Part shown: one piece after another, positions 1 to 64,000 of the stretch | Position numbering within the stretch: the first letter of the stretch is position 1 | How the letters are laid out: the number at the start of each line of letters is the position of its first letter | NCBI GenBank assembly: GCA_029262115.1 | Contig: JAJCZZ010000063.1 | Coordinates: 1 to 64,000, forward strand | Reading direction: 5' to 3' | Length of the DNA stretch: 64,000 nucleotides | From: Gemmatimonadota bacterium | GTDB taxonomy: Bacteria > Gemmatimonadota > Gemmatimonadetes > Longimicrobiales > Gaopeijiaceae | Position numbers and translations under genes: made by a program | The notes under the pieces: generated by a model | Databases searched by the model: none | What the model was told of the DNA's origin: nothing | The model's input: the letters and a program-made list of their open reading frames with translations, nothing else

Positions 1-98
1 CCGGCACGCTTCCCGACCCCGCAAGGTCTTGCGCCGCGAGCCCAACGAAGGGGTACCCGCGCCCATCGGGCGTGGGTCGTGCCGATATGACGCGCCGG

Positions 99-803
99 CT
101 ATCGGAGGCCGGGGGGCTCTTTGTTGAAAGTCTGCAAAAACCACTCCCGGTACTCGTCCGCCCGGCCTGGATTCTCGCGGGCCCACGCGGCCCGCTCGCG
201 CCCGAACTCGTCGGGGCGGGCCGTGAAGATGAACGCATCGAGGAACCCGGCCTCGGTTGCGTACACCAGCTCGTCCATCAACTCGTACGGTGCGGTGTCG
301 AAGGTGGTCCGGCCGAGGAGCCAGGCATCGGACACCCGCTTCAGGATGGCGCGCTCGAGCTCGTATCCCGTGGCATTCGGCGCCTCCGGCAGCCACTCCT
401 CCTGCCGATCCATCGCGACCATGATGTGGAGGTGGGCGTAGATCCGGTACACGAGCCCGGCGTCGCGGCCCCGTGCGTCCAGTCGCATCTCGACGGAGTC
501 GGGCGCGATGATCTCGATACCTTCCCACGGGTAGACATGGTCGGTGGCGAGCTTGTCGATGACCCAGAAGGACGGGTCGTCCCGGATGTTCTCGTTCTCC
601 CGGGTCACCCAGGCGTTGATCTCCTCGGCTCGCGCCTGATCCAGCCGGAGCCGTGCCCCCTGGTAGTTCACGATGGGGCGTGGCTCCGGAAGGGGCGCCA
701 CCTGGTTTCCACACGCTCCTGCCGCCAGCACCCCCATCGCCATGAGAAAACGAGCGGGGAACCGACGGGTGCGGCTCAGAGCTAGATAGTTACGGTCCGT
801 CAT
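99..803 (-). CDS. Predicted lipoprotein, unknown function
   Basis: About 234 residues. The N-terminus is basic (residues 1-19), then hydrophobic, then has a lipobox ending A-C (MGVLAAGACGNQ), so it should be a lipid-anchored envelope protein. The mature part is acidic and mixed, with no domain I recognise. I start it at the ATG at 803 because the signal peptide begins there; an in-frame ATG at 878 would put 25 unlikely residues before the signal. It is divergent from the gene at 914. The 98 bases to its left, at the window edge, could not be assigned. Exported status is well supported; function is unknown. Confidence 0.75.
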   Translation of the reverse strand: MTDRNYLALSRTRRFPARFLMAMGVLAAGACGNQVAPLPEPRPIVNYQGARLRLDQARAEEINAWVTRENENIRDDPSFWVIDKLATDHVYPWEGIEIIAPDSVEMRLDARGRDAGLVYRIYAHLHIMVAMDRQEEWLPEAPNATGYELERAILKRVSDAWLLGRTTFDTAPYELMDELVYATEAGFLDAFIFTARPDEFGRERAAWARENPGRADEYREWFLQTFNKEPPGLR

Positions 804-913
804 TGAGTCCTCGTTGGAAATCGAAATCCTTGACACCCCTGGCCCTCCGGTACGAATTGGAGGCGCTCTCCACCACAACCAAACGCTTTTCCTCCGGCCT
901 GGTCACCGCCGTT

Positions 914-1465
914 ATGGACGATACCCTTCAATTCCGAGCTCCTCAAACGATGACGCCGGCTGAGTTGGGCGACAGCCTGGCCCGACTCGTCTGGGAGAGC
1001 TTTTCCGACTTCATGGCGCGCGACGATGTGGAAACCCCCGTCGGCGCCGGACATCCGGTCGCGCCCGAAGGAGGAGAGGTCGACTCCCACTCCGCCGAAG
1101 AGGCGCTGATCTTTTTCATGTGGGCACATACTCGGGGAGCCCAACTCGCATTTCTCGGACGCACCCCGGACGACCGGATCAAGGGAGGGCTCGACGCCCT
1201 CCATCGCGCGGTTCTCGAGGACATGGCCGACCACGGTACGCCCCGCTCGCAACTGCCGTTTTTCGAGCAGAGGGTCGGCGCCCGCTACGCCGAGTACCAT
1301 GCGGCGTCCGCCGAATCGGACGACCGCCTCGGCGAAGCCGTTTGCCGGCACCTGTCCGGTGAACCCGCCCATTGCATCGACTTGGCGGCGGCCATCACCG
1401 AACGTGCCGTCGCCGTTGCCCACCCCCTGCGAGACTTCCTGGAGGAGGTCGAGTTGGTCGACTGA
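914..1465 (+). CDS. Hypothetical protein
   Basis: About 183 residues, acidic, no signal peptide or membrane segment, probably cytoplasmic. I recognise no family. The frame stays open back to an ATG at 803, but that would overlap the start of the divergent lipoprotein; the ATG at 914 (MDDTLQFRAPQTM) leaves room for a shared divergent promoter. The protein looks helical, with many Ala, Glu and Asp. After it, 1466-1689 holds no convincing gene and separates it from the convergent paa cluster. Confidence 0.6.
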   Translation: MDDTLQFRAPQTMTPAELGDSLARLVWESFSDFMARDDVETPVGAGHPVAPEGGEVDSHSAEEALIFFMWAHTRGAQLAFLGRTPDDRIKGGLDALHRAVLEDMADHGTPRSQLPFFEQRVGARYAEYHAASAESDDRLGEAVCRHLSGEPAHCIDLAAAITERAVAVAHPLRDFLEEVELVD

Positions 1466-1689
1466 CCGGCTCGGGCTCGGACCCGGGGACGGGTCGGACC
1501 GACGGGCGCATGGCGTCAAACACATTGAACTCGTATGGCTCCTGGGTTCGCGTCCGCGGGATCACGGGCTGGTGGGCACCCAACCAACCGGTCGCTCGCC
1601 GGTCGGCCGGTCTTCGTGCCCGGTATGACGAGCCACATGCTGCAATCCTCACACCACACGGTGCCGTACTGCGTGTCGCGGTAAGTCGC

Positions 1690-1875
1690 CTAGCGCCACT
1701 TCATGAGTTCGAAGGGACTCCTGCAGGCGCGACACCAATACGTGCTGACCGAAGCGTGCGAGCCGAACGAATTCATCAGCTCCGTGTCGACGCCCTCGCA
1801 GAACGGGCACGGCGGCGACGAGGGGAGGGAGGCGGGGGCCTCCGACTTCCGCTCGATCCTCTCCCCGAGGGTCAT
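1690..1875 (-). CDS. paaD: Stand-alone zinc-ribbon piece of PaaD
   Basis: A 61-residue protein with two Cys pairs, CPFC near residue 23 and CRAC near residue 48, an FGS between them and a C-terminal PFELMK. This is the pattern of the C-terminal zinc ribbon of PaaD, the factor needed to mature the phenylacetyl-CoA epoxidase. In ordinary PaaD the ribbon follows the MIP18 domain in one chain; here the MIP18 part is a separate gene at 2897-3331. It overlaps paaC by four bases (ATGA, 1872-1875), so it is probably translated by coupling as the last gene of the operon. One intermediate Cys of the usual ribbon (after FGS) is Ser here, but both CxxC pairs remain. Confidence 0.8.
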   Translation of the reverse strand: MTLGERIERKSEAPASLPSSPPCPFCEGVDTELMNSFGSHASVSTYWCRACRSPFELMKWR

Positions 1876-2663
1876 TCGACGAAGAGCGCGCGGTTCCGGT
1901 CACCACGAACGCGCTCACACGAGTCCGCGTCCGGCTGTCCCGGTGCTCGTCCACGCCGGGAATCCCACTCCTGCGCAGGCTGGACCTCATCGAGTTCGAT
2001 CCCAGCCAAGGCGACCAGGGGACCCACCCGCTCACGGTAAGAATCCACCGCGGCCTTCGGATCGCCGATGATGCCCGCCTCCACCAGAGCCCGAGCTTCG
2101 CTGTCGGCGGCGCCGAGCCAGGCCAGCGTCACGGAAAGCATCGACCGCGTGGCGGCGGCCAGAAGATCCCGGGCCTCCTCCGACGTAGAGTCGGCCAGCC
2201 GTCGATACCATGCGTCGCCCAGACTCCGGTGGAATTCCTCCTCCAAAATCATCTTCGGGCCTCGGCTCGTGGCGGACTCGAAGCGTCCCTCGGCGAAGGA
2301 CTCGAGCGCGGCCGTGATCGCACCATCGACCAACACCATGGCCGCGATGACAGCGGCCCAGTCCGGCAAAGGTTCGTCCAGAGCGCTCACATTGGCGAAC
2401 TCGTCGTCCGCGCGATCGTGCTCGACCGCCGTCGGGTCCTCGCCCAGGTCCTTCAACATGGCATAGAGGAGGCGCGCGTGACCCCACTCGTCCTGCGCCA
2501 TGGAAGAGGCCGCGATGCACGTCTCGAGTGTCGGGGCACCGAGCAGCCAATCGGAGTACCGGATGCCCATGAAGCGCTTGGTATCGGCCAAGGAGATGAT
2601 GTGGCGGCGCAAGGCGGCCCGGGTGTCGTCCGAAAGATCGGACACATCGACGAAGTCGCTCAC
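1872..2663 (-). CDS. paaC: Phenylacetyl-CoA epoxidase subunit PaaC
   Basis: About 263 residues. Belongs to the ferritin-like PaaA/PaaC family (Phenylacetic acid catabolic protein). Residues around ASSMAQDEWGHARLLY and ILEEEFHRSLGDAWY match the helices that carry carboxylate/His residues in this family. PaaC is the structural, non-catalytic partner of PaaA in the 1,2-epoxidase that activates the ring of phenylacetyl-CoA. The start is the GTG at 2663, which overlaps the paaB stop as GTGA; an ATG further upstream would run into paaB. The C-terminal 35 residues are Arg/Asp-rich and less conserved in character. Confidence 0.85.
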   Translation of the reverse strand: MSDFVDVSDLSDDTRAALRRHIISLADTKRFMGIRYSDWLLGAPTLETCIAASSMAQDEWGHARLLYAMLKDLGEDPTAVEHDRADDEFANVSALDEPLPDWAAVIAAMVLVDGAITAALESFAEGRFESATSRGPKMILEEEFHRSLGDAWYRRLADSTSEEARDLLAAATRSMLSVTLAWLGAADSEARALVEAGIIGDPKAAVDSYRERVGPLVALAGIELDEVQPAQEWDSRRGRAPGQPDADSCERVRGDRNRALFVE

Positions 2664-2878
2664 GTCGCACCTCCCCGAGCGAAGGGACCGTCGTCCCGGT
2701 TCACGAGAATGATGGCGCTGCGCGGTACGACGCACATCTCGAACCAGTTCTGCTCGTCGTACGTCTTCCAGGCGTAGACTTTGGCCGTCGCGTCGTCCAA
2801 GGCATCGATATAGCCAATGTGGGCGAGGGTGTCGCCGCGGTCCTTACGTGCAAAGACGTCGTAGATGATTTCACGCAT
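2660..2878 (-). CDS. paaB: Phenylacetyl-CoA epoxidase subunit PaaB
   Basis: A 72-residue protein, somewhat shorter than the usual ~90-95. It shows the PaaB pattern: a short beta-rich N-terminus (YDVFARKDRG, then HIGYIDA), an Ala-rich helix and a final strand. PaaB is a small bridging subunit of the phenylacetyl-CoA epoxidase complex. It lies 18 bases after the MIP18-type paaD gene and overlaps paaC by four bases (GTGA), so the subunits are probably translated in step. Confidence 0.8.
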   Translation of the reverse strand: MREIIYDVFARKDRGDTLAHIGYIDALDDATAKVYAWKTYDEQNWFEMCVVPRSAIILVNRDDGPFARGGAT

Positions 2879-2896
2879 GGGGCAGTCTCGTTCGGT

Positions 2897-3331
2897 TCAG
2901 GTGCCGACGCCGAACGTGCGCAGCTTGGCTCGGCCAATGTCGGAAATGCGAGCGGTCGTCCACGGTGGAGACCACACTTCTTCAATCGTGACGCAGTCGA
3001 CCCACCGCTCCTGCTCCAGCCGATCGCGGATGTCTTCCGTGATGAACTCCATGCAGGGGCACGCGGTCGCGGTGAAGGTCAACTGCACCGTGACCTCCCC
3101 GTCGAGCACCTCCACGCCGTAGATCAGCCCCAACTCGACGAGGCTGATGGGAATCTCCGGGTCGAGCACCTCGTCCAGGCAGGCCCAGGCCGCCGCGGTC
3201 GGATCCGCCGGAGCCTCCCCGAGCGGTGCGGCCCACTGATCACGCCCGCCACTCTTGTGCGTTGAAATCCTGGCCGCCAACCCGGTGTCGAGGCCTCGTT
3301 TGGTCGGTGCCAACGGCAACGCCACACTCAC
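2897..3331 (-). CDS. paaD: PaaD-type MIP18 (DUF59) assembly factor, without zinc ribbon
   Basis: About 144 residues. Residues 45-130 form a MIP18/DUF59 domain: the conserved DPEIPISLVELGLIYGV, then TATACPCMEF with the reactive Cys motif, then WSPPWTT. PaaD normally carries this domain plus a C-terminal zinc ribbon and helps load iron in the phenylacetyl-CoA epoxidase. Here the chain stops at RTFGVGT, where the ribbon would begin, and the ribbon is a separate gene at 1690-1875. It starts with GTG at 3331, ten bases after paaA, with only a weak ribosome site; the first ~40 residues are unusual for the family, so the true start could lie further in. Confidence 0.8.
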   Translation of the reverse strand: MSVALPLAPTKRGLDTGLAARISTHKSGGRDQWAAPLGEAPADPTAAAWACLDEVLDPEIPISLVELGLIYGVEVLDGEVTVQLTFTATACPCMEFITEDIRDRLEQERWVDCVTIEEVWSPPWTTARISDIGRAKLRTFGVGT

Positions 3332-3341
3332 ACCGCGCGCC

Positions 3342-4289
3342 TCAGGCCGTGGCGCCGTTCAGCCAACGACCGACCTGGCTGCGGGACCGCTGCACGGACT
3401 CCACGTAGATCTCGTTCATGGGACCGCGCCCCTTCCACCGCGTGAAGACCTGATCCCAACTGATCTCGCCGTCGTCGATGAGCCAGACCTTCGATTCGTG
3501 GTCGTATTCGCACGGGAACGGATAGTCGAGGACGTACTCCTCGTTGGCCTCGTCCCAGTGGGCGGGCGCCTTCAGGCCGAGCTGCTCACAGAGCGGAACG
3601 GTCGAGGCCATCCAGACCTGCCGCAGCTGGTCGTTGGTGAGCCCTTTCAGCCGGTAGTCGAGCTGGCCCGAGTGCCGCTTCATCTCGTCGGGGAGGCCGA
3701 ACCACTCGACCGTCATGGGAAACATCCAATCGACAGAGCGCTGCAGCATCTCCTTGGCCTCACCCCCGGCCTTGGACAGGCGACGCATCCATACCTCGCC
3801 ATGGCGCAGGTGGAACGTCTCCTCCATGTCGACCTTCACGAGCGCCCGCTTGAGTGGCCCGTACGACGTGTTCTGGTAGACGTCGGAGAGGAGCGTGATG
3901 CCCGCGCGGTCGAAGAAGCCGTTCGCCACCACGAGGTCCGCCCAATTGTCCAGCGGCTGATCGAAGCCGTAGGGGTGCTTGAACTCGTGCGGTTGCCGTC
4001 CGTACACGAGCTTCTCCTTCGACTCGCCGATATCCTCCAGAAGTCGATAGGCGATGTTCGCGTGGGCGAGTTCGTCCTGGATGATCGCGTGGGCGCTGAC
4101 CTGGGTGTTGGTAGACGGCGCGTAGCGTGCGGCCATCCAGTAGGACGGAGCGCTCATGAGCTCGGTGTCCGCCTGGACAGTGAGCTGGACGGTCAGGGCC
4201 TTCTTGTACCCGGGCGACATCTCTTCCGGGGACTCGACCATGTAGCCATCCTGCACCTTGGCCATCAGTTCTTCGTCGGTAAACGCCAT
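3342..4289 (-). CDS. paaA: Phenylacetyl-CoA epoxidase catalytic subunit, PaaA-like
   Basis: About 315 residues, the usual PaaA length. The ferritin-like carboxylate-bridged di-iron residues are suggested by IIQDELAHANIAYRLLEDIG and VDMEETFHLRHGEVWMRRL, the E...ExxH pairs of this family. The reaction is oxygen-dependent epoxidation of phenylacetyl-CoA in the cytoplasm. It is the first gene of a leftward operon with paaD (MIP18), paaB, paaC and the zinc ribbon. I choose the ATG at 4289 (MAFTDEEL); the frame is open 12 codons further to 4325. No PaaE reductase, PaaK ligase or downstream paa gene is in the window. BoxB, a relative acting on benzoyl-CoA, is less likely because paaB and paaC are present. 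Confidence 0.8.
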   Translation of the reverse strand: MAFTDEELMAKVQDGYMVESPEEMSPGYKKALTVQLTVQADTELMSAPSYWMAARYAPSTNTQVSAHAIIQDELAHANIAYRLLEDIGESKEKLVYGRQPHEFKHPYGFDQPLDNWADLVVANGFFDRAGITLLSDVYQNTSYGPLKRALVKVDMEETFHLRHGEVWMRRLSKAGGEAKEMLQRSVDWMFPMTVEWFGLPDEMKRHSGQLDYRLKGLTNDQLRQVWMASTVPLCEQLGLKAPAHWDEANEEYVLDYPFPCEYDHESKVWLIDDGEISWDQVFTRWKGRGPMNEIYVESVQRSRSQVGRWLNGATA

Positions 4290-4339
4290 GCGTCCTCTCG
4301 AATATGTCGGAATTTTCGCGACCACGTCAGAACAGACAC

Positions 4340-4345
4340 ATAATA
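4340..4345 (-). promoter_or_regulatory. Possible -10 element for the paa operon
   Basis: On the minus strand 4345-4340 reads TATTAT, standing out in GC-rich DNA, about 50 bases before the paaA ATG. No good -35 hexamer lies 16-18 bases upstream, so this is tentative. Confidence 0.3.
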
Positions 4346-4384
4346 GACCCGAACGTTCCCGCCAGGCCAGCCACCTCCGGTCTC

Positions 4385-4882
4385 TCAGACGTCGACGAGG
4401 TCAGGCTCCTCGAGCTGTGACGTACAGGCCGGGCAGCGCGCGGCCCGGTAGGGAATGGTCGACCGGCAGAAGTTGCACTTCTTGTCGTCCGGCTCAGACG
4501 GCGCGTGATCGGTCTTGCCCTTGTCGTCCGGAACGCGATCGCGCAGGCGGTTCATCCCCCGAATCACGAGGAACATCGCAAGGGCCACGATCGTCAGCGC
4601 GAGGCAGTTGTTGATGAAGAGCCCGTAGTTGAGCGTCACCGCGCCGGCCGCCTGGGCCTGCTCGATGGTCAGGTACGGACCGGGCGTGTCGCCCACCGCG
4701 AGCACGAGGAAGAAGTCCTCGAAGTCCACACGCCCGATGGCGAGACCCACCACCGGCATGATGACATCGGTGACCAACGACTTCGCGACCGTCGTGAATG
4801 CAGCCCCGACCGTGAAGCCGATAGCCATGTCGGCCAGATTCCCGCGCAGGGCGAACTTCTTGAACTCCTGGACCAATCCCAA
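4385..4882 (-). CDS. mscL: Large-conductance mechanosensitive channel MscL with C-terminal zinc ribbon
   Basis: About 165 residues. MscL opens under membrane tension to release solutes in osmotic downshock. The first helix is typical ([23 protein letters not shown]), followed by [11 protein letters not shown], a periplasmic loop, and a second membrane helix ([17 protein letters not shown]). Unlike E. coli MscL it ends in a cytoplasmic zinc ribbon with CNFC and CPAC, known in several GC-rich lineages. The start is taken as TTG at 4882, six bases after GGAGAG; a second TTG lies two codons in at 4876. Upstream in-frame sequence overlaps the next gene and is not protein-like. Confidence 0.9.
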
Positions 4883-4920
4883 GCAGCTCTCTCCGGAAGG
4901 GGCGGTGGATGCGGCTTGGG

Positions 4921-5220
4921 TCAGAGCCCGAGAGATGACCGGATCAGCGGAGCAATACGATCCGGCGTCCACGGCGGATCGAAGGTCAACTCGACCTCTG
5001 CCCGCTCGACTCCGTCGACCGCCTCGATGGCGGTCCGGGCATCCTCCACGATCTGACCGGCGACCGGACACATCGGAGACGTGAGCGAGATCCAGGCCTT
5101 TGCGTCGCTCCCGTCGACCTCGATGTCGTAGACGAGTCCCAGCACCACCAGGTTGAGCCCGAGTTCCGGGTCCATGACCGTCTTCAGCGCGTTGCGAACG
5201 TCCTTCTCCGTCACTTCCAT
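4921..5220 (-). CDS. MIP18-family (SufT-like) Fe-S assembly factor
   Basis: 99 residues consisting only of a MIP18/DUF59 domain: [30 protein letters not shown] with the reactive Cys motif, and [10 protein letters not shown] near the end. Such proteins (SufT and relatives) help deliver iron-sulfur clusters. It is distinct from the paaD-type copy at 2897. GAGGTGG five bases before the ATG at 5220 fixes the start over the GTG at 5229. It lies between mscL and the cNMP-binding protein; with the paa cluster nearby it may serve the di-iron enzyme, but that is a guess. Confidence 0.85.
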
Positions 5221-5277
5221 TGATACCACCTCATCTATGGTTGAAAAATCGGAGCGGTCGCCCCGAGTTGCCCGTCT

Positions 5278-6465
5278 TCAGTGCTTCCTGGCGTAGAGAA
5301 CCGAGGTCTCCGCCCGGGCATCGCCCTGGGCCTTTCGTATGGCCCGATGCAGCGTCCTGACCACTTCCCCCGCCGGCTTACCGTGGAGTTGCGCCATCAG
5401 GTCGGCCGCGCCCATGAACAGCCCCGGCGACGCGTGTGACAGGACGAACACAGTATCGCCTGCGCCAACCGAAAACTTCTGGGCGTTGAACCGGAAGCCC
5501 CCCATCATACCCAAGGGTGGTCCGTGCGCACCGAACTCCTCGAAGGTGCCGTCGCGTCGGATGAGACCGGCTGGCACCCGCCCCGCACTGCCCCACTCCA
5601 ACCCGGCTGGCCCGGCCACCAGGACGCCAGCCTCCACGAACTGACCGGTACCCTCGAGCCCGGTGTCGGCCAACGCTTCGTTCGCCGCCGCGAGCAACTC
5701 CGGCACGGTCGACGCCTGCCGCGCTACGGTACGCAGGACCGCGCGGGCGACGCCCACCTGATGGGCGGGAGGCAGCCCTGGAGTGCGCACATCCAGCGTC
5801 ACGAGCGCGCTCCGGCGGTCGGCGAGATGGATCCAGTCCCACATCGAGCCCCCGAGACCCGTCTCCTCCATCGTGGTCCCGGCGGCCAGATCGTACCCGT
5901 CGACCCTCGGCGCTCCGGAAGGCATGAGGGCGCGCTGGATCTCCCGGCTGATCTGGTTGGGGTCCGCGGGTGCCGCTGCCGGTGGAACGGCCAGCGGCGG
6001 CGCCTTGCCGGTGGTAGCGAAGCGAACACCAAGGGCCCGTAGAGCCTTCGACAGGACACGCATCATTCGGAGCGCGATCGAGTCGCCGCCCAGAAGGGTC
6101 TGGAAGTCGTCGCGGGCCACGCTCACCAACTGGGTGTCCGCCTGTGCCCGAGCCGTGGCGGAGCGCGGGGCATCGTTCAGGAGCGCCATCTCCCCGAACG
6201 CCTCACCACCGCGCCGCACGGCCAACTTCTCCTCGCTCCCATCGGGCCGGGTCTTGAGGATCTCGACCGCGCCACTGTAGACGATATAGAACGAGTCGCC
6301 CGGATCGCCTTCCTCGAACAGGACCTCACCCTCGGCCAGCGTCGTTCCCGAGACGATGGAGGCGATCCCGCGGAGGTCCGCATCGGGTAACCCCTGAAAC
6401 AGCTCCACTTTCTGGAGCAGTGCAACGACTTCGTCAGTGGACCAGCCTTGCGCTTGTTCGGACAC
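5278..6465 (-). CDS. cNMP-binding domain fused to a degenerate SpoIIE-like phosphatase domain
   Basis: About 395 residues. Residues ~18-135 form a cyclic-nucleotide-binding (CRP-like) domain with the beta-roll and the phosphate-binding stretch GGEAFGEMALLNDAPRSATA. Residues ~175-395 look like a SpoIIE/PP2C-type phosphatase: REIQRALMP, GYDLAAGTTM, GGSMWDW, GPPLGMM. The metal-binding motifs are altered: the usual GGD is GGS, and the usual TDG is SHA (FVLSHASPG). This suggests a non-catalytic or altered phosphatase domain responding to cNMP. GGAGG six bases before GTG at 6465 sets the start; the frame is open to TTG at 6531 without a ribosome site. A nucleotide cyclase is encoded at 13057. Confidence 0.8.
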   Translation of the reverse strand: MSEQAQGWSTDEVVALLQKVELFQGLPDADLRGIASIVSGTTLAEGEVLFEEGDPGDSFYIVYSGAVEILKTRPDGSEEKLAVRRGGEAFGEMALLNDAPRSATARAQADTQLVSVARDDFQTLLGGDSIALRMMRVLSKALRALGVRFATTGKAPPLAVPPAAAPADPNQISREIQRALMPSGAPRVDGYDLAAGTTMEETGLGGSMWDWIHLADRRSALVTLDVRTPGLPPAHQVGVARAVLRTVARQASTVPELLAAANEALADTGLEGTGQFVEAGVLVAGPAGLEWGSAGRVPAGLIRRDGTFEEFGAHGPPLGMMGGFRFNAQKFSVGAGDTVFVLSHASPGLFMGAADLMAQLHGKPAGEVVRTLHRAIRKAQGDARAETSVLYARKH

Positions 6466-6742
6466 TTCCGGCCTCCATGCCTTGCTGATCGACACGCCAT
6501 CCCGTCGAAACGCCTCTGAGAGAACGCTCAATCTATCGCCGTGCTCAAGAGATCCGCGACTCGCAGTCGGGCGTACCGGGGGCCACGGTCCATCGACTCG
6601 GAGGCGGGTGGACGGCGGGAAATCTTCTTGCGCACGGGACGCCCCAGTGGAACGTTTCTCTTTAGAGGATGGCCTTTCGGCGCTACCCCGGTCCGCCCCC
6701 TGTGTCGCGGACCCGCGCCCGACTCGATCCCACGATTACCGC

Positions 6743-9700
6743 ATGCGCGTTCCCAATCGCGGTCGATTCCTGTTTGCCGTCGCCGCCCTGAGCGGCTTCG
6801 CCTTGACCTCGTGCGTGGACGCGCCCGCTGCTCCCGAGGGCTCGGGCCTCGGCATTGCTCCGTTCCGACTCCAGCCGAAGCTGACGCTCGTGGCCCCGCG
6901 GGCCAGAGTGGCGGGCACCGCCATTGCGGACGCGCTTTCCGACGCCTTCGATCTCGTCGATACCTTCCGGCTGATCGTCTCCCGGGCCGCGACCGGAGCG
7001 GTCCTCCTCACCGCTGAGCGTACCGTCACTCCGGGCCAGGACGAATACGACCTGTCGGTGGAAGCCTCCGGAGTGTCCCAGGGCGAGCAGTTACTGGTGA
7101 CCGTAGTCGCACTTCAAGGCTCCACCGTCCTGTTCGAGTCCGCTCCGATCTCGGTAACCGTGCGGACGACGTCATCTTCAGATCCGCCAGCACCGTTGAG
7201 CGTGCCCCTGGTGTATACCGGCCCGGGCGCCTCGGCCGGCGCGATCGAGGTAGGCCCGGCCTCCCGGATCGTCGCGCCCGGTGGAACCGCGTCCTTCGGT
7301 GCGACCGTGACGAACACGGACGGTTCCGTGATCGCCGGCGTCCCGGTCTCCTGGACGACGGAAGCCGCGAGCGTGGCCACGGTCGACAGGTCCGGCGTCG
7401 CCTCGGGAGTGGCCGAGGGGCTGACCCGGGTGACGGCCACGATTCCGACCGGACTTTCTGCCTCGGCGCTCGTCTATGTGGCCGCGGGTGAGGTGGCCTT
7501 CGAGCGGGGCGGCTCCGTCCTGGTCCGTGACGTCGCCGAAGGCGTGGAGTCCGACCGGGGCGCCGGCGAGCGGCCAGCTTGGAGTCCGGGCGGAGCGGAC
7601 TTGTTCGTCTCGCGTGGCGGGACGGTCACGAACGCTTCCACCGGGGCGTCGCTCTTCGAAGGGACCAGTCCGGCGGTCTCACCGGACCAAAGCAAGATCG
7701 CGGCGTCCGCGAGTGGCTCGCTCGTGTTTGCGAACCTGGACGGCTCTCGACCGACCGTCGGACCGGCCGGGTCGTCGCCGGCATGGCTGTCACCGTCGAC
7801 CCTGGTCGTCGACGGCGGCGGCGTCCAGAGCGTCCGCGCAGACGGGACGGGGCGGACCACCCTGGCGGGCGGATCCGCGATGTGGCCCACCGCGTCGTCT
7901 GGCGGGTCGGTCGCTTGGGTCGCGGACGGAGCGCTCATTGTCGATGGTGGCGCGCCCCTGATGACAGGAGTCGACTCGCGGCCCACGTGGAGCAATAACG
8001 GCTTGTGGTTGCTGGCGTCGGCGGCTGGCGAGTTGCACCTCGTTCCGGTCGACGGGAGCGGCCCCGCCGTGCCGATCGGAGCCACCGGCACCTTTCCAGC
8101 GTGGAAGCGGACCGGGGGAGCTTCGGCAGCCCCCTCGTCGCTCGTTCTCACGGGGCTCCAGCCCGAGAACGCGACGCCCGGCGGCCAGGTCGACATTCTC
8201 GGCTCGGGCTTCGATTGGATCATCCCGGCGAACAACCGCGTTTTCTTCCCCACGCCGGAGGGTGAGGAGGAAGCCGAGTTGATCACCGCCTCAGAGTCGG
8301 CTCTCACGGTCCGTATCCCGGCTCGTCTGGCCGCAGGCACCATCCGGGTCACGACGTTCAGCGAGCAGGCCACGCTGGCGTTCACGCCGGCGCTGGGATC
8401 CGTCGCGATCCACGCACTGACCCCGTGGGGGGCGCCGGTACACGATCTTCAGGTCCGACTCACTCTTGCGAGCACTCTCGTCGCGAACGTGCGGACCGAC
8501 CTCGACGGCAAGGCGGTCATCGCGGACCTGGCGGACGGCACTTATTCGGTCGCGGCTGTGGCCCCGGTGGGCTTCCTGATCACGAGTATCGCCCCCACGG
8601 TGACGGTGGCCGTCGGAACCGCGACTGCCCTCGACATCACGGTAAACGCGCTCGTCCAACTCCTGACGCTGTCGCCCGAAACGCCGGAGACGACGGTCGG
8701 GGAAGCGGTCGAGGTGTCGGCGACGGCGGTCGACATCAACGGCGACGAGATCCCCCAGTTCGACCAGATCCAATGGGTTGGGCTGAACCAGGGTGTCCTG
8801 GCCTCCGGAAACGGGTTGACCGGCACGCTCGTGGGCCGGTGGCCCAGCGGGTCCGTCGGAGGCAGTCGGTTCCGGATCTTCATAAATGGTCAGATCTTCG
8901 ACCGGGCCGCGACGGTGCGGTCCCACATTACGGGCGTCGTACGCAAGCAGTCGTCGACCGCCAACACCGAAGCACAGATGTCCGCAGCCGCCACCGCCAC
9001 GCAGTCGGTGGATGTGCCTGAAGTCGGGGCATCGGTGGAGCTTCTGAAGGACGACGTCATCATCGCGCAGACGTCGAGTGGCTCCGCCGGCACGTTCCGT
9101 TTCGATGGCCTTCTGGCCGGCACCTACGTGCTTCGTGTGGCCAATCTTTCGGATGAAGCGATCGCGGACCCGGTGACGGTCGGGCTCCATCCCGGCAACC
9201 CGGTCGGTAGCGCAAGCCTGCTCATCCGGCCCAAAGCGCCCTCCGCTCAGGGCGACCTGATCGCGATCAACGATTGGAACGCCTGGGACTCCAACCGGAA
9301 CCCGGCCGCACTGATTCAGACGCTCGTCGCCACGGCCAACAACAGCGGGACGAAGGTCGTGTGGTGGTGTGGACGGCAGGCCAACCCCTCGGGCAACTCC
9401 ATATCCACCGGGATCTGCCAGTCGTCAATCAGCAGCGATGGGAGCGGGCAGTTCCAGGGCACCCGGGACGCCATCACGGCGTCGGATTGGGGCTTCTCGG
9501 TCGACTTCCAGACGCCTCTGCAGACCATCGACGGCGACGTCCGGGTCTTCTGGCTCTGGACGCCAACGGAGCAGCTTACCAACGCGGAAGTCAATGTGCT
9601 GAAGGCGTTCGCGTCCCGCGGCGGGCGGATCATCTTCAACGCCGACTACCAACCGGACTGGTATACCGCCGACCATCACGAGAACATCGCCACGCGCCTC

Positions 9701-10045
9701 TTCGGTCAACTCGGCACCGGCATCACGAGCGTGGGCACCCTCATATCAGGCAACACCGGTACGGCCGCGGATCCCAACCACCCCATTGCCCAGGCGCTTG
9801 CCGCGCAAGACATCACCAGTATGAACTTCGCGGCGCCGGGTGACTTCACGGTGTCGGCGTCCGCGGTACCGATCATCGTCTCGGGCTCGTCCATTCTCGT
9901 CGCCTACGCCCCTGTGACGGATGTGGCGCCCCTCCCGCTCACGGCTCCGCCGGCCTCGATCCGGGCCCTCGCGCCACCACCACCGGTACGGATCAAGCCG
10001 CCGTGCCTGCCCGGTACGGTGTGCGGGACTTCGTCCAGCAAGTGA
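6743..10045 (+). CDS. Giant multidomain surface lipoprotein (Ig-like, propeller, IPT/TIG, carboxypeptidase-regulatory domains)
   Basis: 1100 residues. The N-terminus is a lipoprotein signal (ALSGFALTSCVDAP). Domains in order: a beta-rich segment (~35-155), a bacterial Ig-like (BIG2) domain around residues 170-245 (IVAPGGTASFGATVTN), a TolB/WD-like propeller of short repeats (~250-455), an IPT/TIG domain (~465-545), carboxypeptidase-regulatory-like domains (~555-630 and ~750-830), and a C-terminal region (~835-1050) with GGRIIFNADYQPDWY that resembles gatase-like alpha/beta folds. Probably outer-membrane anchored and facing outward; the ligand is unknown. The start at 6743 is chosen for the signal peptide; the frame is open to 6437 but that overlaps the divergent gene. 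A strong terminator follows. Confidence 0.75.
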   Translation: MRVPNRGRFLFAVAALSGFALTSCVDAPAAPEGSGLGIAPFRLQPKLTLVAPRARVAGTAIADALSDAFDLVDTFRLIVSRAATGAVLLTAERTVTPGQDEYDLSVEASGVSQGEQLLVTVVALQGSTVLFESAPISVTVRTTSSSDPPAPLSVPLVYTGPGASAGAIEVGPASRIVAPGGTASFGATVTNTDGSVIAGVPVSWTTEAASVATVDRSGVASGVAEGLTRVTATIPTGLSASALVYVAAGEVAFERGGSVLVRDVAEGVESDRGAGERPAWSPGGADLFVSRGGTVTNASTGASLFEGTSPAVSPDQSKIAASASGSLVFANLDGSRPTVGPAGSSPAWLSPSTLVVDGGGVQSVRADGTGRTTLAGGSAMWPTASSGGSVAWVADGALIVDGGAPLMTGVDSRPTWSNNGLWLLASAAGELHLVPVDGSGPAVPIGATGTFPAWKRTGGASAAPSSLVLTGLQPENATPGGQVDILGSGFDWIIPANNRVFFPTPEGEEEAELITASESALTVRIPARLAAGTIRVTTFSEQATLAFTPALGSVAIHALTPWGAPVHDLQVRLTLASTLVANVRTDLDGKAVIADLADGTYSVAAVAPVGFLITSIAPTVTVAVGTATALDITVNALVQLLTLSPETPETTVGEAVEVSATAVDINGDEIPQFDQIQWVGLNQGVLASGNGLTGTLVGRWPSGSVGGSRFRIFINGQIFDRAATVRSHITGVVRKQSSTANTEAQMSAAATATQSVDVPEVGASVELLKDDVIIAQTSSGSAGTFRFDGLLAGTYVLRVANLSDEAIADPVTVGLHPGNPVGSASLLIRPKAPSAQGDLIAINDWNAWDSNRNPAALIQTLVATANNSGTKVVWWCGRQANPSGNSISTGICQSSISSDGSGQFQGTRDAITASDWGFSVDFQTPLQTIDGDVRVFWLWTPTEQLTNAEVNVLKAFASRGGRIIFNADYQPDWYTADHHENIATRLFGQLGTGITSVGTLISGNTGTAADPNHPIAQALAAQDITSMNFAAPGDFTVSASAVPIIVSGSSILVAYAPVTDVAPLPLTAPPASIRALAPPPPVRIKPPCLPGTVCGTSSSK

Positions 10046-10054
10046 CTCCGCCTC

Positions 10055-10084
10055 GGACGCGTAGGGCCGCCGCCCTGCGCGTCC
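10055..10084. terminator. GC-rich hairpin after the giant lipoprotein gene
   Basis: Thirteen-base arms (10055-10067 and 10072-10084) pair with only one G-T/U wobble around a four-base loop. It begins ten bases after the stop at 10045. No long T run follows. It separates this gene from the signalling run starting at 10226. Confidence 0.7.
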
Positions 10085-10225
10085 GGTCGGAGCCGCTCCG
10101 TCGTCGTCCGGGAGCACTGGACCACGGCCGTCGAAGATCCTCGACCCCTTTGGCGACCTGGGTGTAGATTGGTCGGATGGACTTGAACCATCGAATTCTG
10201 CGGACCAGCACCCTGGAGACGGCGC

Positions 10226-11125
10226 TTGGTTTCTGACGAAAACGTCGACGACTTCCCGGTGAGCCTACGCTGCTGGGGCACCCGAGGCTCGATTCCGAGC
10301 CCCGGACCGGCCACGGCACGGTATGGGGGGAATACGACCTGCCTGGAAGTACGGGTAGAGGGTCGTCGATTGATCTTCGATGCGGGGTCAGGTATCCGCC
10401 CCCTCGGTCACGATCTGATGCGGGACGGCGCGGTCCTCGATACTCCGATTTTTCTGACCCACTTCCATTGGGATCACATCCAGGGATTCCCGTTCTTCGT
10501 GCCGCTCTATGTCCCGGGCACCGAGCTTCGGATCCTCGGCCCGAAGCAGAAAAACATCGACGTTCGCAGCCTCTTCGCTGGGCAGATGGGCCCCATCTAC
10601 TTTCCGGTGCCGTTCAGCGCGGTCGCGGCGAACCTCTCCTTCGATCATTTGAACGAGGGCACATGGGAGGGGCACGGGATCACGTTGCAGACGATTCGGG
10701 TCAAACATCCGTCGTATGTGATCGGGTATCGGATCGAGGCGGGCGACACCGCGATCTGTTTCATCCCCGACAATGAAATCGATGGCGATAGCTACGAGGT
10801 GGAACCCGACTGGCGCGATCGCCTGGTCGAGTTCGTCGGCGACGCCGACATCCTCATCCACGATTCGATGTACACCGAAAGGGAGTATCCCCACCGACCC
10901 GGCTGGGGACACTCCACGTTCGAGCAGTCGCTTCGACTCGCCGAAGATGGTGGAGTCGATCGCTTGCTCTTCTTCCACCACGACCCGGAACGCTCGGACG
11001 ACGAGCTCGACGAGATCGTGAACCGAGTGCGAGACGACGCAGCGGGGCGAGGGTGCTCCGTTGAGATGGAGGCGGCCCGAGAGGGCGTGCACTACGCCCC
11101 CGCAGAACAAGGAGAACTGACGTGA
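10226..11125 (+). CDS. Metallo-beta-lactamase-fold hydrolase
   Basis: 299 residues. The metal site motif HFHWDH is at residues 79-84, followed by later ligands in VKHPSYVIGYRI, FIPDNEID, ILIHDSMY and FFHHD. The N-terminal RCWGTRGSIPSPG with NTTCLEV and DAGSG is typical of the cyclic-phosphodiesterase/RNase Z-like branch of the fold. No signal peptide, so cytoplasmic. The start is TTG at 10226 with GGAG seven bases upstream; no better start exists. Its stop overlaps the GTG of the caspase gene (GTGA), so the two are probably co-translated. Hydrolysis of a cyclic nucleotide is a fair guess given the cyclase two genes on, but not shown. Confidence 0.8.
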   Translation: MVSDENVDDFPVSLRCWGTRGSIPSPGPATARYGGNTTCLEVRVEGRRLIFDAGSGIRPLGHDLMRDGAVLDTPIFLTHFHWDHIQGFPFFVPLYVPGTELRILGPKQKNIDVRSLFAGQMGPIYFPVPFSAVAANLSFDHLNEGTWEGHGITLQTIRVKHPSYVIGYRIEAGDTAICFIPDNEIDGDSYEVEPDWRDRLVEFVGDADILIHDSMYTEREYPHRPGWGHSTFEQSLRLAEDGGVDRLLFFHHDPERSDDELDEIVNRVRDDAAGRGCSVEMEAAREGVHYAPAEQGELT

Positions 11126-13002
11126 GACGTTTCGGATCGCTTGTGACCATACTGACTGCTGTGCCCCTGCTCGCATTCGGACCCGGCGAACGTGTCGCGG
11201 GAACGCATTGGGCGCTAATGATCGGCATCAGCGACTACACGAACTTCGACGACGTGGAAGGGGGGGATCTCCCTGGCGCTCAGTTCGATGCGATGGGAAT
11301 GCGGGACGTTCTCCTCCAGAAGTACGACTTCCCGGAAGCGAACGTGCGTACGCTGCTCAACGGTCAGGCGACCCGAGCCGCCATCCAGGAGAGCATCACC
11401 GGTTGGCTGACCGAGAACGCCCGGCCCGGCGACAACGTCGTGGTGTTCTTTGCCGGTCATGGTTCTCAGATGTGGGACGAGAACGGCGACGAAGACGACG
11501 GATTGGACGAGACGATCGCTCCCGCGGACGTGTCTCCGAACAGCACGGACTTCGACATCTCCGACGACACGTTCGGAGAGTGGCTGTCGGCGTTGCCGAC
11601 CGACAACGTGGTGGTGTTGCTCGACAACTGTAACTCGGGCACCGGCACCCGCGACGTGACGCCGTTCTCGCGCTCCCGTGAGCTCGGTCGCGATGTCAAC
11701 GCGCTTTCGAAGCCTGCTTCGGCGGCCCGCCGCGCGCTCCCCGGCCAGGTGGACGAAACGGGCTTCGACGCGGGCCACAGCCGGGTCCTGGAGTTGGCGG
11801 CGGCACAGCCGCATCAGGCGGCCGTCGATGCTTTTTTCCCGGGGGGGGATGGCGAGGAGTCGTTCCACGGGGGCGCGTTCACGACCTTCCTGGTCCGCCA
11901 ACTCTGGAGGGCCCCCGCCGATGCTACGTATGAAGAGGTCTTCCGCGATGTCCACGAGGCTCTGAAGCGGAATCGCTTCCAGCAGGACCCCCATCTGTCC
12001 GAAGACGTGTCGCTCAAGGACATGTCGCTCTTCTTCGTGGAAGGCGCAGAGCCCATGGAGGCCGACGCCGCCCTTCCGGTCGTGTCCTCGGACGGTGGAA
12101 CCGCTCGCCTCGGCGGCGGCCAGACGCTCGGGATCACGACGGGCTCGGTGTTCGAGGTCGGGACGGCTCGACTCGTGGTCGAGACGGTCGAGCAGACCGC
12201 CAGCACCGCCAGGGTGTCCAGGGGTGCCGTATCCGCTGGGGATCGAGCCAAGCTCATTGGGTATCGGTACCCGAGCGTTCCGCTTCGCGTGAACGTAGCA
12301 GGCCTCGACTCGGAGTCGGCGGACGCTCTCACGAGCGCTGTTTCCGAGAACCAGCAGGTCGACCTCGTCCGCGAGGACGGTGCCTTCAGCCACCTGTTGA
12401 TCCGGCGTCGCGGGACGGAACTCCGGGTGGTCGGTTCCGACGGGTTCCTGCGCCACGAGGGCCTACCGGCTGGGAGTGCCGGTGCCGCGGATCTGGCGTC
12501 GATCCTGAGCGCGGAGGCCGCCGCGAAGCAGTTGGCCGACATGGAGAACCCCGCCCAGCCGTTCGGGGTGGAGCTACGGCTGGTGGACGGACGGACGTCG
12601 TTCGGGGTCGGCGAGGAGATCAGCTTCCACGTGACCAGCCATCGTGACGGTTACTTGACACTCGTGGATCTGGGCACGGACGGGACCGTTGCCGTGCTCC
12701 TTCCCAACGGACAAGCCCCCTCGATGCAGGTGAAGGCCGGGCAGGAGGTCTCGTTCCCCGCCGCCGACGCAGGCTTTGCGCTTCAGGCGCTCCCACCGGC
12801 GGGTCGCGGTATGGTGCGGGCGTTCGTCACCCCTCGGCCGCTCGAGATTCGAATCCCGGCGGGCGAAGACTACGCGACCGGGGGTGCCGAACTCGCGGGC
12901 TGGATCGCCGATCAGGTGCGTGCCGCCGCCGGCGAGATCGACGAAGCGGTGCGCCTCGACAGTTGGGCCACGTCCTCGCTGGTGTACGACATCCACAACT
13001 GA
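11122..13002 (+). CDS. Exported caspase-like (C14) protease with DUF4384-type domain
   Basis: 626 residues. Residues 1-27 are a signal peptide. Residues ~28-310 form a caspase/metacaspase domain: WALMIGISDY, then the catalytic His in FFAGHGSQ (His113) and catalytic Cys in LLDNCNSG (Cys170; the family more often has DxCHSG). Residues ~345-480 are less clear; ~480-575 look like DUF4384, a domain often attached to bacterial caspases. It starts with GTG at 11122 behind AAGGAG and overlaps the upstream gene. Expected location is periplasm or cell surface. Orthocaspases cut after basic residues; the target is unknown. Followed after 54 bases by the CHASE2 cyclase. Confidence 0.85.
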   Translation: MRRFGSLVTILTAVPLLAFGPGERVAGTHWALMIGISDYTNFDDVEGGDLPGAQFDAMGMRDVLLQKYDFPEANVRTLLNGQATRAAIQESITGWLTENARPGDNVVVFFAGHGSQMWDENGDEDDGLDETIAPADVSPNSTDFDISDDTFGEWLSALPTDNVVVLLDNCNSGTGTRDVTPFSRSRELGRDVNALSKPASAARRALPGQVDETGFDAGHSRVLELAAAQPHQAAVDAFFPGGDGEESFHGGAFTTFLVRQLWRAPADATYEEVFRDVHEALKRNRFQQDPHLSEDVSLKDMSLFFVEGAEPMEADAALPVVSSDGGTARLGGGQTLGITTGSVFEVGTARLVVETVEQTASTARVSRGAVSAGDRAKLIGYRYPSVPLRVNVAGLDSESADALTSAVSENQQVDLVREDGAFSHLLIRRRGTELRVVGSDGFLRHEGLPAGSAGAADLASILSAEAAAKQLADMENPAQPFGVELRLVDGRTSFGVGEEISFHVTSHRDGYLTLVDLGTDGTVAVLLPNGQAPSMQVKAGQEVSFPAADAGFALQALPPAGRGMVRAFVTPRPLEIRIPAGEDYATGGAELAGWIADQVRAAAGEIDEAVRLDSWATSSLVYDIHN

Positions 13003-13056
13003 TCGAAGCGTCCCGCGGGTCAACGCTCCGATCCAACTGCGCGCCGAGGTGACTGA

Positions 13057-15297
13057 GTGAAGGCGAAGCGACTCCTCGCCCTCGGTCTGGTAGTCACCGT
13101 TACGGTGGCGCTCGCGCTGCTGGCGGACGCGGTGGGGGGGCTCACCGGCATCGATCAACTCCGGTATAAGACGCTCGATTGGCGCCAGAACACCACCGTG
13201 CAGTCGTTCCAGCCGGGCGTCGGTACCGACGAGAGCGACATCACGCTCGTCTTTTTCGACGAGTTCGCGGTGACCGATCCCGAGTTCGGTTGGGCGTGGG
13301 AGCAGCCCTTTCCCCGAGCGCACATCGCGAACGTCATCGACGTGGTGGCAGCGGGTGGCGCGCGCACGATCGGTCTCGACGTCTATCTCCAACTCATGTA
13401 TCCGCGCCTCAACGAGATCGACGGCGGAGACGATCTCCTGGTCGACGCCATCGAACGGGCCGGCAACGTGGTGCTCGTGGGCCCCGTGCTTCAAACCTCG
13501 AACGGACCACGGTTGGGTCCACCCGATCCGGCCTTCGGGGCGGTCGCGGCGGACGTCGGCGCCGCCGAGCTCCCCACCGCGTTCGAGACCGTCCGGGACG
13601 GCACGCTGGCGGTCCGGTCCGGAGTCAGGCTCGAGCCCTCCTTTTCTCTGGCGCTCTACGGGCATGCGCGGAGCATCGACGTGGACGATCTCCTGCGCCG
13701 GTCCCGGCGGTGGGGTCGCATTCCGCTTCCCGGCCTGCCGTCGAGCCTGGGCCAGGTCCCGGACGACTGGTGGGAGCAGGGCACCGCGTCATCCAGCGTG
13801 ATCGTACCATTTCCCATCCGGTACCACGGCCCGCCATCCAGCTCCGACGGCTTCGATCCGATCGGGACGTTCGCCGCCGTCTCGTCCGCAAACGTCGACC
13901 TGACCGCCCTGACTCAGCCGGAGCTCTTCGAAGACAAGATCGTCCTGATCGGTTCCGGCTTCCACGACTCCGACAAGTTTCGAACCGCCTTCTTCGGTCA
14001 GAAAGCTCCCCCCGCCGAAGAGGGGGGTGACGCCCGGACCTATGAATGGATGTACGGAGTGGAGGTCCACGCCAACGCGCTTCAGACGATGCTCTCCGAG
14101 GAGTACGTCCGACCGCTCGGAGAGCGGGCGGAGCTCCTGGTCCTGTTCCTGGCCGGCCTGGTGGTCGGCGTCGTCGTGTTCTCGCAAGGCGCCGGCTGGG
14201 GTGGCGTGGCCACGGCGGCGGTGATCGGGAGCCTCATGGTCCTGGGCTTCTGGACCTGGGCCGGAGAAGCGTACGGCCCCGGTGGTCGGTGGTTCGGTCT
14301 CGGGCGGCCCTACCTCTGGTTCCCGATCGTGACGCCCGCGCTCGCGACCCTCCTCTCGTACGTCGGCTCGGTAGCGTACGTCTCCGTGGTGGAAGGGCGC
14401 GAAAAGCGCTTCATCAAGGGCGCCTTCAGCAAGTACGTATCGCCCGAGGTGGTTGAAGAGATCGCCGAGAACCCCGGCGCCCTCCAACTCGGCGGTCAGA
14501 AGCGACCCCTTACCATGCTCTTCTCCGACCTGGCCGGCTTCACCACGCTGTCCGAAAGGATGGATCCGCAGGATCTGCTCGCCCATCTCAACGAGTACCT
14601 GAGCGAGATGACCCAGATCGTCATGGATGAAACGGGCACCCTCGACAAGTACATCGGCGATGCCATCATGGCGTTCTGGAACGCGCCGAGGGCCGTGGGC
14701 GACCACGCGGACCGAGGGCTCAAAACCGCGATCCTGATGCAGCGGAAAATGGGCGAACTCAACGAACGCTGGATGTCGGCCGACCCGGAGGCCGAAGAAC
14801 TGGTGGTGCGCATCGGTGTGAACACCGGGACGGTCGTCGTGGGCAACGTCGGCGGAAAGGAACGGTTCGATTACTCCGCAATCGGCGACGCCGTCAATCT
14901 GGCCGCCCGTCTGGAACCGGCGAACAAGACCTACGACACGCTGGTCATGGCCTCGGAGTACACGATGGACGCCGCCGATCGATCCGCGTTCCGGGTCCGG
15001 GAGCTCGACCGGATCGCCGTGAAGGGAAAGGAGCGGCCCGTCACGGTGTACGAAGTTCTGGAGATGGCTGGTGCGCGGCTGGCCGACCATCGGGAAAAGG
15101 CGTTCGAGCACTACGAAGCCGGCCTGGCCGCTTACAAGAATCGCGACTGGACGCTCGCGGCGACCTATTTCGAGGCAGCGTTGACCGCCGATCCCCAGGA
15201 CGGCCCGAGCGCCGTGTATCTGGCCCGCGCCCGGGAATATCAGACCGACCCACCACCCGCCGATTGGGATTTCGTGGTGCGACGGACGTCGAAGTAG
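13057..15297 (+). CDS. CHASE2-sensor class III nucleotide cyclase
   Basis: 746 residues. One N-terminal membrane helix (~5-25), a large extracytoplasmic CHASE2 sensor (~30-350), three further membrane helices (~358-378, 385-405, 420-445), then a cytoplasmic class III cyclase domain (~480-660). Metal-binding Asp residues are visible in FSDLAGF (Asp491) and YIGDAIMAF (Asp535), the Lys before YIGD suits ATP, and AIGDAVNLAARLE is conserved. The C-terminal ~70 residues look TPR-like. It should convert an outside signal to cAMP. GTG start at 13057, with GAGG seven bases upstream. A cNMP-binding protein at 5278 is a possible receiver. CHASE2 cyclases next to FecR-like proteins are known elsewhere. 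Confidence 0.9.
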   Translation: MKAKRLLALGLVVTVTVALALLADAVGGLTGIDQLRYKTLDWRQNTTVQSFQPGVGTDESDITLVFFDEFAVTDPEFGWAWEQPFPRAHIANVIDVVAAGGARTIGLDVYLQLMYPRLNEIDGGDDLLVDAIERAGNVVLVGPVLQTSNGPRLGPPDPAFGAVAADVGAAELPTAFETVRDGTLAVRSGVRLEPSFSLALYGHARSIDVDDLLRRSRRWGRIPLPGLPSSLGQVPDDWWEQGTASSSVIVPFPIRYHGPPSSSDGFDPIGTFAAVSSANVDLTALTQPELFEDKIVLIGSGFHDSDKFRTAFFGQKAPPAEEGGDARTYEWMYGVEVHANALQTMLSEEYVRPLGERAELLVLFLAGLVVGVVVFSQGAGWGGVATAAVIGSLMVLGFWTWAGEAYGPGGRWFGLGRPYLWFPIVTPALATLLSYVGSVAYVSVVEGREKRFIKGAFSKYVSPEVVEEIAENPGALQLGGQKRPLTMLFSDLAGFTTLSERMDPQDLLAHLNEYLSEMTQIVMDETGTLDKYIGDAIMAFWNAPRAVGDHADRGLKTAILMQRKMGELNERWMSADPEAEELVVRIGVNTGTVVVGNVGGKERFDYSAIGDAVNLAARLEPANKTYDTLVMASEYTMDAADRSAFRVRELDRIAVKGKERPVTVYEVLEMAGARLADHREKAFEHYEAGLAAYKNRDWTLAATYFEAALTADPQDGPSAVYLARAREYQTDPPPADWDFVVRRTSK

Positions 15298-15356
15298 AAG
15301 ATTGGAAGGAGGGGATGCGCCCCGCGCACCCACGGACGACGTACTTGGAGACGAAC

Positions 15357-16283
15357 ATGGTGAAGCATCTACCGCTCGCCGCGATGGTCGCGGCCGCGAT
15401 CGCCACGCCGCTGGCGGCTCAGGAAGACGCGGCCGCATTGGTCATGCGCCTATCCGGGCAGGTCCAGGTCCGACAGGGGGGTGCCGCCGCCGCTCCGGCT
15501 CGGCTCGGCGACCGTTTGATTGCGGGCGCCCAGATCATGCCGGAGGACGGCAGCCGCGCGATCCTGATCACGCGGGCGGGCGCCACGATGAACGTCACCG
15601 AGAACACGACGGTATCGGCCCCGTCGAGCGGTGGGAATCCCGACCTGTTCGATCGGGCCATACGGACGCTCGCGCAAGCGGCGTCCAGCGACGCGAGGAC
15701 CGCCGGCGGCCGTCAAGGGATGATCCGGCCGATTCCGGGTGAACCGGTTCTGGTGGCGCCTCGAAACGGACTGATGGTGGCGACCACGCGCCCGACGTTC
15801 CGGTGGATGGCCGTGGACGGTGCCGACGGCTACACCATCCAGATCCGCCGTGTGGATGGGGGTCGACCGGTGCGTTTCGATACGGGCGTTTCGTCGGACT
15901 GGACCCTCCCCGCAGATGCGCCAGGCCTCCTCCCTGGCGCCACCTACGCCTGGACCGTCGCCCCGTCCATGGGGCGCCCGACACGGGAACAACAGTTCAG
16001 GGTCATCAGCGGGGACGAGTACTCGGAGCTCGAGGCCGGCTTCGCCGAGGTGAGCGCGATGGGCGTCGATCCCATGACCGACGGACTCTTCCTGACGGCC
16101 ATCATCTACCGGGATCTCGGGTTGGTCTACGACGCCCACGCGGCCCTGAAGGGGTTGGCGAGCGCGGGCGCCGGGGAGTTCACCGCGGATCTCTACCTCC
16201 TCGAAGGTGAGATCCTCAACCAGCTCGGTCGGGCCGAGGAAGCGACGGCCGCGTTCGACAAGGCGGACGCCCTGCTCCGATGA
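15357..16283 (+). CDS. Exported FecR-like protein with TPR-like C-terminus
   Basis: 308 residues. A signal peptide with an AQ cleavage point (PLAAQ, ~20) is followed by a FecR-like beta domain (~25-110: VMRLSGQVQVRQ, ARLGDRLIAGAQI, GSRAILITRAGATM), an Ig/Fn-like segment (~140-225), and a helical tail that ends like a TPR (QLGRAEEATAAFDKADALL). FecR-like domains commonly sense or tether periplasmic ligands and recur beside CHASE2 cyclases. GGAG lies six bases before the ATG at 15357; the frame is open upstream to 15264 into the cyclase gene. Its stop overlaps the next start as ATGA (16280-16283). Confidence 0.8.
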   Translation: MVKHLPLAAMVAAAIATPLAAQEDAAALVMRLSGQVQVRQGGAAAAPARLGDRLIAGAQIMPEDGSRAILITRAGATMNVTENTTVSAPSSGGNPDLFDRAIRTLAQAASSDARTAGGRQGMIRPIPGEPVLVAPRNGLMVATTRPTFRWMAVDGADGYTIQIRRVDGGRPVRFDTGVSSDWTLPADAPGLLPGATYAWTVAPSMGRPTREQQFRVISGDEYSELEAGFAEVSAMGVDPMTDGLFLTAIIYRDLGLVYDAHAALKGLASAGAGEFTADLYLLEGEILNQLGRAEEATAAFDKADALLR

Positions 16284-17905
16284 CGAAGACGCCTTCGACG
16301 GAGGAGGCGCTCCGCGCCGAACTGGAACAGGCCCGCTCGGAGCTACAGCAGCTCAACAAGATCGGGATGGCGCTCATGAGCGAGCGCGATCCGGAGCGGC
16401 TGCTCAACCTCATCCTGACGCAGGCACGTAAGCTCACGAACTCGGACGCCGGAAGCCTGTATCTCGTCGAGCCCGGCGACGACGGGGGGGAGCGGCTGCA
16501 CTTCCTGCGCTCTCAGAACCACACGTTACCCGACCTTCCGTCGCCGAACTTCACACTCCCGATCGACGAGAGCAGCATTGCCGGCTACGTCGCGTCGTGC
16601 GGTGAACCGCTCGTTCTCGACGACGTGTACGAGATCCCGGCTCACCTGCCGTTTTCGTTCAATAAGGCGGCTTTCGACGAGAAGTTCGGGTATCGGGCCA
16701 AGTCGATGCTGGCGGTGCCGATGACCGACCATCGAGACAAGGTGGTCGGAGTGGTGCAGCTCATCAATCGGAAATCGGACCCGGAGGCGGTCGTCCGCGA
16801 TGACGCCGAAGCCGACCGATCCGTGCTGCCCTACTCCCCACGCGATGTGTCACTCGTCCACTCTCTCGCGGGGCAGGCGGCCGTTTCGATCGAGAACGGC
16901 CGTCTCTATCAATCGATAGAGAATCTGTTCGCGGGCTTCATCAAAGCGGCCGTGACCGCGATCGACCGCCGGGACCCGACGACCTCGGGCCACTCGGTTC
17001 GTGTAACCGAACTCACCTGCGACACGGCCCGGCTGATCAACGAGCGGACGGAGGGCCCGTTCGCCGACGCGCACTTCACGGCGGACCAGATGAAGCAGCT
17101 ACGCTACGCCGGACTGCTGCACGACTTCGGTAAGATTGGCGTGCGCGAGGAAGTCCTCGTCAAGGAGGAGAAGCTACCGCCGGTCCTCCGTGCCCAGGTG
17201 GCGGCCCGTTTCGCGCTGATCCGGAAGACCCTCGAGGCCGACGCCTACCGGGCGCGAGCCGAGTGCCTGGCAGCCGGTGGAGGATCGGACGGGGCTGACG
17301 ACGCGATCGAGGCCATTGATCGACAGTTGAAGGAAGACATCGAGCGACTGGACCGCTACTGGACGGCCGTGCAGGAGGCGAACGTCCCGAGGGCCATGGA
17401 CGAGGAGGCTGCCGGCATTCTCGAGGAGATCGGCACGCAAGTCTTCAAAGACGATCTCGGTGAGGACCGCCCGTATCTGGCGCCTCACGAGTTGCACTTC
17501 CTGAGCATCAAACGTGGAAGCCTCGATCCGGACGAGCGCAAGCAGATCGAGTCCCATGTGATCCACAGCTACGACTTTCTGCTCGATATCCCGTGGACCG
17601 ACGACTTGTGTCGGATTGCCGAGATCGTGCGCGGCCACCACGAGAAGCTGAACGGAAAGGGATACCCCGATGGCGTGACCGGCGACCAGCTCTGCCTGGA
17701 GACGCGTATCATGACCGTGTGCGACATCTTCGACGCGCTGACGGCCAGCGACCGACCGTACAAGAAGGCCATGCCGGTGGAGAAGGCACTCCAGATCCTA
17801 CGTTGGGAAGCCGAGGAAGGCGCTTTGGACGCGGACATTGTGGAGCTGTTCGCGGAGAGCAAAGTATACGAAAAGGTCCTGGCCACCGACTGGCGGGAGC
17901 TGTAG
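16280..17905 (+). CDS. GAF + HD-GYP domain signalling phosphodiesterase
   Basis: 541 residues. A short coiled coil (~5-30), a GAF domain (~35-210) and an HD-GYP domain (~220-535). HD is at His281-Asp282 (LLHDFGKIGV), the HHE at 453-455 and the GYP at 461-463, so the residues that hydrolyse c-di-GMP or related cyclic dinucleotides are present. About 130 residues of helical sequence are inserted between the HD helix and the second half of the domain (roughly 295-430), more than usual. No membrane segment, so cytoplasmic. Coupled to the FecR-like gene by ATGA overlap. Last gene of the run from 10226. Confidence 0.9.
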   Translation: MTKTPSTEEALRAELEQARSELQQLNKIGMALMSERDPERLLNLILTQARKLTNSDAGSLYLVEPGDDGGERLHFLRSQNHTLPDLPSPNFTLPIDESSIAGYVASCGEPLVLDDVYEIPAHLPFSFNKAAFDEKFGYRAKSMLAVPMTDHRDKVVGVVQLINRKSDPEAVVRDDAEADRSVLPYSPRDVSLVHSLAGQAAVSIENGRLYQSIENLFAGFIKAAVTAIDRRDPTTSGHSVRVTELTCDTARLINERTEGPFADAHFTADQMKQLRYAGLLHDFGKIGVREEVLVKEEKLPPVLRAQVAARFALIRKTLEADAYRARAECLAAGGGSDGADDAIEAIDRQLKEDIERLDRYWTAVQEANVPRAMDEEAAGILEEIGTQVFKDDLGEDRPYLAPHELHFLSIKRGSLDPDERKQIESHVIHSYDFLLDIPWTDDLCRIAEIVRGHHEKLNGKGYPDGVTGDQLCLETRIMTVCDIFDALTASDRPYKKAMPVEKALQILRWEAEEGALDADIVELFAESKVYEKVLATDWREL

Positions 17906-18103
17906 GGGAGGAGTCCTACGCCACGACCGGTCCAGGGCGCACCGCACTTCGGCCACGCGTTCGTCGACGGAGACTACCTCGACCGGCAGGTGCGGTTGCT
18001 GCGCCTCTGGAGGCAGCGGGGTGGGTGCGACGTGAGAAGGGGGTAGTGCCGATCAGACGAGTTCTGACGTCATGCCGGACAACCACCACGACCTCGGCAC
18101 GCC

Positions 18104-18850
18104 TCAACCTCCTAGCCGCGCCACTCCCTCCCTCGCGGCGGCATTTCCACGGCTGGCTGCCGCCTGGTACCAACGAAGCGCGGCAGCTCTGTCGGCGGTG
18201 ACGCCGCGCCCCGCCTCGTACGCCTCGCCCAGCCGCAACTGCGCGATCGCGTCGCCCGCCTCCGCTGCCGCGCGCCACCACCGAGCCGCGAGCGCGTGGC
18301 CCTGCGCAACCCCACGACCGGCGCGGTAGGCGTTGCCGAGGTTGTGCTGGGCAAGGACGTGTCCTCGTTCGGACGCGGCCCGGTACCATTCTGCCGCCTC
18401 CACCGGATCGCCTTCGACGCCGAGGGCCTCGTCGTACACCGTTCCCATCAGGAACATCGCTTCTGGATGGCCTCGATCCGCGAGAACACGCACGGAGTCG
18501 ACCACATCCGCCGCCAACGCTACGGCCAAGGCCGAGTCCCGGGGAAAGCCCATTCGTCCGCGCGAGTGCGCTCGTGCGACCCACATCCGGCCCAGCAGAT
18601 CTCCATCGGAACGGGCACTGAGGAGCAAGCGACGAGCCTCCTCGTCGTCGACTCGGCCGGCCACGCCCGTATACAGCGCGATGGACTTGGCGAGGTCCGG
18701 GTGCAGCCGGGCGGCTGGAGAAGCGCAGGCAGAGGCGGAGGCAACGATCAGTATCCAGGCGCCTACGCCATTAGGACGCCTGGGACGCGGACCAGAGATC
18801 CGATCAAGATCTCGGCGTAGCATCGAGAGCGAGGCGGTGCGTGAAAGCAT
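18104..18850 (-). CDS. Sel1-repeat lipoprotein
   Basis: About 248 residues. A basic start and a lipobox (SASACASP, ~45) precede a Sel1-like repeat array (~115-245): GHPEAMFLMGTVYDEALGV, GHVLAQHNLGNAYRAGRGV, GDAIAQLRLGEAYEAGRGV, then AAALRWYQAAASRGNAAAR. Such solenoids bind other proteins, often in the periplasm. GGAGG upstream supports the ATG at 18850; the frame is open to 19018 but would cover the neighbouring gene. It converges on the HD-GYP gene; the 198 bases between hold no clear gene or terminator. Confidence 0.85.
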   Translation of the reverse strand: MLSRTASLSMLRRDLDRISGPRPRRPNGVGAWILIVASASACASPAARLHPDLAKSIALYTGVAGRVDDEEARRLLLSARSDGDLLGRMWVARAHSRGRMGFPRDSALAVALAADVVDSVRVLADRGHPEAMFLMGTVYDEALGVEGDPVEAAEWYRAASERGHVLAQHNLGNAYRAGRGVAQGHALAARWWRAAAEAGDAIAQLRLGEAYEAGRGVTADRAAALRWYQAAASRGNAAAREGVARLGG

Positions 18851-18905
18851 GACGGATATTCCTCCAGACCCGGTCGGCCGTGCAAGTCGAGCGCGCCTCA
18901 ACGCG

Positions 18906-19457
18906 CTACCCGGCCCCCTCCAGCCGCCACGTCCCCACCACGGACCCGACGCTGTCCTGCGGGATATCGAACGGAGCGCACGTCCACGTCCCTTCGGCCG
19001 ATGATGGCCCGGACACATGACCAGTCATGTGTCCGATCGCCTCGTAGAACGGCACGCCCGTCCCGACGTTGATGGGCGTGACCAGCTCCAGGCTGTCGCC
19101 GCCGAGCAAGCGTATGTGGTTCTCACGGCTGAACAAGAAGGGCTTGAGCGACATGCCCGACCCATCAGGCTGGAGCACATCGCGCGCGACATCTCCGCCC
19201 CCCTCCGTCACATAGACGCGCCCGCTGGCTTCCAGGCGTTCCGAGCCGTCCCATGTGAACACCATGTCCATCGCACACTGGATGGTCAGAGAGCCCGCCG
19301 TCCCCGTCGCTTCACCCCGCAAGGTATACTGGGCTGGCGGACGAAACGTCGTCTCTTCCGGGAGGGTCGGATCGCTCCCGCACGCCGCGGCCGCCGCGAG
19401 CACCAGGGCAATCGCACCGACCGAGCAGCATCGCAGACCTCCCCCCGTGGACACCAT
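18906..19457 (-). CDS. Predicted lipoprotein, unknown function
   Basis: 183 residues. Clear lipoprotein signal (VLAAAAACGSDP). The mature part is mainly beta-strand (QYTLRGEATGTAGSLTIQC, MDMVFTWDGSERLEASGR) and ends VGTWRLEGAG, like a small barrel or lipocalin-type fold, but no family is certain. It is followed on the same strand by the Sel1 lipoprotein after 55 bases, so they may share a transcript. 19458-19595 upstream shows no gene. Confidence 0.75.
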   Translation of the reverse strand: MVSTGGGLRCCSVGAIALVLAAAAACGSDPTLPEETTFRPPAQYTLRGEATGTAGSLTIQCAMDMVFTWDGSERLEASGRVYVTEGGGDVARDVLQPDGSGMSLKPFLFSRENHIRLLGGDSLELVTPINVGTGVPFYEAIGHMTGHVSGPSSAEGTWTCAPFDIPQDSVGSVVGTWRLEGAG

Positions 19458-19595
19458 TCCCGTCCCCCCGTTTCAGCCAGTGACGCTGGACCTCCGAGTC
19501 CCGAGGCCCGTCATCCCGAAAACGACTGAATACCGGCGATGTGACAAGCAGCGCGACCCAGCTCACTGCCACACTGGCCCGCCACTCCGGGAGTG

Positions 19596-21995
19596 TCAGG
19601 CCGCTTCCGCCGCTGTTGAGGCCGCACGCGGCCCGGGTTCCATACCACGCAGCGCCAGAGCCGAGAGCGCGTAGAGGCCCGCGCCGATCCAGAGGTTGAC
19701 GCGGATGCCCACGTGGATGGCAATGAACACCGCCAGCGCGGACGCCACCACGCCCATGACGCCGTTGAGGGCCCAGAACCACGGCGTCTGGGTATCCGAG
19801 GTCCGGCTGGCCAGGGCCATTCCCGTCGGAAAGAAGAAGCCCAACAGAACGCCCACGGGAAAGATGACGGCCACGCTGACGACGATGCGCGCCGGCCGGG
19901 ACCACGGGGCCACGGCGTCCGCCATGATGGGAAGCACCACGGTCAACCCTGCCACCGCTACGGCCGTGACCATCGGCCACGCCCAACGCCAAGGAGCCCG
20001 GTCCAGCGGCAACCGCTCACTCAGGAAGCTCCCCACGCCCGTGCTCAGGATGATGGTGAAGAGCAGGACGCCAAGGGCGTACACGGGGTGGCCCAGGACC
20101 AGCGACAGCCGCTGGATCAGCCCGATTTCCACGAGCATGAACGCCGCACCTATCACGGAGAAGTAAGCGGCACCGGCCCACTGATGCCGGCCCCGGAGGC
20201 CGCCACCCCTGAGCAGGAGCGGCACCACGATGGTCAGCCCCGCCACGACGATGAGCGAGGCCAGCAACCCTACCAGCACCCCGGTGGCAATGAGGTTACC
20301 ACGAAGCACGCCCCCGCGCAGTTCCCGGGCCCCGTCGACCATGAAGAGTTCTCGGAGCGCGTCCCCCAGGCGGAGCATGTTGAAGAAGTATGGTCGGTCG
20401 TCCGTGGGCGGCCGCACGTCCAGGTCGGCATCCGCCGCCTGGGCCTTGATGTCGGACATAGAACGGGCGCGCAGGAGGCCTGCCAGAAGCGGATCGGAGG
20501 GAGGGGTTCCCGGGAAGAAGGTCAGGGAGTATCGCTTCGCGTTCGCCACCTCTTCCAGGGTGCCAAGGTCCCGGGGCGTGAGGGGCGATCGGGCCATCAG
20601 AAGCGTGGACAGGCGGCTGGTCGTGACCAGCGCCAGATGGTCCTCGGGCCGCTCGACCCCCCGCCCAAGGAGCGTCGCCACCGCCAGGCTCACGACCCGG
20701 GCCGTTTCGCCGAGGCTCACCGGGTCGTGCCACCGGGATACAGTGAAGATCCCGTCCGGGCGGAGGCGGTCCAGGATGTGGCCCCACCCCTCCAGGGTAT
20801 ACAGACCACTCTCCGTATGGGCGTAGGCCCCCACGCCCGTCGCTGCCCAGGTATCGATCATCGACATCTGGATGAGCGCGAATTCCTCCCTGGAGCGGGC
20901 GAGATAGCTCCGCGCGTCGTCGACCACGAAGCGAACGCCCGGCCTGTCGGCCAGCCCCGCGAACTCCCGCAGGTCTTCCTCGAGGATGTTCACGAAGACC
21001 GGGTTCACCTCGACGCCGACAACCCGCTCGTGACCGAAGGACACCGCCGCCTGGACATCACGGCCGCCGCCGACCCCGATGATAGCCGCACCTCCCGACG
21101 GCCGCAGGAAGTACGCGACGTTGGTCACGTCCCAGGCAAGGTGCGAGACATCCTCGTCGGTGCGGTAGGGGCCGAGCGACGTTCCGGCCTCGCCGTCGAT
21201 GTTCATATAGAACTGACGGAGCACTGTAGCCGGTGCCGCGGGACTCGCCCCCCAGTACCAGGGAGAGGCATCCACCGGCCGGTACACGACCACTCGCGAA
21301 AAGGAGTTCCAGCGGTCCAACACCTCGAGTTCCGGAACCGCGCGCCTTCCCTTGACGGTCGTCGGAGCAATGGGGAGCACGCCGATCATGCCAAGCACCG
21401 TCAGGACGCTGAGCAGGAGGAGCGCCGCCTGTCCCGACCGGGCGCTACCCGCCCCGCCTCCCCGCGCGTATGCCACGGACGCCGCGCCCGCGAAGGCCCC
21501 ACACAGTAGGATCAGGCTCGGCACGTCCATGACCTCGAGCGCGCCCAGCACGAGCAGACATCCAGTGGCCGCGCCCACCAGGTCGGCGGCGTAGACCCGG
21601 GCGACCGGCGCCGCAGAGCGGGTCAGAACCAGGGTCAGGGCAATGCCCGCATAGTAGTAGGGCAGGGCGCACGCCAGGGTCACGGCCAGAAGCCCCACCA
21701 CCATCAGGACCGGGTCCGCCAGCGTGATCGGCACCCGCGTGAGCACCACCAGCGTCAGCGGCACCACGAGGGCGAACAGCGCGGACGCGTCGCTGGCGCG
21801 CCGGAGCACGTCGGGAGATCCGCGCTCGGGGGCCCGGAGGTAGACGTTCACCGCCCCGGCGGTCATGCCCAGCATGGCCGCAGAGATGGCGAAGAAGGCC
21901 AGGTGGTACCACGTGACCACGCTCAGCAGCCGCGTGAGCGCGATCTCCAGCGCAAGCGACGCGAACGCGACCAGGAACGTACCCGCGTAGATCAG
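19596..21995 (-). CDS. Polytopic membrane protein with spermidine-synthase-like methyltransferase domain
   Basis: About 799 residues. N-terminal membrane block (~1-200; SLALEIALTRLLSV is the family hallmark), a soluble Rossmann domain resembling spermidine synthase (~270-500: IIGVGGGRDVQAAVSFG, VVGVEVNPVFV, FVVDDARSYLARS), and a C-terminal membrane block (~560-790). The substrate is unknown; many such proteins are not true polyamine synthases. The frame is open upstream only as shadow of the caspase gene and contains no ATG, GTG or TTG near the first membrane helix. The best start is CTG at 21995, overlapping the caspase stop as CTGA. Third gene of the leftward unit from 24438. Confidence 0.75.
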   Translation of the reverse strand: MIYAGTFLVAFASLALEIALTRLLSVVTWYHLAFFAISAAMLGMTAGAVNVYLRAPERGSPDVLRRASDASALFALVVPLTLVVLTRVPITLADPVLMVVGLLAVTLACALPYYYAGIALTLVLTRSAAPVARVYAADLVGAATGCLLVLGALEVMDVPSLILLCGAFAGAASVAYARGGGAGSARSGQAALLLLSVLTVLGMIGVLPIAPTTVKGRRAVPELEVLDRWNSFSRVVVYRPVDASPWYWGASPAAPATVLRQFYMNIDGEAGTSLGPYRTDEDVSHLAWDVTNVAYFLRPSGGAAIIGVGGGRDVQAAVSFGHERVVGVEVNPVFVNILEEDLREFAGLADRPGVRFVVDDARSYLARSREEFALIQMSMIDTWAATGVGAYAHTESGLYTLEGWGHILDRLRPDGIFTVSRWHDPVSLGETARVVSLAVATLLGRGVERPEDHLALVTTSRLSTLLMARSPLTPRDLGTLEEVANAKRYSLTFFPGTPPSDPLLAGLLRARSMSDIKAQAADADLDVRPPTDDRPYFFNMLRLGDALRELFMVDGARELRGGVLRGNLIATGVLVGLLASLIVVAGLTIVVPLLLRGGGLRGRHQWAGAAYFSVIGAAFMLVEIGLIQRLSLVLGHPVYALGVLLFTIILSTGVGSFLSERLPLDRAPWRWAWPMVTAVAVAGLTVVLPIMADAVAPWSRPARIVVSVAVIFPVGVLLGFFFPTGMALASRTSDTQTPWFWALNGVMGVVASALAVFIAIHVGIRVNLWIGAGLYALSALALRGMEPGPRAASTAAEAA

Positions 21996-23749
21996 CCTCC
22001 GCCCCCGACAACCGCCAGCGGGATATCCCCAAACCCGGACCGCTGCGGGTTCTGCCGCCCATCGGTCGCGGTGCGCACGTTGCTGGCCACGTAATCGAAC
22101 AGCTCCGTGAACGTGACGATACCGTCGGAGTTCATGTCGCCGTGGCCGCCCAACCCTTCCAGCAGGAAGTGAGTGAAGACGCCGTGTCCCCCCCACCGAG
22201 AATCTTCGAGTGAGAACTCGTTGGTGTCGGCAGCCGTCATCATCAGGCGCCTCGACGGAGTGAACAGTTGCGAGAAGCCGCCGGCGATCGCGTTGTCGTC
22301 CGATCCCCCCACGACGTCGCCGTCGGCCGTGCCGGCGGAGTGGCACGCGTCTGCGATGACGAGGACCCGCTCCGCGGCGATCTGACGGCGGAGCGCCGTC
22401 TTCACATCCCACATCGGGAATCCGGTCGCGCCGAGCGAATTCAGGTCGGAATCCGTCGGGAGCAGGTAGAGATTGTCCGGGCGCATCGGGTCGGGGGCGC
22501 CGTGGCCCGCGTAGTAGATGACGACCAGGTCGTCCCAGTCGGCCTGCTGCAGGAAGACGAACAGCGCCTCCCGCATTGCCGCCCCGGTGGCCTCTTCGTC
22601 CGCGAGGTAAAGCACTTCGTCAAACGGGCCCGCGGCGTCGCTCTTCAAGAAGTTGTAGACGGCTTCGGCATCCGCGCGGGCGAACTCGAGGTCGGGAATG
22701 TCCTCCGACTCGTACTCTCCGACGCCGATGACCACGGCCCAGCGCTTGTCGATCCTCGGGGCGGCCAGCGTCTCCGAGATGCTCCCTCCGGGGCCCTCCG
22801 CCACGATGCGCACGGAGTCCTGGGAAATTGGAAGGCTGAACTCACGGTAGAAGCGCTGCGCCTGCTGGCCACTGATGCCGAGCCGGGTCGCTTCCTCCGC
22901 ACCCAGGGGCTCCACGAGCGCCGGCGCTCCGTCGACCTGAATGGAGCGAGTCGGACCGACCACCACCCCTTCGAGGCGGACCGTATTGCGCACACCGGAC
23001 AGATCCTTCCCGCCCTTGCGCACCACGCCGATCCCACGGGTGGCCACGTTCCCGTCCGACGGAAGGACGTCGGCTCTGAGGATCGCCACGCCCGGACCCT
23101 GCCCAGATGCAGTCTGGGTGCCCTTCGTCCTGGACGGAACCGACCCCGGATCGGGCTGCCAATACATGGCCTCCTGCCAGGGGCGGGTTTCCCAGTCGTT
23201 CAGCACACCCCCGATGAGCCCGGACGCCGCCAGAACTTCCTGGGTGGCTTGGCGAACGACCTTGGCCTTGGCGGCCTGATCCGTCGCTTCGATTCCGCGG
23301 GCGTCCGCGACACCCTCTCCGATGACGTTGCCGTGGTCGAGCCGGATGGCCCGGATCGCAACCTCGGTGGTGGCCGTCACGAGCGTGCCATCGACCGGAT
23401 CCGGTCGGGTCGCGAAGTCCGCCACGCCCAGAAACAGGATCTGCGCGCCGAAGTCCCGACCGAGTTCCACGGCAGCGAGGTCGTCGCCGTTGGTCGCAGC
23501 CTGTACGAGCTCGCGCTGCGCGGCGTCCGCGGCCAGGGCGGGGTCGATGACGGGGAAGCCCGCCTCACGCAAAAAGGCCGTCATCTCACGGGCGGCAACG
23601 CGGCCTCGCCCTTCTTCTTCAATGAAGACGAGGGCCCGCGGCATCTCCGTGGCAAACGTGATGTCCTGCCCCGCAGCCGGGATGACCAATATCCCCAGCC
23701 CAATCGCGGCCACGGCAAAACGAAGAACGAGTGAGCGGACGTGCATCAT
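21992..23749 (-). CDS. Exported caspase-like (C14) protease with EF-hand-like motif
   Basis: 585 residues. Signal peptide 1-28 (VIPAAGQ). Residues ~35-170 are a beta/alpha domain like CsgG or LPP20 accessory domains (RALVFIEEEGRG, LAAVELGRDFGAQILFLG). The caspase domain is ~335-575: KRWAVVIGVGEYES, catalytic His416 in YYAGHG and Cys469 in IADACHSAG. Near the C-terminus DMNSDGIVTFTELFDYV is a calcium-binding EF-hand-like loop, as seen in other bacterial caspases. Secreted to the periplasm. The ATG overlaps the stop of the CsgG gene (23746-23749). Activation by calcium is plausible from the motif only. Confidence 0.85.
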   Translation of the reverse strand: MMHVRSLVLRFAVAAIGLGILVIPAAGQDITFATEMPRALVFIEEEGRGRVAAREMTAFLREAGFPVIDPALAADAAQRELVQAATNGDDLAAVELGRDFGAQILFLGVADFATRPDPVDGTLVTATTEVAIRAIRLDHGNVIGEGVADARGIEATDQAAKAKVVRQATQEVLAASGLIGGVLNDWETRPWQEAMYWQPDPGSVPSRTKGTQTASGQGPGVAILRADVLPSDGNVATRGIGVVRKGGKDLSGVRNTVRLEGVVVGPTRSIQVDGAPALVEPLGAEEATRLGISGQQAQRFYREFSLPISQDSVRIVAEGPGGSISETLAAPRIDKRWAVVIGVGEYESEDIPDLEFARADAEAVYNFLKSDAAGPFDEVLYLADEEATGAAMREALFVFLQQADWDDLVVIYYAGHGAPDPMRPDNLYLLPTDSDLNSLGATGFPMWDVKTALRRQIAAERVLVIADACHSAGTADGDVVGGSDDNAIAGGFSQLFTPSRRLMMTAADTNEFSLEDSRWGGHGVFTHFLLEGLGGHGDMNSDGIVTFTELFDYVASNVRTATDGRQNPQRSGFGDIPLAVVGGGG

Positions 23750-24438
23750 GTATCTCCCTCGAGACGCTGGAGCGCGCGCCGCGCATCCCGGTGGTTCGGA
23801 TAGATGGCCAACGCTGCGCGATAGTGCTCGATGGCTTTTGCGGCCTCGCCTCTGTCTTCGAAGTCCACCGCTCGGGAGAACTCTATAGTGGCTTTGATCG
23901 GAATCGGCTCAATCGCGGGGCGGTCGGACGGCGTGACCAGATTCAACTGACCACCGAACTCGTCAGCCACCCAGACGATCACACCGAGCAACTCCGCGGT
24001 CTTGTCCATCTTCTTCAGCACGGACACGACTTCGGACGTCTCGACGTCCACGGCGCGGATGTCCAGTCGGAGGTTGTCGGCGATGCTGGCCACCTGGCCG
24101 TGGAAGACGTATTGAGCCCCCAGAAGCTTGCCAACCTCGACCGCGCTCGACTCCTCGACGCGACCGGACAACGCCAGGCGCTGCTCCGTCAGCAGTTCCT
24201 GCAACTGAGCGCGCTCAATGACCCTGATATCGGTCCGACCGCTGAATTCGGTCACGAGCATGGCCGCGACGGCCTTGCCCAGATTGACCGAATTCCCCGC
24301 CTCTCCCAGCATGAACCCCGTGAAGTCCAGCACGGCAACCGTGGGAATATCGTCCCCGGCGCCCTGGGCAGGCGCATCCTGTACTGCCAACGCGACCGCT
24401 GCGAGTGCGGCGGCCAAGACGGCCATGTGGGTGCGCAA
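23746..24438 (-). CDS. Exported CsgG-family protein
   Basis: About 230 residues. Signal peptide (AALAAVALAVQDAPAQG), then a CsgG-like domain (~35-165: VAVLDFTGFMLGEAGN, DIRVIERAQLQELLTEQ, LGAQYVFHGQVASI) and a short TPR-like tail (AAKAIEHYRAALAIYP). There is no lipobox. CsgG-family proteins form or support outer-membrane secretion pores; a lone domain like this may be periplasmic. The start is TTG at 24438 because AGGAGG lies five bases upstream; the ATG at 24426 is 17 bases away from it. It leads the unit CsgG-caspase-membrane methyltransferase, divergent from the second CsgG gene. Confidence 0.85.
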   Translation of the reverse strand: MRTHMAVLAAALAAVALAVQDAPAQGAGDDIPTVAVLDFTGFMLGEAGNSVNLGKAVAAMLVTEFSGRTDIRVIERAQLQELLTEQRLALSGRVEESSAVEVGKLLGAQYVFHGQVASIADNLRLDIRAVDVETSEVVSVLKKMDKTAELLGVIVWVADEFGGQLNLVTPSDRPAIEPIPIKATIEFSRAVDFEDRGEAAKAIEHYRAALAIYPNHRDARRALQRLEGDT

Positions 24439-24509
24439 TCCATCCTCCTGTAATCGAACCGGCAATTCGGACGAACGCCTCCGCTGGAGGCGCGAAAGGC
24501 GGACACCTC

Positions 24510-24522
24510 AGGAAAAATTCCT
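24510..24522. promoter_or_regulatory. 13-bp dyad in the divergent CsgG promoter region
   Basis: Perfect inverted repeat (AGGAA, three A, TTCCT) between the two divergent CsgG units, just upstream of the putative -35 of the rightward one. Could be an operator; only the symmetry supports it. Confidence 0.35.
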
Positions 24523-24551
24523 TTGCCCGCCCCAATGCCTAACCCTAAATT
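24523..24551 (+). promoter_or_regulatory. Putative sigma70-like promoter for the TPR-CsgG operon
   Basis: TTGCCC (24523-24528) and TAAATT (24546-24551) are spaced by 17 bases in an AT-rich patch, giving a leader of about 80 bases to the ATG at 24641. Confidence 0.35.
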
Positions 24552-24640
24552 TACCAATGCCCTCGCGGGAGTGCGAGAAGTAATTTCCACGCATGCTCCC
24601 GAAGGCCTCCCCCGGCCCCCTTCGCTCCGCAGGAGCCCCA

Positions 24641-26065
24641 ATGAGGTTCAGCCACCCGTCCCGTAGCCTCCAACTCGTTCTGGCCACGCTGTTCGCATCC
24701 AGCCTCGGCGCCTGCGCCTACCGCGTTCCCGAGGCCGATCCCGCGGACATCCCCCGGCTCCAGCGTGAGATCGCCGCAGACCCCGTCGACACGGATCTCC
24801 AGGTCCAACTCGGCATGGCCCAGTACAAAGCGGGCGATAGCGATGCGGCGGGTGCGACCCTCTCCGCTGCGGTCGAAGCAGGCAATGAATCGGGAGCGGC
24901 CCTTCTCTACCTGGGGATGGTACACGAAGAGGAGGCCAACTGGTCCTCCGCACGCGATGCGTACGGACGCTATCTCTCGGTCGGGAAGTCGGAGCCGCTC
25001 AAGGGGGAGATCCGAAAGCGCCTTCAGTTGATTGCTCAGAACGTACTTCGGGACCAGGCCCGGCAAGCGCTGGAGCAGGAGACGGGCCTGACGGCGCAGA
25101 CCACGCCGCGCTCGGTCGCGATCCTGCCGTTCGCGTTCAACTCGGACCGGGAGGATCTGGAACCGCTCATCTACGCCCTCTCGGATATGATGATCACCGA
25201 CTTCGCGATCTCGAACGCTCTGACCGTTCTCGAGCGTGCCCGGATCCAGACACTCCTGGACGAGATGGCCCTGACCGAGGCCGGGTACGCAGATGCGGCG
25301 ACCGGCGCCCGGGCCGGCCGACTATTGCAGGCCGAGCATGTCGTGCAGGGCGTGCTTACCACGCTCGGTGACGAAACCCTTCGGATGGACACGGAGGTGC
25401 TGAACATCCCTCGGGCCGCCTCTGCCGGATCGGTGGACGCGCAGGACGAGTTGAACAACCTGTTCGAGATGGAGAAGGACCTCGTATTCCGGACGCTCCG
25501 GGACGTGCTGTCCATCGAGCTCACGCCGGCGGAAGAGCAAGCCATTCGGGAGAACCGCTCCGACAACGTCCTGGCCTTTCTGGCCTACGGCCGCGGTCTG
25601 CGGGAGCGAGACCGAGGCAATTACGCCGCAGCCCTGGCCAACTTCCAGCAGGCCCAGCAGTTGGATCCGGGATACGCCGCCGCCGGAGACGCCGCAGGCG
25701 TGACGCAAGATCTGCAAGACGCCGCTACCACCGGTACGGGCGACATCGTCCAGGTTGCGGCCACCACTGGGGAGACCGGTGGAGGGGGCGCTGTAGCGCC
25801 GCCTCCCACGACTTCGGCGACGACCACCGCGACCGGGACTGGAGCCACGGGTGGTGCCGCCTCCGGGGCGCTCGGGAACGCGGCGGAAGGGGTGAACCCG
25901 ACTCCGACCACCGGCACCCTGGGCGCGGGGACCACCACCTCGACGACGGGTGAGAAGACCGACCCCAAACGGGACCCTGTCCAGGAGTCGCAGGGTCAGG
26001 AAGGTGTGACGTCGACCGCAACCGCGCAGATCCGTATCGTGATCCGTCGGCCGGGGGGAGAGTGA
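24641..26065 (+). CDS. TPR-CsgG lipoprotein with Thr/Gly/Ala-rich linker
   Basis: 474 residues. Lipoprotein signal (SSLGACAYR). Residues ~30-130 are TPR-like (VQLGMAQYKAGDSDAAGATL, LLYLGMVHEEEANWSSARDAYG). Residues ~150-300 form a CsgG-type domain (RSVAILPFAFNSDRED, LTVLERARIQTLLDEMAL, AEHVVQGVLTTLGDE), then another TPR unit (~325-355). The last ~110 residues are a low-complexity Thr/Gly/Ala stretch, probably a wall or surface linker. AGGAG five bases before ATG 24641 sets the start. One base separates its stop from the beta-barrel gene, so the two likely act together at the outer membrane. Confidence 0.85.
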   Translation: MRFSHPSRSLQLVLATLFASSLGACAYRVPEADPADIPRLQREIAADPVDTDLQVQLGMAQYKAGDSDAAGATLSAAVEAGNESGAALLYLGMVHEEEANWSSARDAYGRYLSVGKSEPLKGEIRKRLQLIAQNVLRDQARQALEQETGLTAQTTPRSVAILPFAFNSDREDLEPLIYALSDMMITDFAISNALTVLERARIQTLLDEMALTEAGYADAATGARAGRLLQAEHVVQGVLTTLGDETLRMDTEVLNIPRAASAGSVDAQDELNNLFEMEKDLVFRTLRDVLSIELTPAEEQAIRENRSDNVLAFLAYGRGLRERDRGNYAAALANFQQAQQLDPGYAAAGDAAGVTQDLQDAATTGTGDIVQVAATTGETGGGGAVAPPPTTSATTTATGTGATGGAASGALGNAAEGVNPTPTTGTLGAGTTTSTTGEKTDPKRDPVQESQGQEGVTSTATAQIRIVIRRPGGE

Positions 26066-26066
26066 G

Positions 26067-27206
26067 GTGATTCGTCTTGTGAGCACGAGGGGCACGGGAT
26101 TGGCGGCAACGACCGCCCTTTTCATGGCAGCTCCCGTGGCCGCCCAGCAATCGATCGGAGTGAACGCTTCCTACCGCGGGTATTCGTTCGACCAGGGTCT
26201 CGGCGCCGAGGCTGCACAGCTCTTCATGGTACCGGTGGCTGTTCGCTTCCCCATCGGGTCCCAGGTCTCGCTCGACGTCTTCTCCGCATGGGCCGAAGGC
26301 AAGGTCGAGCGGGCGGGTACGGAGTTTTCCCTGTCCGGCGTGGTCGACACCCGGGTCAAGGCCTCGTACCAGGCCACGCCCTGGGCGCTGCTGAGCGTGG
26401 GCGTCAGCCTCCCTACCGGGAAGGCGAGTCACGACAGTGAGGAAGCGGTCGTGGCCGCCGTCCTGGCCACGGACCTCCTGGGCTTCCAGGAAGCGACCTG
26501 GGGAACGGGGCTCGCCGTCACCACGGCGGCCGCCACAGCCGTGCAGGCGGGTAGCTTCGGAATCGGCTTCGCGGGGGCCTATTCGGTGCGGGGTCAGTTC
26601 GAGCCTCAGTCGGGGTCCGAACTCACCTACCAGCCAGGCAACGAGACCCGCTTCCGCATTGGCATCGACCGGAACTTCGGCAACAGCACGTTGACGGCCG
26701 GTGGGACGTTCATGCGGTACAGTCAAGACCAGGCGAACGGCCTCAACTTCTTCCAGGCCGGAAACCGGCTCCGTTTCGACGCCGCGTACGCGTTCCGGGC
26801 GGGTGCGGGGGTGTGGACCCTCTACGCCGCGGATCTGTGGCGCGAGAACGGTGATGTGACCCTCGGGATCGTCGACGATTCGGGCGCGACCGTGAGCGAC
26901 ACGACCTTTGCCACCGCGAGCCAGAACCTCCTGGTGGGAGGTGTCGCGGGGAGCATCGCACTCGGAGCCTATCGGTTCCTGCCCCAGATCGATTTCAAGT
27001 ACCAGGCGCGCGAGGAAGCCGACGGACGGGACGAAGGATCCGGCTGGGTCGTTGGAGCTGGCGGAGACTTTCCCATCCGTCTCTTCGGGGCGTACGACTT
27101 CATCCCACGAGCCCGCGTCCTGTTCGGGTCGATCAAAGACCCCACGGGAGTCGGTCGCGGCGTGACCGGCGGCGAGTTTTCGGGCACGATTCGATGGTCT
27201 TTCTGA
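26067..27206 (+). CDS. Outer-membrane beta-barrel protein
   Basis: 379 residues. Signal peptide (AAPVAAQQ, ~28), then alternating amphipathic strands through the whole chain (VNASYRGYSFDQGLG, RVKASYQATPWALLSVGVSL, IDFKYQAREEADG) and a terminal FSGTIRWSF, whose final Phe is the classic barrel assembly signal. The number of strands is not certain. GTG start at 26067 just after the upstream TGA, with a G-rich ribosome site. Paired with the TPR-CsgG lipoprotein it could form an export or surface-anchoring complex; that is inference from order. Confidence 0.8.
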   Translation: MIRLVSTRGTGLAATTALFMAAPVAAQQSIGVNASYRGYSFDQGLGAEAAQLFMVPVAVRFPIGSQVSLDVFSAWAEGKVERAGTEFSLSGVVDTRVKASYQATPWALLSVGVSLPTGKASHDSEEAVVAAVLATDLLGFQEATWGTGLAVTTAAATAVQAGSFGIGFAGAYSVRGQFEPQSGSELTYQPGNETRFRIGIDRNFGNSTLTAGGTFMRYSQDQANGLNFFQAGNRLRFDAAYAFRAGAGVWTLYAADLWRENGDVTLGIVDDSGATVSDTTFATASQNLLVGGVAGSIALGAYRFLPQIDFKYQAREEADGRDEGSGWVVGAGGDFPIRLFGAYDFIPRARVLFGSIKDPTGVGRGVTGGEFSGTIRWSF

Positions 27207-27225
27207 GCGGGACGTCAATCATACC

Positions 27226-28320
27226 TTGAGTCCCGAAAACCAGATCCGCCGCATTGCCGTCAACACCGGCGGTGGCGACGCCCCCGGTCTGAACGCCGTC
27301 ATCCGCGCCGTAGTGCTCTCCGCCGACCAGCGCGGGTGGGAGGTCTACGGCATCGAGGAGAGCTACGACGGACTCTTTCGCGAGGGGGGCGTCCGACGCC
27401 TCGATCGTGCGGCCGTCCGAGGCATCACCCATCTCGGCGGGACGATCCTGGGCACGACGAACCGGGGCGACCCCCTACAGTACCCGGTCACTGCGCCCGA
27501 CGGAACCGCCACCAAGCTCGATCGTGGCGATGAGGTGATCAGGATTCTGCGCGAGCGGGAGATCGACGCGCTGATCGCCATCGGGGGAGACGGTTCCCTG
27601 GCCATCGCCGCCGAATTGCACGACCGAGGCCTCCGGGTCGTCGGCGTTCCGAAAACGATCGACAACGACCTCGCCGCTACGAACCTTACTTTCGGCTTCC
27701 TGACCGCCGTCGAGACGGCCACGGACGCGATCGACAAGCTGCATTCGACGGCGGCCGCCCATCGGCGGGTGATGGTCGTCGAGCTGATGGGCCGAAACGC
27801 CGGGTGGATCGCGCTGTTCGCCGGGGTCGCCGGCACCGCCGACGTGATTCTGGTGCCGGAGATCCCGTACGACATCGAGTCGGTGTGCGCCAAGATCGAG
27901 CACCGGTATACGAGCGGGCGAGGCTTCGCCATCGTGGTGGCCGCCGAGGGAGCGTATCCGAAGGGGGGCGACGCCTCCTACGAGACCAAGGGAGGCGGAC
28001 AGGTCCGCCTTGGCGGCGTCGCGGACAGCGTGGCCGCGGAGATCGAGGCGCGGACGGGGCGTGAAACGCGCACACTCGTGCTGGGTCACCTCCAGCGTGG
28101 AGGCGGTCCCATCGCGTACGACCGTCTCCTCGCCCTCCGCTTCGGGGCCGCCGCCGTCAAGCTGGTCGCGGAGGGGTGCTTCGGCTGCATGGTGGCGCTC
28201 GATCCGCCGGTGGTGCGGGCCGTTCCGCTGAAGGACGCCCTTGCCGAGAGGAAGACCGTACCGTTGGACTCGGATATCGTGCAGACCGCCCGAAGCCTCG
28301 GCGTGTGTCTGGGAGATTGA
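27226..28320 (+). CDS. pfkA: 6-phosphofructokinase
   Basis: 364 residues. Phosphorylates fructose 6-phosphate in glycolysis. Seen: the N-terminal nucleotide loop TGGGDAPGLNAVIR, GGDGSLAIA, PKTIDNDLAATNLTFGF with the catalytic Asp, MGRNAGWIALFAG, PEIPYD, and GHLQRGG near the C-terminus. The Gly after GGD favours ATP, while Lys before TIDND is the pyrophosphate-type residue; this Gly/Lys mix marks the group III, or mixed-substrate, clade. The start is TTG at 27226, without a convincing ribosome site. It lies 19 bases after the beta-barrel gene. Confidence 0.9.
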   Translation: MSPENQIRRIAVNTGGGDAPGLNAVIRAVVLSADQRGWEVYGIEESYDGLFREGGVRRLDRAAVRGITHLGGTILGTTNRGDPLQYPVTAPDGTATKLDRGDEVIRILREREIDALIAIGGDGSLAIAAELHDRGLRVVGVPKTIDNDLAATNLTFGFLTAVETATDAIDKLHSTAAAHRRVMVVELMGRNAGWIALFAGVAGTADVILVPEIPYDIESVCAKIEHRYTSGRGFAIVVAAEGAYPKGGDASYETKGGGQVRLGGVADSVAAEIEARTGRETRTLVLGHLQRGGGPIAYDRLLALRFGAAAVKLVAEGCFGCMVALDPPVVRAVPLKDALAERKTVPLDSDIVQTARSLGVCLGD

Positions 28321-28325
28321 TCGAA

Positions 28326-28409
28326 CGGGAGGATGAGGATGAGGAACGGGAGGATGAGGATCGGGATCGGGAGGATGAGGATCGGGATCGGGATCGGGAG
28401 GATGAGGAT
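28326..28409 (+). repeat. Simple repeat array containing ribosome sites and ATG codons
   Basis: Four copies of a 15-base unit (CGGGAGGATGAGGAT at 28326, 28347, 28368 and 28395) are separated by one GAGGAA and three CGGGAT hexamers. Every element is a multiple of three, so copy changes keep the frame. Each 15-mer holds GGGAGG directly before ATG; the last copy places an ATG at 28408 at ideal spacing for the S9 peptidase. Confidence 0.85.
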
Positions 28410-30819
28410 GGGAGTGCGCGTTGCGTTGACCGCGGCGCTCGTCACGATCCATGCGGCTCCACTGGTGGCGCAGAGCACGGCTCGCTTCGTTCCGGAGCCC
28501 GCTCGCGGTCAGCCCTTCGAGCTGTCCATCGCCAATATCATGCGCGCCGAGGAACACGTGGGGGTGGCGCCAGGTCAGGTGCGGTGGACCGACGACGGGG
28601 AGTGGGTCTACTTCCGCTGGCGTCCGGGGGGCGAAGCGTGGCATGAGGACCCTGTGCTCCACCGCGTGCGTGCGGACGGGACCGGGCTGGAGAGCCTCGA
28701 CGACATGGCCGCGTGGGAAGCTTCTGCGCTCCTGGCCGGGGGTGATGCGTCGCCGGACGGCCGATGGCGCGTGTCCAGCGTCGCGGGCGACCTCCACCTG
28801 GTCGATCGGCGAACGATGGCGGTTCGCCGTCTCACCCAGACCGAGGACGGGGAGGGATCGCCCCTCTTCACGGAAGATGGGAGCGCCGTCCTTTTCAGGC
28901 GGGGCAACGACCTCTACCGCTTCGGCCTGGCCAGCGGGAGCCTCGAGCAGTTGACCGACATCGAGGTGGGACCGGCACCCGACGAAGACAGTCGGGCCGA
29001 GGGCCAGAAGGGGTATCTGGAGGAGCAGCAGCGAGAGCTGTTCGAACACATCCGGCGGAACAGCGCCGACGAGGCGCGCCGCGATTCGCTCCTCGAGGCG
29101 CGGTCGGAAGGCGAACCCGAAACCGTCTACCTCGACCGCGGGGAGCGGGTCACCGCCCTGACACCCACGCGTGATGGCCGGTACGCGTTGATCCGGACCA
29201 CGAAGCCAGCCCAGGAAACGAAGGGCACGGTCGTGCCCGACTGGGTGACCGACGACGGGTACACGCGCGACCTCAACGTCCGGACGAAGGTCGGAGACGC
29301 GCAGGGGACGTCCCGGGTGGGCGTTCTCACGGTGGCCACGGGGTCAGTCTCATGGACCCGGGGCACCGCTACGGACGACGAGGACGATCCGCCTGCGACC
29401 TTCAACGCCGGATGGAACGACGCCGGCACGGTCGTCTTCCTCTTCCAGGTATCGAGGGACAACAAGGATCGGTGGATCTACTCAGTGGACGCTGAAACCG
29501 GCGCCACCACGCTTCTGGATCACCTGCATGACGATGCGTGGGTCGCGGGGCCCTGCTTTTCGGGATGCGTGGACTTCCTGCCGGGAACCGACCGGCTCTA
29601 CTTCGTCAGTGAAGCCTCGGGGTACGCCCATCTGTACGCGATCGACGCCGACGGTTCGGACCGCCAGACGCTCACGTCGGGCGAATGGGAAGTCCTCGAC
29701 GCGGACATTCCGGAGGGGGGCGACCGCTTCCTCCTTCGGACCAACGAGGGCTCACCGTTCAACGAGCACATGTGGTGGATGGACTTCGACGGGTCCGACC
29801 GGGAGGCCATCACGAGCGGGACCGGCCGGTTCGTCGGCACGCCGGCGCCCGACGGAGAACGCTTCGCGTGGGTGCACGACCGGGCCAATCGTCCGCCTGA
29901 ACTGTTCGTGTCGGACGCGGATAACGTCGACGATCGCGTGCAGGTCACGAGCTCGCCCACGGACGAATGGTCTTCCTTTCCGTGGATCGAACCGGAGATC
30001 GTCCGCTTCCGGGCGGACGACGGGACCATGGTGCCCGCTCGCATCTACAGGCCCCGCGACATGGGCGCGCGGGCGAACGGCGCCGGCGTCATCTTCGTCC
30101 ACGGCGCGGGCTACCTGCACAACATCCACAACTACTGGTCCAGCTACTACCGCGAGTATCAGTTCAACCAATTCCTCGCCGCCGCGGGCTACACGGTGCT
30201 GGATATCGACTACCGGGGGTCGGCCGGGTACGGGGCCGAGTGGCGCACGGCCATCTACCGGTGGATGGGCGGGAAGGACCTCAGCGATCAGGTCGACGGG
30301 GCCCGGTATCTCGTTGCAAACGAAGGCGTCGACACGGAGCGGGTCGGGTTGTATGGCGGTTCGTACGGTGGCTTCATCACGCTGATGGGGCTCTTCACCG
30401 CCGGAGAGACGTTCAAGTCGGGGGCGGCGCTCCGCTCCGTGACCGATTGGGCGCACTACAACCACGGCTACACGAGCCGCATCCTGAACCAACCCCAGGA
30501 CGACAACGAGGCGTACGATCGGTCCTCACCGATCTACTTCGCGGAGAACTTCGGCCCCGACCAGCACCTCGTCATGCTGCATGGGATGGTTGACACCAAC
30601 GTCCACTTCTCGGACGTGGTTCGCCTGTCGCAGCGTCTCATCGAGTTGGGCAAGGAGAACTGGGAGTTGGCGGTCTATCCGGTCGAGAGCCACGGCTTCG
30701 TCGAACCGAGCTCGTGGACGGACGAGTACCGACGGATCTTCGAGATCTTCGAGCGCACGCTACGGGAGCCGGGCTGCACGGACGACGGCGACCTCTGCAG
30801 CGTGCGTCAGTCTCGGTAG
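28408..30819 (+). CDS. Exported S9-family serine peptidase (prolyl oligopeptidase/DPP-IV type)
   Basis: 803 residues. Signal peptide ~1-20 (HAAPLVAQ), an N-terminal beta-propeller (~50-550; repeats such as DGRWRVSSVAGDLHLVD, EDGSAVLFRRGNDLYRF) and a C-terminal alpha/beta hydrolase (~570-800). Catalytic Ser652 lies in GGSYGGF, Asp729 in HGMVDTNVH and His762 in ESHGFVEP. It should cleave peptides in the periplasm. Start: GGGAGG six bases before ATG 28408. An equally spaced pair at 28327/28339 would add 23 residues, and the frame is open to 28333. It is thus tied to the repeat array. A bidirectional terminator follows. Confidence 0.9.
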   Translation: MGVRVALTAALVTIHAAPLVAQSTARFVPEPARGQPFELSIANIMRAEEHVGVAPGQVRWTDDGEWVYFRWRPGGEAWHEDPVLHRVRADGTGLESLDDMAAWEASALLAGGDASPDGRWRVSSVAGDLHLVDRRTMAVRRLTQTEDGEGSPLFTEDGSAVLFRRGNDLYRFGLASGSLEQLTDIEVGPAPDEDSRAEGQKGYLEEQQRELFEHIRRNSADEARRDSLLEARSEGEPETVYLDRGERVTALTPTRDGRYALIRTTKPAQETKGTVVPDWVTDDGYTRDLNVRTKVGDAQGTSRVGVLTVATGSVSWTRGTATDDEDDPPATFNAGWNDAGTVVFLFQVSRDNKDRWIYSVDAETGATTLLDHLHDDAWVAGPCFSGCVDFLPGTDRLYFVSEASGYAHLYAIDADGSDRQTLTSGEWEVLDADIPEGGDRFLLRTNEGSPFNEHMWWMDFDGSDREAITSGTGRFVGTPAPDGERFAWVHDRANRPPELFVSDADNVDDRVQVTSSPTDEWSSFPWIEPEIVRFRADDGTMVPARIYRPRDMGARANGAGVIFVHGAGYLHNIHNYWSSYYREYQFNQFLAAAGYTVLDIDYRGSAGYGAEWRTAIYRWMGGKDLSDQVDGARYLVANEGVDTERVGLYGGSYGGFITLMGLFTAGETFKSGAALRSVTDWAHYNHGYTSRILNQPQDDNEAYDRSSPIYFAENFGPDQHLVMLHGMVDTNVHFSDVVRLSQRLIELGKENWELAVYPVESHGFVEPSSWTDEYRRIFEIFERTLREPGCTDDGDLCSVRQSR

Positions 30820-30828
30820 GGACGGGTT

Positions 30829-30854
30829 GGGAGGCCGGCCGCAGCCGGCCTCCC
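30829..30854. terminator. Bidirectional terminator between converging genes
   Basis: Perfect 11-base arms (GGGAGGCCGGC and its complement) with a four-base CGCA loop, lying between the stops of the S9 peptidase (30819) and the opposing lipoprotein gene (30861). A short T-rich tract follows on the plus strand. Confidence 0.8.
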
Positions 30855-30860
30855 TTCCGT

Positions 30861-31280
30861 TCACGCGGGCACGATTCTCAGGGTGACGCGATAGTCGGCC
30901 GCCGATGGCGGACTGGCCTCGCTCTGCTTGGGAACAAGGTCGACCACGGTCACGCTCAGGCCACTCGATATCGCCGTCCGCGGCTCGAGCGCGGTGTTCA
31001 CCTGGACCGGTATGGTCGGCCCGCTCCCGAGCGTGAGCGTCACATCGACCACCGCGTTCCCCTCCCACACACAGGTCAAATCCACCGGGCAGCGGGAGTC
31101 TTCGGACACTCCGACGAAGCCCACACGGAGAACGCCGTTCGCGACCGTTTTCTCCTCACCGGCCTGTAGCGTCACTTCCCAGGACGTGTCCACTACCGGG
31201 TCGATGGGAAGTTCAATATCGGTCGAACTGGCACAACCCACGGACGCAACCAGAGCGAGCGCCCACAACGTCATTTTCAT
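30861..31280 (-). CDS. Small predicted lipoprotein
   Basis: 139 residues. Lipoprotein signal at the start (ALALVASVGCASS). The mature part is beta-rich, with a Cys pair in SRCPVDLTCVWEGNAVVDV that could form a disulfide. Similar small secreted proteins are common in these genomes, but I assign no function. The ATG at 31280 is chosen for the signal peptide; the frame runs open to 31631 across the opposing gene. The 169 bases to the divergent NHL gene include a 12-base dyad (31347-31358) that might be regulatory. Confidence 0.75.
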   Translation of the reverse strand: MKMTLWALALVASVGCASSTDIELPIDPVVDTSWEVTLQAGEEKTVANGVLRVGFVGVSEDSRCPVDLTCVWEGNAVVDVTLTLGSGPTIPVQVNTALEPRTAISSGLSVTVVDLVPKQSEASPPSAADYRVTLRIVPA

Positions 31281-31449
31281 CGTTTCTCGCCTCGAGCGGT
31301 CTGAGGTGACCATCGGTCTCCGTGTCATACACGGGGCGTGAGAGAACGATTGTAATCGACGCTTTGTGACCAGGCACCGGATCGAAACCGCTCGCTCGTA
31401 CTTGCGTATGCACAGCCGAGCCAACTCGTCAACACCAACCCGGTCACAC

Positions 31450-32403
31450 ATGCCATCCCAGCGCCTGGCCACACTCCGCGCCCTCCTGTTGTTGGTTCCG
31501 CTGACGGCGTGCGGAGGGGCTGCGAGCGACGCCCCGCCGGTCGCCGCACCGTTCGAGCCATTCGTCGAGACCGTGGCCGGCCCGATCGCCGCGGGCAGCG
31601 GCGGTATGGACGTGGACGGCGCGGGGAACATCTACATGGCGGACTTCGGTGCGACGCTCCAGGGCCCCCCGGGTACCACCGTGTGGCGCATCACCCCGGA
31701 GGGATCGGTAGAGCCCTGGGCGACCGGACTGGTCGGCGCCTCCGGAAACGACTTCGACTCTGAAGGCAACCTTCTGCAATCGAACGTTGCGAATGGCACG
31801 GTGAGCCGGATCGCGCCGGACGGAACCGCTACCACCCTCGCAACCGGACTTCGCGCCCCGGTCGGAATCGAGACAGCCCGTGGAGACACAGCCTACGTCG
31901 TGAACTGCGGCTCCGGCAGCATCACCAGGGTGGCGCCGACCGGCGAGACTTCCCTCTTCGTGGCGGATTCACTACTGAGCTGTCCAAACGGGATCGTCCG
32001 TGCATCGGACGCACACTTCTACGTCGCCAATTTCGGCAATGGAGATGTCATCCGGGTGGCCCCGGACGGCTTCGCGGAGCGCTTCGTCACCATTCCAGGC
32101 GGAAACAACGGGCACATCCTCTTCGGGAACGGCGTGCTCTACGTCGTGGCTCGGTCCGCCCATCAGATCTACCAGGTGGCGCTGGACGGCACGGTGACGC
32201 TGCTCGCTGGATCCGGTGAACGAGGGTTGGACGACGGGCCTGCGCTGGAAGCGACGCTGTCACTGACCAACGACCTCGCGTTCAGTCCCGACGGTTCCGA
32301 ACTGTACTTCAATGACGTGGGCCGCGGACCGGACGGCACCTTCGTAGAGGACTCGGGCCAAACCCTCAACCCGGTATGGGTGCGCAAGGTGGTGCTACGG
32401 TGA
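31450..32403 (+). CDS. NHL-propeller lipoprotein
   Basis: 317 residues. Lipoprotein signal (LLLVPLTACGGA). The rest is an NHL/SMP-30-like beta-propeller: repeats such as GNIYMADFGAT, VSRIAPDGTATTLATGL, YVVNCGSGSITRVAPTG, FYVANFGNGDVIRVAPDG, then AGSGERGLDDGPALEA, the last typical of NHL repeats. It is a clear paralogue of the gene at 34446 and lies on the other side of the LytS/LytR pair. The ATG at 31450 fits the signal; no ribosome site is visible. Ligand unknown. Confidence 0.8.
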   Translation: MPSQRLATLRALLLLVPLTACGGAASDAPPVAAPFEPFVETVAGPIAAGSGGMDVDGAGNIYMADFGATLQGPPGTTVWRITPEGSVEPWATGLVGASGNDFDSEGNLLQSNVANGTVSRIAPDGTATTLATGLRAPVGIETARGDTAYVVNCGSGSITRVAPTGETSLFVADSLLSCPNGIVRASDAHFYVANFGNGDVIRVAPDGFAERFVTIPGGNNGHILFGNGVLYVVARSAHQIYQVALDGTVTLLAGSGERGLDDGPALEATLSLTNDLAFSPDGSELYFNDVGRGPDGTFVEDSGQTLNPVWVRKVVLR

Positions 32404-32427
32404 CGGATGCTCGACGTCTCCAACACG

Positions 32428-33129
32428 CTACCTCAACCCGTCTCGCAACTCCTTCGATCGTCCCCGACTCGCCACGATCGTTTCACCGTTCCGTAGCCGC
32501 AGGCGCAGACGGCTCCCTTCCCAGGGCTCGAATGCGACTACGGCGTCCAGATTCACAACGTGGGATCGGTGCACGCGCACGAACGCATCCTGATCCATTC
32601 GTGCGTGGACGTCCGAGAGGGTGGATGTAATCAGGTACTCCCGCTCGGCGCAGTGGACGTGCACGTAGTCCCCGTCCGCCTCCATTCGCAGAATCGTGCT
32701 GACAGAGATCGGAATGATCCGTCCCCTCTCCCGGGCGAAGATCCGTCGAATCGGCCCGTTCCGCAGGGACTCGAGCGAGCGAGCGCGGTCGACCGCCGCC
32801 TGGAGGCGGTCGACCGAGAAGGGCTTCAACAGATAGTCCGCCGCGTGCAGATCGAAGGCCCGGATGGCATGCTGTTCGAACGCGGTCGTGAACACCACCT
32901 GCAGACGTTCCTCGGCCAGGCGCGCAACCTCGAGTCCGGACATCCCCGGCATCTCGATATCGAGGAAAAGGAGCTCCGGCTCCACCTCATCGACGAGGCG
33001 GAGGGCGCGACGGCCGTTCTCTGCCTCGCCCACCCAGGTGACCCCCCGCGCCGCGCCGATGAGCGCACGTAAGCGCCGCCGGGCAAGCGGCTCGTCGTCG
33101 ACCACCACGGCACGGAGCGGACGATTCAT
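32428..33129 (-). CDS. LytTR-family response regulator
   Basis: 233 residues. Receiver domain ~5-120 with phospho-acceptor Asp57 in LLFLDIEMPGMSG and the switch Lys in YLLKPFS. LytTR DNA-binding domain ~135-233 (ADGDYVHVHCAEREYLI, FVRVHRSHVVNLDAV). ATG at 33129 overlaps the kinase stop as ATGA, so the two are co-translated. The frame stays open much further upstream but only as a shadow of the kinase. Probable targets are the two NHL genes beside it; no binding site was identified. Confidence 0.9.
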   Translation of the reverse strand: MNRPLRAVVVDDEPLARRRLRALIGAARGVTWVGEAENGRRALRLVDEVEPELLFLDIEMPGMSGLEVARLAEERLQVVFTTAFEQHAIRAFDLHAADYLLKPFSVDRLQAAVDRARSLESLRNGPIRRIFARERGRIIPISVSTILRMEADGDYVHVHCAEREYLITSTLSDVHARMDQDAFVRVHRSHVVNLDAVVAFEPWEGSRLRLRLRNGETIVASRGRSKELRDGLR

Positions 33130-34337
33130 GTGCGTGGGGTCACAAGAGGGGTGAGACCCGTAGGGAGCACGAGCGTCGCCGTGAACCCACCTGTTGCCTC
33201 GGACCGCACCTCCAGCGTGGCCGATGAGCCGTACCGTCCCCTCAAACGCTCCCGGAGGTTCGAGAGGCCGGTTCCCCGCGTTGGAATGCTCGACGCGTCG
33301 GCGCCCGGACCGTCGTCGGCAACGGTGAGGGCCAAAGACGATCCAACGACCCGCGCGGAAATGAGAACCCGTGCGCCTCCGACCTGTGTCGCCGCCGCGT
33401 GGCGAACGGCGTTCTCCACGAGCGTCTGGAGTGAGAACGGCGGAACCGGGACGGACATGGCCTCGTCGTTGAGGTCCAGCTCGACGCGCAGCCGATCTTC
33501 GAGTCGCAGCGCTTCGATGTCCAGGTAGGATGAGGTGAACGCCCACTCGTCCGCGAAGGGAACGGGGCCATCCGACTCCGCCAGCGTGTAGCGGAGGAGC
33601 CGTCCGAGGCGCTCGACCGCATCCTCGGCCGCCGCCGGTTCCTCCGGAATGAGCGCGGCGACCGAGTTGAGGGCGTTGAAAAGGAAGTGTGGATTCAGCC
33701 GGGCACGCAGGCTCTCGAGACGAGCGTGGGTGGCCAGCGCTTCCAGACGCGCCGAAGCGCGCTCCTGATCGCGGAGTTCGGAGCGGATCCGAAGTCCGTA
33801 GCAAACGCCTGCGACCAGGCCGTAGAGCCACAACCCCATCAGAAGGCGCCAACCCCAGTTCTCCCACTCCCAGACCCGGAGAAAATATCCGACGCCGGGC
33901 AGCGACTCGCCCGACATGGTCCACGAGAACAGCTCCACCGCCCATAGCCAGGTAAAAGCGTAGGCGGTAGCGAGCGCAGCATGGACGCCGTAGAAGTCCG
34001 GGCGAATCGAATCCGGCCACGTGATCCGTCCGGTGGCCCACCAGACGCCCTGTCCGAGCGCGGCGGCAGTGCCGATGCTCACGAGGCCGGAACGGAGCGA
34101 CACGAGAATGCCGACGTTCGCGTTGATCTGAACGAACAGTGCCCAGAGCAGGAGGAACGGCAGCCAGGCGAGCGCGATCCGTAGGTTGGTTGGCAGGTGC
34201 GTCTCCGGGCTGGGGAACATGAACGATGGGCCGACCGGCCAGGTCGCGCCACGCCGCCAACGTCCGTTCAACCGGGCCAGACGACCGCTGAACGACCCGG
34301 CCTTGAGGTGTCTCAACCGGCGGGACATGGTCACCAT
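33126..34337 (-). CDS. LytS-type sensor histidine kinase
   Basis: Up to 403 residues. Four probable membrane helices (~52-180), then a short linker and a His_kinase/HATPase region: the phospho-His in NPHFLFNALNSV (His217 from the first ATG), N box in LQTLVENAVRHAA and the G boxes ADDGPGAD and GTGLSNLRERL. It phosphorylates the LytTR regulator at 32428. The start is uncertain: ATGs at 34337, 34328 and 34220 are all in frame and none has a strong ribosome site; the third would start just before the first membrane helix. The 5' end overlaps the opposite-strand region near 34200-34340. Confidence 0.85.
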   Translation of the reverse strand: MVTMSRRLRHLKAGSFSGRLARLNGRWRRGATWPVGPSFMFPSPETHLPTNLRIALAWLPFLLLWALFVQINANVGILVSLRSGLVSIGTAAALGQGVWWATGRITWPDSIRPDFYGVHAALATAYAFTWLWAVELFSWTMSGESLPGVGYFLRVWEWENWGWRLLMGLWLYGLVAGVCYGLRIRSELRDQERASARLEALATHARLESLRARLNPHFLFNALNSVAALIPEEPAAAEDAVERLGRLLRYTLAESDGPVPFADEWAFTSSYLDIEALRLEDRLRVELDLNDEAMSVPVPPFSLQTLVENAVRHAAATQVGGARVLISARVVGSSLALTVADDGPGADASSIPTRGTGLSNLRERLRGRYGSSATLEVRSEATGGFTATLVLPTGLTPLVTPRT

Positions 34338-34410
34338 CCGGGAGTCGGAGAGACGCGGACAGGCGATGGCATCCAGATGGAGCGGACGGCAATGGTCGGG
34401 CGAAGAGTCG

Positions 34411-34470
34411 GGCGGATGGCGGTGGCGGGGCGAGCGGTCAAGGGGATGGCACCGGCGAGGCGAGCGGTCG
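34411..34470 (+). repeat. 30-bp imperfect tandem duplication at the NHL-TPR start
   Basis: 34411-34440 and 34441-34470 match at 23 of 30 positions. In the gene frame they encode two ten-residue copies, MAVAGRAVKG and MAPARRAVER (offset by two residues), and a shorter MVGRRVGR precedes them. Each copy has an ATG, so the array multiplies possible starts. Confidence 0.6.
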
Positions 34471-35720
34471 AGCGGATCGTGATGACCACGACCACCTTGG
34501 CTTCGACGGCGGGGCTACTGAGTCCTGCTGAGGCGGACGCCCTGCAGACCGCACTCCCACCGGATACGCTGTCGACCGTCTTCGACGGTGATACGATCCC
34601 TGGAATGGGCGCGGTCGGCGGGGTGACGGTCGATGCGCTCGGCTTCGTCTACGTGGCCGACTTTCGAAACACGGTGTGGCGGTACACGCCCGAGGGGCGC
34701 GTCGAGAAGTTCGCCGAGGGGTTCTACGGCGCGTCGGGAAATGCCATCGGCCCACAGGGTGAGCTTTACCAGTCCAGCTTCACGGGCGGGTTCATCTCCC
34801 GAGTGTCTCGCGATGGCGTGCGCGAAATGTGGGTGGATCAGGGCCTCACAGGACCGGTCGGCATCGCGGTGGGGAACGACGGTGAACTCTACGTCTGCGA
34901 CTGCACCGCCAACACGATCGTCCGGGTCGGCCCCGACCGCGCCGTGAGCGTGTTTGTCGAGGGCTCGCTCTTCGCATGCCCGAACGGCATCACCCGCGAC
35001 GACCAGGGCAATTTCTACGTCGTCAACTTCGGCAATACGGGCGTCGTCCGGATCACGTCGGATGGCGTGGCAACCAGCTTCACCAACGTCCCGGGCGCGG
35101 GAGGGAACGGGCATATCGCCTTCGCCCGTGGCGGCTTCTACGTCACCAAGTTCCGCGGACATCAGGTTTACCGCGTTGAAGTGGACGGGTCGTATCGCGT
35201 CGTGGCCGGCACCGGCACGCAGGGGGAAAGCGACGGACCCGCTCTGACGTCCGCCATGAGCCAGCCGAACGGGATCGCGGCCGCCCCGGCTGGTGACGTC
35301 CTGTACGTGAACGACCTGGTGTCGGGCAATGGCGTGCGGGGAGGAGCCGCGCGATCGACGCTTCGGCAGATCCGACTCATCACTCTCACCGACGTGCTCG
35401 TAGCGACCGAGCCCGGTAGCGACGCAGTGACCGGAGCGTACCGGATGTACCGCCAGGAACGTCCGGGCGAGGACACGGCGGCCGAGGCGGTGGCGCTGGG
35501 GTACCAGTTCCTGTCGGGAGGACGAGTCGGAGACGCGCTCGTCGTCTTCGCACTCAATGCCGAAGACCACCCCACCGACGCGAACAGCGTGTACCAGCTC
35601 GGCGAAGCATACCGGTACACGGGACAGCCCGAACGAGCCATCGAGCAGTACCGTCGAGTGCTCCAGTTCGCACCGGACCATGCCCTGGCAGCGGTTCGGC
35701 TGGAGGCGCTCGGCGGCTGA
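34446..35720 (+). CDS. Exported NHL-propeller protein with TPR tail
   Basis: 424 residues from the ATG at 34446. A basic n-region and short hydrophobic stretch (MTTTTLASTAGLLSPAEA) suggest a signal peptide. Residues ~35-315 are an NHL/SMP-30-like propeller (VTVDALGFVYVADFRNT, GNFYVVNFGNTGVVRI, AGTGTQGESDGPALTSA). Residues ~330-420 hold TPR-like helices (QLGEAYRYTGQPERAIEQYRR split over the motif). It is a paralogue of the gene at 31450, which lacks the TPR part. Several in-frame ATGs exist (34377, 34392, 34416, 34446, 34482); the exact start is open. Confidence 0.75.
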   Translation: MAPARRAVERIVMTTTTLASTAGLLSPAEADALQTALPPDTLSTVFDGDTIPGMGAVGGVTVDALGFVYVADFRNTVWRYTPEGRVEKFAEGFYGASGNAIGPQGELYQSSFTGGFISRVSRDGVREMWVDQGLTGPVGIAVGNDGELYVCDCTANTIVRVGPDRAVSVFVEGSLFACPNGITRDDQGNFYVVNFGNTGVVRITSDGVATSFTNVPGAGGNGHIAFARGGFYVTKFRGHQVYRVEVDGSYRVVAGTGTQGESDGPALTSAMSQPNGIAAAPAGDVLYVNDLVSGNGVRGGAARSTLRQIRLITLTDVLVATEPGSDAVTGAYRMYRQERPGEDTAAEAVALGYQFLSGGRVGDALVVFALNAEDHPTDANSVYQLGEAYRYTGQPERAIEQYRRVLQFAPDHALAAVRLEALGG

Positions 35721-35880
35721 CAACGCGCGGTCACCCGGCCGAAGGGGCTGAGCGGTCGACACCGTCGCTCTGCCATCGCCTTGCGTGACGGAGTGGGTCG
35801 CTCGACTGTCAGGCCGCCCGAGGGTGCCCAGCAGTCAGCGCGCTTCACGGGCCCCGACCACGCCGAGCAGGAACGTCACG

Positions 35881-36003
35881 ATGCCCCACACCCCCGACGA
35901 TGCCCCGCCTCCGAGCTTCCGCATCACGCTGATGAAGGTCATGGCCGTCCAGGTCGTGACGCTCATCGTGCTGTGGTGGCTCCAAGCTCGCTTCGACGTC
36001 TAG
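35881..36003 (+). CDS. Small single-pass membrane partner of the symporter
   Basis: 40 residues: a Pro-rich start, then one membrane helix (MKVMAVQVVTLIVLWWLQ) and ARFDV. It ends three bases before the sodium:solute symporter start. Small hydrophobic proteins directly before SSS-family symporters are a recurring arrangement, so I read it as an accessory subunit. The ATG at 35881 has AGGA upstream; the frame is open to 35785 but that part does not look like protein. Confidence 0.7.
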   Translation: MPHTPDDAPPPSFRITLMKVMAVQVVTLIVLWWLQARFDV

Positions 36004-36006
36004 CCG

Positions 36007-37668
36007 ATGCATCCGATCAATTGGGTCATCATCGTCGGCTACATCCTGTACGTCATGATCGACGGCATCAGACGGTCGAAAGACACCGATTCCGTCGAGG
36101 GGTACTTCCTGGCCAACAAGTCGCTCCCGGGGTGGGCGGTGGGACTGTCGGTCATGGCCACCCAGCTGTCCGCCGTGACGATGATCGGTACGACCGGCCA
36201 GGGAGCGACCGACGGCCTGCGCTTCGTGCAGTTCTACTTCGGGCTTCCGGTGGCGATGGTCATCCTCGGCGTGACGCTCGTCCCGTTCCTCCACGGGTCC
36301 AACGTCTACACGGCGTACGAGTATCTGGAGCGCCGCTTCGACGCCCGCACTCGGTCGCTCACAAGCTTCCTCTTCCTTTTGTCCAGGGGGATGTCGGCAG
36401 GCGCCATCATCGCGGCACCGGCGGTCGTATTCAGCGCGGTGTTCGGGTGGCCGCTGACCTGGTCGGTCGCGGTCATCGGCGTCCCGACCATCCTCTATAC
36501 CATGCTCGGGGGCGTCCAGGCCGTGACCTGGGCCGACGTGAAGCAGATGGTGCTCATCGTCTTCAGCCTGGTGGCGATCGTCGGAGTGCTTCTCTTCAAG
36601 ATGCCCGTGAGCCCGGACGAGGCGCTTCATATCGCCGGCGCCACGGGCCGTCTGCAGATCTTCGACTTCTCGTTCAACCTGACGGAGACGTACACGTTCT
36701 GGACGGGCGTTCTCGGCGGGACCTTCCTGATGCTCTCGTATTTCGGGACCGATCAGAGCCAGGTTCAGCGCTATCTCGCGGCCCGCTCGGTGAACGAAGC
36801 CCGAAGCTCTCTGCTGATCAGCGCGTATTGGAAGATCCCGCTGCAGGCGCTCGTTCTCCTCGTCGGCGTCCTCGTCTTCGTCTACTACCAGTTCACCGCG
36901 CCGCCCCTGCTGTACAACCCGGCGCACGAAGCCGCCGTGGAGGCCGAGCAGGGAGCGGAGTACGCGCAGCTTCAGCAGCAGTATCGTGCCACGTTCGACC
37001 TCCGTGAAGCGGCCGCCCGCGAAGCCGCTTCCGCGGACGATGCCAGCGCGGCCATGTCGAACTTCCTGGCCCGCGAGGCCGAGATCCAGGAGCTGCGTGG
37101 TCAGGCGCTCACGATGGCCGAAGAGGTCACGGGAGAGGCGTCGCGGGACGTCAACTACATCATCCCTCGCTTCGTGCTGTCGGAATTACCCATCGGGTTT
37201 TCGGGCATCTTCGTCGCGGCCATTCTGGCGGCGGCAATGTCGAGCATCTCAAGTGAGTTGAACTCGCTCTCGACCGTCTCGGTCATCGACTTCTACCGCA
37301 GATGGTTCAAGCCGGAGGCGTCGGACGCGCATTACTTGCGTGTTTCGAAGTGGACGACCGCGTTCTGGGGTGCGTTCGCCTGCTTCGTGGCGACGTACGC
37401 GGCGACCTTGGGTTCCCTCATCGAGGTCGTGAACCGATTCGGTTCATTCTTCTACGGCTCGATCCTGGGTGTCTTCCTCCTGGCGATGGCGCCGAAGGGC
37501 AAGGCGACCGGCGCGTTCTTCGGGCTGATCGCGGGCATGGGGGTGGTGGCCGCCGTCACGTTCGGCGCCCCCCAGATCTCGTTCCTCTGGCACAACCTGG
37601 TGGGCGCGGTGACGGTGCTGGTCGTGGGAATGGCGCTGAGCCTGTTCGGTCGGGATGAGGCGGGGTAG
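36007..37668 (+). CDS. Sodium:solute symporter (SSS family)
   Basis: 553 residues, about 13 membrane helices. The SSS pattern is seen in DSVEGYFLANKSLPGWAVG, LSAVTMIGTTGQGATDG, YEYLERRFDARTRSLTSF and, later, AAILAAAMSSISSELNSLSTV. The substrate cannot be read from sequence; sugars, amino acids and carboxylates are all possible. Residues ~304-380 form a charged, helical insertion (NPAHEAAVEAEQGAEYAQLQ onward) between membrane segments, longer than in most members. It follows the 40-residue partner by three bases. Confidence 0.9.
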   Translation: MHPINWVIIVGYILYVMIDGIRRSKDTDSVEGYFLANKSLPGWAVGLSVMATQLSAVTMIGTTGQGATDGLRFVQFYFGLPVAMVILGVTLVPFLHGSNVYTAYEYLERRFDARTRSLTSFLFLLSRGMSAGAIIAAPAVVFSAVFGWPLTWSVAVIGVPTILYTMLGGVQAVTWADVKQMVLIVFSLVAIVGVLLFKMPVSPDEALHIAGATGRLQIFDFSFNLTETYTFWTGVLGGTFLMLSYFGTDQSQVQRYLAARSVNEARSSLLISAYWKIPLQALVLLVGVLVFVYYQFTAPPLLYNPAHEAAVEAEQGAEYAQLQQQYRATFDLREAAAREAASADDASAAMSNFLAREAEIQELRGQALTMAEEVTGEASRDVNYIIPRFVLSELPIGFSGIFVAAILAAAMSSISSELNSLSTVSVIDFYRRWFKPEASDAHYLRVSKWTTAFWGAFACFVATYAATLGSLIEVVNRFGSFFYGSILGVFLLAMAPKGKATGAFFGLIAGMGVVAAVTFGAPQISFLWHNLVGAVTVLVVGMALSLFGRDEAG

Positions 37669-37702
37669 CAGTCGGTTCTCAACGCATTCGAGGAGGTAGG
37701 GG

Positions 37703-38098
37703 ATGGGCGAACCGGAACGTGGCATCCGGCAGGTCGTCGAACGGCTGGACCGCGCCTGGCAGGCCGGCGACTTCGATGTGGTCGCCGAACTCTTCCACCC
37801 CGATGCCGTCATGGCGACGCCGGACTTCGGTGATCGTCTCGTGGGAAGGGACGCCTGCGTGGACAGCTACCGCGGCTTCACGGCGAACGCGACGGTCCAC
37901 CACTTTGCGATCGGTACGATCGACGTCGATATCGTCGGAGAATCCGCCGTCGCGACGTACCCCTACGAGACGGTGTACGAGATCGAAACCGGGACGTGGA
38001 AGGGCACCGGAAGGGACCTCCTCGTGCTCAGGCGGGAGGGCGACATGTGGAGAATCGTGTGGAGGTGCCTGACGCCCGGGCCGGAGGCGGCGGTCTAG
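37703..38098 (+). CDS. SnoaL-like/NTF2-fold protein
   Basis: 131 residues. The pattern of a DUF4440/SnoaL-like domain: an N-terminal helix, AWQAGDFDVVAELFHPDAVM, YRGFTANATVHHFAIG, and a final WRIVWRCL. Such proteins are small hydrolases, isomerases or ligand binders; no catalytic role is evident. GAGGAGG lies six bases before the ATG. It follows the symporter by 34 bases and may share its transcript. Confidence 0.75.
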   Translation: MGEPERGIRQVVERLDRAWQAGDFDVVAELFHPDAVMATPDFGDRLVGRDACVDSYRGFTANATVHHFAIGTIDVDIVGESAVATYPYETVYEIETGTWKGTGRDLLVLRREGDMWRIVWRCLTPGPEAAV

Positions 38099-38206
38099 CT
38101 GCGGAGGACAAAACGACGGGTAGGTCGCACGACGGCCCGAGTCACCTCGGGTCTGTGATGCGGATGCCGGGGTAGCTTTAACGGACTGCTTTCGGCAAAG
38201 GAGCGC

Positions 38207-38225
38207 GTTTGAGGTTGGCTCAAAC
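38207..38225. other. Short hairpin
   Basis: Perfect seven-base arms (GTTTGAG/CTCAAAC) with a GTTGG loop, 109 bases after the SnoaL-like gene. A CTAAAA tract follows. It could be a weak terminator or a leader structure. Confidence 0.4.
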
Positions 38226-38299
38226 CTAAAATGCTGGCGGAAACGCGCGGATGAGCATAAGGTGAAAATCAGTGTACTGTTGCGCTTCTCTTGGTACTA

Positions 38300-38338
38300 T
38301 GCAGAGGTTAGAACGTACATGGTACTCGGAACTCTGCA
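38300..38338. promoter_or_regulatory. Inverted repeat just before the propeller gene
   Basis: Seven-base perfect arms (TGCAGAG at 38300-38306 and CTCTGCA at 38332-38338) flank 25 bases that themselves contain GTACATGGTAC. It ends only a few bases before the ribosome site (GAGAGGTG) of the gene at 38352, so it could act as an operator or a translational hairpin. Confidence 0.4.
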
Positions 38339-38351
38339 AGAGAGGTGAAGC

Positions 38352-39449
38352 ATGCTCTTCCGCGATTCTCTCCTCTTGCTGGCGGCGGTAGCAGCCCTCG
38401 ATCCGAGCCATTCGGACGCTCAAGATCGGTTCCTGATTCAGCAGACCAACAGGTGCCGCGACTGCGAGATCGTTCTCACACCCACTGTCGTCTTACGTGG
38501 TGCGGCTGTAGAGGGTGAGCCGCTGGCGATTGTGCGTCTTTCCGATGGGCGATTCCTGTCCAGCTACTACCCGGGAGGGGACGTCATCGCCGAATTCGCT
38601 AGCGACGGGACCGCTCTCGGTCCTTTTGCTACCAAGGGACAGGGGCCTGCCGAGGTGGCTTATGTGACGAGGATCCAGCCGCTCGGAACGGACTCCGTCG
38701 TCGTTTTTGAAGCCGGGAATGCGCGCGCTTCCGTGTTCACACTGGATGGGAAGCTGGGGCGGACGTTTCAGGTGCCAGGCCGAATCAACGACTCGGCGGT
38801 ACTTGCCCAGGGTGGGTTCGCCACCAATGGGCTTATATCGACTCCCGAGTACTTTGGGCTTCCTCTCCAGATCCTTCTGGAGGATGGCCAGGTCGACCAG
38901 GCGTTCGGCGGTGTGGAAGGCGGCCTAATGCGTCCAGATATGCCGCAACTCGGCTACCGCCGGGTCGCTACAGATGGCAAGAGGATCTGGGCTGCGACGC
39001 CTACCAACTATGAAGTGTCGGAGTGGTCCGCCGCTGGTCAGGAGCGTCACGTGTGGGTGCGAGGCGCGGCTTGGTTCGAGGCCTATTTTGACGACCGCGT
39101 CTTCGATCCACAGCGGAAGTTTCCGCCGTGGCTGATGGACATCGAGTATATGGGCGCCAACCGATTGGCTACGGTTGTGCATGTGGGTGCGTCCGACTGG
39201 CGTGACCACCTCGGCGAGCCGTATGAGCTTCGGTCGGGGGGAGTAGTTTACCCCGATTGGGACGTTGCGGCCGTGCACGAAACTGTGGTCGAGATAATCG
39301 ACGTTCAGTCTGGACAACTCCAAGCGTCCACCCGATTCCCCGGCTACTCCGTCGGCTTCCTGGATTCTGAGCATCTCGGGTTCTACGAGACGAGCCCGAC
39401 GGGCGAGCCATCGGTTGCGATTTTCAAGGTCAGCGTCCGACAGCGATGA
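38352..39449 (+). CDS. Exported 6-bladed beta-propeller protein
   Basis: 365 residues. Signal peptide ~1-23. The remainder follows the 6-bladed propeller pattern seen in secreted proteins of this kind of bacterium: PLAIVRLSDGRFLSSYYPGG, FATKGQGPAEVAYVTRIQPL, VFEAGNARASVFTLDGKL, GRTFQVPG. Cys residues in NRCRDCEIV near the mature N-terminus could form a disulfide. Base composition here and in the 250-base leader is visibly less GC-rich than in the neighbours, hinting at later acquisition. Strong ribosome site before ATG 38352. Function unknown. Confidence 0.8.
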   Translation: MLFRDSLLLLAAVAALDPSHSDAQDRFLIQQTNRCRDCEIVLTPTVVLRGAAVEGEPLAIVRLSDGRFLSSYYPGGDVIAEFASDGTALGPFATKGQGPAEVAYVTRIQPLGTDSVVVFEAGNARASVFTLDGKLGRTFQVPGRINDSAVLAQGGFATNGLISTPEYFGLPLQILLEDGQVDQAFGGVEGGLMRPDMPQLGYRRVATDGKRIWAATPTNYEVSEWSAAGQERHVWVRGAAWFEAYFDDRVFDPQRKFPPWLMDIEYMGANRLATVVHVGASDWRDHLGEPYELRSGGVVYPDWDVAAVHETVVEIIDVQSGQLQASTRFPGYSVGFLDSEHLGFYETSPTGEPSVAIFKVSVRQR

Positions 39450-39898
39450 CCACGATCAGGGCCCGGTTCTCCGCCTGGATCAAAGCCGTCTCTACAATCC
39501 CCTCTACCTCCACTTTTCGTACGCTCTTAGGCGCCCCCACCGACGTACGCCTTCAGCGTGTTAAGTCGATACCGTCGCCTGAGTTCAGGAGGATCGGATC
39601 GATCGGGGTAGCGACGCGTCCCCGCTAGGTGCTGGAACTGCTTCACCCGGCGGTCTTGGTTGTACCCGCATCCCGTCGCGTCACAATCACCCCACGTTCG
39701 CCACCTCAGAAGAACGCGCGACCGTGCCAGGAGTCGCGCGCAGACCGCTCGGTTTTTCCGCTTCGGAAGTCGGTGAGGCGGGGCGGCGAGGGCTCCGGCT
39801 AGGTTCCGCGAACTTGCCCCGTAACTATCAGGCCATTGGCTGGCACCATGCCCGCGGCGGAGTTGTCCCTGTCCCGGATCGTGCGGCAGCCCGCCCCC
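39450..39898. other. Intergenic region between converging genes
   Basis: 449 bases between the propeller gene and the leftward operon end. One 60-codon frame begins by overlapping the propeller stop (39446-39628), but its sequence is not protein-like. I see no strong hairpin, tRNA or repeat. Confidence 0.5.
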
Positions 39899-40894
39899 TC
39901 ACCGCACCCGCGGCGCGCCCACCCCACGATTCCGGACCTCGTCCCGCCATCGCGCCGTCCACGCCTCCGACCGCTCGGCGATCGTGTCGGGAGCGAACAC
40001 CCACGCGCCGCCCAAGCCGGCCGCCTCGAATCCAGTGTGTTGGGTAACGATCTCCATCGCCTCGGGTGAGAGGAGGAAGTCGAGGAAGGCTTGAGCCGCC
40101 GACCCTTCCGCGTCCTGGTTGTCCGAAGCAAATATCGCCACGCCCCGCCGTTCAGCGGGTGCGCTGCTTGCGAATGCGCGCTGGGCGACCCAGGCCTCCT
40201 CACCCATGACGACCGAGACGCGGTGTGCTGGGAGAATGGTCAGACCGGCCTCCCGGGCCGCCAGCCGTCTCGCCTGTTCCCGCTCGTCGCGAGCATATCC
40301 CTGCGCGGAGGCATCGAGGCGAAGGAGCCAGTCGATACCCGCGTCCTCGACGCCCGTCCGCCTGAGCTCCGCCAGCATCCCCTCGTCGACGAGGGTGCGC
40401 ATGGCGGGTGAGTCGACGGGGGGCAGGACCAACTCTCCGCTCCACCGGACGTGCCCCAGGTCGATCCAGTCGGTCGGAGCCCGGGATCGAGTCACCGCCC
40501 TCGTATTGAAGACGAGGACGAGAGGCGACTGGTAGATCGCGGCCCAGAGTCCGTCCGACGCCCGACCGACCGAACCGGCCGTCGAAGCCGAATCCTCGGG
40601 CGGGGGCAGCGGCGACAGCGCGCCGCTCCGAGCCGCAGCGTGCAGGGCGCGCCAGTCGGCACCCCACCAGACGGCGCCCGGACGGTCGCCAGCAGTGAGC
40701 GCCTCGGCAACCGACGCGTCCGGAAGCGTGACCATCTGGACATCGATCCCGGGATGAGCGACCTGAAACGCGGTCGCAACGGCTTCCTGAGCCCCGACGC
40801 CGAAGGGCGTCACCACCGTCAAAACAGAAGGGGCGTCGGAGCCGCCACACCCGATCGAGCCGACCGCCAGAAGGACGGCGATGGTGCCCCTCAG
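39899..40894 (-). CDS. Extracellular solute-binding lipoprotein
   Basis: About 331 residues. Lipoprotein signal (VLLAVGSIGCGGS) directly after the start. The mature protein resembles periplasmic binding proteins of the Fe3+/spermidine/thiamine type: VLTVVTPFGVGAQEAVATAF, GIDVQMVTLP, GAVWWGADWRALHAA, YQSPLVLVFNTRAV, and later FLDFLLSPEAMEIV. No matching permease is beside it. The only possible start next to the signal is CTG at 40894, overlapping the PIG-L stop as CTGA; no ATG, GTG or TTG is available. It ends the leftward operon that begins at 48201. Confidence 0.75.
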   Translation of the reverse strand: MRGTIAVLLAVGSIGCGGSDAPSVLTVVTPFGVGAQEAVATAFQVAHPGIDVQMVTLPDASVAEALTAGDRPGAVWWGADWRALHAAARSGALSPLPPPEDSASTAGSVGRASDGLWAAIYQSPLVLVFNTRAVTRSRAPTDWIDLGHVRWSGELVLPPVDSPAMRTLVDEGMLAELRRTGVEDAGIDWLLRLDASAQGYARDEREQARRLAAREAGLTILPAHRVSVVMGEEAWVAQRAFASSAPAERRGVAIFASDNQDAEGSAAQAFLDFLLSPEAMEIVTQHTGFEAAGLGGAWVFAPDTIAERSEAWTARWRDEVRNRGVGAPRVR

Positions 40895-43539
40895 TTCCCG
40901 TCCCCCCGTGCGCGAAAGCGCCTCCACTCGTCGGCGTCGAGCGACACCAGGTTGGCGAACAGGCGGTAGGCACCTGGAACACCCGACGACCACTGCCGGA
41001 AGAACGAAAGGGCGGCGTACACGTAGAGCCCCTCTCCAACCTCGGCCACGAGGAGCGAGCCGCGCTTGGGGGTCTCCCCCGGGTCGTTCATCTCCAAGAG
41101 GGGCTGGTACCGGTCGTCCCACTCTCCCAGGAAGTACAGCCCACGCTCCTGCACCCAGTTCTGGAAGTCCCGGGAGCCAATCGAGTTCGGCGTGGTGAAC
41201 ACAGGAGCGTCGGGCTCCAGAATGCGGACCTCGGCTGTCTCGTCCGACACCCGGTCCGCAGGTCGGCCGATGTCGAGCGGATAGGGAGCATACCCGCCGC
41301 GAGCGTACTGGTACTGGTTGTACTGGAGAACCACCGTACCGCCGGCCCGCGCGAAGTCGAGGACCTGCGCGTTGGCGGCGAGCAGATCTCCCCGCGTCTC
41401 GTAGGCACGTACGCCCAGGACCAGGACGTCGTAGTCCCCGGGAGACACCGCGCCCAGTTCGGTCGGACCGAGTAGCGTGACATCGGCTCCCATCTGGCGG
41501 AGCGCGTCCGGCCCGGCATCCCCCGTACCCATCACGTAGCCGACCCTCAACCCTTCGGTCACTCGCACGGGGACCACAGTGAAACGTGCCTGAGCGGGCG
41601 TGAGCATGACCGTGCGCTCGATGTGCTCGTAGTCGACGACAGCGACCGACCGGTCGTACACGGCGCCCTCGGCCCGTACCGACGCGCGGAAGAACTGCTC
41701 GCCCTCCACCACGCCGCCGGTCGGCTCCACCTGAAACGTCACGCCCCGCTCAACACCCGGACCCCCGAGTTGGACGGCCTGGGACGCGGGGGAGACCCTC
41801 CAGCCGGTGGGGGCGGTCAGTCGCACATCGCCTTGCACCGGATCCGGGCTCTCGGAGCGAACGGTCACGGTCACCTCGGTCGAGCCGGTCCGGCCCAGTG
41901 GCCATACCAGCGCTTCGGGACTGACGCGCGCCGACACGGCGGGCACGACCAGGACGGGCTTCACGAACTCTCCGCGGGCCTGGTCCACACCGACGAAGCG
42001 CCACGGTTCGGTCCGTGAGACCTGAGCGCCGGGCGCGCCTCCGACGGTGAACGAGACGGTCGCGTCGACGGCTTCCGGGTCGCGGGGTGCGCCCCACAGG
42101 TGGGGAGCGTCGGGCCAACGGTACATGGCGCCGTCCCGTGGCTCGTCGAGGAAGTACGGCTGCGACGGATCCGCGTCTGCGGGTATCTCGACGGACACCG
42201 TCCAGGTGGCCAGGGCGCCCGGCTCCACGACTCCACCCGCACCGACTCCCTCCACCGAGACCGGTCGGCCGACCCATCCGGGCGGAATGCCCAACGCGGC
42301 ATCGACTCCCACCAACCGATCCGCCCCCCCGTTCCACAGGTGGACCGCGATCTCCACGGCCTGCCCCGGCACGACGAGATCGTCCGCCGCGCGCACATCG
42401 ACGACCACGCCGGCCGAGGCAAGCCACGCCTCAGTGGCCATGTCGATCCGCCGATCCAGGACGTCCGCCAGCTCGGCGCCGGGAGAAGAACCGGCAGCCT
42501 CCCGGGCCTGCCGCAGGTGCCCGATGCCTTCGAGCAGCGGACCCGACATCCCGCGACCGTCCAGGCCGAAGCCTGCACGGGCCCGAGCCAGCGCATCGCG
42601 GTATGCCTGGAGATGCGCCGCCACGCTCGCACGGCGCTCTACCGGTGCGCCCTCAGCCAGACCGACCAACGTGGTATCGATCCCGCTCCACAGGGCGTCG
42701 GGTCGCCCGCCGACACGACTGTCGACGACGGACGCTCCGGCGCTCCTGGGACCGAGCGGTTGACGCGTACCCATGTCCTGCGAGCGGTGCTGGCTCCGAC
42801 TCTCCATGGCCAACTGATACGTGGAGCGCCCGAGCAAAGGGTCGAGTCGGCCGGCGTCCAACACGATGGTCGCCTGGCCGATGTCCCGCCGCTCGCTTTG
42901 CAGCAGCTTGGACGCAGACCATGCCTCCACGCCCCGCTCCAACTGGTCGGGGTAGCGGGTCGGATCGGCGGCGGCTTCGTACCCTTCGCGGGCCAGAATC
43001 CCCGAGGCGGTGTGTTGCCCGTGGCCGTCCCGCGTCGTCCCGGTCCAGACGGTCACGATCACATGCGGTCGGAAGGAGCGGATGACCCACACGACATCCC
43101 GCAGGACTTCGTCGTGCGGCCAGAACGTGAGGGCTTCGTCCGATGTCTTCGAGTAGCCGAAGTCGAACGCGCGGGTGAAGAACTGCACACCACCGTCGAG
43201 GCGGCGCGCCGCCTCGAGCTCGCCGGTGCGGATCACACCGAGTCCCTCCCACAGCTCCGGGCCGATGAGGTTCTGACCGCCATCGCCTCGGGTGAGAGAC
43301 AGGTATGCCGTCTGCGCCCCCTGATCACGCGCCAGCGCCGTCAGGAAGGCGGTGTCTTCGTCATCGGGATGTGCGCCGATCATCAGCACGCGCTTCACGC
43401 CGTCGAGTTGCCGAAGGAGGAGCCCGGCGGGAACCGCGCCCGTCCCTTCCATGCTCTGCGCGGCGAGCCCGCCGACGGGAACGCACGCGAAGAGGAGCCC
43501 GAACGCCATCGCCCTGAAACCGTCACGACCCTTTGCCAT
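40891..43539 (-). CDS. Exported PIG-L family deacetylase, large form
   Basis: 882 residues. Signal peptide ~1-28. The N-terminal PIG-L domain (~45-260) has the zinc motif AHPDDE (His57, Asp59, Asp60) and a second metal His in DGHGQHTASG. The middle (~390-690) is beta-sandwich, with phrases such as VPGQAVEIAVHLWNGGAD and GWVGRPVSVEGVG. The C-terminal ~170 residues look gatase-like (YDVLVLGVRAYETRGDLLA, GGTVVLQYNQYQY). The family removes acetyl groups from N-acetylglucosamine-type sugars; large exported forms are frequent in this type of genome. GGAGG precedes the ATG at 43539; the frame opens to 44052. Confidence 0.85.
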   Translation of the reverse strand: MAKGRDGFRAMAFGLLFACVPVGGLAAQSMEGTGAVPAGLLLRQLDGVKRVLMIGAHPDDEDTAFLTALARDQGAQTAYLSLTRGDGGQNLIGPELWEGLGVIRTGELEAARRLDGGVQFFTRAFDFGYSKTSDEALTFWPHDEVLRDVVWVIRSFRPHVIVTVWTGTTRDGHGQHTASGILAREGYEAAADPTRYPDQLERGVEAWSASKLLQSERRDIGQATIVLDAGRLDPLLGRSTYQLAMESRSQHRSQDMGTRQPLGPRSAGASVVDSRVGGRPDALWSGIDTTLVGLAEGAPVERRASVAAHLQAYRDALARARAGFGLDGRGMSGPLLEGIGHLRQAREAAGSSPGAELADVLDRRIDMATEAWLASAGVVVDVRAADDLVVPGQAVEIAVHLWNGGADRLVGVDAALGIPPGWVGRPVSVEGVGAGGVVEPGALATWTVSVEIPADADPSQPYFLDEPRDGAMYRWPDAPHLWGAPRDPEAVDATVSFTVGGAPGAQVSRTEPWRFVGVDQARGEFVKPVLVVPAVSARVSPEALVWPLGRTGSTEVTVTVRSESPDPVQGDVRLTAPTGWRVSPASQAVQLGGPGVERGVTFQVEPTGGVVEGEQFFRASVRAEGAVYDRSVAVVDYEHIERTVMLTPAQARFTVVPVRVTEGLRVGYVMGTGDAGPDALRQMGADVTLLGPTELGAVSPGDYDVLVLGVRAYETRGDLLAANAQVLDFARAGGTVVLQYNQYQYARGGYAPYPLDIGRPADRVSDETAEVRILEPDAPVFTTPNSIGSRDFQNWVQERGLYFLGEWDDRYQPLLEMNDPGETPKRGSLLVAEVGEGLYVYAALSFFRQWSSGVPGAYRLFANLVSLDADEWRRFRARGDGN

Positions 43540-43610
43540 CTCACCTCCGACCGTCATGTGGAGTAACCAGCCCGATACCCGTTCGCGCGGCTCACGCTCC
43601 AGTCGCCGAG

Positions 43611-44540
43611 TCACCGGCGGCGCGGCCACGGAAGCGCTAGTGCCGCCGGAGCAGTCGCACGTCCCACCCACCCCGCCAGGGCCGCGAGTGTCAGTACATA
43701 CGGAAGGGCCAGAAAAAGCTGATAGGGAACGTCCAGCCCGAACGCCTGAAGAAGAAACTGGAGCGCCGAAGCCGCCCCGAAGAACATGGCGGCAACCACC
43801 ACCCAGCCCGGATGCCATCGCCCCAACACGACCACCGCGATCGCAATGAAACCGCGTCCCGCCGACATGTTCTCGGCGAACGTACCCGTATGTGCGAGCG
43901 CAAGGTGAGCACCGGCGACTCCGGCCAGAAGCCCGCCGAACAGAGCGGCGACCGCCCTCACCTTCAGCACCCGGACCCCCGCGGCCCGGGCGGCATCGGG
44001 GGCCTCCCCGGCAGCCCGTAGCTCGAGCCCCCAGGACGTCCGGAAAAGCCAATACCAGAGGATCGGCCCGAGCGCGTAGACCAGATAGGTCGTGGGCGGC
44101 TGATCGAAGAGCGGCGAGCCCAACATCGGGATGTCGGACAGGACCGGCACGGACCAGCGGTCCAGTGTGGGCAAGGAGAGCGCCGTGCCGGTGACGCCGA
44201 ACCGGGCCTGGTACACCGCACCGGTGACGCCGAGGCCCCCGAGCGTCACAGCGGTGCCGGTGATGATCTGATCGGTTCCCAACCCGATCGCGAGCGCCGC
44301 GAACACACCCGCAACCGCCATCCCTGCCACACCCCCCAGAAGGATCCCCGTCCCCGCCGACCCTGTGGCAAGCGCACCGAGAGCACCCCCCAGCGCGCCT
44401 GCGATGATCGACCCCTCCAGCCCGATGTTGATGACCCCGCTGCGCTCGGTGATCGTCTCGCCGAGCGCGGCAAGCGCCAAGGGTACGCCGAGCCGTACGG
44501 ACGCCTCGAGAAACGCGACCCAGGCGAGCGCCTCAAACAT
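43611..44540 (-). CDS. BMP-type ABC transporter permease 2 (nucleoside/branched-chain type)
   Basis: 309 residues, about 8-9 membrane helices. Typical of the BPD_transp_2 family: GETITERSGVINIGLEGSII near the N-terminus, GLGTDQIITGTAVTLGGLG, WGLELRAAGEAPDAARAAGV (the coupling-helix region), ARLAVAHTG-like segment and SAGRGFIAIAVVVLGRWHP. With the first permease it would form the channel of a nucleoside uptake system. The ATG at 44540 overlaps the first permease gene by eight bases. Confidence 0.85.
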   Translation of the reverse strand: MFEALAWVAFLEASVRLGVPLALAALGETITERSGVINIGLEGSIIAGALGGALGALATGSAGTGILLGGVAGMAVAGVFAALAIGLGTDQIITGTAVTLGGLGVTGAVYQARFGVTGTALSLPTLDRWSVPVLSDIPMLGSPLFDQPPTTYLVYALGPILWYWLFRTSWGLELRAAGEAPDAARAAGVRVLKVRAVAALFGGLLAGVAGAHLALAHTGTFAENMSAGRGFIAIAVVVLGRWHPGWVVVAAMFFGAASALQFLLQAFGLDVPYQLFLALPYVLTLAALAGWVGRATAPAALALPWPRRR

Positions 44541-45660
44541 CGGAGTCGCCCGGCCCACGCTCGCCCGAGCGGTCCGTCTTCGGGCCTGAGCCCTCGGGGA
44601 GTGCTCGATGCGCCACTGCGGACCCCCGCGGCACCATCGCTCTTCGCCACGCCTGGTCGAGCCCGAGGACCGCGAGGATGACGAGTGCCTCGACCGCCAC
44701 CACCCACACGGCCGGCACGCCCGCCGAGCGTTGCATGGCCCCGGCCCCGGCCTGGAGCGCACCGAAGAAGGTGCCAGTGACCAGGACCCCGATCGGATTC
44801 AATCCCGCCAGGAGGGCGACCGCGATGGCCGTGTATCCCCATCCGGGCGACAGATTTTCGTACAGGGCGAAGGTCACTCCCGAGACTTCCACACCTCCTG
44901 CCAACCCGGCCAGAGCACCAGACGCGAGGAAGGTCGCACCGACGACCTTCCTGGAGCGGATGCGCCCGGCCACTTCCGCGACCTCCACCGAGCCGCCGAC
45001 CGCGCGTACGGCAAAGCCCGCTCGGCTCCATCTCAGGAAGGCCCATAGACCGAGGCAGAGCAGCACGGCGAGAAGGAAGCCCCCATGGAGGCGGGAGCCG
45101 TCCACGAGGAGAGGCAGGCGCGCCGCGGGTCCCACGGCATCGGTCTGTGGGAAAACTCCGCGTGACTCCTGCAGCGGACCCCGCACCATGAACGACGCCG
45201 CATGGATCGCCACGAAATTCATGAGAATCGTGGTGATCACCTCTCCGACACCGAGCTTCAACTTCATCATGGCCGGCACCAGCGCCCACGTGGCGCCAGC
45301 CAGGAGTGACGCTCCCAGGACGGCGGGAAGCAACGCCCACGCCGGGAGCCACGATGCCGTGAGCCCGACCCACACTCCGGCGATGGCGCCGGCGTACAGT
45401 TGGCCCTCCGCACCGATGTTCCACACGCCCGCCCGAAACGCGAGCGCGACCGCCAGGCCGGTGAGAATCAGCGGCACAGCACGAACGAGAGTCACCGACA
45501 GGAATGCGTCACGGCTACCGAAGGCCCCGCGTACCAAAGCGGACAGTGCCGCGTGCGGATCGTATCCGCCGAGCACCAGCCCCAGCGCCAGGAGCACAGC
45601 GGTCAGTACGAGTGCCCCAGCGGCCACGTACAGCGGGGCCAGCCGCCGACGATCAGGCAC
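44533..45660 (-). CDS. BMP-type ABC transporter permease 1 (nucleoside type)
   Basis: About 375 residues. Membrane helices throughout; FRAGVWNIGAEGQLYAGAIA, KLGVGEVITTILMNFVA, WSRAGFAVRAVGGSVEVAEV and SPGWGYTAIAVALLAGLNP are characteristic of the YufP-like permease of nucleoside ABC systems. The start is set at GTG 45660, giving an 8-base overlap with the ATPase; a GTG at 45690 would give 10 more residues and 38 bases of overlap, and is also possible. The last ~45 residues are hydrophilic and Pro/Gly-rich. Confidence 0.85.
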   Translation of the reverse strand: MPDRRRLAPLYVAAGALVLTAVLLALGLVLGGYDPHAALSALVRGAFGSRDAFLSVTLVRAVPLILTGLAVALAFRAGVWNIGAEGQLYAGAIAGVWVGLTASWLPAWALLPAVLGASLLAGATWALVPAMMKLKLGVGEVITTILMNFVAIHAASFMVRGPLQESRGVFPQTDAVGPAARLPLLVDGSRLHGGFLLAVLLCLGLWAFLRWSRAGFAVRAVGGSVEVAEVAGRIRSRKVVGATFLASGALAGLAGGVEVSGVTFALYENLSPGWGYTAIAVALLAGLNPIGVLVTGTFFGALQAGAGAMQRSAGVPAVWVVAVEALVILAVLGLDQAWRRAMVPRGSAVAHRALPEGSGPKTDRSGERGPGDSDV

Positions 45661-47173
45661 TGGATCCGCCCACCATGAGGGTGCCGACACCCTCTCGCGT
45701 GTGAAGATCGGGAGCGACCGGCGACAACCGGCCCCGTGAGATCACCAGGATCCTCGTCGCCAGCGCCAGAATCTCGTCGAGGTCGGTGGAGATCAGGACC
45801 ATCCCCGGCCGGGTCGCGGCGTCTCCTTCGAGCACGCGAGCCCGAATCGACGCATGGACGAACGCGGCGGACATCACATCCAGACCACGGGTTGGGTTCT
45901 CGGCCACGAGGAGGTCTCGCGCGACCCGGAGTTCGCGCGCGACCACGAGGCGCTGTTGGTTTCCGCCCGACAGGCTGCGCGCCGGCACCGACGCCCCGGA
46001 CGCCCGGACGTCGTACTCTCGAATGAGATCCCGAGCGGCACTTCGGATCGCTCCCCACCGAAGGATGGGGCCGGTGCGAAACGCGGAAGATCGTTGAAGC
46101 GTGAGGGCCGCGTTCTCGACCAGCGAGAAGTCCGCGATCAGCCCCTGGCCGATCCGGTCCTGGGGGATGAAGGCGACCTCGTCCGGCAGGTGGGCAACGC
46201 CCGCGTCCGGGCGTCGGCGGCCCGCAAGGATCAGAGCAAGTTCCCGTTGACCGTTTCCCCCGACCCCGGCGATTCCCACCAACTCACCACGTCGGACCTC
46301 CAGTCCCACGCCCCGGAGGAATAGGCCTCCTGCCTCGTCCCGGGTCGAGACATCGACGAGCGACGCCACCACCTCGCTGGGGACGGCGTCCCCCGAAGTG
46401 CGCACGGGCTGGACCACTTTCCGGGTGATACCCGGCCGCGCTGCGCCTTCGTCGCCCCCGATCATCGCACGCGTGAGCGAGACAGCGTCCACCTCCGCCC
46501 GGGAGCCCTTCAGGACCGTGCGCCCCTCCCGCAGCACCGTGAAGTCCTGCGCGACAGCCAGCACCTCGTCGAGTTTGTGCGCGACCAGGGCAACCGACGT
46601 CCCGCTCGACGCCAGATCTCGGAGCAGGTCGAACAAGCGCTCGACTTCGGACGGGGCGAGGACCGCCGTCGGCTCGTCGAGGACGAGGATCTTCGGGTCA
46701 CGCAGCAGCGCCTTCAGGATTTCCACCCTCTGGCGCTCACCGACACCCAAGGACGAGACCGGGGCGTCCAGCGTCACCGAAAGGCCGGTTCGCTCCGACA
46801 AGGCCTGGACGCGCTCTCGAACACGGCGAAGGTCGAGGCGCCCCACGCGCGATCCGCCTCGTCGCCCCAGGGAGAGGTTCTCGAGCACGGTGAACGTCGG
46901 AACCAGCGCGAAGTGCTGATGGACCAGTCCGACGCCCCGGGTCCACGCGTCTCCTGGCGACCCGAGGCGCACGGCCGCCCCCTCGATCTCGATCGTGCCC
47001 GAGTCCGGAGCAATGAGGCCGCCCAGGATGCCGAGCAGCGTGCTCTTTCCTGCTCCATTCTCGCCGAGAACGCCGTGGATGCGCCCTGCCTCGAGCGTGA
47101 GATCGGCGCCCGCGAGCGCCCGCACCGACCCGAACCACTTCTCCACGCCGACGAGGCGCGCGCACGCCGGCAT
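45653..47173 (-). CDS. BMP-type ABC transporter ATP-binding protein (two ATPase domains)
   Basis: 506 residues with two ABC domains, as in YufO/NupO/RbsA-like proteins. First: Walker A GENGAGKST, Walker B KILVLDEPTAVL. Second (~250-500): a degenerate Walker A (GVGGNGQRE), signature LSGGNQQRL and Walker B (DLLVAENPTRGLDV). In this family the second site is usually weak in hydrolysis. It drives uptake through the two permeases. The ATG at 47173 overlaps the binding-protein stop (TGATG). The frame is open further upstream as a shadow. Confidence 0.9.
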   Translation of the reverse strand: MPACARLVGVEKWFGSVRALAGADLTLEAGRIHGVLGENGAGKSTLLGILGGLIAPDSGTIEIEGAAVRLGSPGDAWTRGVGLVHQHFALVPTFTVLENLSLGRRGGSRVGRLDLRRVRERVQALSERTGLSVTLDAPVSSLGVGERQRVEILKALLRDPKILVLDEPTAVLAPSEVERLFDLLRDLASSGTSVALVAHKLDEVLAVAQDFTVLREGRTVLKGSRAEVDAVSLTRAMIGGDEGAARPGITRKVVQPVRTSGDAVPSEVVASLVDVSTRDEAGGLFLRGVGLEVRRGELVGIAGVGGNGQRELALILAGRRRPDAGVAHLPDEVAFIPQDRIGQGLIADFSLVENAALTLQRSSAFRTGPILRWGAIRSAARDLIREYDVRASGASVPARSLSGGNQQRLVVARELRVARDLLVAENPTRGLDVMSAAFVHASIRARVLEGDAATRPGMVLISTDLDEILALATRILVISRGRLSPVAPDLHTREGVGTLMVGGSSA

Positions 47174-48201
47174 CAGTTCACCGACTCGCCCTCGACAAAG
47201 GGAACCCGAGGCACGTTGCGCGTCCCGGCGCGGATCTCGGCCGATGCCGTGGTCAACCGCTGCAGGAGTTCCGGTGGCAACCTCCTTCGGACTGCGGGAT
47301 TCACCACGAACTCGATGACGCCGTCGCCGCTGCCGGGGTAGAGCGGAGCTCCACGCAGCCCCCCCGTCTCCCATGCACGTGCCGCCTCCAGGAAGGCTTG
47401 CGGGATCTTGATCACCGCGCTGCCGAGGGTGACCTCGGCCGCGATGTTGTTCTGATCCCGGTTCATTCCGATGGCCCACGCCCGATCGCCGGCCTCGACC
47501 GCCTCCCGAACGGCCTGGAAGACGCCGAAGGACGCCGCATCCGTGTTGTGGATCAAGACGTCCGCGCCCCGCCGGAGTTGTGCGACCGCAGCCTCTTTCG
47601 CGGCCCCGACATCATCCCAGTTGCCGATGAAAGCCTCAAGGACCTCGATGTCGGGGTCGATGGCCCAGGCGCCCGCCTCAAACGCCCGGAAGGTGCCCTG
47701 AGCCGGGGGAATCTCCACGCCACCAACCATGCCGACAATGCCACTCTCCGACATACCGCCCGCCATCATCCCCGCCAGATAGCTCGCCTCTTCCAGCCGG
47801 AAGATGAGAGGCACGAGGTTGTCGCGAACCCGCCCACCGCCGCTCACAACGATCGTCATGTCCGGGAACTGCTCGGCCGCTCGCTCCGCCGCGTCCTGAT
47901 ACTCGAAGCCGTGCGCGAACACGAGGTCGTACCCATCGGTCCCGTAGGCCCGGAACGCCTCGTCGAACTCGGCCGGCGTCCTCGTCTGCTGATGGCTGAC
48001 CCGTGCCCGCATCGAGTCACGCACCATCATCAGACCGTCGTACGCCCCTGCATACCAGCCCGCGTCCGAGACCGGACCGGACGTGAGGAGGGCGACCCTG
48101 AACTCGTCATCGCCTCCTCGCGAACCGCCGCCATCACCACCACAGCCCGTGACAGCGACCCATGCCGACGTCGCGGCAAGCAACCTCACAATTCGATTCA
48201 C
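47173..48201 (-). CDS. BMP-family substrate-binding lipoprotein
   Basis: 342 residues. Lipoprotein signal (SAWVAVTGCGGD), then a BMP/Med domain: FRVALLTSGPVSDAGWYAGA, GYDLVFAHGFEYQDAAERAA, AGMMAGGMSESGIVGMVGGV, and HNTDAASFGVFQAV. Family members bind purine nucleosides such as adenosine or guanosine and hand them to the ABC transporter. The start is GTG at 48201 since AGGAGG lies six bases upstream; the ATG at 48207 abuts the AGGAGG. It leads the operon with ATPase, two permeases, PIG-L enzyme and binding lipoprotein. The exported adenosine-deaminase-like protein at 54911 fits nucleoside scavenging. Confidence 0.85.
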   Translation of the reverse strand: MNRIVRLLAATSAWVAVTGCGGDGGGSRGGDDEFRVALLTSGPVSDAGWYAGAYDGLMMVRDSMRARVSHQQTRTPAEFDEAFRAYGTDGYDLVFAHGFEYQDAAERAAEQFPDMTIVVSGGGRVRDNLVPLIFRLEEASYLAGMMAGGMSESGIVGMVGGVEIPPAQGTFRAFEAGAWAIDPDIEVLEAFIGNWDDVGAAKEAAVAQLRRGADVLIHNTDAASFGVFQAVREAVEAGDRAWAIGMNRDQNNIAAEVTLGSAVIKIPQAFLEAARAWETGGLRGAPLYPGSGDGVIEFVVNPAVRRRLPPELLQRLTTASAEIRAGTRNVPRVPFVEGESVN

Positions 48202-48379
48202 GTACATCCTCCTCGCGGGTCCGTAGCCGGATCGACGACGGCAGACGGGAAATCTATCCTGAGAACTGGTCGGGGGGCACGGTGGTGCCCCATCGCCTTG
48301 ATTTTCAACCATGCGCCCGGCATATGGAGTGGTCCACGCGACCGCATCCGGCCGCGTGCCTCCTCTAGATGGCAACCCC

Positions 48380-49756
48380 ATGGCAATGCAACCCACTGAA
48401 GGGCGTGGTGCCTGGAGCGGTAAACTCGGCTTCGTACTGGCCGCGGCCGGCTCCGCGATCGGTCTCGGCAACATCTGGCGCTTCCCGTACATGGCCTCGG
48501 AAGGCGGCGGAGGCGCTTTCGTGTTCGTGTACCTGCTGTGCGTCATGGGGATTGGCGTTCCGGTGCTCTTTGCCGAGTTGGCCATCGGCCGCGCGACCGA
48601 GAGAAATCCGGTCGGGGCGTTCAAGAAGCTGGCGCCCGGAACCATGTGGCCGGCCCTTGGCGGCATGGGCGTGGCCGCCGGATTCGGTATTTTGGCGTTC
48701 TACAGCGTCATCGCGGGTTGGACCGTCGGCTACCTGTGGATGGCCCTGACGGGAGCATTCGGGCCCGGCGTCGACGCCGCCGCGAGCGGAGCGCTGTTCG
48801 GCAGCTTCATCGGGAGCCCCGGTCCCGCCATCGGCCTGAGCGCCCTGTTCCTGATCATCACCGCCGTAGTGGTACGAGGCGGAATCTCTGGCGGAATCGA
48901 GAAGGCCTCGAAGATCCTGATGCCGGTGCTACTCGGCGTGCTCATTATCCTGCTCATCCGCGCGGTGACGCTACCCGGGGGCATGGATGGCGTGAACTAC
49001 CTGCTGCGGCCCCAGCTTTCGGAGCTGACGCCGCAGGTTGTCGTGCTCGCCCTGGGGCAGGCCCTCTTTTCGATGTCGCTGGGAATGGGGGCCATGATCA
49101 CCTACGGCTCGTACTTCCCAAAGGACATCAGCTTGCCCTTCGCCGGCACCGCGGTGGCGCTGGCCGACATGTGCATCGCGCTGCTGGCCGGCCTGATCAT
49201 CTTTCCGGCCTTGTTTTCCGCGGGGATGGATCCGCAGGGCGGCCCGGGCCTGGTCTTCGTCGTCCTCCCGACGGTCTTCGCGCAGATGCCGCTGGGGGGC
49301 TTCTTCGCCATCCTGTTCTTCGCCAGTCTGTCGATTGCCGCGCTGACCTCGACGATTTCGCTCATGGAGGTCGTAGTCGCCTACTTGGTGGACGAACGGG
49401 GATGGGCGCGGAAGAAGGCCGCGACCATCATTGCCCTCGCGTGCTTCGTGTTGGCCGTGCCGTCGGCCCTGTCCCAAGGCGCGGTTGGCTGGCTCTCCTC
49501 GATGCCCGTGTTCAACCAGAGCTTCCTCGATGTGCAGAACATTTTGTGGGGTAACTACGGTCTCAGCATCGGGGCGATCCTCATCACGCTCTTCGTCGGC
49601 TTCAAGTGGGGCACCCCGAAGATGCTGGAGTGGATCGAACTGGGCGGGAATCGGCTCCCGGGCCGGGAGTTCTTCGCCTTCATGGTGAAGTACGTCTGCC
49701 CGTTGGCCATCGCGGTGGTCTTGGTCTTCATTGCCGTCACGGGGCAGTACTTCTAG
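48380..49756 (+). CDS. Sodium-dependent transporter (NSS/SLC6 family)
   Basis: 458 residues, about 11-12 membrane helices. The first helix has the NSS signature AAGSAIGLGNIWRFPYMASE with GGGGAF after it; LNSV-like later segments include FFASLSIAALTSTISLMEV, the sodium/substrate region of helix 8. Members import amino acids or related compounds with sodium. The ATG at 48380 is chosen; a second at 48386 and an upstream one at 48311 are in frame, and none has a clear ribosome site. Divergent from the BMP operon. Confidence 0.85.
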   Translation: MAMQPTEGRGAWSGKLGFVLAAAGSAIGLGNIWRFPYMASEGGGGAFVFVYLLCVMGIGVPVLFAELAIGRATERNPVGAFKKLAPGTMWPALGGMGVAAGFGILAFYSVIAGWTVGYLWMALTGAFGPGVDAAASGALFGSFIGSPGPAIGLSALFLIITAVVVRGGISGGIEKASKILMPVLLGVLIILLIRAVTLPGGMDGVNYLLRPQLSELTPQVVVLALGQALFSMSLGMGAMITYGSYFPKDISLPFAGTAVALADMCIALLAGLIIFPALFSAGMDPQGGPGLVFVVLPTVFAQMPLGGFFAILFFASLSIAALTSTISLMEVVVAYLVDERGWARKKAATIIALACFVLAVPSALSQGAVGWLSSMPVFNQSFLDVQNILWGNYGLSIGAILITLFVGFKWGTPKMLEWIELGGNRLPGREFFAFMVKYVCPLAIAVVLVFIAVTGQYF

Positions 49757-49793
49757 GCGGCCGCAGCTAAACGCCCGCTGACGGCTTGTCGCT

Positions 49794-50309
49794 TTGGAAT
49801 TCACGAGCCACCGTCGCTCGTCCTACGGGGCGGTGGCGGTGGCGCTCGGTCTCGCCACGCTCGCCGAAGTGGCAGCCGTCCACCTTTTGCTGTCGCGGTG
49901 GAGCGTGACGGCCGCGTGGGTCGCCACCGTCGCCGGGTTGGCGAGCCTCACATGGATCATGCGTGACTACCGGTCGGTGCGGGGAACCCCGCACCGGGTC
50001 TTGGCCGACCAGGTCGAAATCCGCCGAGGCCTGTTGTGGCGCGCGGACATCCCCATGGAAAAGATCCGTGCCGTTCGGGTACCGACTTCTTCGGAACGCA
50101 GCGATGCGTCCGGGGCGGTCGACCTGCTGTTGTGGCTGCCCGCCGCTCCATGGGTGTTGTTGGAGATGGACGCCCCGATAACAGTGCGGGGTCTCGCGGG
50201 AATCAAGCGCCAGGTCAGAAGACTCGGTGTGAGCGTGGACGACCCTCCCGGCTTTGCGGCGGCCGTAACGGAGGCGCTGAAGCAAATCGAAGCCGCTCCT
50301 CCGACGTGA
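49794..50309 (+). CDS. Membrane protein with PH-like domain, unknown function
   Basis: About 171 residues. Two membrane helices (~12-31 and ~38-55), then a soluble domain (~60-170) whose HRVLADQVEIRRGLLWRADIP and KIRAVRV resemble bacterial PH (YdbT/YdbS-like) domains. Starts at TTG 49794 without a visible ribosome site, so the start is uncertain. It follows the NSS transporter by 37 bases and precedes the fused dehydratase by 24. Confidence 0.6.
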   Translation: MEFTSHRRSSYGAVAVALGLATLAEVAAVHLLLSRWSVTAAWVATVAGLASLTWIMRDYRSVRGTPHRVLADQVEIRRGLLWRADIPMEKIRAVRVPTSSERSDASGAVDLLLWLPAAPWVLLEMDAPITVRGLAGIKRQVRRLGVSVDDPPGFAAAVTEALKQIEAAPPT

Positions 50310-50333
50310 CCGACAACTCGAACTAGAGGCCCG

Positions 50334-52427
50334 ATGATCAAGGACCTGTTGGATCGCCCGATCGAGAAACGACCGGACACCCTCACGTTCGAGGGCCGGA
50401 TCCTCTATCTGGTCGACGACACGGAGCAGATGAAGGCCCAGCTCTACGAAGGGAAGAATCTGACCCTGACGCCGGAGCTGAAGGACCACCTGCGCGACCA
50501 GATCTCGACGGACGAGATCACGCCCGCGTACATCTGCTACTTCTACGACGAGGTCCTGGGCGACTTCCCCTATCTCGGCCTGCGCACGACCAACCGGAGG
50601 ACGGGTGAGACCGACTATCCCGTCGAGCGCAATGCGGTCCGCAACGGCGGGTTCGTCTGCTCGGTGGCCGGGAAACGCCGAGGCAAAGGCAGCAGTCGGG
50701 AGGCCAGCCCGTACGCCGAGCTGCACGCTGGCATCCGGGTCGTGGTGGCGGAGAGCATCGAGCGCATCTACAACGAGAACTGCCAGAACCTCGGGGTGCT
50801 GACCACCCACGACTTCGGGATGATCGAGCGGATCGAGGCGGGTGAGTCGATTCCCCTCGCGGAGTTCACCGAGGGCAAGGACGAGATCACCCGCCAGATC
50901 ATCGAATATGGTGGCCTGTTCGAGTTCAACGTCGCCCGCCTACAGAACAAGGTGACGTTGCCGGTCTCCGATAGCCTCGCGGAGGGAGCGGAGGCTACGC
51001 GCCCGATGACGCTGTCCGAGAAGATCTTCGCGCGGCACCTCGTCGTGAACGCCGCGGAGGGTCGGACCGGTGTGCCCTGGGTCGCGCCCGGCGAGGCGGG
51101 CTTCTTCCGCACCGACGTGCGCTTCAGCCATGAGTACGTCACCCCCATGGCCGCCATCTTCTTCGAGAGCAAGGTCGGGCCGCAGAGTCGGGTCGTGGAC
51201 CCGGAGTCGGTGCTCTTCTTCCGTGATCACCTGACGTTTCTCGGTAAGGTGATGAGCGAGGAGCGCATCGAGGACGGACTGCTCGATGTCGCCAACCAGC
51301 TCGAGGTCAAGCAGCGGGAGTTCAGCCAGAAGCAGGGCATCAAGCTGTACGGTGAGCAGATGGGCACCCGGCAGGGATCCGTGGCGATCTGCCATTCGAA
51401 GATCCTGGAGGAGTACGCGGAGCCCGGCATGCTGATCATCGGCTCCGACTCGCACACGCCGCATGCCGGAGCCGTCGGTGCGGTGGCCTTCGGAGTGGGG
51501 ACGACGGCCATCTTCAACTCCTGGATCACCAAGGACGTCCGCGTCCGGGTGCCGAAGTCGTTCAAAGTGGTCGTGACCGGAACGCCAGCCCCCAACGTCA
51601 CCGCCAAGGACTACATGCTGGAGATCCTCCGGCACCCCTACATTCGGGACGGCCACGCGATCGGGCAGATCATCGAGTACGCCGGCCCGTCCGTGGCGGC
51701 CTTGTCGGTCGATGAGCGGGCCACCATGACGAATATGGCGGCGGAGGTGGGGGCGTTCACCGGCATCATCGCCGCCGATCAGAAGTCGGTGGAGTTCATG
51801 GTGAACGAGCGGGGCATGGATCGGGCACGCGCTGAGGCGTTGATCCAGGGCATGCAGTCCGACCCCGGCGCCGAGTACGTGAAGGTCATCGACATCGACG
51901 CCTCGGTGATCCGCCCGATGGCCGCGCTTCCCAACGATCCGGGCAACGGCGTCTTCATCGACGAGCTTCAGGGAGAGCGGGTGCGTATCGACATCGCGTA
52001 CGCAGGCTCCTGCACCGCCGGCAAGAAGGACGACATGGACATGTACGCCCGTGTGCTGGCCGAGGCGGACGCGCAGGGCCTCCATGTGCACGCCGACGTC
52101 CGGTGCTATATCCAATGCGGATCCCTGGAGGTGCGGGAGTACTGCCGAAAGAAGGGCTACCTCGAGCTGTTCGAGCGCATGGGCGCCGAGTTCATCGAGC
52201 CGGGTTGCGGGGCTTGCATCAACGCGGGTCCGGGCGTCACGCAGTCGCCCGACGAGATCAGCATCTCCAGCCAGAACCGGAATTTCCCTGGCCGCTCCGG
52301 GCCCGGAAATCTCTATCTGGCATCGCCCTACTCCGTGGCAGCGAGCGCCGTCTGCGGCTACGTGACCCAATGGAGCCCGGGCGAAGCATTCGACATCGCC
52401 TCTGCCAGAAAGTTGAGCGTGGTGTAG
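50334..52427 (+). CDS. Aconitase-family dehydratase with fused LeuD-like and LeuC-like domains in swapped order
   Basis: 697 residues. N-terminal ~1-210 is the LeuD-type swivel domain (VRNGGFVCSVAGKRRG, GKGSSREASPYAELHAGIRV, with the catalytic Ser near 121). C-terminal ~225-697 is the LeuC-type part (IGSDSHTPHAGAVGAVAFGV, AYAGSCTAGKKDDMD, IEPGCGACINAG). The three Fe-S cluster Cys are 560, 625 and 628. IPM dehydratase usually has two subunits, and AcnA-type enzymes put the swivel last; here it is first, as in AcnB but without its HEAT domain. The substrate is unsure (isopropylmalate, homoaconitate, or another). No leuA or leuB is near. AGAGG precedes ATG. Confidence 0.85.
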   Translation: MIKDLLDRPIEKRPDTLTFEGRILYLVDDTEQMKAQLYEGKNLTLTPELKDHLRDQISTDEITPAYICYFYDEVLGDFPYLGLRTTNRRTGETDYPVERNAVRNGGFVCSVAGKRRGKGSSREASPYAELHAGIRVVVAESIERIYNENCQNLGVLTTHDFGMIERIEAGESIPLAEFTEGKDEITRQIIEYGGLFEFNVARLQNKVTLPVSDSLAEGAEATRPMTLSEKIFARHLVVNAAEGRTGVPWVAPGEAGFFRTDVRFSHEYVTPMAAIFFESKVGPQSRVVDPESVLFFRDHLTFLGKVMSEERIEDGLLDVANQLEVKQREFSQKQGIKLYGEQMGTRQGSVAICHSKILEEYAEPGMLIIGSDSHTPHAGAVGAVAFGVGTTAIFNSWITKDVRVRVPKSFKVVVTGTPAPNVTAKDYMLEILRHPYIRDGHAIGQIIEYAGPSVAALSVDERATMTNMAAEVGAFTGIIAADQKSVEFMVNERGMDRARAEALIQGMQSDPGAEYVKVIDIDASVIRPMAALPNDPGNGVFIDELQGERVRIDIAYAGSCTAGKKDDMDMYARVLAEADAQGLHVHADVRCYIQCGSLEVREYCRKKGYLELFERMGAEFIEPGCGACINAGPGVTQSPDEISISSQNRNFPGRSGPGNLYLASPYSVAASAVCGYVTQWSPGEAFDIASARKLSVV

Positions 52428-52447
52428 GTTCCGGGCGGTTGCACGCG

Positions 52448-52861
52448 GTGGGTCAGTTTCGCCGGTATCCCGCGGCGTACCTGCGGACCGAGACAGCCGA
52501 ATCGGACCTGACCTATTTCGTCGGCCACCAGATCGGCGTGATCCGTAAGAGCATCGAGGCGCTCGGCGACTACGTCGACGCGAAGGCGGCCGAAGCGAAG
52601 GAGACCGAGGAAGCACTTCGCACGCTTCCGAATCTGAACCACCGCCAGTTGAAGCTGCTCAGTCATGCGCTCCGTCATCCGGGCTTCGCATATACCGTGC
52701 GCTCCCACGAAATGAGTCACGGTGTCGTCACCAACACGGCACGCGCCGACCTCGCCGATTTGGCTGACCGCGGGTTGCTCGTCCGAACCCGCCGCGGTCG
52801 CAGGTTCGAGTTCATCGCGCCGAGGGACCTGCCCGATCGACTCGACCCAGGCTCGAAGTGA
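52448..52861 (+). pseudogene. C-terminal fragment of a Fic-family protein
   Basis: About 137 residues from GTG 52448. TETAESDLTYFVGHQIGVIR and the following helices match the region after the Fic core in Fic proteins, and residues ~65-130 form a winged helix (NHRQLKLLSHALRHPG, TARADLADLADRGLLV). The AMP-transfer motif HPFxxGNGR is absent, and upstream sequence is the dehydratase gene, so it looks like a truncated remnant, or a stand-alone winged-helix protein. No ribosome site is visible. Confidence 0.5.
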
Positions 52862-52913
52862 ACTCCTGGGGCGATTGTGCCCCCTCATACCCTCCGCGTA
52901 TCATCCTCATCAC

Positions 52914-52939
52914 GGGTCGATTCAAGGTTGAATCGACCC
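52914..52939. promoter_or_regulatory. 26-bp perfect dyad before the DoxX-like gene
   Basis: Twelve-base perfect arms (GGGTCGATTCAA and its complement) around a GG centre, 11 bases before the AGGAGG of the gene at 52962. The symmetry and position suit a repressor or activator site; a terminator of the preceding remnant is a less likely reading, since no T tract follows. Confidence 0.6.
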
Positions 52940-52961
52940 TTCACTCGTCCAGGAGGTTCTT

Positions 52962-53348
52962 TTGAACACGCTCCCGACCGTCGGCCGTTTCATGTACGCC
53001 CTTCCCCTTCTCGCCTTCGGGGCAATGCACTTCATGAACGCCGGAGCGCTGGCCGGAATGGTGCCGATCCCGGGCGGCGTGCTGTGGGTGTACGTCACCG
53101 GGTTGGCGCTCATCGCGGCGGCGATTGCCATCATGGCCCGCAAGAAGGCCGTGCTCGCGGCACAACTGCTGGGACTGATGCTGCTGAGCTTCGCCATCGG
53201 CGTGCACCTGATGGGTGTCATGAACGCGCCCGACCAGGCGGCCATGCAGTCGTCGATAAGCAGCATGCTCAAAGACCTCGCTCTGGCGGGAGCCGCCTGG
53301 TTCATGTCGGGCCATTTGGCGGAGAGTCCGGCGACGCCGACGGTCTGA
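52962..53348 (+). CDS. Small DoxX-like membrane protein
   Basis: 128 residues with four membrane helices (~6-25, 42-58, 63-84, 100-116). FMYALPLLAFGAMHFMNAGALAG resembles DoxX/DoxD-like proteins, whose roles are mostly unclear (some in redox or detoxification). Starts with TTG at 52962, with AGGAGG five bases upstream; this fixes the start. A perfect dyad sits before it. Confidence 0.75.
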   Translation: MNTLPTVGRFMYALPLLAFGAMHFMNAGALAGMVPIPGGVLWVYVTGLALIAAAIAIMARKKAVLAAQLLGLMLLSFAIGVHLMGVMNAPDQAAMQSSISSMLKDLALAGAAWFMSGHLAESPATPTV

Positions 53349-53386
53349 AGGCCGCACGGCACCTGAACTCGAGTCGGTTGACACCC

Positions 53387-54844
53387 ATGACCCCCACAGT
53401 GCTACGCGCGTTCTGCGGCGCCGGCATACTCCTCCTCGCTGGCGCCGCAGCCACCCCTGCACAGACCACGCCCACGGAGATCGCCGCGGCGGCGGATGTC
53501 TTGCAGCAGATCGAGGCGCTGCAAACGCGCCTGAATCCCACCGCGCGCGCGCTCCGACTGGTCGAGGAAATGGCTCCGGCCAAGCGCGCCGCAATGGAGG
53601 CGGCATCTACATGGTGGACTGGTGAGTTCCGCGCGCTCTCCGACCATATCGGTCGTAATCCAGAAGTGGGCTGGCAGGAGTTCGCGACGGTCGACACGCT
53701 GGTGCGGGTCATGGAGGCCCACGGTTTCGTGGTGGAGCGTGGGGTGGCGGGCCTCGAGACGGCGTTCACGGCCACGTGGACTTCACCAGCGGGGGCGGAC
53801 GGGCCCACGCTCGGGCTCATCGGCGAGTACGATGCGCTGCGCGACATCGACGGTCCGTTCCACGGCGATCAACACAACGCCCAGACGCCGATCGTACTGT
53901 CGGCCGCGCTCGCGCTGCGCGATCACATGCGGGAGGCCGATCTACCGGGGCGTATCCGGATCTTCGGGACCCCGGCAGAGGAGGTGGGGCCGCCCGCCAA
54001 GACGATCATGCTCGACGCGGGCGTGTTCGACGGCACCGACTTCCTGATCCGCAGCCACTCGGGCGTGTCCACCAGCCGCGCTCGCGCTGGCTTCGGCGTC
54101 TGCTGCCTCAACATCAACGAGGTCAAGTACACCTTCACCGGGCGACCCGCCCACCAACTCACGTCGTGGAACGGACGCAACGCGCTCCAGGCGGCGGTTC
54201 GTTTCTATACCTCGGTCGACGGGCTGCGCTCGACATTTCGTCCGGAAGCCTCGATCCAGGGGGTGATCCCCGAGGGAGGAGTGGCGCCGAACGTCGTGCC
54301 GGCTCGCGCCGTGGTGGACTACTACATCCGATATCCCGACGAGGTATACCTCGAGCACATCTCCGGGATGATGGACGACGCGGCACGCGGGGCCGCCCTC
54401 GCGACCGGAACGGAGGTCTCGATCGACCGGTACGGCGAGTACCGGGACGGTATCACCCTGGGATCACTCGAGGAATTGATCTGGGCGTACGCCGAGGCGC
54501 TCGACGCTCCCGCCCTCGATCCCGTGCGACAGCGGCCCGCCGGCTATGAGGAAACCGGCTATCTGACCCGTGATATCCCGGGGGTGGCCGTAAGCGTCGC
54601 CTCATCTCGGGAGACCTACCACACGAAGGGGATGGAGGCCGACGGCATGGCCGCCTTCGGCCACCGGGGTTTCGAGCTGGATGCCCGCATCATGGTCGCC
54701 GTCCTGTATGACTACCTCCACGACGAGGAGCTACGCCGTGTGGTCGCCGAGGAGCACGGGATCCTCCGGGGGCTGCTCGACACGTATCACGTACGGCTCC
54801 GGGAGGTCTACCAGCCCGAACTCAGTGCCGGTTCGGTGAACTGA
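53387..54844 (+). CDS. Exported M20-family amidohydrolase (AbgB-like)
   Basis: 485 residues. Signal peptide ~1-26 (GAAATPAQTT). AbgB-like M20 peptidase: GRNPEVGWQEFATVDTLVRV, the metal-site region GEYDALRDIDGPFHGDQHNA, FGTPAEEVGPPAKTIML with the catalytic Glu, the dimer domain (TFTGRPAHQLTSWNGRNAL) and a C-terminal MAAFGHRG. The family usually has CGHN at the second metal-site position; here it is DQHN, so the Cys is missing while His and Asn stay. It may act on an aminoacyl conjugate or peptide in the periplasm. The ATG at 53387 fits the signal. Confidence 0.8.
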   Translation: MTPTVLRAFCGAGILLLAGAAATPAQTTPTEIAAAADVLQQIEALQTRLNPTARALRLVEEMAPAKRAAMEAASTWWTGEFRALSDHIGRNPEVGWQEFATVDTLVRVMEAHGFVVERGVAGLETAFTATWTSPAGADGPTLGLIGEYDALRDIDGPFHGDQHNAQTPIVLSAALALRDHMREADLPGRIRIFGTPAEEVGPPAKTIMLDAGVFDGTDFLIRSHSGVSTSRARAGFGVCCLNINEVKYTFTGRPAHQLTSWNGRNALQAAVRFYTSVDGLRSTFRPEASIQGVIPEGGVAPNVVPARAVVDYYIRYPDEVYLEHISGMMDDAARGAALATGTEVSIDRYGEYRDGITLGSLEELIWAYAEALDAPALDPVRQRPAGYEETGYLTRDIPGVAVSVASSRETYHTKGMEADGMAAFGHRGFELDARIMVAVLYDYLHDEELRRVVAEEHGILRGLLDTYHVRLREVYQPELSAGSVN

Positions 54845-54910
54845 GCTGGACACGTCCGCGAGCAGTACGCCGGCAAGCCGAACTGGGTACTGACGGGGCT
54901 CGGCGCCGCT

Positions 54911-56503
54911 CTACCAGCGCGCCTCGAAGCCGCGAAAATCCAGCTCGAGTTGCCTCTGGAGTCGAGCCCGCGTGCTGGAGCGGGCGAATTCGACGCACGC
55001 CAGGCCCTGCCATCCGCCCGAGGCGGCCGAGCATTCTGGCACCGGCTCCCACGGGTCCGTATCCGCCCAGACGCTGACGCCCTCGACGAACGCGTACTCG
55101 AGCGAGTTCCGAGCCAAGTGGCGAAGGGTCACGTAGTCGAGGCCCTGATCTTCCACCGCCCGGACGTATTCGACCGTCATCTCCGACCGTGACACGCCTT
55201 CGTCGTCCGTCGAGAGGGCGACGGGAACGCCCGCGTCGAGGTAGGCGCGCAGAGGGTGCTCCTCTCCGCTCACGCCGAGGATGACGTCGTTGCTGGTGAG
55301 GTTGATCTCCACCATCACGTCCTGCTCGGCCATGGTGCGCAGGAGGGCTTCGGGGTCGTCCTCGTGAAGGATGTCGACGCCGTGGCCGATCCGGCGAGCA
55401 CCCGCGATCTCCACGGCCTCCCGGACATGGAAGCGGAGCCCCTCCGGCGGGACGAGCCCCTCCCACAGCTCACCCGCGTGCAGGCTGACGCGGACGTTCG
55501 GATAGTGCGGGCTCAGGGCACCGATGATACGCATATGCAGGCTGTAGTCCTCCATGGCGACGCGATGATCCTCCGGCTGCACAAGGTTGAAGCCCACGAC
55601 GCGACCGTCTCGGGCGGCCATCTCGAAACCCGCGAGGATCATCCCGAACACCGCAGGACGCGGAAAGGCGCGCAGCACCTGGTAGAGGAAGCGAAGCTCG
55701 ACCCCGCAGCCGGGATCGGCCGTGACCGTACCACACCCGAGCACCACGTCACGGCGGGCGAGGTCGTCCGTGAGGCCGGCGAGCGCGCCGTCGACATGGG
55801 CGGAGAGTCCGGCCGCGAGAAACGCGCTCCTCATGGCCTCGATGTCGTCGTTCCATTCAACCGTGAACGCCATTGGAGGAATACCGCCGATCGTGTTCAT
55901 CACCTCGACGTAGGAGACGCGGCCCCGCGCGGCCCGAGACTGGACCTCGGCAATCATGTCGCCGGTCCGCCCATCGCCCGCGACCCCGAACCGGTCGAAT
56001 GTCGTGAAGAAGCGCTCGTGGCCGTTCTCGGTGTCCGGACGGTAGTTCCGTGTGGAGAACGCATCGATCAGACGGTCGCGGAGGGACTGATCCGCGTTCG
56101 CGTCTGCCGCGGTGGGCCGCCCGACCGCCGCGTCGCACGTCCCGGCGACGATCGTCAGGCGGGCGACGTCGACGCACCGTCCGTCCTCGGCCGCCCACCG
56201 AAGGAAGCTCTCCGCGTAGACCGCGCCGCTGAGGTGCGTGTGTAGGTCGCCGCCTTTCGGCATGTCCCTGAGGAAGGGATACAGGCGGGCCGGATCGTAG
56301 CGGACCCCTGCGAAGGCGGACTCGACGCCGGACGGGACTTGCGGTCCCTGTGCGCCGGGCGACGGCGGGGCGGCGGCAGACCCTGGGGGAATCGGTCCTT
56401 CCACGCCTCCGGTCGAGCACCCGGCCGCGGCCATGGTGAGCATGACGAGAAACGCCCGCGAAGAGCTCGGCAATCTCCACGACCTCGATGTTCGCCCACG
56501 CAT
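54911..56503 (-). CDS. Exported adenosine-deaminase-family lipoprotein
   Basis: 530 residues. Lipoprotein signal (LTMAAAGCSTGG). The ADA TIM barrel (~70-500) shows GGDLHTHLSGAVY (metal His pair), VSLHAGE (His and catalytic Glu), RRIGHGVDI (His) and STDDEGVS (Asp pair), so the deaminase site appears complete. Reaction: adenosine to inosine plus ammonia, or a related nucleoside, outside the cytoplasm, as in ADGF-like secreted forms. GGAG six bases before ATG 56503 sets the start. Its product could feed the nucleoside-type ABC transporter at 43.6-48.2 kb. Divergent from the dehalogenase. Confidence 0.85.
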   Translation of the reverse strand: MRGRTSRSWRLPSSSRAFLVMLTMAAAGCSTGGVEGPIPPGSAAAPPSPGAQGPQVPSGVESAFAGVRYDPARLYPFLRDMPKGGDLHTHLSGAVYAESFLRWAAEDGRCVDVARLTIVAGTCDAAVGRPTAADANADQSLRDRLIDAFSTRNYRPDTENGHERFFTTFDRFGVAGDGRTGDMIAEVQSRAARGRVSYVEVMNTIGGIPPMAFTVEWNDDIEAMRSAFLAAGLSAHVDGALAGLTDDLARRDVVLGCGTVTADPGCGVELRFLYQVLRAFPRPAVFGMILAGFEMAARDGRVVGFNLVQPEDHRVAMEDYSLHMRIIGALSPHYPNVRVSLHAGELWEGLVPPEGLRFHVREAVEIAGARRIGHGVDILHEDDPEALLRTMAEQDVMVEINLTSNDVILGVSGEEHPLRAYLDAGVPVALSTDDEGVSRSEMTVEYVRAVEDQGLDYVTLRHLARNSLEYAFVEGVSVWADTDPWEPVPECSAASGGWQGLACVEFARSSTRARLQRQLELDFRGFEARW

Positions 56504-56618
56504 GTGCATCTCCAACCTGAGTCTCGGAGGGGCCCCCATTTTTGCGACTCCTCCCATTCGACGCCATCCTTCCGTGCGGTCCCGCGCACCGGGATCGGCC
56601 ACCCTCACGGAATTCCGC

Positions 56619-57524
56619 TTGACACACATCCCGCCGTTTACGCCGGACTCCCGGCTCTTTCCCTTCGAGTCGAAGTGGTTCGAGAGTGAGGTCGGGCCGA
56701 TCCACTACATCGACGAGGGGGCAGGAGACCCTATCCTCTTTCTGCACGGGAATCCCACGTGGAGCTTCCTGTATCGCGGGATCGTCATCCGGCTTCGAAA
56801 GAGGTATCGCTGCATCGCCCTGGACTATCCCGGCTTCGGGCTGTCCGTGCACCCGGCCAACTACGGCCATACGCCCGGAGACCACGCCGACGTGGTACGG
56901 GCCCTCGTGCAGAAGCTCGACCTGAAGAATCTGACGATAATGGGACAGGACTGGGGCGGGCCGATCGGAATGCGCGTGGCTCTCGACGAATTGGCCCGGC
57001 TGCGGGCGCTCGTCATGGGCAACACGTGGTACTGGCCGATGGACGAGTGGCACATGAAAGCCTTCGCGTACGTGATGAGCAGCGCGCCGATGCAGCGCCA
57101 GATCCTGCGAAAGAACTTCTTCGTCGAGCAACTCATGCCGCGCTCGGTGGAACACGAGATGGCCCCCGAGGTGCTCCGCCACTACCGGGAGGCGCTTCCC
57201 ACTCCGAAAAGCCGGATCGGAGTAGCCGAGTTTCCGAGGCAGCTCCTGGAGGCCAACGCCTGGCTGAGTGACCTCGCGGACGGGGTGCTCGACCACCTCG
57301 CGAACGTTCCGATCCTCCTCCCATGGGGTGTGAACGACCTCGCGTTCACCCGGACGTTCATGGAGCGGTTTCGAGAGGACTTCCGGCTCGTCACCACTGA
57401 ACGCCTCGTGGCGAAGCACTACATACAGGAAGACGCGCCGGCGGAGATTGCCACGGCCATCGACGCCTTCCTCTCGCCCGGTGGTGCGGCGCGGTCGGGA
57501 GCCGTCGCGCGAGGTCCCGCGTGA
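56619..57524 (+). CDS. Haloalkane-dehalogenase-like alpha/beta hydrolase
   Basis: 301 residues. Nucleophile Asp111 with Trp112 (GQDWGGP), oxyanion/halide Asn45 (HGNPTW), acid candidate Asp240 (WGVNDLAF) and His267 (KHYIQED): the full dehalogenase set, where both the Asn-Trp pair and Asp nucleophile separate these enzymes from Ser hydrolases. The sequence PPFTPDSRLFPFESKWFES is typical of this family's start. It hydrolyses carbon-halogen bonds, giving an alcohol and halide. Start at TTG 56619 (no ATG fits); GGA is seven bases upstream. The frame opens to 56433, but that overlaps the divergent ADA gene. Its stop overlaps crcB. Confidence 0.85.
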   Translation: MTHIPPFTPDSRLFPFESKWFESEVGPIHYIDEGAGDPILFLHGNPTWSFLYRGIVIRLRKRYRCIALDYPGFGLSVHPANYGHTPGDHADVVRALVQKLDLKNLTIMGQDWGGPIGMRVALDELARLRALVMGNTWYWPMDEWHMKAFAYVMSSAPMQRQILRKNFFVEQLMPRSVEHEMAPEVLRHYREALPTPKSRIGVAEFPRQLLEANAWLSDLADGVLDHLANVPILLPWGVNDLAFTRTFMERFREDFRLVTTERLVAKHYIQEDAPAEIATAIDAFLSPGGAARSGAVARGPA

Positions 57525-57895
57525 TGGAGGCGCTGGCCGTCGCCACCGGGGGCGCGCTCGGCGCGCTCGCGCGGTGGGGTGCGTCCGTGGGAGCGAACCG
57601 CCTCGTCGATGGGGCGTTTCCGTTGGGCACCTTCCTGGTGAACCTGATCGGCTCCTTCGCGATAGGCGTGGCCTTCGTGTGGGTCGAGACCACCGGGGCG
57701 TCCCTTAACGCGCGCTACTTCCTGACGGTCGGGCTCCTGGGCTCCTTCACGACCTTCAGCACGTTCAGCTTCGAGGCGCTGGTGATGGTCCAGACCGGCG
57801 CCTGGCTCCGGGCCGCCGGCTACCTCGCGGCGAGCGTCGCGCTCGGCGTCACCTTCGTCGCGGTCGGCATGGCGGTCGCCGGCCGCGTGACCTGA
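57521..57895 (+). CDS. crcB: Fluoride channel CrcB/Fluc
   Basis: 124 residues, four membrane helices. GALGALARWGAS, GTFLVNLIGSFAIG and GLLGSFTTFSTFSFE match the Fluc signature (Asn, Phe and the TFSTF segment that line the pore). It exports fluoride and protects the cell. GTG at 57521 (or ATG at 57524) overlaps the stop of the dehalogenase-like gene as GTGATG, so the pair is probably translated together. No fluoride riboswitch was found in front. Confidence 0.9.
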   Translation: MMEALAVATGGALGALARWGASVGANRLVDGAFPLGTFLVNLIGSFAIGVAFVWVETTGASLNARYFLTVGLLGSFTTFSTFSFEALVMVQTGAWLRAAGYLAASVALGVTFVAVGMAVAGRVT

Positions 57896-57965
57896 CCCGT
57901 CTCCGCCCATATGATGTGAACATCCGCTCGCCGTACCGAGTCCACGCCAGCGAAACGACCTGACA

Positions 57966-58595
57966 ATGCTGACCCACACTACTGATGCGACCGTCGCCCT
58001 CGACCGCGGCGCCTTCGCCGACCTCGACGCCGGACGGCGTGTGTTCGTCCTGGCTCTGGCGGTTCTGTTCGTGGCGACCGCCGCGCGATTGGCGGTCCCG
58101 GTCCCGCTCACACCCGTGCCCGTCTCTTTACAGGACCTCGCGGTCCTCTTGGTCGGCGTGGTCCTCGGTCCGCTCGGCGGAGGCGCCGCCCTCGTGACGT
58201 ATCTGGTCGTGGGCGCGCTCGGCGCGCCGGTGTTTTCGATGGGACAGGGGGGGCTCCCCTGGCTCTTCGGACCCACCGGGGGCTACCTGCTGGCGTACCC
58301 TATGGCCGCGACGATCATGGGCGCGTTCGCCGTTCACAGCCGTCGCGTCGGGCCGATGCTGGTAGGCGCCCTGGCCGCTCAAGCGGTCGTCTACCTCGGA
58401 GGAGTCGGTCAACTCCTGCTCCTGACCGGGCAGGGCCTGTCGGCTATGGTGGCCCTCGGGGTGACGCCGTTCCTTCCGGGTGTGGTCATCAAGACCGTGC
58501 TTCTTGTGGCCTTCGCGGTCACGCTGGACAGGCTCGGTCCGAGTTGGCTGAAGGGACCGACCCGCGCGCCGGACAGCGGAGACGCTCGGGCTTGA
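57966..58595 (+). CDS. bioY: Biotin transporter BioY
   Basis: 209 residues, about six membrane helices. PVPLTPVPVSLQDLAVLLVG and LGPLGGGAALVTYLVVGALG are the BioY hallmark, and GGLPWLFGPTGGYLLAYP another. BioY is the biotin-binding S-component of an ECF transporter, working alone or with an EcfAT module; none is in the window. The first 20 residues are hydrophilic and of no known role. Its stop overlaps the next start as TTGA. Confidence 0.9.
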   Translation: MLTHTTDATVALDRGAFADLDAGRRVFVLALAVLFVATAARLAVPVPLTPVPVSLQDLAVLLVGVVLGPLGGGAALVTYLVVGALGAPVFSMGQGGLPWLFGPTGGYLLAYPMAATIMGAFAVHSRRVGPMLVGALAAQAVVYLGGVGQLLLLTGQGLSAMVALGVTPFLPGVVIKTVLLVAFAVTLDRLGPSWLKGPTRAPDSGDARA

Positions 58596-59404
58596 ACGCC
58601 ACGCGGGCCGGAGGCGACCGCGTCACGGGCCTCTTCGTCTACCCGCTGAAGTCCGCGGGCGGAATCGCCGTGGACCACGTAGCCGTCGATCGAGTCGGTC
58701 TGCAGGACGATCGCCGGTGGATGATCGTCGACGCTGACGGCGGCTTCGTCAGCCAAAGGACCCACCCCCGCATGGCGCTCCTCGGGACGCGTCTGCTCGA
58801 CGATGTACTGGAAGTCGACGCACCGGGCGCCGGCACATTCACGTTCGACCGCGGCCCCGCGGACGCCTCGGGCTTCGAGACGTTCCGCGTCTGGTTCACC
58901 GATCGTTTCGCCGTCGACTGCGGCGCGGAAGCAGCGGAGTGGGCGGCGGATTTCCTGGGGATACCATGTCGCGTGGTCCAGGCCGTCCGCCCGAGCGAGG
59001 ACACCGCCCTGGCCCCGGACGGGCGCGTCCAGGCGGGCTTCGCCGACGCGCGCCCCGCCTTGGCGATCTCCGAAGCCTCGCTGGCCGACCTCAACGGACG
59101 GATGGAGTCGCCCCTGCCGATGGACCGGTTCCGCCCGAACATCGTGGTGGGGGGCTTCGGCCCATTCGAGGAGGACGTCTGGGGTGAGCGCCACGTCGGG
59201 TCCGTGCGTACCGGTGACGGAGGGCGTTGCCCGCGGTGCGCGACCACGCTGGTTGATCAGATCACCGCGGAAAAGGGTGTCGAGCCACTCCGGACCCTCG
59301 CTACGTTCCGCAAGAACGCCGACGGCGCGGTCGACTTCGGTGTGAACGTCTTCTTCCGGGAGGCCGGCGTTCTGCACCTGGGCGACGAAGTGGAACGCGT
59401 ATGA
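58592..59404 (+). CDS. MOSC-domain protein (YcbX-like)
   Basis: About 270 residues. N-terminal beta-barrel MOSC_N (~10-110: GLFVYPLKSAGGIAVDH, LQDDRRWMIVDADG) and MOSC domain (~115-265: FRPNIVVGGFGPFEEDVW, the Cys motif GGRCPRCATTLVDQ). MOSC proteins use a conserved Cys to hold molybdenum cofactor or to handle sulfur; YcbX reduces N-hydroxylated compounds. The TTG at 58592 is chosen for the four-base overlap with bioY; an ATG at 58544 would overlap more. Confidence 0.8.
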   Translation: MNATRAGGDRVTGLFVYPLKSAGGIAVDHVAVDRVGLQDDRRWMIVDADGGFVSQRTHPRMALLGTRLLDDVLEVDAPGAGTFTFDRGPADASGFETFRVWFTDRFAVDCGAEAAEWAADFLGIPCRVVQAVRPSEDTALAPDGRVQAGFADARPALAISEASLADLNGRMESPLPMDRFRPNIVVGGFGPFEEDVWGERHVGSVRTGDGGRCPRCATTLVDQITAEKGVEPLRTLATFRKNADGAVDFGVNVFFREAGVLHLGDEVERV

Positions 59405-59577
59405 CGACGTCCGTTCACTCCCGCGCACCCCGATCGTCTCGGTCGCGAGCATTCTATCGCTCGCCGTGGTGGTATCGTAGCCCCTGTGGACATCGCTGAC
59501 CGAAGTCGCCGGCCCGCCACTTGCCGCCTCCTCCGGACGTCGGCATGCTACCGCCAACCACTCGACGGAGCCGAACC

Positions 59578-60432
59578 ATGAAGGGCATCGCCTTGAATTC
59601 GCTCTTGCGCCGTGCGCTGCTGGCGCTCGCAACGCTCGCCGTCCTCCCCGCCGGCCTGTCGGCCACCTGGTCGGTGATCGCGCTCGACATGCGGACAGGT
59701 AGGCTGGTCATCGCCTCGGCGACGTGCGTGCCTCAGGACCGTCTGCTGGGCTTCCCGGCCAGGGGACTGATGGACATCCAGGCCATCGTCGCGCCGGGCT
59801 TCGGCGTCGCGGCCGCACAGGCGGGCGTGGACCGGACACGCACCAACCAGATGATGATCTTCAACGAGCTGCGCGCCGGCACCGATCCGGCCCGGATCAT
59901 CGACATGCTCAGTGAAGACCCCGCGTTCCAGCGCCGGCAATTCGGCATCGTCGATATGGAGGGGAGGCGTGCGGCCCATTCCGGATCGGAGAACGGGCAG
60001 GCGTCGCTCGCTGCGGGCGGTCGGGTCCACGCGACCGACATCGTCTTCTCGGTCCAGGGCAACATCCTGACGAGCGACGCGGTGGTGACGGATGCGGTAG
60101 CGGCCTTCCGGGCCGAAGGGGGCACGCTCACGGACCGGGTCATGGCGGCCATGGAGGCCGCCGACTGGGCGGGGGGTGACTCCCGGTGCAGCTGCACCAG
60201 CGAGCCGGTGCCTCCGACGGCCGCACCCTGCACGAATCGGACGGCTTTCGTGGCCTATCTGCTCGCCGCGGACGCCACGGACACGTCGGGAGAGTCGTTC
60301 AACGACGGCGACTACTCGCTCTACATCAACGTGCACGACCACAACATCCGGCCCGACGAGAACGCCAATCCGGTCACCACCCTGCGGATTCGGTACGACC
60401 GCTGGAAAGCTACGGGTTCGGTCGAGCGATAG
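59578..60432 (+). CDS. Exported DUF1028 (Ntn-hydrolase-like) protein
   Basis: 284 residues. Signal peptide ~1-28 (LPAGLSATWS). DUF1028 pattern: ATWSVIALDMRTGRLVIASAT, then APGFGVAAAQAGVD and SVQGNILTSDAVVTD. The N-terminal Thr/Ser after cleavage might be nucleophilic as in Ntn hydrolases, but the function of the family is not settled. GGAG seven bases before ATG 59578. After it, 60433-60633 carries the operator-like dyad of the next gene. Confidence 0.8.
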   Translation: MKGIALNSLLRRALLALATLAVLPAGLSATWSVIALDMRTGRLVIASATCVPQDRLLGFPARGLMDIQAIVAPGFGVAAAQAGVDRTRTNQMMIFNELRAGTDPARIIDMLSEDPAFQRRQFGIVDMEGRRAAHSGSENGQASLAAGGRVHATDIVFSVQGNILTSDAVVTDAVAAFRAEGGTLTDRVMAAMEAADWAGGDSRCSCTSEPVPPTAAPCTNRTAFVAYLLAADATDTSGESFNDGDYSLYINVHDHNIRPDENANPVTTLRIRYDRWKATGSVER

Positions 60433-60557
60433 GACGCGCGGGTTCGAAAGCACCTGCTTGATGCGGTGACCGACCTCCCGGCCGCCGAACGTTCTGAGCG
60501 ACTGTCCACCGAAGCCGCCCCTCTTCTGAAACCTGTTCAGGAGACACCCCGTAGTAG

Positions 60558-60580
60558 ATTTGCGTACATTGCACGTAAAT
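60558..60580. promoter_or_regulatory. Operator-like dyad before the ADOP permease
   Basis: Arms ATTTGCGTAC and GCACGTAAAT around ATT match in eight of ten positions, about 54 bases upstream of the ATG. PadR regulators recognise such AT-flanked dyads, and the operon ends in a PadR gene, so autoregulation is likely. A second GC-rich hairpin (60597-60620) follows in the leader. Confidence 0.45.
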
Positions 60581-60633
60581 GAATCCCACGGAGGCCGGAC
60601 GGCTCGATTCGGCGCCGTCCAACGCTACGGTAG

Positions 60634-63282
60634 ATGAATGAACAGGAGCCCCACATCCCAGACACACGGTCCGAGCGCCTCGCTGGCCGGCTGCTGGACC
60701 GGTTCGCCACCCGGGACGCCGCTCCCGCACTCACCGATCTCCTGGCGGAGCGCGACCGGGCGCTCCGGGCCGGCCGTCGAAGGCTCGTGGTGGCAGCCGA
60801 TTTCTGGTGGCAGGTGGCGTGGCTCTGTCTCTGGAACCTCCGGGAGCGGGCACGACCGGCCCTTCGTGGGGATGAGCCCGTGATCAGCGGTCGGAGGCCG
60901 GGTACGGGGCTCCATCCGATGCAGGCGCTCAAGCTTGCCGTGCGCGGCCTCCAAAAGACCCCGGGCATTGCGGTCACGGCCGCAGTGACACTCAGCCTGG
61001 GCCTCTCGGCAACCGTCGTCCTGCTGGGGGTGTTCCTCGGGACCATGCGACCGCTGCCCGTTCCGGACGGTGACCAGATCGTGTCCCTGGACGTGCTCGA
61101 CGAGCGGGGGCGTTCCGCCGATCCGCCGGTCGGAGTCCTCGATACGTGGAGCAGGGTCTCCGGGCTGAGTGACGTGGCAGCCGTGCGCGGCTATCCCGCC
61201 ACAATCGTTCACCCGAGCGCCCCCGCCGTCCGCGTGGCGGCGGCGGAAGTGACCCCGGACCTCCTGAGCCTCCTTCAGATGGGGGTGGTCCGCGGGCGGG
61301 CCCTGACAGCGCAGCCCGACGATCGCGACGCCGCGCTCGTCGCCTGGGAGCTCTGGCAGGACGCGTTCGAAGCCGACCCGGACATTATCGGGAGAACCGT
61401 GCGCGTCGGATCGCGTGTCCACACGGTGGTGGGAGTCATGCCGCCGGACTTCGGTTTTCCGGAGAATCAGTCGTTCTGGACCGTCATGGACGTGTCGGGC
61501 GGCCGCCTCCCGGAGGGCACCGAGGTCGTGGCCCGCCTCAGCGATGGGTCCGACCCCGGACGGCTCGTCCTCGCACTCGAGCGCGGACTCGCTTCCCTTG
61601 CCCGTGACGACAGCGTCGACGGGCCCTACCGCGCCCGGGTGCAGGCGTGGGTCAAGGGCAGAGGGGAGGGCGGCGAGGCCTACGCGTTCATCGCGCTCGG
61701 AATCCTCGTCGCTCTGCTTCTGATCGTATGCGCGGCCAACGTTTCCACCCTTCTTCTCGTCCGGGCAACCGAGCGCGTTTCGGTCCTGGCCGTCCACGCG
61801 GCGCTCGGTGCGTCACGGAGTCAGGTGGTGCTCCAGCTCCTGATCGAGTCGCTGATGGTGGCCATGCTCGGCGGCGCCGTCGGGCTCGCCGCCGGCTATG
61901 CCGCCCTCGAGTGGATCCAGGGCAATCTTGCGGTGCACTGGGGATACTACTGGATGGAGATGGGCGTGCGTCCGGGCGTCGTGCTCGGCACGTTCGCCGC
62001 GGTCACGGGAGCCGCCGCGCTCGCGGGCACGGCGCCCGCGCTCCTGGCTCTCCGAACGGACCTCCGGAGCGTGATGGGGGGTCGATCCAGCGGCTCGGCA
62101 CGGTCGGGCCGCCGCCTCGGCCGTTGGTTCCTCGCGACGCAGGTGACGCTGTCGACGGTTGGGCTCGTGGCTGCCCTCGTGATGGGCGGAGGCGTGCTCA
62201 CGTCGGGTGACCTCATGGCCGACCTTCCGCTGGACGAGATCGTCCAGGGGCGGATCACTCCCGATCCCGAGCGGTATCCGAGCGCCGCGGATCGAGCGGT
62301 TCTCGCACTCCTCGTAAGGGAGGCCGTCGAACAAGTGCCTGGGGTGACGACTGCCTCGGTCAGCGTGGGCATTCCCGTCTTCGGCAACCTGGGGGCACAA
62401 CTGCGCCTTCCTGGTGACGACCCCGAACTACCAAAGCCTCAGGTCTTCCTCTGGGGCGGGGACGCACACACACCAGAGACGTACGGGCTGGAACTCCACT
62501 CTGGTCGACTGCTGACCGACACAGACGGCGCGGCCGGCTCCGAAGCCGTGGTCGTCGTAAACGATGCCTTCGTGAAGCGATGGTTCGACGGTGGGAACGC
62601 CCTCGGACGCAGGCTCAATCTCTCCGACGTTCACGGCGACGGAACATGGGCCACGGTCGTCGGGGTCGTTTCCGATCACTACCCGGACCGGCCGGGGCTG
62701 CGTCCCGACCGCGTGATGGTGCCGCTGCATGCTCCAAAGGCGGAGTCCTTCTACGTGTCCGCACGTACGGGCGGCGATCCGGCGGAGCTGGTCCCCGCGC
62801 TGCGTCGAGCAGTGGCGAACGTCGATCCCACGCTACCGTTGGACCAAACGCAAACGCTACGCGCCCTCACGGATTGGATGCAACGGATGCCCCGCTCCAT
62901 GGCGCTCTTCGGCGCCCTCGGTGGCCTGGCCGGCGTTTTAGTTGCGGGCATTGGGCTGTACGGGATCGTGGCCTTCCAGGTCCGATCCCGGTTGAGAGAG
63001 ACCGGCGTGAGGATGGCGCTGGGTGCGCCCTCCGCGAGAATCTTGACAGAGATCCTGAGAGAGAGCCTCGTTCGGGTACTGCCCGCGACGGCCATCGGCT
63101 TGGCACTTGCCTACGTGATCGCTCCCGGGCTGGCAATGTTCGCCTTCGGGCGGCCACCGCGAGACGTGACCCCGTTCGTCGCCGCCGGCATGACGATGCT
63201 CATCATCACGCTCGTCGCGAGCTTCCTTCCGGCCCTCCGAGCGTCGCGGACCGAGCCACAACACGTCCTTCGGAGCGAATGA
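60634..63282 (+). CDS. ADOP/MacB-like FtsX-type permease
   Basis: 882 residues. ADOP-type duplicated permease: MacB-PCD region (~110-330), membrane helices near 107-130, 350-372, 405-425, 450-475, a second periplasmic part (~530-740) and a final set (~755-870; GIGLYGIVAFQVRSRLRETGVRMALGA split is the FtsX signature). The first ~90 residues are hydrophilic and unusual. These orphan permeases have no ATPase beside them; substrates are unknown, though relatives export macrolides or lipoproteins. It overlaps the PadR gene by four bases (ATGA), the order being permease then regulator. Confidence 0.85.
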   Translation: MNEQEPHIPDTRSERLAGRLLDRFATRDAAPALTDLLAERDRALRAGRRRLVVAADFWWQVAWLCLWNLRERARPALRGDEPVISGRRPGTGLHPMQALKLAVRGLQKTPGIAVTAAVTLSLGLSATVVLLGVFLGTMRPLPVPDGDQIVSLDVLDERGRSADPPVGVLDTWSRVSGLSDVAAVRGYPATIVHPSAPAVRVAAAEVTPDLLSLLQMGVVRGRALTAQPDDRDAALVAWELWQDAFEADPDIIGRTVRVGSRVHTVVGVMPPDFGFPENQSFWTVMDVSGGRLPEGTEVVARLSDGSDPGRLVLALERGLASLARDDSVDGPYRARVQAWVKGRGEGGEAYAFIALGILVALLLIVCAANVSTLLLVRATERVSVLAVHAALGASRSQVVLQLLIESLMVAMLGGAVGLAAGYAALEWIQGNLAVHWGYYWMEMGVRPGVVLGTFAAVTGAAALAGTAPALLALRTDLRSVMGGRSSGSARSGRRLGRWFLATQVTLSTVGLVAALVMGGGVLTSGDLMADLPLDEIVQGRITPDPERYPSAADRAVLALLVREAVEQVPGVTTASVSVGIPVFGNLGAQLRLPGDDPELPKPQVFLWGGDAHTPETYGLELHSGRLLTDTDGAAGSEAVVVVNDAFVKRWFDGGNALGRRLNLSDVHGDGTWATVVGVVSDHYPDRPGLRPDRVMVPLHAPKAESFYVSARTGGDPAELVPALRRAVANVDPTLPLDQTQTLRALTDWMQRMPRSMALFGALGGLAGVLVAGIGLYGIVAFQVRSRLRETGVRMALGAPSARILTEILRESLVRVLPATAIGLALAYVIAPGLAMFAFGRPPRDVTPFVAAGMTMLIITLVASFLPALRASRTEPQHVLRSE

Positions 63283-63605
63283 TGGGTCGAGACAATCTCG
63301 GTGAGTTCGAACAACTCCTCCTCATGGCCGTGCTGCACCTCGAGCCGGAGGCGTGGGGCTCGGAGATCCGCCGGGCGCTGAAAGAGCGGGCGGGTAGAAG
63401 GGCTTCGCTCGGAGCGATCTACGCCACCATCCGGCGGATGGCCGCCAAGGGCCTGGTCGAAGTCGAAGACGTCGCGTCTCCGAAGGGCGGACGGCCCCGT
63501 CGGTACGTCCGCGCGACGCCGGAAGGCATCGAGGCCGTTCGGCGCGCTCGCGAGTCTCTCATGGCGATGGCACACGGGCTGGACGAGCGTCTGGGGTCGA
63601 GTTGA
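63279..63605 (+). CDS. PadR-family transcriptional regulator
   Basis: 108 residues. Winged helix of the PadR type: LGEFEQLLLMAVLHL, GSEIRRALKERAGR, ASLGAIYATIRRMAAKGLV, and PRRYVRATPEGIEAV. Such regulators commonly pair with ADOP permeases. ATG at 63279 overlaps the permease stop; a second ATG at 63282 is better spaced from GGAG. It probably binds the dyad at 60558. Confidence 0.9.
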   Translation: MMGRDNLGEFEQLLLMAVLHLEPEAWGSEIRRALKERAGRRASLGAIYATIRRMAAKGLVEVEDVASPKGGRPRRYVRATPEGIEAVRRARESLMAMAHGLDERLGSS

Positions 63606-63655
63606 GCCGGACGGGGCTGGGGGCTTGACGCAGCCGGCCCTCGTCAGCGCTGCCC

Positions 63656-64000
63656 CTACTCTCCCTTCAGGACTTCGGCAGGAGCGACGAGCCCTGCACG
63701 CCGTGCGGGAAGCACGGTCGAGACGACGGCCACGAGCAGGAGCGTCACCACCGCGGTACCAAATACCGCCGGATCGGTTGTTTCCACCCCGAAAAGAAGG
63801 TCGCGGACGGAACCCGTCAGGGCGAAGGCGACGACAAGGCCGGCTGCGATGCCGAGTCCGGTGAGGCCCACGGCGCGGCCCACCACCGACCTGAACAGTT
63901 GGCTGGCCTGGGCGCCCAAGGCGGCCCGGACCGCGAGGTCGCGCTTCCGCTGAGCAACATCGAAGGCCAGCAGAGCGTAGAGTCCCAGGGCGGCAACGAC
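63656..64000 (-). CDS. FtsX-type permease, C-terminal part (gene runs off the window)
   Basis: About 114 residues of the C-terminal end, frame open to the right edge. LGLYALLAFDVAQRKRDLAV and RAALGAQASQLFRSVV are the FtsX signature, then two membrane helices and a final PARRAGLVAPAEVLKGE. It converges on the PadR gene. It is likely another ADOP-type permease; the rest lies beyond 64000. Confidence 0.85.
   Translation of the reverse strand, partial: VVAALGLYALLAFDVAQRKRDLAVRAALGAQASQLFRSVVGRAVGLTGLGIAAGLVVAFALTGSVRDLLFGVETTDPAVFGTAVVTLLLVAVVSTVLPARRAGLVAPAEVLKGE

Follow-up and report, generated by a model that had tools for sequence, protein, structure and literature searches.

The window analysed here, a stretch of 64,000 nucleotides from a Gemmatimonadota genome of 5.45 Mb in 110 contigs, carries a run of five genes on one strand encoding a metallo-hydrolase (MBL), a caspase (CASP), a CHASE2-cyclase (CYC), a FecR-like protein (FECR-like) and a GAF/HD-GYP protein (Table 1). 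The open reading frame coordinates bear out the layout proposed in a previous sequence-only reading, with a 4-base GTGA overlap at the MBL/CASP junction, a 4-base ATGA overlap at the FECR-like/HD-GYP junction, and gaps of 54 bases between CASP and CYC and of about 60 bases between CYC and FECR-like. Pfam supports four of the five family labels given in that reading, the exception being FecR, as no match to PF04773 was obtained with whole proteins up to E = 0.1 or with N-terminal fragments up to E = 10. The model of FECR-like (mean pLDDT of 86.6) combines a small beta domain with one of Fn3 type and has a TPR-like helical end; its Foldseek matches correspond to Fn3 and a weak profile match to MtxA is observed. 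The FecR label is a weak one, then, and denotes resemblance only. Judged by sequence, the caspases, the FecR-like protein and the CsgG-like proteins are exported, whereas MBL, HD-GYP and the phosphatase are not.

Table 1. Features of the locus, in coordinates of the window.
Feature	Position	Strand	Start	Description
CNMP	5278-6531	-		cNMP-binding domain and SpoIIE/PP2C-type phosphatase; divergent from the operon
Surface protein	6743-10045	+		Large, lipoprotein-like; lipobox LTSC; Big_2 and carboxypeptidase-regulatory-like domains
MBL	10226-11125	+	TTG	Cytoplasmic metallo-hydrolase; Pfam Lactamase_B_2; motif THFHWDHIQG
CASP	11122-13002	+	GTG	Pfam Peptidase_C14 and C-terminal DUF4384; N-terminal export signal
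CYC	13057-15297	+	GTG	N-terminal TM, periplasmic CHASE2, more TM, predicted class III adenylyl cyclase, C-terminal TPR
FECR-like	15357-16283	+	ATG	Exported; signal peptide, small beta domain, Fn3-type domain, TPR helices
GAF/HD-GYP	16280-17905	+	ATG	Pfam GAF and HD_5; cytoplasmic, predicted cyclic-di-nucleotide phosphodiesterase
CASP2	21992-23749	-		Second exported caspase; CsgG/GNA1162-like N-terminal domain; convergent with the operon
CSGG1	23746-24465	-		Exported CsgG/LpoB-like and TPR protein; 4-base overlap with CASP2
CSGG2	24593-26065	+		TPR and CsgG-like lipoprotein; lipobox LGAC
Exported protein	26067-27206	+		Probable outer-membrane beta-barrel by sequence impression; conserved beside CSGG2

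Full-length CYC orthologues, defined by a score above 500 bits, are present in 9 of 59 relatives and in 14 of 395 genomes sampled across the phylum, for a total of 17 genomes distributed in three families of a single order of Gemmatimonadota. All five genes lie on a single contig in the order MBL-caspase-CHASE2 cyclase-FecR-like-GAF/HD-GYP in 10 of the 17, and six show the same order up to the limit of their contigs. G044 is rearranged within about 10 kb, with HD-GYP and MBL sharing a strand while caspase-cyclase-FecR occupies the other. Protein identity among the relatives with conserved order is about 40-75%, and the 4-base overlaps recur in 7 of 11 loci for MBL/caspase and in 9 of 11 for FecR/HD-GYP. 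Moreover, among the 59 relatives, CASP, the FecR-like gene and CASP2 each accompany CYC in all nine of its genomes and are found in a single genome besides these (Fisher p = 8e-10, not corrected for phylogeny). Since the order is kept, the overlaps are conserved and the genes co-occur, the association goes beyond chance, and the synteny in relatives rules out a fortuitous adjacency. The five genes are a true conserved operon and form the one coupled unit that had been claimed; a scattering of these genes, named beforehand as the observation that would contradict the claim, was looked for in the 17 CYC genomes and not seen.

The locus occupies a constant chromosomal position flanked by PaaA and PFK, and the PaaA proteins, 78-87% identical in relatives, mark one ancestral site. 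In the conserved upstream flank, an MscL channel is encoded together with two genes of PaaA/PaaC type (window 1872-5071, minus strand). A mobile or plasmid origin was discarded, with constant flanks and neither a FECR match nor a full-length cyclase match on plasmids. Also, what looked by eye like a tRNA T-arm upstream of MBL failed confirmation.

The five genes stand as part of the unit, but its limits had been drawn too small, leaving out a cNMP-binding phosphatase and a CASP2/CsgG pair. The phosphatase (CNMP) matches Pfam cNMP_binding (4e-26) and SpoIIE (3e-12), has an intact phosphate-binding-cassette motif, and adjoins MBL divergently in nearly every relative seen, being also beside MBL in G004 and G053, both devoid of CYC. 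It would likely be the receptor of cAMP. The surface protein encoded between them is a variable member, present in G007, G003, G389 and G008 and not seen in other relatives. On the other side, an orthologue of CASP2 occurs in 17 of 17 CYC genomes, a contig edge leaving just its end in G389. It is not always directly adjacent, being about 9 kb (G305) and 16 kb (G352) downstream on the same contig in two genomes and on another contig in some others. The CASP2/CsgG genes are located between HD-GYP and phosphofructokinase in the window and in relatives. The N-terminal domain of CASP2 resembles CsgG and GNA1162 by fold, in a whole model of low confidence, and in G044 the CsgG-like gene and CASP2 are fused into one protein of 797 residues (L058, G044:C99, 7850-10243, minus strand). 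The exported protein conserved beside CSGG2 has no Pfam match. In the window, HD-GYP is separated from CASP2 by a gene with Sel1 repeats and by one for a large membrane protein that weakly matches a methyltransferase (18104-21995, minus strand). In several relatives CASP2 directly follows HD-GYP with nothing between.

Two second-messenger modules, one for cAMP and one for a cyclic dinucleotide, had been proposed, and the catalytic residues agree with both, the second being of c-di-GMP type. CYC matches Guanylate_cyc (9e-26), and class III adenylyl cyclases are recognised by two metal-binding Asp, a purine-selecting Lys plus Thr/Ser/Asp, and the transition-state Asn and Arg; the corresponding D, K, D, S/T, N and R are invariant in 18 of 18 loci. 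The Lys and Ser/Thr are those of adenylyl cyclases, and CYC is predicted to produce cAMP. Its CHASE2 domain (Pfam 3e-26 over 25-370), as found in sensor proteins, is accompanied by hydrophobic segments at 3-32, 354-382, 384-402 and 424-442. For the second module, both the window and 14 relatives retain the HD and HHExxxGxGYP motifs of HD-GYP phosphodiesterases, and the genome of the window contains seven GGDEF matches. A cAMP-binding GAF in the HD-GYP protein was considered and rejected, since the full NKFDE cNMP motif was not found in this domain; for that reason, the connection of cAMP to c-di-GMP is one of co-location only. MBL shares the PF12706 fold and the [T/S]HXHXDH signature with the Rv1339/YhfI/CpdA atypical class II cAMP phosphodiesterases (PMC9293780). 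It differs from them in scoring 30 bits on NCBIfam NF041851, whose cut-off is 400 bits, its activity being predicted only. MBL resembles RNase Z more than this phosphodiesterase model, although at 81 bits against a cut-off of 293 an RNase Z identity was dismissed, and it falls under every curated NCBIfam cut-off. MBL is a candidate cyclic-nucleotide phosphodiesterase, which would probably remove cAMP.

Comparison among relatives divides the locus into two layers, a cytoplasmic one (phosphatase, MBL and HD-GYP) and an envelope one (caspase, CHASE2-cyclase, FecR-like and CASP2). The cytoplasmic layer is found alone in some genomes: in G004, G033, G040 and G056, MBL neighbours HD-GYP and the caspase, cyclase and FecR-like genes do not intervene. 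HD-GYP abuts phosphofructokinase in G004 and G033. The occurrence of phosphatase-MBL-HD-GYP sets lacking the CHASE2 cyclase indicates that the cytoplasmic layer does not need CYC. The envelope layer is gained or lost mostly as a block, with complete loss inside single genera (G006, G005 and G034 compared with their congeners). Partial losses have left a FecR scrap in G020 and, in G014, a 31-residue scrap of the cyclase 3' end preceding FecR-HD-GYP (L042, G014:C78, about 8170-8262); being 90% identical to its congener G305, the latter corresponds to a recent deletion scar. Apparent caspase remnants in L046 and L047 proved spurious, lying on the wrong strand and aligned to a linker region. Gene content, order, overlaps, sequence-based compartments, catalytic residues, co-occurrence and linked losses are all direct observations.

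The autonomy of MBL-HD-GYP in these four genomes and the placement of the two groups on opposite strands in G044 are what would be expected if the cytoplasmic MBL/HD-GYP and the envelope caspase/CHASE2/FecR-like genes shared a promoter and a place rather than a pathway. Nonetheless, the window and its relatives have caspase-cyclase-FecR interleaved between MBL and HD-GYP, an arrangement that is conserved with 4-base overlaps at both junctions, and a cyclase beside a cNMP-binding neighbour constitutes a natural link; such a loose neighbourhood is unlikely.

In CASP, the catalytic dyad corresponds to H113 and C169, the His-Cys pair of the Peptidase_C14 p20 domain, and its predicted export signal is short, with no clear cleavage site. 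Both residues are kept in all the visible p20 domains except that of G001, a genome of the window's genus, where a full-length frame carries a Cys-to-Ser change at the catalytic position (DQSHSGA; L043, G001:C93, 1780-3645, minus strand). This genome lacks the cyclase and the FecR-like gene, although a dead caspase together with a lost cyclase is a single case that could be a coincidence. Also, the G002 caspase (L055, G002:C31, 1-567, minus strand) shows an acidic pocket DGLRQT in place of DGLDET, which suggests an altered substrate choice.

The sequence-only reading had viewed the protease as the output of the system. On such a scheme, CHASE2 and the FecR-like protein would sense the envelope, cAMP and c-di-GMP would change, and the exported caspases would act as effectors through their expression, in line with the co-transcription that the overlaps make likely and with caspase dyads intact in every CYC-bearing locus with a visible p20. 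However, both caspases carry export signals, so cytoplasmic cAMP cannot act directly on them, the enzymes being outside the compartment of the messengers. Moreover, the conserved block has no DNA-binding cAMP regulator, and a related caspase/CHASE2/FecR-like cluster exists in Bacteroidota without a cyclase. This output is not supported by the comparison and is judged quite unlikely. The joint gain and loss of the envelope block and the cyclase-free Bacteroidota cluster instead place the caspases with the envelope sensor.

The full operon was found only in Gemmatimonadota in a caspase-alignment scan of named genomes, where several loci elsewhere have a CHASE2 gene less than 10 kb from a caspase, a count that is biased because these loci were found via caspases. 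In Bacteroidota (L100, L119, L124 and L143, as well as L148, which is truncated), the gene order runs from an exported caspase to CHASE2 and then to a FecR-like protein that is also exported. Here, the CHASE2 protein has no cytoplasmic enzyme and no cyclase exists in the cluster. The FecR-like proteins are similar in length to FECR-like, and most of these loci have further caspases close by. Between the two phyla, FecR-like proteins match by profile over 248 columns (probability of 88%, E of 2.8e-6). In Alteromonadaceae (L142), a weak CHASE2-cyclase match accompanies an exported caspase with DUF4384 and, by eye, a CsgG/LpoB-like lipoprotein. Exported caspases, CHASE2 and the FecR-like/Fn3/TPR protein may compose a new periplasmic signalling complex conserved between Bacteroidota and Gemmatimonadota, with CHASE2 under the control of proteolysis outside the cytoplasm. 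The Gemmatimonadota would have wired this complex to cAMP and c-di-GMP, a proposal that is less likely than not. An exported protein resembling a trypsin-type protease by eye also occurs in three Bacteroidota loci (L124, 12194-13738; L143, 12212-13663; L148, 18076-19608), sitting between the caspase and CHASE2 or beside CHASE2.

Caspases in the vicinity of a nucleotide cyclase also recall CBASS/Pycsar-like logic, where a cyclic nucleotide signal would trigger suicide by the caspase in response to phage or in cell death. PADLOC caspase and Pycsar-cyclase models do match, and presence is patchy, with losses within genera. Nevertheless, the Pycsar matches extend only over shared domains, of class III cyclase or cNMP-binding type, the CYC residues are of purine type rather than those of a pyrimidine cyclase, and no TIR or TM effector, the other component of Pycsar, was found among the genes examined. 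In addition, the CHASE2 and FecR-like parts are periplasmic, the caspases are exported, and the constant position between the PaaA and PFK flanks reveals no movement between islands. A defence role is very improbable.

Exported caspases, a membrane cyclase sensor, and periplasmic plus cytoplasmic parts indicate that the locus probably reports on the cell envelope, in agreement with the envelope-sensing theme suggested originally. Our preferred reading, which we hold tentatively and at slightly less than even confidence, is a two-layer transenvelope locus with the caspases on the input side and cAMP and c-di-GMP downstream. According to this scheme, the two exported caspases, one of which (CASP2) has a CsgG-like domain and is paired with a CsgG-like protein, would work together with the periplasmic FecR-like/Fn3/TPR protein and the CHASE2 domain of the membrane adenylyl cyclase. 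The caspases would act by processing or licensing some envelope or sensor protein, which the FecR-like protein and CHASE2 would then read, a placement on the input side that we infer from their compartment and from the cyclase-free Bacteroidota clusters. Control of CHASE2 by this envelope complex would set the production of cAMP by the cyclase. The divergent cNMP-binding/SpoIIE phosphatase would read this cAMP and the MBL hydrolase would probably remove it, while the GAF/HD-GYP protein, likely co-transcribed, would lower c-di-GMP and link the state of the surface to lifestyle. The second messengers, the direction of the signal, the substrates of the caspases and of MBL, and the receptor role are those that we infer for the locus.

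Most of these families are known, and their combination seems not to have been described, no paper joining CHASE2, FecR and caspase being found in the literature searched, which was not the whole literature. The closest arrangement is the BiofilmReg operon of Burkholderia (response regulator - LysM/FecR protein - CHASE2 histidine kinase - DUF4136), in which the gene for an exported FecR protein is likewise the operon neighbour of one for a CHASE2 membrane sensor, and where, as in this locus, the periplasmic parts vary fastest (PMC5192318). In contrast, its output is a histidine kinase/response regulator, with no caspase, cyclase, HD-GYP, MBL or CsgG-like genes. Cyanobacterial orthocaspases with DUF4384 share with CASP this domain and the p20 HC dyad, and CHASE2 is reported inside some of them (PMC7475262). 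Here, the caspases are exported, beside CHASE2 rather than fused to it, and linked to a cyclase operon, whereas the model for those enzymes is one of cytosolic death signalling. CSGG1 and CSGG2 (by Pfam) and the CASP2 N terminus (by fold) resemble CsgG/LpoB-type envelope proteins, from which they differ in being fused or coupled to a caspase, and no curli genes were seen in the gene predictions surrounding the operon. Bacterial caspases possibly acting outside the cytoplasm would represent an unusual setting for these proteases. Moreover, the recognition target of CHASE2 has been described as unknown (PMC5192318), and the conserved caspase-CHASE2 cluster offers testable partners for both the substrates of the caspases and the input of CHASE2.

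Follow-up and report, generated by a model that had tools for sequence, protein, structure and literature searches.

Bacterial caspases are mostly discussed as intracellular proteases of cell death or stress. In the accessible part of a 2017 review, orthocaspases are described as p20-only proteins that may bear additional domains (PMC5756287). A 2012 survey of prokaryotic caspase homologs recorded, in its accessible text, one Gemmatimonadetes metacaspase lacking the His/Cys pair, and that text makes no mention of csgg, periplasm or curli (PMC3501461). On the envelope side, the closest known systems are the periplasmic domains of CsgG, LpoB and FlgT, and the PelBC assembly, which, in the available part of its description, combines a 16-strand barrel, tetratricopeptide repeats (TPRs) and a 12-mer lipoprotein ring (PMC12141448). 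In searches of an open-access collection, none of the papers listed describes a set composed of two CsgG proteins, an exported caspase and an outer-membrane barrel, which is the set encoded by the Gemmatimonadota locus considered here.

The locus lies in the genome of a Gemmatimonadota bacterium (GCA_029262115.1, contig JAJCZZ010000063.1, positions 1-64,000; this whole stretch of 64,000 nucleotides is called the window), and its features are as follows.

16280-17905, plus strand: GAF-HD-GYP gene, which in many relatives is a conserved neighbour convergent with the caspase
18104-21995, minus strand: insert particular to the window, with a Sel1-repeat gene, the gene of a small lipoprotein and the membrane methyltransferase-like gene, outside the conserved module
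21992-23749, minus strand: caspase (Peptidase_C14), with signal peptide, N-terminal CsgG-like domain (about residues 35-180), middle region (about 200-330) and caspase domain (335-580)
22103-22138, minus strand: EF-hand-like loop DMNSDGIVTFTE, caspase residues 538-549
23746-24465, minus strand: CsgG1, exported CsgG-domain protein with C-terminal TPR (Pfam)
24466-24640, no strand: intergenic region from which CsgG1 and CsgG2 diverge, as they do in 11 of the 15 loci whose two sides can be read
24641-26065, plus strand: CsgG2 lipoprotein, with LGAC lipobox, TPR, CsgG domain, TPR and low-complexity tail (Pfam)
26067-27206, plus strand: predicted outer-membrane beta-barrel of porin size, GTG start (AlphaFold2 and fold matches)
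27226-28320, plus strand: phosphofructokinase, conserved neighbour (Pfam PFK, 7e-101)

Five genes had been proposed here in a sequence-only reading, and the coordinates together with Pfam and structural models confirm their positions and the CsgG, TPR, Peptidase_C14 and barrel assignments. The stop codon of CsgG1 overlaps the caspase start by 4 nt (ATGA), and the GTG of the barrel at 26067 lies one base past the CsgG2 stop, as that reading had it. Its further leftward overlap, between the caspase stop and the membrane gene (CTGA), requires that the latter begin with a CTG codon at 21995. The start of CsgG1 is uncertain (TTG 24465 or ATG 24426), and the two CsgG genes are separated, start to start, by 127-175 bp, depending on the choice of the CsgG2 start. 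The window genome contains two CsgG matches in total, both at this locus, and PADLOC reported only its generic model for caspases together with a weak match to mads_2.

The caspase shares with orthocaspases and prokaryotic metacaspases the p20 domain, the His/Cys pair and the DACHS motif, and matches Peptidase_C14 with an E-value of 3.7e-19 (69.8 bits against a curated cut-off of 21.4). Its His416/Cys469 pair is intact in all 16 orthologs. In the predicted model, which is of middling quality (pLDDT 65.9), the caspase domain resembles MALT1 (Z 20.5, rmsd 2.5, 196 residues aligned) and metacaspase-4 (Z 20.3, rmsd 2.6, 209 aligned). Unlike orthocaspases, the protein is exported, carries a CsgG-like N-terminal domain and is coupled or even fused to a CsgG protein; the signal peptides of the caspase, CsgG1 and other proteins were judged by eye. 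The EF-hand character attributed to the caspase beforehand is borne out by the loop DMNSDGIVTFTE, whose positions D1, T9 and E12 are conserved in 16 of 16 orthologs, and through which the enzyme may perhaps use periplasmic calcium. The sequence of the N-terminal domain found no credible match in the PDB. Comparison of its profile with that of CsgG1 (hhalign) gave a probability of 38.7 and an E-value of 0.0003, and MAFFT aligned CsgG1 rows onto the domain; this weak match is only suggestive of homology between the two.

CsgG1 matches the Pfam families CsgG (E 2.6e-15, over the cut-off), LpoB (1.6e-5) and TPR_2, with FlgT as a weaker match, and its profile also recovers the solved structures of CsgG (E about 2e-6) and LpoB (0.0018). 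It departs from CsgG itself in its added TPRs and in the extent of the match: since only positions 31-104 of the 210 in the CsgG profile are covered, and the signal peptide is not followed by a lipobox, the pore-forming part of CsgG is probably absent from CsgG1. CsgG2 likewise carries a CsgG domain (Pfam E 2.2e-7, over the cut-off; profile positions 40-105 of 210) and TPRs, and its lipobox cysteine, Cys25, is invariant in five of five sequences.

The barrel matched no Pfam family, and its sequence gave no credible match in the PDB. Its AlphaFold2 model (pLDDT 82.5, pTM 0.77) has about 16-18 strands and matches the folds of outer-membrane barrels, among them CdiB (Z 21.3, rmsd 3.5, 294 aligned), PgaA (20.0), CymA (19.6) and BcsC (19.0). 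Many porins match the model at Z 16-18, near the transporter scores. Because the transporter and porin matches run together, the label "secretion-type", previously given to this barrel, is not established, and the fold was rejected as proof of secretion.

In its combination of TPRs, a lipoprotein that may form a ring and a large outer-membrane barrel, the pair recalls PelBC (PMC12141448). In PelBC the TPRs are on the barrel and the partners are polysaccharide enzymes, whereas here the TPRs are on the lipoprotein and the partner is a protease; in addition, PelC is absent among the best 60 of the 75 PDB sequences matched by CsgG2.

A search with the N-terminal domain of the caspase yielded 20 loci, of which 18 belong to MAGs of Gemmatimonadota and the remaining two to Bacteroidota. 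In the Bacteroidota loci (L063 and L064), the domain belongs to a CsgG-type protein without a caspase, with a CsgG match for L063. Three of the 18 orthologous loci (L046, L048 and L056) end before the CsgG2 side, leaving 15 that are readable on both sides. The divergent arrangement of caspase-CsgG1 and CsgG2-barrel, with phosphofructokinase behind, is found in 11 of these 15. One more (L050) has the divergent four-gene layout with an internal deletion, another (L062) is rearranged so that a CsgG2 tail, the barrel and a CsgG1::caspase fusion lie on the same strand, and in two (L055 and L060) CsgG1-caspase stands without CsgG2 and the barrel alongside. Since they are absent there, CsgG2 and the barrel are not strictly needed for CsgG1-caspase. 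The phosphofructokinase neighbour persists where the module is partly lost. At all 20 junctions of CsgG1 with the caspase, stop and start are -3 to +5 nt apart, and at 14 of 14 junctions of CsgG2 with the barrel the spacing is -3 to +3 nt, measured in each case to the nearest start codon; genes within the block are thus coupled more than chance would give. The possibility raised at the outset that the arrangement might be confined to close relatives does not hold, the set being present in at least three families.

The membrane gene (19596-21995), which had been counted as part of the unit and described as spermidine-synthase-like, was rejected as a module member. It was found at none of the 18 orthologous loci, and among 59 genomes the 58 besides its own contain no ortholog, five of them giving weak matches to its methyltransferase part only; its own similarity to methyltransferases and spermidine synthases is sub-threshold. 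It lies in an inserted gap: the caspase and the HD-GYP gene are 4086 nt apart in the window, while in the four relatives measured the distance is -4 to +87 nt. This interval is longer in L045 and L058 too.

In one genome (G044; L043/L062), CsgG1 and the caspase are joined in a single open frame of 797 amino acids with one signal peptide. The barrel gene lies directly upstream of this fusion on the same strand, and upstream of the barrel, at the contig end, the frame encodes the C-terminal tail of a CsgG2-type protein, with IVIKRP as its last residues. A second contig of the genome ends within a CsgG2 gene; as the two contigs share no overlap, a single CsgG2-barrel-CsgG1::caspase operon is no more than likely. 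In a tree of 32 barrels, from which three sister barrels (L143, L147 and L151) were omitted because stops appeared at the coordinates used, the caspase-linked set, here called type A (19 rows), was grouped at 100/99, one of its rows (L216) having neither CsgG2 nor caspase alongside. The barrel of the fusion genome is placed apart from the other caspase-linked barrels, among caspase-free ones (97/92 and 90/90). From this placement, the link between barrel and caspase would either have been made twice or be old and often lost.

Across 395 Gemmatimonadota genomes, the caspase type is strong in 13 and is therefore rare and patchy. The type-A CsgG1 occurs in 17 genomes, including all 13 with the caspase, and 14 genomes have the type-A barrel, among them 12 of the caspase-bearing 13; the cuts were set at score gaps (417 versus 336.6 bits for the barrel, 287 versus 213.7 bits for CsgG1) that are partly circular, because some of the counted genomes also went into the profiles. 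A weak N-domain match in G356 (E 8.7e-6), whose protein also matches FlgT_N weakly, was not counted as a caspase. Together with the conserved layout and the fusion, these counts bear out the proposal that the two CsgG proteins, the caspase and the barrel form a linked set. Incomplete forms occur as well. The genome of L055 (G352) has only a barrel of the caspase-free type, and that of L060 (G057) has no barrel match; G339 has the barrel and a partial CsgG2 without the caspase or a close CsgG1, G039 carries the CsgG2-barrel pair and CsgG1-caspase on separate contigs, and in G389 the locus is cut off at a contig end. CsgG1 is found without an intact caspase in three genomes (G006, G257 and G201). 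In G257 and G201, nothing but the final 53-70 codons of the caspase survives, and CsgG2 and the barrel have disappeared or persist as a remnant of 65 codons, which is decay of the module as a set.

CsgG2-barrel pairs also occur without the caspase. These type-B modules, found in 12 of 59 genomes, contain a homologous pair, often with a CsgG1 homolog. They differ from type A in having a lipoprotein as partner instead of a caspase, and in residing in genomes with a type VI secretion system (T6SS), to which type A has no link. In 10 of 15 type-B loci (one of which, L149, was missed by the pattern and read by eye), the barrel shares 4 nt at its stop with a further gene whose product begins like a lipoprotein, and the four such partners scanned contain Big_2 Ig-like domains. 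Kinase and FHA-trypsin genes are present in the three loci whose candidates were scanned, T6SS genes (VgrG, VasE, VipA/B and Hcp) in two scanned loci, and ClpV-like ATPases in two further ones. The VipB sheath gene is found in 12 of 12 type-B genomes versus 5 of 47 others (Fisher 5.5e-9, which ignores relatedness). It is found in 2 of 10 type-A caspase genomes, and the window genome gave no VipB match.

The best reading of these data, at a probability of about 0.5, is that CsgG2 and the barrel form an outer-membrane platform, with CsgG1 as adaptor and the exported caspase as effector. In its favour are the coupled junctions, the conserved divergent blocks, the fusion behind a barrel, the co-occurrence, the joint decay in G257 and G201 and a second caspase-CsgG pair in G288; against it stand the incomplete forms listed above, the missing CsgG genes near the other caspase loci scanned, the weak N-domain homology and the middling caspase model. 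The lipidated, TPR-bearing CsgG2 and the barrel would constitute the platform, and CsgG1 would act in the periplasm, holding the caspase through its CsgG-type domain, which would adjoin the caspase's own CsgG-like N-terminal domain. In such a complex the caspase would be retained on the periplasmic side of the outer membrane. Damage or contact sensed by the platform would switch it on, perhaps with periplasmic calcium, and the active protease would cleave envelope or surface proteins. A more tentative generalization is that Gemmatimonadota may possess a modular outer-membrane platform whose exported partner can be exchanged. The platform would consist of a TPR-CsgG lipoprotein and a large barrel, in most cases joined by a periplasmic CsgG adaptor; the partner would be Ig-like lipoproteins in the T6SS-linked branch and a caspase in another, acting as an extracytoplasmic switch run by the envelope. 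If true, a conserved and intact exported caspase accompanied by CsgG proteins would mean that caspase signalling takes place in the periplasm. A concrete protein for expression is available in the natural CsgG1::caspase fusion, and the type VI-linked sister module makes the platform role a testable idea.

The same genes might instead encode an export channel, with CsgG2 and the barrel acting like PelC and PelB and the caspase being cargo that is displayed or secreted at the surface. The resemblance to PelBC (PMC12141448), in that a CsgG-type lipoprotein with TPRs is paired with a large barrel, the proximity of the barrel model to CdiB, PgaA and BcsC, and the lipoprotein gene that overlaps the barrel stop in sister loci, as if in a cargo slot, all speak for such a channel. 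Yet porins score nearly as well, PelC is missing from the best 60 PDB matches of CsgG2 noted above, and CsgG1-caspase occurs without an adjoining barrel in L055 and L060, so that export of the caspase through the barrel is a possible but doubtful alternative.

Less likely still is a role as a sensor, in which CsgG2 and the barrel report envelope damage, acting through the kinase and FHA-protease on the T6SS in sister loci and on the caspase here. The TagQR-PpkA path reports envelope damage to type VI secretion, and both the VipB association of type-B genomes, uncorrected for relatedness, and the kinase, FHA-trypsin, T6SS and ClpV-like genes of the scanned sister loci fit a path of this kind; the caspase-bearing genomes, however, lack the T6SS link, the window genome included, and no kinase is adjacent at the window locus. 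It is improbable that the locus joins two unrelated units, an ordinary porin-like CsgG2-barrel pair being the mere neighbour of CsgG1-caspase in one clade. The pair does exist elsewhere without the caspase and is missing beside CsgG1-caspase in two loci, but chance neighbourhood accords poorly with a barrel in 12 of the 13 caspase genomes and with a fusion directly behind a barrel of another subfamily.

In 59 genomes, compared by eye at the Pfam level, adjacency of a caspase and a CsgG gene was confined to type A; a scan of other caspase loci from these genomes showed no CsgG gene within about 1.5 kb. A related configuration is present in G288 (L081), where a CsgG gene (E 7e-27) comes after that of an exported caspase with its caspase domain first, and where the C-terminal region of the caspase weakly matches the N-domain profile (E 1.6e-4).

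The type-A caspase, an exported Peptidase_C14 protein, is adjoined by most of a conserved gene run in the related loci L034, L035, L039, L040, L042, L058 and L059.

Window 10226-17905: conserved upstream run, including a second caspase

The run holds an MBL-fold gene, the second caspase with a DUF4384 domain, a CHASE2-guanylate cyclase and a GAF-HD-GYP gene, together with a gene weakly matching the LapA retention module.

Window 19596-21995: membrane methyltransferase-like gene

This gene, which likely begins at a CTG codon that overlaps the caspase stop, is confined to the window genome among the genomes searched.

L210:6572-7849: decayed module copy
L211:7593-8520: decayed module copy

Both copies retain an intact CsgG1 and only the last 53-70 codons of the caspase; a 65-codon remnant of CsgG2 is still present in L210.

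L143-L156, L159, L215: CsgG2-barrel pairs without caspase

VipB, the type VI secretion sheath gene, is present in all 12 genomes carrying such pairs (12/12; 59 genomes searched). In three of these sister loci, genes encoding an FHA domain and a trypsin-like domain in one protein adjoin CsgG1 homologs or the barrel.

L143:4443-6413: FHA-trypsin gene
L153:1322-2941: FHA-trypsin gene
L156:10577-11956: FHA-trypsin gene
L081:1-2823: exported caspase of a second layout, with a CsgG-domain gene

At L081, the CsgG-domain gene directly follows the caspase.
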